This document shows, one piece after another, positions 1 through 28,526 of a stretch of DNA of 28,526 bases. The translations under genes and the position numbers were made by a program. The stretch is from a virus: positions 1-28,526 of IMG/VR virus record IMGVR_UViG_3300044730_000593. The stretch is one strand, 5' to 3'. Each line of letters opens with the position of its first letter. Positions within the stretch are counted from its first letter, which is position 1. Under the pieces are notes generated by a model. That model was not told where the DNA came from and made no database searches. It saw only the letters and a list, made by a program, of their open reading frames with translations.

Positions 1-27
1 TGGTTTTAATAAACAATTTTATCCTAA

Positions 28-47
28 TTATATGTATTAACATATAA
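28..47. promoter_or_regulatory. Palindromic operator-like site, copy 1
   Basis: The 20-base sequence TTATATGTATTAACATATAA has perfect 8-base inverted arms (TTATATGT and ACATATAA) around ATTA. An identical copy lies exactly 40 bases downstream. Both stand upstream of the first plus-strand promoter. A dimeric repressor or activator site is the simplest reading, but no cognate regulator can be named from the window. Confidence 0.6.
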
Positions 48-67
48 AATAATACTAAATAGATAAT

Positions 68-87
68 TTATATGTATTAACATATAA
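68..87. promoter_or_regulatory. Palindromic operator-like site, copy 2
   Basis: This copy is identical over 20 bases to the site at 28-47. The 40-base spacing is close to four helical turns, so both sites would face the same side of the DNA, which suits cooperative binding. It lies about 60 bases upstream of the promoter -33 box at 148-150. Confidence 0.6.
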
Positions 88-145
88 TTAATTCGTCGAC
101 AAAAAAAGGTTATTCGTCTAATAATTGAAAATAATTAAAAATAAA

Positions 146-177
146 TTTTGCAGATAAGAAAATAGTGTGTACATTTG
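146..177 (+). promoter_or_regulatory. Bacteroidota-type promoter of the early block
   Basis: TTTTG at 146-150 gives the -33 TTG. TACATTTG at 170-177 matches the -7 consensus TAnnTTTG. The spacer between TTG and TA is 19 bases, the usual distance for the primary sigma factor of Bacteroidota. Transcription should start near 182-185, ahead of the ATG at 209. Confidence 0.75.
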
Positions 178-208
178 TATACAGATAACAATAATTAAAA
201 TAAACAAT

Positions 209-385
209 ATGACAACAATTATTTCAAACTCAAAATTAAGATTAGACTTTAACGGTTCAAAAACTTATATGGTTATTGATAGCCCTGAATTATTTGAAAA
301 TGAATCTTGTGTTTTCGCTACATCTTCTTTAGTTAAAGCTAAAAATTATTTTAATAAAATATCAAAACAAAGTAATGCGATCTAA
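209..385 (+). CDS. Small early protein, unknown function
   Basis: This encodes a 58-residue protein beginning MTTIISNSKLRLDF. I do not recognise a family. The ATG at 209 is chosen because an upstream in-frame ATG at 167 would lie inside the promoter, before the expected transcription start. The protein is polar, with no membrane segment or cysteine cluster. Its end overlaps the next gene by 11 bases, so the two are probably translationally coupled. As the first gene after the early promoter it could act very early in infection, for example on the host, but that rests on position alone. Confidence 0.6.
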   Translation: MTTIISNSKLRLDFNGSKTYMVIDSPELFENESCVFATSSLVKAKNYFNKISKQSNAI

Positions 386-539
386 TTTATTTGACATAGA
401 ATATAACGAGTTATATTGTGGTAAATACCCATGTATTATATTACAACAAGATAAAACACACGTTTTAATACAATTTGAATCAGGAATAAAAATAGCTACA
501 CCTAAAAACTCATTAGATAAAAATTATGGAAAAAAATAA
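375..539 (+). CDS. Small early protein, unknown function
   Basis: This encodes a 54-residue protein beginning MRSNLFDIEYNELYCGKYP. It overlaps the preceding gene by 11 bases and the next by 14, the tight packing typical of phage early operons. The middle (ILQQDKTHVLIQFESGIKIA) alternates hydrophobic and polar residues like a small beta-barrel or SH3-like fold. That is an impression from the pattern and not a family match. No catalytic motif is visible. The support is unbroken frame, overlap structure and sensible composition. Confidence 0.5.
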   Translation: MRSNLFDIEYNELYCGKYPCIILQQDKTHVLIQFESGIKIATPKNSLDKNYGKK

Positions 540-675
540 ACAACCACCAACAACACCATACACAATACGTGTAGATACTGAAAAGCTACAAAGTGCAAAC
601 AGTAAAACAGATGCTAAACAACTTAGATTAAGATTAGCTAAAATAATTAATAACTATTTAAACAAAGTAAAATGA
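526..675 (+). CDS. Small basic protein, possibly DNA-binding
   Basis: This encodes a 49-residue protein. A proline- and threonine-rich start (KNKQPPTTPYTIRVD) is followed by a basic helix-rich C-terminus (KQLRLRLAKIINNYLNKVK). One strand followed by basic helices resembles ribbon-helix-helix or other small DNA-binding proteins, but the match is too weak to assign. It overlaps both neighbours (14 bases and 4 bases), which supports it as a real gene in the operon. Confidence 0.45.
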   Translation: MEKNKQPPTTPYTIRVDTEKLQSANSKTDAKQLRLRLAKIINNYLNKVK

Positions 676-872
676 ACGAAGAATTAACAAAAGAGTTAAA
701 TGCGCTCCAAGAGAAGTTTAACAAAGAGATTGAAGATGTAAAAAAGAAGTATGAGAAAAAAGAAATGACTTTAGATGAGATAGCTCACGAATTAATGTAC
801 AGCAACTTTGACACCGTTAAACATAAGTTATTGAAATACAAAGAAGAAATTATTAACGCTTTAAAAAACTAA
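672..872 (+). CDS. Small coiled-coil protein
   Basis: This encodes a 66-residue, highly charged protein. Residues 1-33 (MNEELTKELNALQEKF onward) form an obvious amphipathic coiled coil rich in E and K. A second helix-rich half carries the motif LDEIAHELMYSNFDTVKHKLLKY. No family was recognised. The ATG overlaps the stop of the previous gene (AATGA), indicating coupling. It probably oligomerises and may be a regulator or adaptor. Function is unknown. Confidence 0.6.
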   Translation: MNEELTKELNALQEKFNKEIEDVKKKYEKKEMTLDEIAHELMYSNFDTVKHKLLKYKEEIINALKN

Positions 873-873
873 C

Positions 874-1116
874 ATGAACCTAATAATCCCAACCATCCTA
901 CTAATAGCCTGTATATTAATTGTACGCTATATGGTAAAAGAATCTAAACCAGTTGAAGTAATACAAGAAGTTGAACTATCAGAAGAAGATATGTTTATAA
1001 TTGAAGAACAGATGAAACGTGATATGTTATTTTGTGCTAATTGGTGGAAAATACAAGGACGTTTTAATACTTCTCAATATGTTAAATACTTGGAGTATAA
1101 AGCTAGTAAGGGATAA
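874..1116 (+). CDS. Small inner-membrane protein, unknown
   Basis: This encodes an 80-residue protein. Residues 2-19 (NLIIPTILLIACILIVRY) form one N-terminal membrane segment. A short basic turn and a soluble acidic domain follow (EVELSEEDMFIIEEQMKR), ending in a tryptophan-containing stretch (CANWWKIQGRF). A single-pass anchor with a cytoplasmic tail is the likely topology. It starts one base after the preceding stop. An early membrane protein can serve in superinfection exclusion or host takeover, but nothing in the sequence decides this. Confidence 0.55.
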   Translation: MNLIIPTILLIACILIVRYMVKESKPVEVIQEVELSEEDMFIIEEQMKRDMLFCANWWKIQGRFNTSQYVKYLEYKASKG

Positions 1117-1132
1117 CGGTCCACAAATAACA

Positions 1133-1273
1133 ATGGAATGTAAAGGAATAGAAGTTGGAACAGGTAAAACAGAATGGGGTGCAGTTGAAAGTGAACAATA
1201 TTTTGTCATTAAACTAGGTCGTGAGGTTGGTCGTGAGGTTGGTCGGAGGAAAATGGAAAACTTATACTTTTAA
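1133..1273 (+). CDS. Small protein with internal 4-residue repeat
   Basis: This encodes a 46-residue protein beginning MECKGIEVGTGKTEWG. It contains GREV twice, encoded by a perfect 12-base tandem repeat at 1217-1240, followed by a partial third copy. The ATG at 1133 avoids a long overlap with the membrane-protein gene upstream. GC content is somewhat above that of the flanks. No family recognised. The GTGKT resembles a P-loop fragment but lacks the preceding GxxxxG context, so no nucleotide binding is claimed. Confidence 0.45.
   Translation: MECKGIEVGTGKTEWGAVESEQYFVIKLGREVGREVGRRKMENLYF
1217..1246 (+). repeat. 12-base tandem repeat inside a coding region
   Basis: GGTCGTGAGGTT occurs twice in tandem (1217-1240) and is followed by GGTCGG. 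It keeps the reading frame and encodes GREVGREVGR. It probably arose by slippage. Confidence 0.8.
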
Positions 1274-1279
1274 TAAAAC

Positions 1280-1348
1280 ATGATTTATGCTCAGGAATTG
1301 ATTGAGCTAAAGAAATTATTAACTATAAAAAATAGAAACAATGTTTAA
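1280..1348 (+). CDS. Possible 22-residue peptide
   Basis: A short open frame encodes MIYAQELIELKKLLTIKNRN plus two residues and overlaps the next short frame by 8 bases (ATGTTTAA). Overlapping organisation and an amphipathic sequence make translation plausible. The length gives little statistical support. Confidence 0.3.
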   Translation: MIYAQELIELKKLLTIKNRNNV

Positions 1349-1421
1349 AAAAAGAAACTGGACAAAATGGGAACACGTAATTTTTGTTGAAGATTTCCGA
1401 GCAGGAATTAAAACCTTTTAA
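1341..1421 (+). CDS. Possible 26-residue peptide
   Basis: A short frame encodes MFKKRNWTKWEHVIFVEDF and a few more residues. The composition (W, K, F, beta-prone centre) looks like a real small phage protein and not random AT-rich sequence. It overlaps the preceding short frame and ends 11 bases before the next ATG. Confidence is limited by length. Confidence 0.35.
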   Translation: MFKKRNWTKWEHVIFVEDFRAGIKTF

Positions 1422-1432
1422 AATTTTAAGCG

Positions 1433-1840
1433 ATGGAATTAACACAAACACAAATTGAGGCAATAAATAAAGAATGCCCATACGGACAAGGTATTTTCAG
1501 AGAGCCATTTGGAATACCAAACAACATAAAAGAATTGGTAGTTTATGCCAAATGGACATCAGGTGGCAGAGGCGGTAGTTGTTGGGATGATGAAAATACC
1601 GTAAACGAGCATTATGATTGCTACAGGCCAAGCGATGCTTTTAAGGTATTGGACATAACATTGAAAGTGTTAAGACCCGATATAACGCTTTTAGAATACA
1701 GAGAAATTGAAGCGTTAAAACAATCTAATACCGAAACTGATTACGGGTATTATGGCGATTACACGGAAGATACAATTGAATGGATTAAACTATCTGATTT
1801 ATATGAAGCGGTTGATAAAATTAAGCGGGAGGAAATATGA
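1433..1840 (+). CDS. Conserved-looking protein of unknown function
   Basis: This encodes a 135-residue acidic protein. The N-terminus reads MELTQTQIEAINKECPYGQG. A glycine-rich stretch follows near residues 42-50 (TSGGRGGSCWDD), and the C-terminus is helical (IKLSDLYEAVDKIKREEI). No family was recognised. Codon use is visibly richer in GC than the genes upstream (for example ggtggcagaggcggt), which suggests recent acquisition, and it sits just ahead of the cassette array. Its stop overlaps the start of the next gene (ATATGA). I looked for attC ends around it and found none. Confidence 0.65.
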   Translation: MELTQTQIEAINKECPYGQGIFREPFGIPNNIKELVVYAKWTSGGRGGSCWDDENTVNEHYDCYRPSDAFKVLDITLKVLRPDITLLEYREIEALKQSNTETDYGYYGDYTEDTIEWIKLSDLYEAVDKIKREEI

Positions 1841-2028
1841 AAAACAGCATTAAAGAGAGAGCAAAAAAAGTACCTAAAAAAATAAAATTTAAAGTAGCAC
1901 TAACTGTGTGGTGGCTTAAATTACGCCAATACTTTGTTATAAAGTCGGTTTGCGAACACAATTGGAAATATAGCAATGATGGTGAAGTTAAATATTGCAC
2001 AAAATGTGATGAAAGAGAATGGGCATAG
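1837..2028 (+). CDS. Basic protein with cassette-encoded zinc-ribbon-like tail
   Basis: This encodes a 63-residue chimeric-looking protein. Residues 1-33 are very basic (KNSIKERAKKVPKKIKFKVA) with an amphipathic WWLKLRQYF segment. Residues 34-63 begin VIKSVCEHNWKY and end with CTKC, giving a C-x-H ... C-x2-C zinc-ribbon-like pattern. The change occurs exactly at the cassette boundary G|TT (1936/1937), inside the GTT valine codon. The tail has no start codon of its own, so it is expressed only as a fusion to whatever frame lies upstream. The 78-residue protein at 4176 ends in the same VIKSVC plus cysteine pairs. Function unknown. Confidence 0.6.
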   Translation: MKNSIKERAKKVPKKIKFKVALTVWWLKLRQYFVIKSVCEHNWKYSNDGEVKYCTKCDEREWA

Positions 2029-2037
2029 CAAACTGTT

Positions 2038-2168
2038 TTATAACGTTATTTGGCTTTACGCAGGTGGGGCTAAATAGCACAAAACTTTCAACCTGTATAA
2101 AAGATCATTAAAAGCACGTAAGCTGGGTTTAAACGCTAACCCCCACTTGCGTAAAACCAATGTTAGCG
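2038..2168 (+). repeat. attC site of cassette C0
   Basis: R'' is TTATAAC (2038-2044) and R' is GTTAGCG (2162-2168), with crossover after G2162. The L'' arm TTTACGCAGGTGGGG (2055-2069) pairs with CCCCACTTGCGTAAA (2141-2155) with one mismatch, and TTGG (2050-2053) pairs with CCAA (2157-2160). R'' does not match the R' beside it beyond AAC/GTT. It matches the start of its own cassette at 1937, extended to GCAAACTGTTTTATAA against TTATAAAGTCGGTTTGC. Confidence 0.88.
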
Positions 2169-2180
2169 GTTCGTTTTATT

Positions 2181-2456
2181 ATGGAAAAGTTTAAAGAATT
2201 AGTTTCACTTTGTAAGGCAAGTGTTGAAATATCGGTTAATGACCACAAGGATTACTATGAAAGCGTTGAGCAGCATATCAACGAAGAAAATAGAGAAGAT
2301 ATTGATAAAGAAGTTTTTGAAGAAATGGTAAAACGAGATATTGTTGTAAAAGTTCAAGCATATCCACACACCCCAATAGGCTTCTTTGTTGTGTACCATT
2401 ACGATATTGATAAGGCTGTCGATATTGCGTTAGATGCTGTCAAAAATGACCGCTAA
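2181..2456 (+). CDS. Cassette C1 protein, unknown
   Basis: This encodes a 91-residue acidic protein beginning MEKFKELVSLCKAS and ending in AVDIALDAVKNDR. It is helix-rich at both ends with a proline- and aromatic-rich centre (AYPHTPIGFFVVYHYD). The ATG at 2181 is preferred to one at 2160, because the latter lies in the R' core and would read through the recombination site. The ATG is 18 bases after the cassette start, and the TAA stop lies inside the R'' box CGCTAAC. This compact start and stop placement is typical of integron cassettes. No family recognised. Confidence 0.7.
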   Translation: MEKFKELVSLCKASVEISVNDHKDYYESVEQHINEENREDIDKEVFEEMVKRDIVVKVQAYPHTPIGFFVVYHYDIDKAVDIALDAVKNDR

Positions 2457-2522
2457 CGTTTACAGCTTGGCGCAGTTTGCGCTGGCTTGCGGGGAGGTAA
2501 TTGCGCTAAGGTGCTGTTAGGT
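2451..2522 (+). repeat. attC site of cassette C1
   Basis: R'' is CGCTAAC (2451-2457) and R' is GTTAGGT (2516-2522). The arm ACAGCTTGGCGCA (2462-2474) pairs with TGCGCTAAGGTGCTGT (2502-2517) through GCGCA/TGCGC and ACAGC/GCTGT, leaving asymmetric extra bases as in known attC hairpins. At 72 bases it is a compact attC. R'' is complementary to this cassette's own first bases, TTAGCGG at 2163. Confidence 0.87.
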
Positions 2523-2566
2523 ATCAGTATTTTTAAACAGAAGGGGAGAAATTAAAAACTAAAATT

Positions 2567-2749
2567 ATGAAACAGGCTAAAATTACAGAAGTAAAAGAAC
2601 ATAAAGGATTTGAAAATTCAAATTTTATTACACATTATAGCAAAGAACAAATGATTGAATTTGCTATGTATTGTAGTGGACACCGAAAACACATGATTGA
2701 AAATAGATTTGAAGAATTTGAAAATAAGAATTTAATTAAACTAAGATAA
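2567..2749 (+). CDS. Cassette C2 protein A, unknown
   Basis: This encodes a 60-residue polar protein (MKQAKITEVKEHKGFENSNF onward). A helical centre, SKEQMIEFAMYCSG, precedes a basic and acidic tail ending ENKNLIKLR. It is the first of two genes in this cassette, with one base between its stop and the next ATG, so they are probably coupled. An A-rich leader with AAGGGGAG lies about 25 bases upstream. I do not recognise a family. Confidence 0.6.
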   Translation: MKQAKITEVKEHKGFENSNFITHYSKEQMIEFAMYCSGHRKHMIENRFEEFENKNLIKLR

Positions 2750-2750
2750 A

Positions 2751-2990
2751 ATGGAAACACAAGAAGAAAAAAAGAAAGCGTTTTTTGAAAAAGCTGAAAA
2801 GAATAAAAAAAATTTTGAGTTACATAAAGAATTAATTGCAAAACACATCGGAGGTTGGAATACAGATAAAATGCGAAATTCATCTATTGAGCATTTTTTG
2901 CAAACTGGTAAACCAAGTGGTGGTTTTTTATTAGCATTAATGCAATATGCAGAAGATTACGCTACTCACACACAGGCGGGTAGGGGTTAA
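2751..2990 (+). CDS. Cassette C2 protein B, unknown
   Basis: This encodes a 79-residue protein. The N-terminal half is a lysine- and glutamate-rich helix (KKKAFFEKAEKNKKNFELHK). The C-terminal half has a glycine-proline turn (GKPSGGFLLALMQYAEDYA) and ends in a basic THTQAGRG. It starts one base after the previous gene and stops 10 bases before the R'' box of the cassette, so the two proteins form a cassette-borne pair. A two-gene cassette in which both proteins are small raises the possibility of a toxin-antitoxin pair, but no such family is recognised. Confidence 0.6.
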   Translation: METQEEKKKAFFEKAEKNKKNFELHKELIAKHIGGWNTDKMRNSSIEHFLQTGKPSGGFLLALMQYAEDYATHTQAGRG

Positions 2991-2999
2991 AAATATTGT

Positions 3000-3130
3000 A
3001 CCTAACGGTTTGGGGCTTTGCGAAGGCAGGGCTAAATAGTACAAATGTTCAAATTTAGCACAATGTTTAATAGTAGCACAAATGTTCAATAAACCACTAA
3101 TGCCCTGCTTTTGCAAAACCCTTGTTATGG
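3000..3130 (+). repeat. attC site of cassette C2
   Basis: R'' is ACCTAAC (3000-3006) and R' is GTTATGG (3124-3130), with crossover after G3124. GCAGGGC (3026-3032) pairs perfectly with GCCCTGC (3102-3108), and the stem continues through TTTGCGAA (3017-3024) against TTTGCAAA. R'' complements this cassette's start TTAGGTA (2517). The loop start GGGCTAAATAGTACAAA closely matches the loop of the C0 attC. Confidence 0.87.
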
Positions 3131-3160
3131 GCAGTACGGTATTTAACACGAGATTTTAAA

Positions 3161-4114
3161 ATGGAAGTAAATAAAATATATCACGATGACTGGATGAATA
3201 ACCAACTACCTGATAAATCGGTGCAGTTGATTATCGCAGACCCACCATATTACAAAGTAAAAGGAGATTTTGACTTTGTTTGGAAAACCTTTGACGATTA
3301 CCTGCAAGATGTGGAACGCTGGGCATTAGAATGTAAAAGAGTTTTAGCAGACAATGGAACGCTTTATTGGTATGGAGATGCTAAAAATATTGCTTATGCT
3401 CAAATCATTTTTGATAAGCATTTTAATCTATTGAATAATTTAGTATGGTAAAATACAAACGACCATAAGCAACAAATACGATTTAATACCGATTTACGAA
3501 CATTTGCACCGCTTACTGAAAGATTACTGATGTATAGCAATGAAACGTATAATTTAACGCAATGTGTTTATCATATTAGGGATTATATAAGAGCAGAAAT
3601 AACAAAGGCAAAAGGTAAAATAGTATTAAAAGAAGTAAATGAGGCTTTGGGAACTGCTACAAATGGCGGTGGAGTTGCTTCGGCTTGTTTAAGTTTAGAT
3701 AAAGCAGAACCAACTATGCTAACCAAAGAAATGTATGAGAAGTTGCAAAATTGGTGTTATCCTTATTTACGCAAGGAATATGAAGTGCTACGCAAGGAAT
3801 ATGAAGTGCTACGCAGACCGTTTAACAATGAACGATTTTATGGTGATGTGATTAGAATACCAAACTATGAAACTGGAAACCACGAACACGACACACCAAA
3901 ACCTGAAAAGCTAACAAGGGAAATAATTTTAATAAGTAGCAGACCAAACGACCTTATTTTAGTTCCTTTTGCTGGAAGCGGAACAGAATGTGCAATGGCA
4001 ATAAAAGAAAATAGAAACTTTATAGGATTTGAAATAAATGGAAAACACGTTAATTATGGAAACAAACGAGCTGATAATATCAAGGCACAACCGTCATTAT
4101 TTTCAGTGTCGTAG
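3161..4114 (+). pseudogene. DNA adenine or cytosine-N4 methyltransferase split by an in-frame TAA
   Basis: The frame encodes an N6-adenine or N4-cytosine methyltransferase of the beta-type order: catalytic DPPY first (residues 27-30, IADPPYYK), AdoMet-binding VPFAGSGTE near the C-terminus, then FIGFEI. A TAA at 3449-3451 replaces codon 97 after NNLVW. The frame then continues unshifted (NTNDHKQQIRFNTDLRTFAP) into the C-terminal part, so this is one nonsense change and not a frameshift. Downstream translation could restart at ATG 3530 (194 residues, lacking DPPY). Motif I begins with V where D is usual. A 21-base tandem repeat gives KEYEVLR twice. It is the cargo of cassette C3. It is probably inactive unless the two parts complement each other or the stop is read through. 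Confidence 0.85.
3769..3810 (+). repeat. 21-base tandem repeat in the methyltransferase
   Basis: TACGCAAGGAATATGAAGTGC occurs at 3769-3789 and again at 3790-3810, followed by TACGCAGACC. It is in frame and duplicates a seven-residue unit (LRKEYEV) ahead of LRRPFNN. Heptad length suggests a helix extended by whole turns. Confidence 0.85.
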
Positions 4115-4120
4115 TATTGC

Positions 4121-4326
4121 CCATAACGGGATGCGGGTTGGCGAATGTAATTTTACGGATTTTGAAAAAAACTTTATGAAACAAGAAGATTTAAGGAAGA
4201 TACTTATTGAATTTGCAGAATTTTTAGAGCAATACGGAAATTTTAATATAACAGACGGCATTGAGATGTATGCTGATGAGTTTGCAAGAAGGCAAGTAAA
4301 ATTATTTTGCCAACCTGCTGTTATAA
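4121..4326 (+). repeat. attC site of cassette C3, unusually long loop
   Basis: R'' is CCATAAC (4121-4127) and R' is GTTATAA (4320-4326), with crossover after G4320. GCGGGTTGGCGAA (4133-4145) pairs with TTTGCCAACCTGC (4306-4318) with two mismatches. The cassette start TTATGGGCAGTAC (3125) is complementary to GTATTGCCCATAA (4114-4126) with one mismatch. The 160-base loop is coding sequence for most of the next ORF. Confidence 0.78.
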
Positions 4327-4412
4327 AATCGGTTTGCCGTTGCAAAAAAGGTTTTAAAGAGCATGAAGTTGATAGTCGCAAATGCGATACTTGTAATAGA
4401 GATATTTATTAG
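4176..4412 (+). CDS. Cassette-spanning protein with zinc-ribbon-like tail
   Basis: This encodes 78 residues. Residues 1-48 are helical (MKQEDLRKILIEFAEFLEQY onward). From residue 49 the protein reads VIKSVCRCKKGF and ends KCDTC plus NRDIY, giving paired cysteines. The join at VIKSV is exactly the crossover GTT at 4320-4322, so the N-terminal part lies in the loop of the C3 attC and the tail in cassette C4. In-frame ATGs further upstream (4131, 4038) lie in the attC arm or in the methyltransferase gene, so 4176 is preferred. The tail matches the C0 tail in position, frame and first six residues. Function unknown. Confidence 0.6.
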   Translation: MKQEDLRKILIEFAEFLEQYGNFNITDGIEMYADEFARRQVKLFCQPAVIKSVCRCKKGFKEHEVDSRKCDTCNRDIY

Positions 4413-4422
4413 GCAAACTGTT

Positions 4423-4499
4423 TTATAACGTTTTGCAGCTAATAAATCGGGCGGTATGCAGTTAGTCGATGTCCGCCTGTTTATTAGGTGCTGTTAGCA
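4423..4499 (+). repeat. attC site of cassette C4
   Basis: R'' is TTATAAC (4423-4429) and R' is GTTAGCA (4493-4499). CAGCTAATAAATCGGGCGG (4436-4454) pairs with CCGCCTGTTTATTAGGTGCTG (4473-4493), with three extra bases (GTG side) on one strand as in attC bulges, closing an 18-base loop. GGCAAACTGTTTTATAA (4412-4428) complements the cassette start TTATAAAATCGGTTTGCC (4321-4338). This is the cleanest hairpin of the array. Confidence 0.9.
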
Positions 4500-4521
4500 G
4501 TAGGTGGTACAAAATGTTGCT

Positions 4522-4605
4522 ATGAAACTAAAAAAGTGGAAATTTGAAAACTTGCAAACACTTAAAAATAAACAAGTTATAAAAAGTAGTGGAAATTTGA
4601 AATAA
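4522..4605 (+). CDS. Possible 27-residue basic peptide
   Basis: A short frame in the leader of cassette C5 encodes MKLKKWKFENLQTLKNKQVI and a few more residues. AGTGGAAATTTGAAA occurs twice here (about 4535 and 4588), so the region may instead be a repeat-containing leader. Its reality as a gene is doubtful. Confidence 0.2.
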   Translation: MKLKKWKFENLQTLKNKQVIKSSGNLK

Positions 4606-4618
4606 CCAAAATACCAAA

Positions 4619-4906
4619 ATGACAGAAAATATGAGCATAAACAATAACGCAGAAATTAACAATTTGTTAAAGAGAATATCTATTGAAAAATTAGACGATG
4701 TAACTGTAATTATTCATAGCAAAAGTATAAGTTTTAGTTTTACACTAGCTAATGCTGTTTGCAAAGATGAGTTTAAAGATAAATACAGATACTTTGGCGG
4801 ATTACAATGTAATTACGAAGTTGGAAGTGAAATGTATATTCTTTTAGAAAAGAGATTATGCTTAGTTGCCGAGAATGTTTTAACTGTGGCAACCACTTAC
4901 TGCTAA
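4619..4906 (+). CDS. Cassette C5 protein, unknown
   Basis: This encodes a 95-residue protein. After a polar start (MTENMSINNNAEINN) it shows beta-prone segments (VTVIIHSKSISFSFTLA), then KYRYFGGLQCNYEVGSEMYI and a hydrophobic end. It has four cysteines. The TAA stop lies inside the R'' box TGCTAAC at 4901-4907, as in cassette C1. The ATG lies 125 bases into the cassette after an A-rich leader. No family was recognised. Confidence 0.62.
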   Translation: MTENMSINNNAEINNLLKRISIEKLDDVTVIIHSKSISFSFTLANAVCKDEFKDKYRYFGGLQCNYEVGSEMYILLEKRLCLVAENVLTVATTYC

Positions 4907-4907
4907 C
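4901..4907 (+). repeat. Truncated attC of cassette C5 (R'' only)
   Basis: TGCTAAC, extended leftwards as CCACTTACTGCTAAC (4893-4907), complements the cassette start GTTAGCAGTAGGTGG (4493-4507) with one missing base. No L''/L' stem or G|TT partner is visible in the following 200 bases. The 3' half of this attC therefore seems deleted, fixing the right edge of the array. Confidence 0.7.
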
Positions 4908-4938
4908 TACTCGCTAAGACTAATAAATGTAACCCAAA

Positions 4939-5121
4939 ATGAAGCAACTAACTAAAAGTAAAACAATTAGGTTTTCAGAAACTCAAATGAATAGTTTAGC
5001 TATTTTAGAAGATTACGGAGTTAATGTTAATCATTTTATCCGTTTAGCAGTTAAAGAAAAACTATCAAGAGATTGGAAACAAATTAAAGAATCTAAAAAC
5101 AAATCTAAATGCCCATTTTAA
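4939..5121 (+). CDS. Ribbon-helix-helix-like DNA-binding protein
   Basis: This encodes a 60-residue protein. Residues 7-12 (KTIRFS) form a typical N-terminal ribbon strand. They are followed by two helices, ETQMNSLAILEDYG and NVNHFIRLAVKEKLSRDW, and a basic tail ending NKSKCPF. The strand-helix-helix layout fits the CopG/Arc/MobC-like fold, which binds DNA as a dimer. It is the first gene after the cassette array and starts the DNA-processing group, so it may regulate that group. Candidate targets are the palindromes at 28-87, but this is speculation. Confidence 0.65.
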   Translation: MKQLTKSKTIRFSETQMNSLAILEDYGVNVNHFIRLAVKEKLSRDWKQIKESKNKSKCPF

Positions 5122-5122
5122 C

Positions 5123-5473
5123 ATGAATTGGAATAACGCAAAACTAAACGAGATACAAGCTATTGAAGATAGCCTAATTTATTCTGCTAACTCTGGCAGT
5201 AGTAGCAAATTATTTACTACATTTATACACTCTACTTCTGAATGGATAGATAAAGAAAATACTGCTAAAGAAGTGCATATTAGCCCATATAAGATACAAC
5301 TAGACAAAGATATTGACATGGTTGCTTATCATATTGAAAGTGGATTTAGAACTGATGATGCGTTTGAAGCTGCTGGTTTAAATAGACATAGCTTTTATAG
5401 TAAAATGACTGACACACATCACAATATTTTAATGGCTGCTAGAAAGAAACGTAAACATAATAGAAATTATTAA
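5123..5473 (+). CDS. Putative DNA-binding protein with C-terminal helix-turn-helix
   Basis: This encodes a 116-residue protein. The N-terminal two thirds are helical and polar with no known motif. Residues 85-106 (TDDAFEAAGLNRHSFYSKMT) look like a helix-turn-helix of the transposase/resolvase kind: acidic helix, AAGL turn, recognition helix with RHSFY. A very basic tail follows (RKKRKHNRNY). It begins one base after the ribbon-helix-helix gene and overlaps the next gene (TAATG). A role in regulation or terminase-like DNA recognition is possible. Confidence 0.55.
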   Translation: MNWNNAKLNEIQAIEDSLIYSANSGSSSKLFTTFIHSTSEWIDKENTAKEVHISPYKIQLDKDIDMVAYHIESGFRTDDAFEAAGLNRHSFYSKMTDTHHNILMAARKKRKHNRNY

Positions 5474-5727
5474 TGGAAAAAGATAGTATATTTGAACTTC
5501 AAAAAATAGACTGTAATTGTAACGACTGTATATTTATGATTAGAGATTTTGAAACTAAGCAAAAGTGGGATAATACAGAATTACACGAAAACCAAAAAAA
5601 TGCTAGTTTTAGAATACATTACGGTAATTGCAGCAAGCTAAATAAAGAAGTATCTTTTATTCCTAACAGTATTTCATTAAACATAGAAAAGAAATATAAA
5701 CCAATAAAAACAAATAAACATGAGTAG
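5473..5727 (+). CDS. Cysteine-rich phage protein, probable zinc binder
   Basis: This encodes an 84-residue protein. CNCNDC (residues 14-19) and a later HYGNC supply four or five possible zinc ligands. The aromatic and charged middle (RDFETKQKWDN) and the SFIPNSIS segment recur in small proteins I associate with flavobacterial phages, next to SSB genes. It overlaps both neighbours (3 and 8 bases). The likely role is an accessory to DNA replication or recombination, inferred from position only. Confidence 0.6.
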   Translation: MEKDSIFELQKIDCNCNDCIFMIRDFETKQKWDNTELHENQKNASFRIHYGNCSKLNKEVSFIPNSISLNIEKKYKPIKTNKHE

Positions 5728-6097
5728 TAACACGCAATTAAAGTACAAAGGTACTATCATTTACATCGGATCAACCGAAGTAGTAAGTGATAAATTTTCT
5801 AAACGTCAAATAGTATTATCTGACAAAACAAGCCAATATCCACAAGAGATATGTTTTGAGGTACATAAAGATAAATGTGCTATATTAGATAGCTATAATG
5901 TAGGCGAAGAAGTAGATGCTGAATTTAACTTATCAGGTCGTTTATGGAAGGATAACAAATGGTTTAATACTTTGGTTATTTGGAAAATTAACAAGGTAGG
6001 TAGTAATAACAATGTAGGTACATCTGCGCCAGTAAGTAATGATAATGCGCCTAAATTTGATAGGGAAATATCTGATAACGATTCATTGCCATTCTAA
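5720..6097 (+). CDS. DUF3127-type single-stranded DNA-binding protein
   Basis: This encodes a 125-residue protein. Residues 5-95 form an OB-fold-like domain of the DUF3127 type: KGTIIYIGSTEVVSDKF, YPQEICFEVHKDK, VGEEVDAEFNLSGR, then NTLVIWKINKV. The linker is rich in N, S and P, and the C-terminus DREISDNDSLPF is an acidic tip of the SSB kind that recruits replication and repair proteins. It should coat single-stranded phage DNA during replication and recombination with the annealing-like protein and exonuclease downstream. The start overlaps the preceding gene by 8 bases. Confidence 0.85.
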   Translation: MSSNTQLKYKGTIIYIGSTEVVSDKFSKRQIVLSDKTSQYPQEICFEVHKDKCAILDSYNVGEEVDAEFNLSGRLWKDNKWFNTLVIWKINKVGSNNNVGTSAPVSNDNAPKFDREISDNDSLPF

Positions 6098-6128
6098 ACT
6101 AACTAAAAACAATTAAAACTAAAATAAG

Positions 6129-6347
6129 ATGAAAGTAGAAAAAAAGAAAGTAGTAAAAAAGCAAGTTTGGAAATGTGAATTAATACACTATTCTGATGGA
6201 ACAGCCACATTGAATAGAACAAATGATGGATTTATGCCACTTGAATTATTAGGTCTTTGTACAAAAGCGATTCATGATATTACAGATCAAACTAAAGGCA
6301 TTATAAATCCAACTACAATTAATCGCAAATTAGTTAAGCGTAAATAA
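6129..6347 (+). CDS. Small basic protein, unknown
   Basis: This encodes a 72-residue protein with lysine-rich ends (MKVEKKKVVKKQVWK; NRKLVKRK) and a beta-prone core (WKCELIHYSDGTATLNRTND). The second half (MPLELLGLCTKAIHDIT) is helical. It could be nucleic-acid binding. It lies 31 bases after the SSB gene and is the last gene before the short transcript unit at 6389-6490. No family recognised. Confidence 0.6.
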   Translation: MKVEKKKVVKKQVWKCELIHYSDGTATLNRTNDGFMPLELLGLCTKAIHDITDQTKGIINPTTINRKLVKRK

Positions 6348-6388
6348 CATTTTAACATAATTTAACATTTATGTATTAAAACAATTAA

Positions 6389-6396
6389 TACATTTG
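6389..6396 (+). promoter_or_regulatory. Bacteroidota -7 box ahead of a short transcript
   Basis: TACATTTG matches TAnnTTTG exactly and equals the -7 box at 170-177. About 19 bases upstream the sequence is ATTTAT with no TTG, so the -33 element is weak. The expected transcript start is near 6402. Confidence 0.55.
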
Positions 6397-6401
6397 TGAA
6401 C

Positions 6402-6490
6402 GCTAAGTTTGAGTTGAGGGGCTTAAACAATAATAGCAAAACTTATTAAAACGGCTGCCCTCTATCCCTCATAGTTGGCAGCCTTTTTTT
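6402..6490 (+). ncRNA. Candidate short RNA or attenuated leader
   Basis: This is a non-coding stretch between a -7 box and a strong terminator, predicting an RNA of about 90 bases. Inside it TGAGGG (6415-6420) can pair with CCCTCA (6466-6471), which lies in the terminator loop. GAGGG can also pair with CCCTC (6458-6462), which overlaps the terminator stem. The RNA could therefore switch between terminator and antiterminator forms and control the genes from 6498 onward, or be a stand-alone small RNA. Confidence 0.45.
6453..6490 (+). terminator. Intrinsic terminator
   Basis: GGCTGCC (6453-6459) pairs perfectly with GGCAGCC (6477-6483), followed by seven T (6484-6490). The loop is 17 bases. It lies just 7 bases before the next ATG, an attenuator-like position. 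Confidence 0.85.
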
Positions 6491-6497
6491 ATTTAAC

Positions 6498-6659
6498 ATG
6501 GAAACATTAGAAGTGCTCATAGACTTAGCTAACAAAATCGAAAAACAAATTATTGAGGAATCTAAAAAGGATTACGACCCAGTAGAAAAACTAATTAGGG
6601 CTAATGCAAAAAACGAAGTTTTAATAGAGATTTATAAATATATTAATAAAGAGAAATAA
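6498..6659 (+). CDS. Small helical protein, unknown
   Basis: This encodes a 53-residue charged protein (METLEVLIDLANKIEKQIIE onward). It is almost entirely helical and probably a coiled coil. It starts 7 bases after the terminator T-run and its stop overlaps the next ATG (TAATG), so it leads the recombination operon. No family is recognised. Confidence 0.6.
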   Translation: METLEVLIDLANKIEKQIIEESKKDYDPVEKLIRANAKNEVLIEIYKYINKEK

Positions 6660-6841
6660 TGGAATCAGAATTAAGTTATAATACTCGTGTTTACGACAAA
6701 GATCCTAAATATACTGATTGCGAAGATTGTGATGGAGTTGGTTTTAATTACGTCTATGATTCGGATATACCAGAAGATAGGCAGTTAATTAAAGAAGTTT
6801 GTAAAAGATGCGAAGGCTCAGGAGTACTAGAAATTAAATAA
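6659..6841 (+). CDS. DnaJ-type zinc-finger protein
   Basis: This encodes a 60-residue protein with two CxxCxGxG motifs, CEDCDGVG (about residues 21-28) and CKRCEGSG (about 48-55). This is the pattern of the DnaJ central zinc-binding domain, here reduced to one zinc-binding pair. Such stand-alone mini proteins are common in phage early regions and usually have no proven role. Binding of zinc is likely, and contact with single-stranded DNA or unfolded protein is possible. The start overlaps the preceding stop. Confidence 0.75.
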   Translation: MESELSYNTRVYDKDPKYTDCEDCDGVGFNYVYDSDIPEDRQLIKEVCKRCEGSGVLEIK

Positions 6842-6857
6842 CTAAAAACTAAACAAA

Positions 6858-7355
6858 ATGGAAAAGACACATTGGAAAAAAAATAATGATTCAAACTTTA
6901 TCTCAGGTGAAGATTTGATTAGCGGATTAAAAGGACTTAAACCAGAAATGGTAGTAGTGATTGAAAAGTTTAATGATGCTGAATCGTTTGACCAAAAGAA
7001 ACAAAGTAAAATAACTGTTTCAGCTTTGTACTTAAAAGAAGTAGGAGGTGCTAGTTTATACAAGCCAGTTATATTAAACAAAACAAATGCTAAGTTTTTT
7101 GTTAAAGAAACGAACAGCGACTTTGTAGATGATTGGTTAAATAAGCCTGTTATTGTTTACGCTCAAAAAGATGCTAGACATGGACACGTTGTAAGATTTA
7201 GAAAATATGTATTCCCAGTATTACAAGCTAATACACCTGACTTTGATAAGTGTAAAACGGCTATTGAAAAAAGCGGATATACAATAGACCAAATCAGACA
7301 AAAATATCAAGTAAGTACAGAAGTAGAAAAATTATTATTAGCTAAAAATGGATAG
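6858..7355 (+). CDS. Recombination-associated protein, OB-fold-like
   Basis: This encodes a 165-residue protein. It begins MEKTHWKKNNDSNFISGEDL and has the core KPVILNKTNAKFFVKETNSD, then WLNKPVIVYAQKDARHGHVVRFRKY. I associate this arrangement (tryptophan start, planned K-P-V/M-I-L-N-K-T-N-A, then a second beta half ending in R-x-R/K) with a phage family regularly encoded beside YqaJ or RecT genes, probably an OB-like DNA-binding or annealing partner. Here it overlaps the exonuclease gene by 8 bases, which supports a joint role in single-strand annealing. The exact family name is not certain. Confidence 0.65.
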   Translation: MEKTHWKKNNDSNFISGEDLISGLKGLKPEMVVVIEKFNDAESFDQKKQSKITVSALYLKEVGGASLYKPVILNKTNAKFFVKETNSDFVDDWLNKPVIVYAQKDARHGHVVRFRKYVFPVLQANTPDFDKCKTAIEKSGYTIDQIRQKYQVSTEVEKLLLAKNG

Positions 7356-7971
7356 AATATTTAAAATAAGATGCTCACAAATCGGGAAGATTATGAGTAA
7401 CGCAAAGGTAAAAGGTGAACTATCTCAAACTTGTAAAACATATTTACACGAATGGTATGCCAATGATAATGAGCAAATCAACTCTAAATACATGGACAAA
7501 GGCATTGAAGTTGAAAATGATTTGATTAACTTTATGGCAGACGTTCTAGGTTATGGAATGGCAGATAAAAATACTGTTCGATTACATGAAGAATGGATAG
7601 AAGGTGAATGTGATGTTAATTTACCTGATTGTATTGTGGACGTTAAAGCTAGTTGGAATAAAACAACCTTACATAAGCAAGTTTTAGAAGGTTTAGATAA
7701 AGATTATGAATGGCAGTTAAAAGGATATTGTTGCCTTTATCAAAAACCAAAGGGAATATTATTTTTTGGGTTAATGAATACACCAGAAACTGACTACTCA
7801 AATGAGGTTATATTTGAAGATTTGCCGCCTAATGAACGTTGGATAGCTTATGAAGTAATACCAACCGAAGAAGATTATAATGCTATTAAAGAGCGTGTAA
7901 TTAAGTGCAGAGAGTATTTAGAAGAATATGATAAACTAATTAAAAATAAACTAGGTAAAATTGTATCATAA
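7348..7971 (+). CDS. YqaJ-type (lambda-exonuclease-like) recombination nuclease
   Basis: This encodes a 207-residue nuclease of the PD-(D/E)xK superfamily. KGIEVENDLINF (51-62) gives the first acidic helix, GECDVNLP (86-93) the catalytic D89, and CIVDVKAS (95-102) the D98-x-K100 pair. YEWQLKGYCCLY further on is the conserved Q-x-x-x-Y helix. The enzyme should digest one strand from double-strand ends to leave 3' tails for annealing. The length is normal for the family. It follows an OB-like partner and an SSB, making a phage recombination module, though no classical RecT/Beta annealase is seen. Confidence 0.85.
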   Translation: MDRIFKIRCSQIGKIMSNAKVKGELSQTCKTYLHEWYANDNEQINSKYMDKGIEVENDLINFMADVLGYGMADKNTVRLHEEWIEGECDVNLPDCIVDVKASWNKTTLHKQVLEGLDKDYEWQLKGYCCLYQKPKGILFFGLMNTPETDYSNEVIFEDLPPNERWIAYEVIPTEEDYNAIKERVIKCREYLEEYDKLIKNKLGKIVS

Positions 7972-7995
7972 GCATAGTGATAACTTAAATAAGTT

Positions 7996-8003
7996 TATAT
8001 TTG
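7996..8003 (+). promoter_or_regulatory. Possible -7 box between nuclease and lysis-like genes
   Basis: TATATTTG fits TAnnTTTG and lies in the 106-base gap after the nuclease gene. No TTG lies at the correct distance upstream, so it is a weak candidate. The gap also holds a 15-codon frame (8028-8075) of doubtful meaning. Confidence 0.3.
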
Positions 8004-8077
8004 AAAATACAACTAATAAATAAAGACATGGAAAAGACACCGCAAGAAACACTACAAGTAAACGATAAAAAATAGAA

Positions 8078-8284
8078 ATGATGAGTAAAGATGAAGCAAT
8101 AGAACAAATGAAGTTAGGACACAAACTAACACATAGACATTTTACCAATGATGAATGGATAAAAACAAATCAAAAAGGCGAAGTTTATATTTTTGAGGAT
8201 GGCGTTGAATGGCCTAAATATGAATTTTGGCTTTGGAGAACTGACAAAAGTTGGGAATCTGATTGGGAACTATATAAATCATAA
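8078..8284 (+). CDS. Small phage protein, SH3-like pattern
   Basis: This encodes a 68-residue protein (MMSKDEAIEQMKLGHKLTHR onward), with FTNDEWIK, YIFEDGVEW and FWLWRTDKSWESDWELY. The layout is an N-terminal helix plus glycine, a basic histidine strand, then several tryptophan-containing strands. It resembles small phage proteins that share a start like the DUF2829/Tad2 family, in which an N-terminal helix and G-K precede a small beta barrel. That family counters Thoeris defence by binding its signal molecule. The resemblance is only partial and I do not assign the function. The start could also be Met2. Confidence 0.6.
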   Translation: MMSKDEAIEQMKLGHKLTHRHFTNDEWIKTNQKGEVYIFEDGVEWPKYEFWLWRTDKSWESDWELYKS

Positions 8285-8311
8285 TATTAACCACCCCTAA
8301 AACAAACTGAT

Positions 8312-8437
8312 ATGAAACTAATAAAAGACTTCTTAACCTATACGGTAGGCATAACAATAGTAGCTGTATTTGCTATGTCAGTATTATTTGTAATGTGGAT
8401 TAAAGATAAATTTTGTAACAAGTGTAAAATAAACTAA
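8312..8437 (+). CDS. 41-residue single-span membrane protein
   Basis: This encodes MKLIKDFLTYTVGITIVAVF and a further 21 residues. A single hydrophobic span covers about residues 10-30, followed by a short basic tail with two cysteines (KDKFCNKCKIN). It is first in a run of four small membrane-protein genes ending at the block terminator. A holin-like or accessory lysis role is possible from size and context. Confidence 0.6.
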   Translation: MKLIKDFLTYTVGITIVAVFAMSVLFVMWIKDKFCNKCKIN

Positions 8438-8446
8438 ATTAGCGAG

Positions 8447-8644
8447 ATGAAAGTAATATTCAGAATAATTGTATTGCCAGTATTTATAGCATTTATATTA
8501 ATATCTTTAATTCGAGATACGATAGGATTAAGCATTAGCTTTTTAAGATATGGAGGCGAATTAGTGGCATTTAAAAAAGATTCAAAAGAAACAATAAGAG
8601 GTTTATTTAACCTTGTTGAAAATAATAATAATATTAATAACTAA
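8447..8644 (+). CDS. 65-residue membrane protein
   Basis: Residues 2-22 (KVIFRIIVLPVFIAFILISL) form a membrane span. A second amphipathic stretch (TIGLSISFLRYGG) and a polar tail ending in an asparagine run (NNNNINN) follow. It lies 9 bases after the previous gene and ends one base before the ATG of the next, clearly in one operon. It could take part in lysis or in membrane remodelling. No family recognised. Confidence 0.55.
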   Translation: MKVIFRIIVLPVFIAFILISLIRDTIGLSISFLRYGGELVAFKKDSKETIRGLFNLVENNNNINN

Positions 8645-8645
8645 C

Positions 8646-9239
8646 ATGAAAACACTAACATTTAAAACGATCCTGCCTTACTTAGTAATGGCTTTATTAA
8701 TAATCCTAGCATCTTTATTTCTAAAAGATTGCAGAGGCGGTGAACCTAAATTAACACTAATAGATAATAAAGATAGCCTTTATAATCTGATAGCTGAAAA
8801 GGAGCAAATTAACGAGGTTATTTTAGAAAGTAATAAAGAGTTAAGGCATCAATTAGATAGTGCAACACACGTTAAACCTAGAGTTATTATACGCTATAAA
8901 ACGGTTTATGATAGTTTACTTATTACTGACACGCTTTGCATCCAATCTTTAACAACCCTTAACAATGAATGTGCTAAAAAAGATAGTGTTAATGAATACA
9001 TTATATCTAACCAATCCAATCAAATAGCTAACCTTATTACAGTTAACAATAACCTAAATGATATTATAGACATACAACGTTATAGAATCGGTACGGATAG
9101 CATTAATGAGGTTACTTTAAAGCAAACTATTAAAGATGAGATTAAGAACGGTAAACGTAAGTATCGTAAGGGATTGTTACAAGGTGGGGCTGTTGGTTTG
9201 GGTGTAGGAGTATTAGGAACTTTATTATTGGTTAAGTAA
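8646..9239 (+). CDS. Bitopic coiled-coil membrane protein, spanin-like
   Basis: This encodes 197 residues. Residues 6-26 (FKTILPYLVMALLIILASLF) form an N-terminal span. A long, polar, helix-rich middle (about 45-165) contains DKDSLYNLIAEKEQINEVI-like heptads. A basic segment, KRKYRKGLLQGG, precedes a glycine-rich C-terminal span (AVGLGVGVLGTLLLVK). One N-terminal span plus periplasmic coiled coil resembles the inner-membrane subunit of Rz-type spanins, but a second C-terminal span is unusual. The ATG at 8646 is chosen because upstream starts overlap the previous gene. Confidence 0.6.
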   Translation: MKTLTFKTILPYLVMALLIILASLFLKDCRGGEPKLTLIDNKDSLYNLIAEKEQINEVILESNKELRHQLDSATHVKPRVIIRYKTVYDSLLITDTLCIQSLTTLNNECAKKDSVNEYIISNQSNQIANLITVNNNLNDIIDIQRYRIGTDSINEVTLKQTIKDEIKNGKRKYRKGLLQGGAVGLGVGVLGTLLLVK

Positions 9240-9349
9240 TGAGAGAAATAATAGAAACATTAGTAGCTATACTTTATTGTATATTAGTAATAGCTTGGTT
9301 CTGCTTTTTAATATACATTCCATTTCACTTTATAATTAAGTATTGGTAA
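9239..9349 (+). CDS. 36-residue membrane peptide
   Basis: This encodes MREIIETLVAILYCILVIAW and a further 16 residues. It is almost wholly hydrophobic from residue 7 to 33, with a KYW end. The ATG overlaps the stop of the previous gene (TAATG), and its TAA is followed at once by the block terminator. A single-span peptide at the end of a membrane-gene run could be a holin, antiholin or small regulator. Confidence 0.5.
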   Translation: MREIIETLVAILYCILVIAWFCFLIYIPFHFIIKYW

Positions 9350-9386
9350 AAAAAACCCCTGAGTAAATCGGGGGTTTCTTTTTTTT
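9350..9386. terminator. Bidirectional terminator between convergent blocks
   Basis: AAACCCC (9353-9359) pairs with GGGGTTT (9371-9377) around an 11-base loop. T-rich sequence follows on the plus strand (9379-9386). The A-run before the stem gives a T-run on the minus strand. It ends both the plus block (stop at 9349) and the minus block (stop at 9422). Confidence 0.85.
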
Positions 9387-9421
9387 GCTTCCCATAGCTA
9401 AGTTACGCTTACACAAATATA

Positions 9422-9655
9422 CTAAACATTCTCTTTAGTTGTATCTTCTTTAAAGAAATTAGTTAAAAATTTACCTACTACGCCCAATATAAAGGCTGTA
9501 CCGATAATTACTTTTAATTCTTTAGCATCAAATATTTGGATTAATCTATCATATTCAATTAGCCCTCCAGCCGTTACGAATACAGCAACAGCTAATATAG
9601 CATCACCTAATTGCCTCCACTTCTTAGGAGTTGGTTTGTAGTAGTTTTTTATCAT
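9422..9655 (-). CDS. Holin-like membrane protein
   Basis: This encodes 77 residues. A basic N-terminus (MIKNYYKPTPKKWRQLGD) precedes a hydrophobic span (about 18-33, AILAVAVFVTAGGLIEY). A polar loop, a second span (about 49-66, VIIGTAFILGVVGKFL) and a charged tail (KEDTTKENV) follow. Two spans, small size and a charged tail fit phage holins. It is the last gene of the late block, directly after a putative wall-active DUF5675 protein, which is the normal place for a lysis cassette. Confidence 0.65.
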   Translation of the reverse strand: MIKNYYKPTPKKWRQLGDAILAVAVFVTAGGLIEYDRLIQIFDAKELKVIIGTAFILGVVGKFLTNFFKEDTTKENV

Positions 9656-9664
9656 TTTTTCTGT

Positions 9665-10207
9665 TTATTTAGTTATTTCAATTATTATTTTTTGTCCATT
9701 AACTTTGCTTTTAGTAAATATTTCGCCAAATTCCTTACTTCCAGACTTGCCTTTTTTGTGAATAGTTACCAATTTTTGAGCCGTAATACTATCCATTGTT
9801 AAGTGATTTAGTACAATGTAAAATAACCTTTCAAATGCTTGAGTTGATCCAGTTACATAATCTTTTGTTTCTTTAGTCCCAGTTAAAGGACATCCTAAAG
9901 TGTCAGATTTATCGTTTCCTTTATGTATTCTAATTCCTTTAAATCCTTTAGTGTTTAATAATAATGGTAACCAAATTCCAAAAGCACCAGATAAAGTAAC
10001 TACAACCTCATAGACACCATAAGGAATACAAGTTTCGCCATATACTTTTAGCTTTTCAATTTCTTTAATATCCATTGTATCTTTTAAATCTCTATCCTTA
10101 TCTTCTAAGAATATACATATTTTTTCAGTACCTATTGATACATCTGAAATAGTTGAATCATCTGTAAATTTTCTACGCTTTTGGCTTATCTCTAATACAT
10201 TGCTCAT
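9665..10207 (-). CDS. DUF5675 family protein, probable lysis or wall-related enzyme
   Basis: This encodes 180 residues. CIPYGVYEVVV (60-70) and IRIHKGNDKSDTLGCPLTG (92-110) are the family signature. H95 and C106 in an IH-G ... T-x-G-C arrangement resemble the catalytic layout of YkuD-like L,D-transpeptidases. That likeness is my observation and the chemistry of the family is not established. There is no signal peptide, so it would need a holin to reach the wall. It sits between two small membrane proteins. No other endolysin candidate is visible in the window, so this may be the lysis enzyme. Confidence 0.75.
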   Translation of the reverse strand: MSNVLEISQKRRKFTDDSTISDVSIGTEKICIFLEDKDRDLKDTMDIKEIEKLKVYGETCIPYGVYEVVVTLSGAFGIWLPLLLNTKGFKGIRIHKGNDKSDTLGCPLTGTKETKDYVTGSTQAFERLFYIVLNHLTMDSITAQKLVTIHKKGKSGSKEFGEIFTKSKVNGQKIIIEITK

Positions 10208-10419
10208 TATTGAAATACGTGGTTTTCTAATCTGGTAACTCTTTTTTCAGTTTCATCGTGCTTAGTTGCAACTTCTTTAACCGCTACTTTAATTTCGTTT
10301 AAATCTTTGCCCATACTCATTAGTGCTTTTACTCCTAAAGCCCCTATGAATCCTAATATTGAAAACATTGTAAATGCTGCCCATATTAAAAAATGCGTTT
10401 CGTTTGGTGATAGTATCAT
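10207..10419 (-). CDS. Membrane anchor with coiled coil, XhlA-like
   Basis: This encodes 70 residues. Residues 8-32 (HFLIWAAFTMFSILGFIGAL) form one span. The C-terminal half is a coiled coil (LNEIKVAVKEVATKHDETEK) ending RVTRLENHVFQ. XhlA-type haemolysin proteins, which work with holins, have the reverse order (coil, then span), so this is an analogue at most. The stop overlaps the DUF5675 start (TAATG), indicating a shared lysis operon. Confidence 0.6.
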   Translation of the reverse strand: MILSPNETHFLIWAAFTMFSILGFIGALGVKALMSMGKDLNEIKVAVKEVATKHDETEKRVTRLENHVFQ

Positions 10420-10437
10420 AGTGTTATCTCGTTAAAC

Positions 10438-10629
10438 TTAAATGCCATAATCCTCCAGAACATTTAATTTATTTACCGTTATAAACTCATCACTATTTTT
10501 ATAAGTAACTCCATTTATATCCATTTTATCAAACTCAATTAACTTAATACCAATTCCATCTATATTAATATGGCTTTGATTTTCATTAATCACTTGAACC
10601 CAAACTACTTGTTTTAAATCTATTTCCAT
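10438..10629 (-). CDS. Small protein between fibre and lysis genes
   Basis: This encodes a 63-residue, acidic, beta-rich protein (MEIDLKQVVWVQVINENQSH onward; ends NKLNVLEDYGI). One base separates it from the fibre gene upstream. Placement right after a fibre gene suits a fibre chaperone or small cap protein, but there is no sequence match to prove it. Confidence 0.55.
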   Translation of the reverse strand: MEIDLKQVVWVQVINENQSHINIDGIGIKLIEFDKMDINGVTYKNSDEFITVNKLNVLEDYGI

Positions 10630-10630
10630 T

Positions 10631-11701
10631 TTAAATTTTAGTTACTATAATTCCACTTGACACAAAACTATTTCCAACGGCTGCTAATGAAAACGCATGA
10701 ATAATATATTGATCTACTGTCCAATTAATGTTTAAATCCGCTTTATCATTTGCTGCAACTGCTGGATTATCACTACTTAAAGAACCAGATACATCATAAG
10801 TTTCTGAAACTGTTGAGGATTTAATAAATAAGTTACGCTCCATGCTGTAGAACCTAGATGCAGCACCTTGTGTTCCAACTAAAGTCGCCCCTGACAAACT
10901 AGCACTTGTATTAATATATATATAATTTGTGCCTGTTCCCGTTGCTGTACTTCTAATACCTCTATGTATAATCTGGCAAACATCGCCCGTTGTAAATGTA
11001 TTAGCAGGAATCAAAATTGACCTAACTAAAGTTATTGCAGTTGTTCCAGTCAATGCTGAACTTGTTGCTATATCTTTTGCAATTACACCAACTTTAGTAT
11101 TTAATTGCGTTTGATACAAGGCATCAAAATAAGTCTTTAAAGTAGCTTTAATATTAGCCCAAGTTAATGACCTTAAAGTAGATGCCGCTGTTTCAAATAT
11201 TGTTGTTTTATCAGTATCTAATGGAGTTGTATAATTAGTGTAGGTATTGGCATCGTCTATCATAGCCATTGTGCCTGCCTTATCAGGAAAAATATAATTT
11301 CTTGATGCTGAATTAATGTTTCTTAGAATAGACTTTATTGTAGGTGAACTTTGAGCAGGAAACAAAATCCTATTCGAGCCATCTAATTCTACATATCCAT
11401 TAGCTTGACCTTTATTGTTTTGTGTTTCGATAGTTTCACCCGCTATTGTTGTCTGCTCTAATACTATTGGATTTAAAGGGTCTGTATTATCTACGTTTGT
11501 ACCTGTTACTGTTTCAACAGCTCCACCGCCACCGCTACCTAAGAATGGTAATGTAGCTAAATCAGTTACACCATCTGTAAATTTATAGCGTCCGTCTGTA
11601 TGGAATATTTGAATATTAGCAGGATAAACTACCGCTGCGTTTGTTGTAAAAAAGGCATTATCATTGCCTTGCATTTTTATTTCTGCGTTTACTAAAGCCA
11701 T
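10631..11701 (-). CDS. Tail fibre-like virion protein
   Basis: This encodes 356 residues. The N-terminal part (about 30-60, NIQIFHTDGRYKFTDGVTDL) matches the short repeat found at the attachment end of many phage fibres (G-x-x-K-x-x-D-G-x). A glycine linker GSGGGG follows, then a trimer-type shaft with repeated T/N/A-rich beta segments. The C-terminal domain has alternating strands ending IHAFSLAAVGNSFVSSG. It probably forms an adsorption fibre or side spike. The ATG overlaps the stop of the upstream gene. Confidence 0.65.
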   Translation of the reverse strand: MALVNAEIKMQGNDNAFFTTNAAVVYPANIQIFHTDGRYKFTDGVTDLATLPFLGSGGGGAVETVTGTNVDNTDPLNPIVLEQTTIAGETIETQNNKGQANGYVELDGSNRILFPAQSSPTIKSILRNINSASRNYIFPDKAGTMAMIDDANTYTNYTTPLDTDKTTIFETAASTLRSLTWANIKATLKTYFDALYQTQLNTKVGVIAKDIATSSALTGTTAITLVRSILIPANTFTTGDVCQIIHRGIRSTATGTGTNYIYINTSASLSGATLVGTQGAASRFYSMERNLFIKSSTVSETYDVSGSLSSDNPAVAANDKADLNINWTVDQYIIHAFSLAAVGNSFVSSGIIVTKI

Positions 11702-12348
11702 TAGTTTATAATATCTTGTGTTATTGTCGTTGCTGTGTTTCCTATTACTTGTTGTATTCCACTCAATACAGTTACCACGTATTCGCCACTTGTATTAAAC
11801 GTTTCTATTACATTACCATCTTGATCCTTAATCTCTACTACAAAATTACCAGCAGGTAAATTACCACCTACATAAATATAGTTAGCATCTAAAATATTAC
11901 CTGAGTTAATTGGTAATATACAAGAATCATTACCTATTGGTGTGCTTATGGTTAAATCAAAATAAGAACTAGCAACATCATCATCATTTCTTGATGTATC
12001 AGATGTTACATTTATATTCATATCAACTTTAAAAGAACCCACTAACCCACTATTAGAAACTTGTCGCATATATAATGGAACGTCCCAACAAATGCGCTCA
12101 GTATCACTTAAAACATGGTTTAAATTACTTTTATCCTTTTGTACTAAATCAGATATTATGATTAAATAAGTTCTACTAATAACACCATTTTCAATACTTT
12201 GATTTTGGATAATAGCATTCATAAAAGGATAAACAATTTCAACATCAGTATCGGCTTCTGCTTCATTACCAAAGTAAAAGGAGTTTAACGCTTTATGTTT
12301 AACAGTAAACTGTTTTAATAATTCAATATCCTGATTAAGTGTTAACAT
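11701..12348 (-). CDS. Virion protein downstream of the connector, unknown
   Basis: This encodes 215 residues. The first half is helical with a conserved-looking TYLIIISDLVQKDKSNLNHVL. The second is beta-rich and has a PAGNFVVEIKDQDGNVIETF segment like a small immunoglobulin or carbohydrate-binding fold. The overlap at both ends (shared bases at 11701 and 12348) puts it in the portal-connector operon. A tail-completion or head-tail joining protein is the likely role from position. Sequence alone does not settle this. Confidence 0.55.
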   Translation of the reverse strand: MLTLNQDIELLKQFTVKHKALNSFYFGNEAEADTDVEIVYPFMNAIIQNQSIENGVISRTYLIIISDLVQKDKSNLNHVLSDTERICWDVPLYMRQVSNSGLVGSFKVDMNINVTSDTSRNDDDVASSYFDLTISTPIGNDSCILPINSGNILDANYIYVGGNLPAGNFVVEIKDQDGNVIETFNTSGEYVVTVLSGIQQVIGNTATTITQDIIN

Positions 12349-12920
12349 TAATTGTTATCTAAAAAATTAGTTCTTCTGTAAATCTCATCAAATGATTCAA
12401 TACCATTATCTCTTATATAAATACCGTTTATATAGTTCTTTCTACTAGCATTCATGCCTTGATTAGTGTATTCTAAGTATTTAGGGAATAGTGTAGTATT
12501 AGCCACTAAGTAATCAATTAATAGTTTACCGTATGCTTTAGCTTTTAAAGTCCATTCATCTTTTAATAATTGCACATCGTTTGTGTCTGCTGCATTTGAA
12601 TTATTAGAATCTTTAACCTGTATTCCTTTATTTTGATATGCAAATTTAAAAGAGTAACTAGATTCAGCCTTAATATACCATGCTAAACATTTAGCAATAT
12701 AATTATCTATTAATAGTTTTTCGTTTGCATAAGATGATAAAGATGGATTAGCAGTTATTTTAGTTTTTAAATCTTCATATAATGGAGTCCCAAGTAATGA
12801 TTGAATATAAATATCTTGCACCATTATAATAGTACTTTCAATTTTCTTAAAGTCAACATTACCATCAACACCAGTTAACTTTTTAAAGTAATCTTCTTGT
12901 ATAAATAAAACGTCTGCCAT
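12348..12920 (-). CDS. Head-tail connector, DUF6712-like
   Basis: This encodes 190 residues, almost entirely helical. IQSLLGTPLYEDLKTKI and KLLIDNYIAKCLAWYIKAES are conserved-looking segments of a DUF6712-type protein found next to portal genes in Bacteroidota phages. The helical layout resembles head-tail adaptors such as HK97 gp6. It follows the portal with overlapping stop and start. It should form the ring below the portal that joins head to tail. Confidence 0.7.
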   Translation of the reverse strand: MADVLFIQEDYFKKLTGVDGNVDFKKIESTIIMVQDIYIQSLLGTPLYEDLKTKITANPSLSSYANEKLLIDNYIAKCLAWYIKAESSYSFKFAYQNKGIQVKDSNNSNAADTNDVQLLKDEWTLKAKAYGKLLIDYLVANTTLFPKYLEYTNQGMNASRKNYINGIYIRDNGIESFDEIYRRTNFLDNN

Positions 12921-14983
12921 TATTTCTTCTTTCTTCTTTTAGTAATTGCCATCCATAAATGTCTGCAATCAGGGTCTATAATTCCAGTATCAGGATTAGT
13001 ATAATACCCGCCCCTGTAATCCCAAACATTAGTTCCTAAATCATTTTCCATATTATCCAATTTTTCAAAAGTCCAATGTTTATTTTTTACCGTACTTAAA
13101 AACATTAAATCTGAACAATATTTTCTTGACTTTCCGCCTGGCAATAAAGCAGGTTTTTCATCATTAACCGCATATTTATAAACGGTGTAAATTTCATCAC
13201 TAATAACAGGCTCTGTTTTTTTATCCAATGCTTTTTGAGTTGGTTTAAAACCTTCAACTGTATTATCTAAAAAACCATTCTTTGTTAATCTAGCTATACT
13301 TTCTTCAATCTTCGCAAAGTCAGTTTGTGTTAACTTAACTAATTCATCAATAGTAATAGTTGGATTGCCTTTTAAAGCATTTAAAACAGCGTTATCTAGT
13401 TCTTCTACTCTAATTACTAAAGCGTCTGCAAACTTCATTATTTGACGCTCATATTTTAAAGCATCTTTTGAATTATGAATATGTGCAGCTTCAACTAAAA
13501 TAACATCATCATCATTATCATCTTCTGCACACGCTTCTAATGCCATTAATACTTTATCTACTTGACTAGACATTTTAACTTCTGTTTCGGTATTTATACC
13601 GAGCATTTTTTTAGCTTCGTTCGTTGGCAAACCATAAGCAGTTAAACGTGCAATAGCTAAATGTTCATTCATTCCATTTTTACCTGCTTGAAAATCTCTA
13701 ATGATACGTTGCATATCTCTATTTTCACTAGCAGATAACCCCTTTAAATTATCATTTACTTCATTAGCTTGTACTGGCAAAGGCTCGCCATTTACATCTA
13801 CTGCAACTGGTTTTAATGGTTCATATCCCTTTAATTTTCTTCTTTCATCCTGTGTTAAATCAACATCATTAGATAAATCCGCACCAATTAAACTAATAGG
13901 CTCAAAAATCATTTCTAAATACTCACCAGTTTTGATAAATGCTAAATATGATAAAAACTCTAATAAATCATTTTGTCTAGGCTCAATATATCCTTTAACA
14001 AATAACTCTTGTAAGGTTAATAAATCAGGGCTACTACTTAAAAATGAATCATCAAACTTTATATTAAATAATTCACTAGCCATTTCATGACCTGCAAATA
14101 TTTTCTTTTGCGCTCTTTTAGCTGTGTAAGTAAAACGCTCCGCCATATCAGTAGGTGTAACATCTACTAACTCTGGGGCTTTATCTTCTCTATCAGAGTG
14201 AACAATCATAACAGCTTCGCCATCTTCACCTGTGTAAGTTCCTTTAAAACCTCTTTCAATAACGTCAACCATTTTAGAGTCTGGAGTACCATTAAAGAAG
14301 TTTAAAATTTTACCCATTGATAACCCATTATTTACCATTGTGCTGTTAGCTACACTTATTGCAATATCTGTATTAATATCATCTACAATAGATTGATATT
14401 GTGCAGTAGGATAAATACTAGATAACTTATTTGCCGTTGCTGAATAGTATTTAAAATCAATAAAATAAGTACCTATTTGAATATCCTTATCACTCCATTT
14501 ATCAATCTCTTTTATTTCTCTTTCGTGCTGGCTTTTTTTCCAGTCTTTACAAAAATATAATTTTTCTCCACATTCAGATAATCTACAATTAGCAGAATTT
14601 AAAAAATACATTTCAATCGGTTCACCTTTTAAATTAGTTATAACCTCAATAAACTGACCGTTAAATATTTCTGTATTCTCACTTATTTTTTTACCTACTT
14701 GATTTAAAGTTTCTTTTTTATTGAAATTATCAATAAACGTTTTAACCTTAATCTCATCTGCTTTGTTTTTAGCCTTTAACCCTTTACCCCAAATATAACG
14801 AGCCTTACGTTTTATAATTGCTCTATGTTCTGGATGTTCTTCGTATAATCTAATTAACTCTTGTGGATATAAGTTATTCTTACCGTACTTCACAAAGCCT
14901 TTATTATCAACTGTAAATGATAATTTAGGCATAGCCTTTAAATTAAGTAACTTTTTATTTTCTATTAAATTAATACTAGCCAT
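12920..14983 (-). CDS. Portal protein with C-terminal head-protein extension
   Basis: This encodes 687 residues, longer than typical portals (about 400-550). Residues 1-390 look like a portal: NLYPQELIRLYEEHPEHRAI, YIWGKGLK, then ELFVKGYIEPRQNDLLEFLS at the end of the clip and stem part. Residues about 400-470 are acidic and helical. About 530-590 resemble a winged helix (ITIDELVKLTQTDFAKIEES). The end (about 620-687) has SRKYCSDLMFLS, NVWDYRGGYYTNPDTG and DPDCRHLWMAITKRRKKK, a cysteine- and histidine-bearing module like the C-terminus of MuF-type minor head proteins. It therefore looks like a fusion of portal and minor head functions. Confidence 0.8.
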   Translation of the reverse strand: MASINLIENKKLLNLKAMPKLSFTVDNKGFVKYGKNNLYPQELIRLYEEHPEHRAIIKRKARYIWGKGLKAKNKADEIKVKTFIDNFNKKETLNQVGKKISENTEIFNGQFIEVITNLKGEPIEMYFLNSANCRLSECGEKLYFCKDWKKSQHEREIKEIDKWSDKDIQIGTYFIDFKYYSATANKLSSIYPTAQYQSIVDDINTDIAISVANSTMVNNGLSMGKILNFFNGTPDSKMVDVIERGFKGTYTGEDGEAVMIVHSDREDKAPELVDVTPTDMAERFTYTAKRAQKKIFAGHEMASELFNIKFDDSFLSSSPDLLTLQELFVKGYIEPRQNDLLEFLSYLAFIKTGEYLEMIFEPISLIGADLSNDVDLTQDERRKLKGYEPLKPVAVDVNGEPLPVQANEVNDNLKGLSASENRDMQRIIRDFQAGKNGMNEHLAIARLTAYGLPTNEAKKMLGINTETEVKMSSQVDKVLMALEACAEDDNDDDVILVEAAHIHNSKDALKYERQIMKFADALVIRVEELDNAVLNALKGNPTITIDELVKLTQTDFAKIEESIARLTKNGFLDNTVEGFKPTQKALDKKTEPVISDEIYTVYKYAVNDEKPALLPGGKSRKYCSDLMFLSTVKNKHWTFEKLDNMENDLGTNVWDYRGGYYTNPDTGIIDPDCRHLWMAITKRRKKK

Positions 14984-15371
14984 TATAAACTATTGTTGTT
15001 GTTTGGTTTCCGTTGTATTTAGGTAGTGCGCTTGTTGTTTCTGGGACATTTAACTTACCTGTTTCGATTAAATTAGCTGCTAAAGTTGGATCTAAATTAG
15101 TAGTGCTTGTTTGCTCATAAATATTATAAGTATAAAAACCAGCTAACTCTAATTCAAAAGTGCCATTTAGTAAATCTTCTGTTGTATCTTCAATTAAATT
15201 AAACTCATTAAATCTAATTTTATTGGGACTTATATCATCAGCAATAAAGCATTTAACATCACTACTAGCATCATTTATTACTTCAAATAAGTAAACCACA
15301 TCTTCTAATGTAGTCTTTTCTGCTAGTGTTAAAATAACATTATTTGTACTATTTTTATTTATCAATATCAC
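14976..15371 (-). CDS. Small virion protein of flavobacterial phages
   Basis: This encodes 131 residues (MILINKNSTNNVILTLAEKT onward). It is beta-rich and carries YTYNIYEQTSTTNLDP, a pattern I associate with small structural proteins of flavobacterial phages. The only suitable start is GTG at 15371, four bases after the late promoter box TATTATAT, so the message is probably leaderless. It overlaps the portal start by 8 bases. Role unknown, possibly head decoration or fibre base. Confidence 0.6.
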   Translation of the reverse strand: MILINKNSTNNVILTLAEKTTLEDVVYLFEVINDASSDVKCFIADDISPNKIRFNEFNLIEDTTEDLLNGTFELELAGFYTYNIYEQTSTTNLDPTLAANLIETGKLNVPETTSALPKYNGNQTTTIVYNG

Positions 15372-15375
15372 TTAT

Positions 15376-15405
15376 ATATAATAAAAAAAAAATAGTTTTT
15401 TACAA
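15376..15405 (-). promoter_or_regulatory. Late promoter-like element A
   Basis: On the minus strand TTG (15405-15403) and TATTATAT (15383-15376) are separated by 19 bases, with TAAAAA after TTG and a long T-tract before TATTATAT. It drives the portal operon and starts right after the upstream terminator. The same element occurs at 17692-17721 and 26609-26638. Confidence 0.75.
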
Positions 15406-15440
15406 ATAAAAAAAGCAACCTTACAGGGTTGCCTTTAATA
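15406..15440 (-). terminator. Intrinsic terminator after the 169-residue gene
   Basis: On the minus strand GCAACC (15432-15427) pairs with GGTTGC (15420-15415) around six bases, followed by seven T (from 15414). It separates the highly expressed-looking gene upstream from the portal operon and is directly followed by promoter element A. Confidence 0.85.
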
Positions 15441-15458
15441 TTTTTGTAATTAATTTAA

Positions 15459-15968
15459 CTAAACAGTTAATAAACCTGCTAAGATAGTTGGGTCTACTTT
15501 TTTAGCTGCTGCTGTTGCTCTACCTTTAACAGTTAGGTTAGTTCCAATGAAATCGCCTAAAGCAGTTCCAGATTCAAATTTAGAATCTATACCAGTAGTA
15601 CCAAATTCACGTCCTAGCATCCAAGCATCGCCATTTTGCATTACTGCAATTAACACACATTTATTTTTTAAAATCAAAGTAATTTCTTCTTGATCTAAAG
15701 TATTTAATTGGTGCATTTTAATAATAGCTTCAAAGTCAAAAGCGTGCGAACCATTAGGCTGACTTGATGTACCTGTGTAACTCCAGGAACCTTGCTCAAT
15801 CTCTTGTGCAATAGTTTTAAATGCTACCGTTTTAGTAATAGCAGAAACAACATTAGCTGTTAATGTAGCTGCTGTCATATTGCTAAATGGTGTAATATAC
15901 CAACTAACAACACCTGCTGGTGTTAAGCAGTCTTTTAATGCGTAATTTTGTGTAAGTGGACAAGCCAT
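15459..15968 (-). CDS. Probable major tail tube or decoration protein
   Basis: This encodes 169 residues (MACPLTQNYALKDCLTPAGV onward). It is beta-rich and ends with NGDAWMLGREFGTTG, SGTALGDFIGTNLTVKGRA and a hydrophobic tail. The glycine-rich last third resembles tail tube subunits. It lies between two hairpins (15998-16022 and 15415-15432), so it forms its own transcript segment directly after the capsid gene. That fits a very abundant protein. Tail tube is my first choice. A capsid-associated protein is the alternative. Confidence 0.6.
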   Translation of the reverse strand: MACPLTQNYALKDCLTPAGVVSWYITPFSNMTAATLTANVVSAITKTVAFKTIAQEIEQGSWSYTGTSSQPNGSHAFDFEAIIKMHQLNTLDQEEITLILKNKCVLIAVMQNGDAWMLGREFGTTGIDSKFESGTALGDFIGTNLTVKGRATAAAKKVDPTILAGLLTV

Positions 15969-15996
15969 GTTTATTTATTTTAAATATTAATATTAA

Positions 15997-16022
15997 AGAG
16001 GGGCTAACTTAATAACCCCTCT
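15997..16022 (-). terminator. Hairpin after the capsid gene
   Basis: AGAGGGG (15997-16003) and CCCCTCT (16016-16022) form a perfect 7-base stem with a 12-base loop, six bases downstream of the capsid stop. The following minus-strand sequence (TTTAATATTAATATTTAAAA) is AT-rich but not a pure T-run, so termination may be partial, or the hairpin may stabilise the capsid message. Confidence 0.65.
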
Positions 16023-16028
16023 CAATTT

Positions 16029-17048
16029 TTATCCTCCGTATAATACTCCGTTTGTTGCAGTTGCAATGTGAGCATGAATACAGTAAATAGAGCGGATGAA
16101 TCTTAAATCTCCATCGTTTGCTACTTTACCAATCTCAACACGATTAATGTCGTCTAACATATCTGTATTCCACATTACTTTAGATTTTTGGTGAGCGTAT
16201 GCCCAAGTATCTTTTGGTACTGGTACAAATAATAACTCTACGTTATTGTAGTAGAAACGAGCATCAGCTCCAGTTCCTTCGATTAAGAAGTTAACTTGTT
16301 GAGCTGCACCTACTGTATTGTTAGCATTATAGATTAATTGTTTCCAAGCACGTGGACAGTAAATAACAACTGGATCAGCATCATTTTCTAATGCTACTGC
16401 TGGAATTGCAGCGTAAATTTTTCCAACCTCTTGGGCGCAATTACTAGCAGTTACAGTTGTTCCAGTTACTTTAATATAACCACCAATTGCACCGTTATCA
16501 TAAAATGCTTTAGAGAAGATACCATCTACTAAACCAGCAGTTAAAGTACCAAAAGCAGTTTGAGCAGCAGCAGTAATAGAACCTTGTGCAGCATTTGGAG
16601 TTAAAGCAGCGACAGCCGTTTTAGTTGCAGCAGTTACACCACCCCAGAAAATAGTTTCAGCATCTTGAGATACTAATGGAGCGTATTTACTTAATACTTT
16701 AGAAGCAAACTCATTAGATTCAATTTCCCAAGCACCTTTTTTCATGTCTAAGTTGAAACGTGTAGAACGTAAAGTCTCATCTAAGAAAGTTTGCTTGTAC
16801 TCTAATTTAGTTAAAGTTACTGCTCTATCAGTTAAAGTGATTGAACCACTAGAAGATAATGCAGAACCTGTGTAAGCTTGCGCTGTCACAGAAACAACCT
16901 CATCAGTTAAAATTGTACCTGCTTTAATGTTATCATTAAACGTTACATAACCCTTGTTAATTGTTTTGTTTTCGAAATAAAGTTGCTCAATTACAGGTAC
17001 TAAGTTAGGACCATTAAGCGTTACTGGATTTGTGTATGAAATTGCCAT
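16029..17048 (-). CDS. Major capsid protein
   Basis: This encodes 339 residues, the usual size of an HK97-fold capsid subunit. Features are a long N-terminal beta and loop region (TLTDRAVTLTKLEYKQTFLD), a spine-helix region with KKGAWEIESNEFASKVL, and an alanine-rich central stretch (about 140-170). The C-terminal part reads DPVVIYCPRAWKQLIYNANN, YYNNVELLFVPVPKD and RFIRSIYCIHAHIATATNGV. It follows scaffold and protease genes in the standard order for head assembly. A hairpin follows the stop. Confidence 0.85.
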   Translation of the reverse strand: MAISYTNPVTLNGPNLVPVIEQLYFENKTINKGYVTFNDNIKAGTILTDEVVSVTAQAYTGSALSSSGSITLTDRAVTLTKLEYKQTFLDETLRSTRFNLDMKKGAWEIESNEFASKVLSKYAPLVSQDAETIFWGGVTAATKTAVAALTPNAAQGSITAAAQTAFGTLTAGLVDGIFSKAFYDNGAIGGYIKVTGTTVTASNCAQEVGKIYAAIPAVALENDADPVVIYCPRAWKQLIYNANNTVGAAQQVNFLIEGTGADARFYYNNVELLFVPVPKDTWAYAHQKSKVMWNTDMLDDINRVEIGKVANDGDLRFIRSIYCIHAHIATATNGVLYGG

Positions 17049-17073
17049 GTTTGTTTGTTTTTATTTTTAGTTT

Positions 17074-17667
17074 TTAATATTTTACTTCTCCGTATTTTTC
17101 TAATTGGTATTTTTGGTAAGCGTTTAATTTAGATAGATCAACTTCTTTTTTAGCTGGTTTTTGAGATTCTAAACTAATAGAAACAGCAGCCGTGTTAAAC
17201 TCATCAATAGCACTTAAAGCTACTGCTAAACCATTTTTTGTTTCTGATAACTGAGCTTCTAAAGTTGTTTTAGCTGCTAAAGTTTCTTGATACATTTTCT
17301 CAACTGAATCTAAACGTTCTGATAATTTAGATAACATCGTTTTCATTTCTGATTCTGACGCTTCTGGTTGCTCATCTGCTTCTTTAGGTTTAATTTCTGT
17401 AATGATACCAGCAGCACAAATAACTTTTTGACCGTCTGCTAATTCAAATTCACCCTCAGCAGGAACAGCAACACCATCCGCACCAGTAAATGTAGCCATT
17501 GCGCCTACTTCCATTTTATCAACTGATAACATAGTGCCATCAACTAATGAAACATCTTCTAATTTAACTGCTGGAGTAGTTGGCTCAACTTTAGTAGCTG
17601 GTAAATCAATACCTAATTTCGCTATAAATGCTTTAACCGCATCTTTTGATTTTTGACTTAATTCCAT
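17074..17667 (-). CDS. Capsid scaffold protein
   Basis: This encodes 197 acidic residues. The N-terminal helix and linker are rich in E, V, T and P. A small beta-rich middle (EGEFELADGQKVICAAGIIT) precedes a long coiled coil (about 105-160, SEMKTMLSKLSERLDSVEKM). A lysine-rich capsid-binding tail ends the protein (QKYQLEKYGEVKY). Acidic, coiled-coil, basic tail and placement between protease and capsid identify a scaffold. It lies 25 bases after late promoter element B. Confidence 0.75.
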   Translation of the reverse strand: MELSQKSKDAVKAFIAKLGIDLPATKVEPTTPAVKLEDVSLVDGTMLSVDKMEVGAMATFTGADGVAVPAEGEFELADGQKVICAAGIITEIKPKEADEQPEASESEMKTMLSKLSERLDSVEKMYQETLAAKTTLEAQLSETKNGLAVALSAIDEFNTAAVSISLESQKPAKKEVDLSKLNAYQKYQLEKYGEVKY

Positions 17668-17691
17668 TTTTATTTATAGTTTGTTTTCTTT

Positions 17692-17721
17692 ATATAATAA
17701 AAAAATATTTCATTTTTACAA
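17692..17721 (-). promoter_or_regulatory. Late promoter-like element B
   Basis: On the minus strand TTG (17721-17719), TAAAAA, T-tract and TATTATAT (17699-17692) with a 19-base spacer. It lies in the 55-base gap between protease and scaffold, so scaffold and capsid can be expressed apart from the protease. The ATG is 25 bases after the box, leaving a short leader. Confidence 0.75.
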
Positions 17722-17722
17722 T

Positions 17723-18328
17723 TTATTTTTGTATAAGGTCTGATATAATTGCCTCAACTTGATTTTCATCTAATTCTATTTCTTTTTCTAAATCAAAAAA
17801 GCCCTCCAATGATATACCTCTTACCTTACCAGCCTTAGCCTCGTTCCATATCATATCATTGTTAATTTTCATTGAACAGTAAATAGTGCCGTCTGGTAAA
17901 TGCTCAAATCCTTTAGGAGATGTAATACCACGAGATTCATCGCTAATAAATATCTCAAATACAAAAACCCCTTTAGTTAAGTCTTGTGTGTCATGTGTTA
18001 ACTTAACTTTCTTTTGGTTACCATCACTCATGTACTTTTGCAATACTTTCATATTAGTATCTTTTTTATACACTACATAAAATTCCTCGTTTTCTATTTT
18101 ACGATAGATAGGTAAATCAGCAATAATAACAGGAGCTGTAATAATACGCTGTTCTTCATTTAATGCCATTTTAAATTCAACTCGTTTATGTTCATCAAAC
18201 ATTAACCATTCAGTCAACATAGCTGGTGCGTCTACTAAAGCTATGTTTTGGATGCCTTGTTGTTTTAATTCTAATCCTGCTAAATCTTCATTAATTGTAG
18301 CGTAATAAATTGGTAGTTTCTTTTCCAT
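17723..18328 (-). CDS. Prohead protease, XkdF-like
   Basis: This encodes 201 residues. LVDAPAMLTEWLMFDE (31-46) opens the domain. ITAPVIIADLPIYR (63-76), H112 in KLTHDT, and KVRGISLEGFFDL (168-180) with S173 are the herpesvirus-like serine protease signature, as in XkdF. The enzyme would cut scaffold and capsid N-termini during prohead maturation. The ATG follows the tape measure stop by four bases, so it is cotranscribed with tail genes and also stands just ahead of scaffold and capsid. Confidence 0.8.
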   Translation of the reverse strand: MEKKLPIYYATINEDLAGLELKQQGIQNIALVDAPAMLTEWLMFDEHKRVEFKMALNEEQRIITAPVIIADLPIYRKIENEEFYVVYKKDTNMKVLQKYMSDGNQKKVKLTHDTQDLTKGVFVFEIFISDESRGITSPKGFEHLPDGTIYCSMKINNDMIWNEAKAGKVRGISLEGFFDLEKEIELDENQVEAIISDLIQK

Positions 18329-18332
18329 AATT

Positions 18333-20009
18333 TTAAAATGTTGATTGTTTTTCTAATGTGTCTACTCTATCTGTTTTTTTTGTAATCTCATCAACTCCAA
18401 TAGTTGCTGTTATTTTCATAGGTTGATTGTTTTCACTTCCTATTCTTTTACCATTACTATCAAATTGTGTAGATTGGTTTAAATTATTTTGTTGGGTGCT
18501 AATAGTTGGTGGTGCTGGGATTGATGGGGTTGAAGTACTTGGAGCTTCACCGCCACCAGAACCGCCACTTGATTGAAATTTAGTGGCAGCAATTTTAGCA
18601 ATATTAGTAGCTGCTGTAATTGATGCAAAGGCTAATGATGCGATACCAACTGGATTAGGAACTACACCTACTGCAATAGGCGATTGAGCTAATGAAGCAT
18701 TAATAGACTTAAACCCATCAATAACAGCTAAACCAAGTTGCAAACCTTTGTTTATATTAAATTGTTTACGTGCTAAATCTTCTTCTTCTTTACTGCCTTT
18801 TTTAGCTTTTTGAGATTTAAACATAAAGAATAAATCTGTTAAACCTTGAACGGATCTAATCCCATCAGTAGCTAATTGAACTTTTTGAGCTTCTAATGCT
18901 TTAGCATCTGCTAAGTCCTGTGCATCCTGCGCTCTCTTTTTATCCCTTGCTGCTTTATACCTAGCATCTTTAGCGTCTTGAACTTCAATATCTAATAGCT
19001 TTTTATTCTCGTATGCTAGTCTTTCATCTTCTAATTCTTTTTTTAACCTATCTTCTTCACGTTTAATATTAGCATCAATATCCGCTTTAACTTGTTGCTC
19101 TCTTAAAAATTTAGCATCAGCAGCTTCTTTATCTAACTTCTTTTTTTCTTCTAAATGTTTTTTATAATCTTCTAATTGTTTTTTATTTTCTCCAATTTCT
19201 AAAACAGTTTGCTGTGTTTTAGCGTTTTTAATATTCTCTAAAGAAGCTGTTAATTGTTTCTTTTGCTCATCGTTTAATTGCCCTCCAGCCTTAACATAGT
19301 TAATTATTCCATCAACATAAAGTTTATTAGTTTTAATAATAGCCTCTTGTTTTAAATTCTCATAAGCTATTGTACTTTCTCCATTTGCCTTAGTAACTGC
19401 AATTAATCTATCTAAACGTCCTGTTTGTTCGGACAGTAAACCGTTCATTGATTCTTTAACCCCATCTAATTCACTAGACATTTTACGAAGCTCTGGATTG
19501 ATGCCTTGTATAACATCACCAAAATCTAATAAAGCATCTTTAATTCCACCAATAACATCACCTACAAATCGTAAAGCCTTTGCTAGTAATCCGCTACCTT
19601 TACTTAACTCATCAAAGTTTTCTACTAAGTAAGTAACTGCCTGTACTATTAACCCAATACCAACGGCAGCTAAAGCAGACTTCATAGCTACTAATCCTAC
19701 TTTTACTTTATCAAAATCTAAGTTTCTTAAACCCTCACCTAATTGATTAAACCCTTCACTTGCTCTTTCAACTCCGCTACCCTTTAAAGATTTAGTACTA
19801 TCGTTTAAATCATCTACTTTGTCTTTTAAAGCTGATACTTTTTGAGTAGCTTTTTGATACTCTTTAGAAGATTCGCCATAAACAGAAGCAGCTTTAATTT
19901 GCTCGTCTTTAGCTGCCTTAATAGCAGCTTTTAAATCTTTAAAAGATTCTATACTTTCTTCTGAGCCTTTAACCTCAATCTCTAAAGGTATTTTATTTTC
20001 TTCTGCCAT
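18333..20009 (-). CDS. Tape measure protein
   Basis: This encodes 558 residues. The N-terminal helix-rich region ends in a hydrophobic segment (103-129, KVGLVAMKSALAAVGIGLIV). A long charged coiled coil follows at about 265-390 (KKHLEEKKKLDKEAADAKFL onward), then an alanine- and glycine-rich hydrophobic section at about 425-480. The C-terminus is serine-, proline- and asparagine-rich. This is the standard profile of a tape measure. At roughly 0.15 nm per residue it predicts a tail of about 80-85 nm. It overlaps a 51-residue gene upstream by 17 bases. Confidence 0.8.
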   Translation of the reverse strand: MAEENKIPLEIEVKGSEESIESFKDLKAAIKAAKDEQIKAASVYGESSKEYQKATQKVSALKDKVDDLNDSTKSLKGSGVERASEGFNQLGEGLRNLDFDKVKVGLVAMKSALAAVGIGLIVQAVTYLVENFDELSKGSGLLAKALRFVGDVIGGIKDALLDFGDVIQGINPELRKMSSELDGVKESMNGLLSEQTGRLDRLIAVTKANGESTIAYENLKQEAIIKTNKLYVDGIINYVKAGGQLNDEQKKQLTASLENIKNAKTQQTVLEIGENKKQLEDYKKHLEEKKKLDKEAADAKFLREQQVKADIDANIKREEDRLKKELEDERLAYENKKLLDIEVQDAKDARYKAARDKKRAQDAQDLADAKALEAQKVQLATDGIRSVQGLTDLFFMFKSQKAKKGSKEEEDLARKQFNINKGLQLGLAVIDGFKSINASLAQSPIAVGVVPNPVGIASLAFASITAATNIAKIAATKFQSSGGSGGGEAPSTSTPSIPAPPTISTQQNNLNQSTQFDSNGKRIGSENNQPMKITATIGVDEITKKTDRVDTLEKQSTF

Positions 20010-20148
20010 CGTTAAATGCTTTAATTAATTCTTCGTTTCCTGTTTTTGAGATAGTAATACATAAATCAATACTTCTTAACCCATCAATTAATAATTGACA
20101 AGGCTCGTTATCCATAAATGATTCTATTGTTTCAATTTTTTCTATCAT
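19993..20148 (-). CDS. 51-residue protein before the tape measure
   Basis: This encodes MIEKIETIESFMDNEPCQLL and a further 31 residues. It is acidic and helical, and its last 17 bases overlap the tape measure start. It could be a second tail assembly chaperone, because such genes usually stand directly before the tape measure, whereas the frameshifted chaperone here is 6 kb away. Only size and position support that. Length keeps confidence moderate. Confidence 0.55.
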   Translation of the reverse strand: MIEKIETIESFMDNEPCQLLIDGLRSIDLCITISKTGNEELIKAFNDGRRK

Positions 20149-20150
20149 AA

Positions 20151-21320
20151 TTATTTTATTTCTGTGATTACGAAATTCATATCCGTAACCGTTATATTAT
20201 TTGCTCCACTTGTATTTGCTGCGTGTATTTCTAAATAGTCATTTTGTTTGTGAGTAACTACACAATTAAAAGAAACGTTTTCTGCACGTCCAGAACCGTT
20301 AGCTGTCGATTTTGTTTTACTTGGTGTTCTAACAGTAGCTAAAACACTATCATAAAAACCAAACTGACAAACATTATTACTTCCACTTGTAAATGATAAA
20401 TTGCATTGTATTAAAAATTTTCTAGGTATAACGGCATCATTTGTAAGTCTATTATTTGAATGTAAATACTTTTGATTATCAGAACTTGCGGTTGTTGTCC
20501 CTAATACTTTGTAAAATACATTTGCACTTGCCACAGTTGTAGCGGTAGCGTTATTTTGCATATATAATTGACCGTTTACATTAGTATTTGTAATGCCTAC
20601 GCATAGTGTAAATAAAGCCTTGTTGCTTGTATTGGTAACTCCAGTTAAATAAGTGCCACCACCACTAAAATTAACGGTATCTAAAATATAACGCTCATCA
20701 GATATAGTTGCGCTTGCATTAACGTTAATTCCAGTTTCTCCACTTAAACAAACAAATGAACTATAAATAATTCTAAAACGTCTAGTAATAGTTGATGTAG
20801 CTGGTAAAATTATTGAAGTGCCACTTGTACGATTATCAAATAAAGTATTTCCAAAAGCAATAGTACCAAATGAACCATCAAATGTTAAGCCTTGTGAATT
20901 TAAAAAAGCACTATCATTCATTACAAAGTTGTTATAATTCTTAATAGTACCAACGGTTGCACAATCAGTAAAATTAACACCAAACCAATCTAATGCTTGA
21001 TTTGCATTTGCGGTAGCATCTAAATTTAAAGCTGTGCCATGTTCAATAGTAATATTACGCATAGGTAAAGACCACGCACTAGATATTAAAGCAGTTGCTG
21101 CACTTAATCCTGTACTTTTTAAACGGCAATTTTCAGATGAACCGCCTATAATAGTAGTGTTTGATGAACCTACTAATCTACTTCCAACTAAATCGATTGT
21201 GCTACAAATAAAATAAGTAACATTTGATTCAAGAGTTATCACGCTAGTAATAGCAGCAGGAAAGTCATCAATAGAATTGATAAACTGAATATCTTTATTT
21301 GGGTGTTTAAGATTCGACAT
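20151..21320 (-). CDS. Receptor-binding tail fibre, beta-helix type
   Basis: This encodes 389 residues. After a short N-terminal anchor (MSNLKHPNKDIQFINSIDDF) there are regular T/S/N-rich strand repeats (about 40-270) such as NTTIIGGSSENCRLKS and NITIEHGTALNLD, typical of a right-handed parallel beta-helix. The C-terminal 110 residues (RKFLIQCNLSFTSGSNNVCQ onward, ending VTDMNFVITEIK) look like a jelly-roll head domain. It probably binds the host surface. It follows the hub protein with three bases between. Confidence 0.7.
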   Translation of the reverse strand: MSNLKHPNKDIQFINSIDDFPAAITSVITLESNVTYFICSTIDLVGSRLVGSSNTTIIGGSSENCRLKSTGLSAATALISSAWSLPMRNITIEHGTALNLDATANANQALDWFGVNFTDCATVGTIKNYNNFVMNDSAFLNSQGLTFDGSFGTIAFGNTLFDNRTSGTSIILPATSTITRRFRIIYSSFVCLSGETGINVNASATISDERYILDTVNFSGGGTYLTGVTNTSNKALFTLCVGITNTNVNGQLYMQNNATATTVASANVFYKVLGTTTASSDNQKYLHSNNRLTNDAVIPRKFLIQCNLSFTSGSNNVCQFGFYDSVLATVRTPSKTKSTANGSGRAENVSFNCVVTHKQNDYLEIHAANTSGANNITVTDMNFVITEIK

Positions 21321-21323
21321 ATT

Positions 21324-24116
21324 TTATATTATATTCCAATTAGTACCATCCCATTGCAAAGTAATAGAATCGTATTGTGTGTATATTGTATAAGTAGCAG
21401 CACCATCTATTAAAGTCCCATCACCATCAACTGTTACTGTATTTCCAGAGCTATCAATCTTTTTAATGGTTACTATTTTTCCTAACTCAATACTTACACC
21501 ATTAACAGTTACAGTACTAAACATGAAATCAGGAAAAGCAATAGATAAATCAACTGTTACATTTGCAGCGGTAGCATCAACTAATAAAAGCCCATCAATG
21601 TAAGTTAAGTTGTAATCTGCTGTAATAGTCTTAACTGCGCTATATTGTTGGTTAATTGACGGAATAACAGAGCCATTAATAATTGATAAGTTATTAGTAT
21701 TATCGCCTAATTCTACATTATCACCTAGTATAAAGTTATTGCTACAAGTTTCTGGTATTATAATGTTATCACCTACTGCAATACTATTAGTACCTTGATT
21801 CTGTATGTTAGTACCTAAATTTAAACCACTATTTAACCTTGCTGATTCAATACCATTCCCAGCATTTACAGTAGTTGAACTGCTAATTAAATATGAAGTA
21901 GGACTAAATACATTTGATTCTAATAACTTAATTAACTCAACTTCTGTGCTATCTTCTTGTAATGGGTTGTAGTTATTAATTTTGTTTACAATCCAATAAG
22001 CATTATCAATAAATAATCTATTTCTAAATGAGAAGTTGTAAATATCTCTTGGACTTAACCAAAGATGTTTAATAACAAATTTACCATCTCTATTTATTAA
22101 GTTGTTTAAATATGCTTTATGAAATCTATTATAATTATTATTATTAGTAAAGTAAGTGCCTATAAAATTATAATACACTTCTTTAGGAGTGCCAAAGTTT
22201 AAATCAATAGTAGGGTTGAATGGGTCGTCTGTATGTCCAGCGTATAAATAATCATTAGTAACTAAATCACTTAATCCTATTTGTTTGTAAGTATATGGAT
22301 TAGTAGTTTGTTTAACACCACCACAAATTAACCACCTTACATTAGGAACTATTGACTTTTTAGTTAAACCCTCTTCTACATAAATACGAGGGTGTGCAAT
22401 ACCTAAACCATAATTAGCAGCGTTTGGAGTTGCAGAGAATACTAACTCAGTTGTTTTAGTTTCTTTAATAAAATCATTCTCAACGTCTATAATCTCAGTA
22501 CCGAACACTTCGCCATAAGAAGATTTGTAAAGCTCGTTAAACTTATCGCTATCACTTTTGTAAGTATAAATATATCTTTTACCCTCTAATAAATTAGGGT
22601 TAATTGATTGCTTTTTAGATAAGTCTGTTCTATTGCCGTAGTCTATTGGGTCGGTAGTATTATAAAATTCATCATAAGATTCAATAATTAAGTTGTTTGA
22701 ATCGTTAGGGTCTAAATCAATAAACAAGTTTAACCCTTGTATAATGGATTTTAATAAATCTTTTTGTTTTAACTTTTGTGGTAAGGCATTATTTACTTCA
22801 ATAGTATTACCCTCTACTAAAGTTTTTTGAGTAGCTAATCCATAAAAAGCTGTTCCAGTTGTACCACTAACTAACTCAATAGTATAAGTTGGTGTTCCAG
22901 TTGTTACTAATACATTTCCAGCTGTGTAAAATAATGGTAAGCTACTTGAACTAGCGGATAAAGCAGCACGAGTTTTAAATTGTTCGCCAGCGTTTAAAAA
23001 CACTTCACCAGTTGCAACTTCATTAGTAATAGTTTGAAACGTATTAACATTTATTGTTGTAGGTGAAAAGAAATTGTTAACTGCCAATGAAGATAATGGA
23101 CTTTGTTTATCAATAGCGTTATAAATACGCATACCGTTAAAATCAGCATATGCAACTGTAGCATCTGAATGGGTAAACTTTATTCTAAATACAACCTTTG
23201 AAACTAGGTTATAATATCCACTTTCATTTAGTGTTACTATTCCAGTAGTAGTATTGTTTTGATTTCCAACGTCAAAAAATGGCGAACTTTCTCTATCATG
23301 AATAACAGTATAAGGATTGGCGTTACCTACACTATTAGATATTTGTGTAAAGTTAGCAGTTAAACCAGCATAAAACTGTCTATTGCTTAACTGAGTAGAA
23401 GATAAAACAATCTTATCAATATTAGGATAAAGTATTTGATTCTTAAATTCAGTTGCAGTTAAAATAGTGCTTGTATAAGTTCTTCCAGTATTCTCAATTA
23501 TCTTTTTAACGTACTCGTGTAAAGAAAAACAAGGTATAAAGTTAGATACATTCCAAACCGTATCGGAACCGCCATTAGTTCCATTATCAATAAACGGATA
23601 TAAAACACTTAAACCACTACCTACATTGCCACGTGTTAATATTTGTGTGGCTCTATCGTATGTGTGATTATATGCGCTGAAATCTAAATCGTCTGCACTA
23701 TCTGTGTTACCTGTTACAAACTTATCCCCAATATCAACAAACAACGAACCGCCATCCCCTAATATTGAACATTCATATTCAATGCTTTTATCAGTATTGA
23801 TATTAACCCCTATTAATTGTAAATCACCTTTAAAGTTTTCTAATCCATCAACAATATATTTAACAGGTGTTTTTAAGTTCTTATTAAAGTTTTGAGTAGC
23901 TACATTAAAACTAAATATGTTTTCAAATAACTTATTAATCTCATTAGTACCTAACAATTTAATAGTTAAACTTCTACTGCCTTTGCGCTGGTCTGGGTTT
24001 CTTACGTCTGCTAATTGATAAGTTATGTAAATAGGATTCTCAGCCGTTATAGGATAAGAAGTGAAAGCATCACTACCATTTTTACCACTTATTAATAATC
24101 TCGTTAATATTGCCAT
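21324..24116 (-). CDS. Tail hub or tip protein with fibre-like C-terminus
   Basis: This encodes 930 residues. The N-terminal part (about 1-130) has LTIKLLGTNEINKLFENIFS, FKGDLQLIGVNINTDKSIEY and SLFVDIGDKF, matching the hub of the Tal type in Bacteroidota phages. The middle includes baseplate-like beta domains and a KYIYTYKSDSD stretch. From about 740 to 800 there are low-complexity repeats (GTNIQNQGTNSIAVGDNIII). The last 100 residues (KTITADYNLTYIDGLLLVDA, then KKIDSSGNTVTVDG and LQWDGTNWNII) form a domain common at phage fibre ends. It should sit at the tail tip and trigger infection. Confidence 0.7.
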   Translation of the reverse strand: MAILTRLLISGKNGSDAFTSYPITAENPIYITYQLADVRNPDQRKGSRSLTIKLLGTNEINKLFENIFSFNVATQNFNKNLKTPVKYIVDGLENFKGDLQLIGVNINTDKSIEYECSILGDGGSLFVDIGDKFVTGNTDSADDLDFSAYNHTYDRATQILTRGNVGSGLSVLYPFIDNGTNGGSDTVWNVSNFIPCFSLHEYVKKIIENTGRTYTSTILTATEFKNQILYPNIDKIVLSSTQLSNRQFYAGLTANFTQISNSVGNANPYTVIHDRESSPFFDVGNQNNTTTGIVTLNESGYYNLVSKVVFRIKFTHSDATVAYADFNGMRIYNAIDKQSPLSSLAVNNFFSPTTINVNTFQTITNEVATGEVFLNAGEQFKTRAALSASSSSLPLFYTAGNVLVTTGTPTYTIELVSGTTGTAFYGLATQKTLVEGNTIEVNNALPQKLKQKDLLKSIIQGLNLFIDLDPNDSNNLIIESYDEFYNTTDPIDYGNRTDLSKKQSINPNLLEGKRYIYTYKSDSDKFNELYKSSYGEVFGTEIIDVENDFIKETKTTELVFSATPNAANYGLGIAHPRIYVEEGLTKKSIVPNVRWLICGGVKQTTNPYTYKQIGLSDLVTNDYLYAGHTDDPFNPTIDLNFGTPKEVYYNFIGTYFTNNNNYNRFHKAYLNNLINRDGKFVIKHLWLSPRDIYNFSFRNRLFIDNAYWIVNKINNYNPLQEDSTEVELIKLLESNVFSPTSYLISSSTTVNAGNGIESARLNSGLNLGTNIQNQGTNSIAVGDNIIIPETCSNNFILGDNVELGDNTNNLSIINGSVIPSINQQYSAVKTITADYNLTYIDGLLLVDATAANVTVDLSIAFPDFMFSTVTVNGVSIELGKIVTIKKIDSSGNTVTVDGDGTLIDGAATYTIYTQYDSITLQWDGTNWNII

Positions 24117-25276
24117 TATAAACCTCTTTGTCTAGTTTCTGTTATTCCTAAATCAACTGTAATCGTATAGTTAAATAATGGATCTAATGATTCTGTTTTT
24201 TCTTCATAGTTCAATGTAATATCATCACATGATTTTAATGTAGTGCCATCCCATAAGTATTTTATAGGACTAGCCCACAAGTCTAATAATAGTGTGCTTT
24301 GTTCTTTAGTAATCCAATTAGTATTTAACACTAAATTAGATTCAATAGCAGTGCTTACAATATGATTTTCTCTATCATAAGTATTAGAACCATAAGCTCC
24401 AGTAGTAGTATTTAAAACGTCCTTATCTAATTTAACTTTGTTTACTTTCTTAGTGTAGTTTTTAGTAGATAGCATTTCAAAGTGCTTGTATTGAATAGCT
24501 CCAAATCTATCAAGGTAGTAAAGTGAGTAATCAGTAAACTTGGTACAAACATCAGTTAATGTTAATGTAAATCTTTTAATCAATCCACTAGCACCACTAA
24601 AATCAATCCTAACAGTATCATCAACTTGTGCCCCTGATAATCCACCAACGTTTAAAGCGTACATTTCACGAGCTGCTAATGGAGTTGGAATAGATGAACT
24701 AAATCCCCCTACTGTACTTCCGCCACGTCTTAACTCAACTACTACACCAGTTACAGGGTCAGTATCACCATTAAAAAAATGAAGCCATACATCTTGCGTT
24801 AATGTTACAACCGAATCTACTTCATTAATTCCCTCTTTGCCTAATAAATATTTGTTTACATTTTCGCCAAATAGATAATCTTCAAAATCATAGTTTCTAA
24901 ATTCATCATCATTTAAACAAGCATCAAAAGCAATATAACCTACATTAGACGGAGTATGTTCAACTCCCGAATAATATTCAGTAATATCTATTGATACTTC
25001 TGCTACCTTATCAGTAGCAATAACAACCCCAGTATCATTAGGATTAAAGTAATGCTGTATGTAATTTTTAACCCAATTTTGAGCATCAAACACTAACCAC
25101 CCATCTGGATTCTGTAATATTTCTTCTCTGTATGTGTTTACCGTATCGCCATTAACTAACACCTCAACAATATATTTAAAATCAGTTTGAGCAATCTCAT
25201 CTGATAAAGCCGTTATGATTTGTTTATTATACGCTGGTGTTAATTCCTGCGGTTGTTTATATATTGTTAATGCCAT
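24116..25276 (-). CDS. Distal tail structural protein
   Basis: This encodes 386 residues that are beta-rich throughout (MALTIYKQPQELTPAYNKQI onward), with NWVKNYIQHYF, GYIAFDACLNDDEFRNYDFE and a C-terminal ELTVDLG-like end (NYTITVDLGITETRQRGL). It stands immediately upstream of the hub with overlapping stop and start, the usual place of a Dit-like protein. The C-terminal half could be a galectin-like or receptor domain. The family is not identified with certainty. Confidence 0.6.
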   Translation of the reverse strand: MALTIYKQPQELTPAYNKQIITALSDEIAQTDFKYIVEVLVNGDTVNTYREEILQNPDGWLVFDAQNWVKNYIQHYFNPNDTGVVIATDKVAEVSIDITEYYSGVEHTPSNVGYIAFDACLNDDEFRNYDFEDYLFGENVNKYLLGKEGINEVDSVVTLTQDVWLHFFNGDTDPVTGVVVELRRGGSTVGGFSSSIPTPLAAREMYALNVGGLSGAQVDDTVRIDFSGASGLIKRFTLTLTDVCTKFTDYSLYYLDRFGAIQYKHFEMLSTKNYTKKVNKVKLDKDVLNTTTGAYGSNTYDRENHIVSTAIESNLVLNTNWITKEQSTLLLDLWASPIKYLWDGTTLKSCDDITLNYEEKTESLDPLFNYTITVDLGITETRQRGL

Positions 25277-25857
25277 TACTTCTTAATTTCTTTTCTTATT
25301 TCAATAGTAAATTCTGTCTTTACTAATTCTGCTAAATCATTTCTAAGTTTATCAACTCTGCCATCATTTAAAACCTCATCAAAAAAGTGAGTAGGCTCTA
25401 ATGCTTTTTTCTTTAATGAACGAGCAACTAAAAACCCTGCTGCTTTCTTTGCCCTATCAAATGGCATCTTTTTTAAAGTCTTTAAGTTTTTACGCTCTGA
25501 TAAACTTTGCTTTTGTTTCCTAGCTTCTAAATCTGATATTCTAATCTTCTCAGCTAGTCCCCTTGTTGCACTCCACGCCACTATCTTTTCTTGTCCCTCT
25601 TCACTTACATTACTTGCTCTACGTCCATCATTTACAACCGCCCAATAATCATTCATTAATAACTTAGACTTTATTAAACCTTTGTCATAAATAGCTGGCG
25701 GAGCTTTAACACTTGCCCATAAACGGCTCTTTACTTTCTTGCCGTTATGTTTAGCTGCTCTTTCATCTAGTTTAGACTGCAAAGATTCTCTGGTATCAAT
25801 AACCAACTTCTCATTAAAGTCATCTAATAATTCTTTTATTTTATCATTTAACCCCAT
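25276..25857 (-). CDS. Tail completion protein, HK97 gp10-like
   Basis: This encodes 193 very basic residues. Features are KSRLWASVKAPPAIYDKG, YWAVVNDGRRASNVSEEG and a late PTHFFDEVLNDGRVDKLR. The pattern of a short G-x-R-x turn after Y-W-x-V and a terminal P-T-H-F-F is like gp10/completion proteins that close the top of the tail. Its start overlaps the frameshift extension of the chaperone gene by 14 bases. Assigned mainly from pattern and place. Confidence 0.6.
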   Translation of the reverse strand: MGLNDKIKELLDDFNEKLVIDTRESLQSKLDERAAKHNGKKVKSRLWASVKAPPAIYDKGLIKSKLLMNDYWAVVNDGRRASNVSEEGQEKIVAWSATRGLAEKIRISDLEARKQKQSLSERKNLKTLKKMPFDRAKKAAGFLVARSLKKKALEPTHFFDEVLNDGRVDKLRNDLAELVKTEFTIEIRKEIKK

Positions 25858-26604
25858 TCAACTGTATTTCAAATTTTCCTTTATCTTTTAAATAAGCTAA
25901 CTTATTATAAAACCTAATAACACTCCAAGTAAACACTTCATCTTCTGTTAGGTTAGTATCTTTAACTACTAATCCTACTGAGTATTCCCATCCCCATCGT
26001 TCAAAAAAGTCTTGAACTCTTGGTCTGCCATCATCTCGTTCACTTGTTGATGTATCTCGTTGTTTACTTTCTCCGAAAAGTCCGCTAAAATTTTTGTGTA
26101 ATTCGTCAAACTTTTTGAATAAAAAAAAACAGCCCCTAATGATTCACTAAGTTTAGACTTCTTAAATAACTCAACGTTTCTTAAATGATTATCTGAATTA
26201 TAAACCCATTTATCATTCTCAAATTCTTGATGGCAAATAGCCATAAGCTCAGGCAAACAATCAATATAGTTACCAGTTGCTTTAACCATTTCCTTCCAAT
26301 CTTTCTCTTGACAAATATTGTACTGGCTAATTTCTTCAATGTATCTAAACTTAACACCGCCTAACTTAATTTCTTTAGGTGTTTCAATTTCATGCAATGG
26401 TTTAGATAAAAATATAGCATCTAATAAATGATTATGAATATCGGTTGCTGTCATATCTTCAACCTCATCAATAGTTTTGCCAGATAGAATAGATAAACGT
26501 TTAATAGCCTTATCAATACTATCTAACTCATTATCAGTCTTTAACTGTTCTAATTGTTGGAACTGTTCAACTGTTAAATCTTCGTATCTTTTAGGTATTT
26601 TCAT
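25844..26604 (-). CDS. Tail assembly chaperone, frameshifted long form (GT-like)
   Basis: The long product reads frame 0 to a T TTT TTG slippery heptamer (26008-26002), slips -1, and continues for 52 codons to TGA at 25846-25844, giving 253 residues. The extension reads ERWGWEYSVGLVVKDTNLTE and ends FEIQLNGVK. It is aromatic-rich, protein-like and stop-free. Without slippage the reading ends 28 bases later at TAG 25977-25975. I see no strong pseudoknot or stem after the heptamer. This corresponds to G/GT chaperones of siphoviruses, whose fixed ratio controls tape measure assembly. Confidence 0.78.
25975..26604 (-). CDS. Tail assembly chaperone, short form (G-like)
   Basis: This encodes 209 residues, acidic and helical. 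The start MKIPKRYEDLTVEQFQQLEQ is followed by LSILSGKTIDEVEDMTATDI, then the core IKLGGVKFRYIEEISQYNIC and a helical C-terminus. The slippery heptamer lies nine codons before the stop. The ATG at 26604 is four bases after the TATTATAT box of late promoter element C, so translation is probably leaderless. It lies next to TerL and far from the tape measure, which is atypical. Confidence 0.75.
   Translation of the reverse strand: MKIPKRYEDLTVEQFQQLEQLKTDNELDSIDKAIKRLSILSGKTIDEVEDMTATDIHNHLLDAIFLSKPLHEIETPKEIKLGGVKFRYIEEISQYNICQEKDWKEMVKATGNYIDCLPELMAICHQEFENDKWVYNSDNHLRNVELFKKSKLSESLGAVFFYSKSLTNYTKILADFSEKVNNEIHQQVNEMMADQEFKTFLNDGDGNTQ
26002..26008 (-). promoter_or_regulatory. Programmed -1 frameshift site
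   Basis: The minus-strand heptamer T TTT TTG has zero-frame codons TTT and TTG after ACT. It fits X XXY YYZ and both tRNAs can re-pair after slipping. It joins the 209-residue chaperone to the 52-codon downstream frame. Confidence 0.78.
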
Positions 26605-26608
26605 TATA

Positions 26609-26638
26609 ATATAATAAAAAAAAATACTCTTTTTACAA
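26609..26638 (-). promoter_or_regulatory. Late promoter-like element C
   Basis: On the minus strand TTG (26638-26636), TAAAAA, T-tract and TATTATAT (26616-26609) with a 19-base spacer. It lies in the 35-base gap between TerL stop and the chaperone start. The start codon follows the box by four bases. Confidence 0.75.
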
Positions 26639-26639
26639 A

Positions 26640-27806
26640 CTATTGTATAATGAATGTGGATTTTTTAAGGCGGTTTAGTGCTACATAACGGACTGCATCA
26701 ATAGCATGGTTATAATTATCAATAGGCTGTGAAGTACTTTTGCCATCTTTATCAGTAACCCATTTATAATTCCTTAACTCTTTAATTAAATTAATACTTC
26801 TTTTAGTAATATTAAGTTTGTATGCTTGTAAAGTATCTATTGAGTTTCTAATGCTATCAGCTCCCTTTTTAGCGCCCTCAATTCTAAATGAAGCTCTGCG
26901 TATATCTTCTATACTTTTAGGCTCTGCGCTATCAGCAACTATCATCTGATGCTGTAATACGTTTAATTCTTTTAATTTAGCTATTAAATCACTATTGGTT
27001 AGTTTAGTTTGATAGATTAACTCATCACAATATAACTCACCGTTGTAACGATAAACAGCTACTAAAGTTGTAGGATCATTTGTAAATCCAAAATCCATTC
27101 CATAACTAATAAATTCAGCATCTTTAGGTATCTCATCGCATTGACTCCAATTTTCAAATACTGAACCCTGTAAGTTACCGATTTCTCCATCTACATAAAC
27201 CCTACACCAATTAGCCCAATAGTCAGAAGTTTTAGCTTTTTCAATCTTTATCTTTAAATCTTCTAATGTTTCAGGTGGTAATCCTTCATTATCTTTATAG
27301 GTCAATAATAAGAACTCGCTGTTATGCTCTGGTAATATTTCAGTATGTGCCCAAAATTCATTATCAGGATTAAAGTCTATCCAAGTTTCTTTTGAACGTA
27401 TCATTAAAGCATCGGCTATCTCAAATGAAATATGGTTAGCTTCGTTTAAAAATAGTATATCTCTTTTACCAGAAGCTTTAGCCTTACCTACACTATCAAA
27501 AGACTTAAATTGAATTACCGAGCCATTAGCAAAAGTATATTCCATTGGGTTACCTATCCAATGAGCTTCACGCCATCTCCCTGTTTCAAACATTATATCT
27601 TTAAATATCTTAACCGCTCCGTCCTTAACAGCTGGTATTGATTCAGCTACTACCGTTATTTTTAATCTTGGAACTCTGGCAGCTTTATCAATTAGAATAG
27701 GAATTATGCCGTAAGTTTTACCGCTACTTGTACCGCCTTGTATAACTCGTTTTCTTTGAGTCATAGCTAACATCTTCTTTATAGCAGTAGTATAAACAAA
27801 AGCCAT
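26640..27806 (-). CDS. terL: Terminase large subunit
   Basis: This encodes 388 residues, a PBSX/XtmB-like packaging motor. Walker A is GGTSSGKT (24-31), Walker B is ILFLNEAN (117-124), and the coupling region is near 145-170. The nuclease starts at SYGMDFGFTNDPTTL (about 232-246), with VADSAEPKSIED (about 285-296) and YNHAIDAVRY near the C-terminus giving the acidic metal site. ATPase and nuclease appear intact. It shares its start with the stop of the small subunit gene. It should package DNA into proheads through the portal. Confidence 0.93.
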   Translation of the reverse strand: MAFVYTTAIKKMLAMTQRKRVIQGGTSSGKTYGIIPILIDKAARVPRLKITVVAESIPAVKDGAVKIFKDIMFETGRWREAHWIGNPMEYTFANGSVIQFKSFDSVGKAKASGKRDILFLNEANHISFEIADALMIRSKETWIDFNPDNEFWAHTEILPEHNSEFLLLTYKDNEGLPPETLEDLKIKIEKAKTSDYWANWCRVYVDGEIGNLQGSVFENWSQCDEIPKDAEFISYGMDFGFTNDPTTLVAVYRYNGELYCDELIYQTKLTNSDLIAKLKELNVLQHQMIVADSAEPKSIEDIRRASFRIEGAKKGADSIRNSIDTLQAYKLNITKRSINLIKELRNYKWVTDKDGKSTSQPIDNYNHAIDAVRYVALNRLKKSTFIIQ

Positions 27807-28222
27807 TAATCCATAGGTTTAGTATTATCGCCAAATAAAGGTTGTTCAATATTAGTTTGCTCTACACTCTCTTTAAGCCCATTTAAACGCTGTGTAATGC
27901 TAGCGTTATATTGCCCTACCATACCGCCAGTTATCTGGTCATCCTTGCGCTCCTGAACTATACGCGTACAGATAGTAGAAAATTCATCGTAGGCTCCACC
28001 TTTATTATCAAAATAAGAATTGATAGTTACGCTAAATTTATCATGACAAAAGACCTCAAATCCTTGTTGAGTTAATGGACACTCTAAAGGCTCAGGCACT
28101 AATTCTCCTGTTTTTTGAGCCATTATGTATCTATATCTAGGATTAGCTTTAACATGAAGTTTATATGCTTTCCACATCTCAAAAAGTTCTTCTGGCGTTT
28201 TTATGTATTTATGATTTCCCAT
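27806..28222 (-). CDS. terS: Terminase small subunit
   Basis: This encodes 138 residues from the ATG at 28222 (MGNHKYIKTPEELFEMWKAY). A TTG frame three codons further upstream is less likely. The N-terminal helices (PEELFEMWKAYKLHVKANPR) and the pair LTQQGFEVFCHDKFSVTINS form a helix-turn-helix-like DNA recognition domain. The C-terminal helices carry CTRIVQERKDDQITGGMVGQ and a tail rich in acid residues for TerL binding. It would recognise the packaging site. Shared bases with TerL indicate coupled translation. Confidence 0.85.
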   Translation of the reverse strand: MGNHKYIKTPEELFEMWKAYKLHVKANPRYRYIMAQKTGELVPEPLECPLTQQGFEVFCHDKFSVTINSYFDNKGGAYDEFSTICTRIVQERKDDQITGGMVGQYNASITQRLNGLKESVEQTNIEQPLFGDNTKPMD

Positions 28223-28256
28223 TACTTCCAAAAGTTTATTGTTTCGTATTCATCCA

Positions 28257-28514
28257 TTATTGACACTCGTTACAGTTATTTTTTTCAGTTACAACCATGT
28301 TCCATTGGTTAGTAGCACAGTATGCAGAAGTTTGGTTATACTCTTCCTGTGTTGAAGTACACTTATAAAACGCATTAACTCCAAAATCTACTTTGTACCA
28401 ACAAAATACTTTACTACCTGATTGAGTAGATGATGTTGATGTTTGTTTAGCTGGTTTAGTTTCTTTTTTAGCGCATCCTAATAGGATTAGGCTAAGTAGT
28501 ATTATTTTTTTCAT
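28257..28514 (-). CDS. Small cysteine-rich lipoprotein
   Basis: This encodes 85 residues. MKKIILLSLILLGCAKKETK contains a type II signal peptide with the lipobox LLGC and lipidated Cys14. A threonine- and serine-rich linker precedes a domain with cysteines at 38, 52, 66, 80 and 83 that could form disulphides. It is the first gene of the minus block, 34 bases before the terminase small subunit. Phage lipoproteins in this class often block superinfection at the outer membrane. That role is inferred. Confidence 0.7.
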   Translation of the reverse strand: MKKIILLSLILLGCAKKETKPAKQTSTSSTQSGSKVFCWYKVDFGVNAFYKCTSTQEEYNQTSAYCATNQWNMVVTEKNNCNECQ

Positions 28515-28526
28515 TAGTTTAGTATT

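Follow-up and report, generated by a model that had tools for sequence, protein, structure and literature searches.

Integrons are usually regarded as bacterial devices. The locus described here raises the question of what an array of integron-type cassettes does in the early region of a phage: where its units begin and end, what they carry and how they might be exchanged. The window, by which we mean the whole 28,526-base stretch of DNA analysed, is an IMG/VR virus record. It codes for a terminase, a portal protein, an SSB and an exonuclease, is linear and possibly incomplete, and the phage likely has a host in the phylum Bacteroidota. A preliminary description had proposed an integron-type cassette array without an integrase at this place. 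Our analysis supports that proposal, but assigns the hairpins to other neighbours and places the crossover elsewhere.

RESULTS

Five attC sites and six complementary body ends

For the detection of attC sites we used our own script, which looks for R''/R' boxes (NNNYAAC...GTTR pairs) and folds the arms between them. Window-wide it returned exactly five strong sites on the + strand (Table 1), all of them well above the remainder of the window, where the strongest background reached about -10.5 kcal/mol. In 40 Markov-shuffled windows the same detector gave five hits at or below -13 kcal/mol and none at or below -14. The sites are clustered and have paired R and L arms; two such sites would be enough for a cassette array or CALIN. 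In addition, six bodies begin with a box that is complementary to the box at their own end, so that the five hairpins and six complementary ends of the preliminary description were all located where it had put them. The complementarity extends beyond the 7-base boxes: over the 10 bases that follow, phage and bacterial groups alike average 6.0-6.8 matches. Four window sites were folded, and in three of them the coding strand came out lower in free energy than its complement.

A scan of the window against Rfam at gathering thresholds returned no family, so there was no ready-made attC family to rely on, and megablast of positions 1-12000 against our phage genome collection gave no matches. We built a covariance model (R2) from 37 sites of other phages and none of the window. 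It recovered four of the five window sites, those at 2038, 2451, 3000 and 4423, with E values from 2e-11 to 5e-7; the 206-nt site at 4121 was not returned under default filters.

Table 1. Features of the cassette array and its right border in the window (↓, crossover point)
Feature	Position	Strand	Box pair	Arms (kcal/mol)	R2 E value	Content
attC site	2038-2168	+		-20.7	2e-11	
attC site	2451-2522	+		-13.5	5e-7	
attC site	3000-3130	+		-20.1	7e-10	
attC site	4121-4326	+		-16.3		206-nt span
attC site	4423-4499	+		-19.4	1e-9	
U0, left remnant	1837-2043	+	1936/2044			ORF 1837-2028, reading through the R box 1936-1942; ends TTATAA↓C
U1	2044-2456	+	2162/2457			hairpin 2045-2161, ORF 2181-2456
U2	2457-3005	+	2516/3006			hairpin 2458-2515, ORFs 2567-2749 and 2751-2990
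U3	3006-4126	+	3124/4127			hairpin 3007-3123, N6/N4 DNA methyltransferase frame 3161-4114
U4	4127-4428	+	4320/4429			long hairpin 4128-4319, small Cys-rich ORF 4176-4412
U5	4429-4906	+	4493/4907			hairpin 4430-4492, ORF 4619-4906
attI-like terminus (putative)	4901-4930	+				box TGCTAAC, then TACTCGCTAAGACTAATAAATG; the junction also precedes homologs of the adjoining gene in viral contigs
Backbone gene	4939-5121	+				60 aa, conserved, just downstream of the array and in the same direction; 28 viral relatives

The same attC class in other phages and in bacteria

A search with the window methyltransferase led to cultured virulent Flavobacterium phages. We mapped 12 genomes of Lillamy-, Mumin- and Hattifnattvirus, and every one has an early-region array, with 9-15 sites each; ten sites were counted in a thirteenth, snusmum6-1. 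Nearly every cassette of the 12 phages matches its own box at 7/7, and across the related loci this holds for 369 of 452 adjacent-site pairs, against 4.2% of random pairs. The consensus of 58 distinct phage sites reads nnATAAC GTTTTGCnGCTTTGCG ... GCAAAACnGCT GTTATnn, with an unpaired spacer of about five bases by the left box and about one by the right box; these lengths were read by the script that pairs the arms and could be wrong by one base.

With a 20-base half-site pattern, for which we estimate about four chance hits, at least 120 stretches were found in genome contigs, nearly all of Bacteroidota or the related Ignavibacteria/Chlorobi, and 119 stretches in IMG/VR viral contigs, many of which hold the same arrays. 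The arrays of the bacterial stretches follow the same box rule. A strict half-site pattern matched only two of 149 Flavobacteriaceae genomes. A search with a 64-position attC model found sites in only one of 12 genomes, probably because its first-pass look misses long loops, and scanning genome contigs for the C-terminal half of the methyltransferase encoded in the window gave no confirmed match. In the complete Bacteroidota chromosome SSA2 (G004:C1), sites of this class are scattered over about 480 kb, at about 3,497,000-3,982,500 (L212, L418, L419), and an IntI-like recombinase lies 3.3 kb past the final one; should the array prove continuous, it would rank as a very large integron. Two viral contigs begin exactly at the TAAC of an array end (L007 1-60, L461 1-40), which suggests that assemblies break at these arrays and that the arrays are undercounted. 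The rarity assumed in the preliminary description does not fit the 13 cultured phages and the many IMG/VR stretches, nor the phage CALINs published in 2023 (PMC9892861).

The mobile unit and its crossover point

To follow individual cassettes we sorted the arrays of 12 Mumin/Lillamy/Hattifnatt phages into 28 stem types and 26 body types. Eight body types were met with more than one stem: in six of them the left stem is constant and only the right one differs, according to the neighbour, and the remaining two are B16, with two left-stem versions in five and two genomes, and B3, one copy of which has another left stem. In pairs of loci sharing a body, the left stem was kept and the right one changed in seven cases from IMG/VR and in ten from bacteria, and the opposite pattern was seen in neither group. 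Junction sequences in the 12 phages match up to ...YAAC and diverge just after it. From the comparison of stems and junctions it follows that the unit, in structural orientation, consists of a hairpin and the body on its right, and that crossover takes place at the box beside the 5-nt spacer. The preliminary description had expected insertion at G↓TT, in the right box; in phages, a hairpin and the ORF downstream of it travel together, and strands cross over in the left box, at YAA↓C. Nearly identical phages differ in cassette content, again with junctions at YAAC. Related phages are hence not collinear throughout, and the cleanly bordered gain and loss of cassettes that the preliminary description expected is seen. 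No empty platform was present among the loci examined.

Recut at the left boxes, the window array is made up of five whole units of hairpin and ORF, preceded by a remnant, U0. Each of U1-U5 holds one or more complete ORFs with the sole exception of the methyltransferase frame in U3, which is broken by an in-frame TAA at 3449-3451, while PF01555 matches both halves. This TAA is either a genuine nonsense change or an assembly error. Over 939 nt, U3 is 72% identical in DNA to a cassette of a Lillamyvirus array. The recut leaves ORF 4176-4412 whole inside U4, whereas the separate cassettes C1 and C5 of the preliminary description yield start-less ORFs and were dropped. The end pair of U5 spans 16 nt (4493-4508/4892-4907). 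In both U1 and U5 the stop codon TAA (2454-2456 and 4904-4906, respectively) lies inside the terminal recombination box, CGCTAA↓C in the former and TGCTAA↓C in the latter. For U0, neither the left half of the hairpin nor an upstream arm was found. U0 (1920-2047) and U4 (4304-4432) are homologous: 1920-1953 and 4304-4337 form a 76% direct repeat, 2028-2047 is identical to 4413-4432, and both encode small Cys-rich C-terminal segments (VIKSVC...C..C).

Inverted polarity of phage cassettes

With the units recut at left boxes, we counted clear ORFs only and took the direction of the longest one; the loci had partly been gathered by the attC pattern itself. ORFs running with and against the structural orientation numbered 118:0 in the Mumin group, 204:2 in IMG/VR and 8:147 in bacteria. 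Counted per locus, the ratio is 97:1 in phages versus 2:53 in bacteria (Fisher, 1.6e-37, for loci that are not fully independent). Bacterial cassettes thus have the canonical makeup, an ORF followed by its own attC, whereas phage units are inverted, with the attC ahead of the ORF, and do not fit the usual definition of a cassette. Since the orientation is opposite, the phage units are not simply copied bacterial ones, and with so nearly absolute a difference functional traffic of cassettes between phages and bacteria looks small. A spread of cassettes between phage and bacterial integrons is therefore not supported.

A putative attI-like end

The array appears to close in an attI-like half-site common to phages and bacteria. 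The sequence after the last YAAC has a common profile, with T at position 8, C at 12 and G at 13, in phage arrays and in bacterial arrays at the end nearest the recombinase, and a short terminus motif occurs at 49% of phage and 36% of bacterial termini compared to 6.5% of control positions. In nearly all of the 28 viral contigs with a homolog of 4939-5121, YAAC and a TACTYG-like sequence stand immediately upstream of the gene; most of them have attC sites farther upstream, with differing last cassettes. The closest relative (L459) is 98% identical in the protein of 4939-5121. Its 89% alignment to the window starts at 4903, and the match begins exactly at TAA↓C; the upstream cassettes differ and do not align. 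We also considered a truncated right end, that is an R'' without L'/R', and rejected it, as YAA↓C followed by backbone is the expected end.

Candidate recombinases

No IntI homolog was found in the window or in the phage loci L001-L178, and none is annotated in the complete lillamy9-1 genome; the window, in a record that may be incomplete, thus shows no intI gene of the kind that a complete integron has. Three viral stretches with attC arrays (L303, L356, L415) also bear IntI-like recombinase genes. In bacteria, several arrays of the same class adjoin an IntI-related tyrosine recombinase. For 20 such genes in Flavobacteriaceae we scanned the flanking DNA with our detector: 299 kb of flanks gave 47 attC-like sites versus two in 318 kb of control regions, which places the host recombinases beside attC arrays. 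The sites are mostly found past the 3' end of the recombinase gene. Of 149 Flavobacteriaceae genomes, 103 encode a relative of the recombinase, adjacency having been checked for the 20 top hits only. Three of the proteins score 203-218 bits against TIGR02249, below its cut-off of 265 (IntI1 as control, 508). The host recombinases end in SP(L/F)DxL like IntI1, and all five in our alignment (A3) lack some 30 residues of IntI1, the additional domain near patch III. As they fall below the NCBIfam cut-off for IntI and are devoid of the segment inserted in IntI1, they are candidate enzymes for recombination at attC. The nearest solved relatives are archaeal XerA-type enzymes and IntI4.

Methyltransferase cassettes and plating

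By annotation, DNA methyltransferases of many kinds are among the array genes of the Mumin group; they probably protect against host restriction. Nilsson 2020 (PMC7077304) reports that a specific methyltransferase was lacking in those LMO9 phages whose plating on LMO6 was reduced, and names lillamy9-1 and morran9-1 for host-dependent plating. Of the 35 Mumin-group genomes, 20 have the methyltransferase cassette B16, as do 11 of 14 LMO6 isolates, and it is missing from lillamy9-1 and morran9-1; we infer that B16 is the methyltransferase meant in that study. A perfect link of B16 to growth on LMO6 was rejected on account of the snusmum6 phages, which are without B16. In snusmum6-1 the last cassette is a 42%-identical homolog of B16 in its place. 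Cultured phages that differ in their arrays, and for which plating has been published, make a possible role of integron-type cassettes in plating on restricting hosts directly testable.

DISCUSSION

Building on the observed sites, unit cut, polarity, terminus and turnover, we consider it probable that the array is an integrase-less, attI-bearing platform within the early operon of the phage, the units of which would be swapped by a host integrase acting in trans. The mobile unit would be an attC hairpin with its downstream ORF, and attC sites recombining as single strands would add or remove such units at the box beside the longer (~5-nt) unpaired spacer, at YAA↓C, and the attI-like site would close the array beside the conserved gene at 4939. 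To judge from the neighbourhood in other genomes, the catalyst is most likely an IntI-like tyrosine recombinase supplied by the infected Bacteroidota cell. Transcription would start from the phage early promoter and run toward the attI-like end; as the ORFs read toward that end, phage ORFs are inverted relative to attC polarity when compared with bacterial cassettes.

Homologous recombination by the phage itself, of the exonuclease/annealing type, which would shuffle modules via short boxes and similar stems and leave the hairpins as relics or transcript-processing elements, is in our opinion an unlikely account of the array as a whole. At most junctions the shared sequence amounts to only about YAACG and a few bases, and such a process has no need for conserved stem folds or for box complementarity as strict as that found here, although the phage does encode an exonuclease of the phage-recombination type and an SSB. 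Some different cassettes have similar stems, for example those before B3 and B4, and homologous recombination could hence explain part of the turnover. It is quite improbable that the array is an inert CALIN, acquired from a host integron in a single event as a set of bacterial cassettes and passively inherited since: the turnover among nearly identical phages, with its YAAC junctions, and the opposite orientation of phage ORFs both argue against it, even if the attC class is present in Bacteroidota chromosomes, the phage is without integrase and the methyltransferase frame has a stop. Very doubtful, too, is an unrecognised recombinase encoded by the phage, which might hide among its many ORFs of no known function and for which the three viral stretches with IntI-like genes could be quoted, given that neither the window nor L001-L178 gave any IntI-like hit and none is annotated in lillamy9-1.

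Phages seem to draw on a common pool of cassettes distinct from that of bacteria, in which DNA methyltransferases abound, and cassettes would be exchanged mostly among phages. We lean towards the view that Bacteroidota phages run their own integron economy, in which attI-bearing platforms without integrase are served in trans by a divergent host recombinase, inverted ORFs keep the pools separate and anti-restriction functions are traded. As such, a whole phage group would use integron site chemistry as a standing locus of gene exchange, with the inverted polarity separating phage from bacterial cassette traffic. If this is true, there is a phage gene pool functionally apart from bacterial integrons, and anti-restriction genes are traded between phages.

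Part of this picture has been published. Qi 2023 (PMC9892861) reported 17 CALINs in 10,705 genomes, including virulent phages such as Polaribacter phage P12002L, and showed recombination of some of the phage attC sites by IntI1 in E. coli. Those CALINs and the arrays studied here are both attC arrays without intI in tailed phages, with methyltransferase cassettes. The main text of PMC9892861, however, does not mention Flavobacterium and describes no inverted polarity, attI-like terminus or turnover at the population level. Among open-licence papers we found no report of the inverted polarity, the attI-like end in phages, the family-wide turnover or the arrays in these Flavobacterium phages.

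The chromosomal integrons of Treponema (PMC3607928), in which the recombinase is transcribed toward the array and attI and the cassettes are dynamic, match most of the recombinase-linked Bacteroidota loci in layout; unlike them, the phage arrays are devoid of a recombinase and their ORFs are inverted relative to attC. With the class 1 integron (IntI1/attI1, L165-L167) the phage arrays have in common the R''-L''-L'-R' hairpins, the GTT/AAC boxes and, putatively, an attI-type end. They differ from it in that class 1 cassettes carry the ORF upstream of their own attC, with near-symmetrical spacers in place of the spacers of about 5 and 1 nt in the phage sites.
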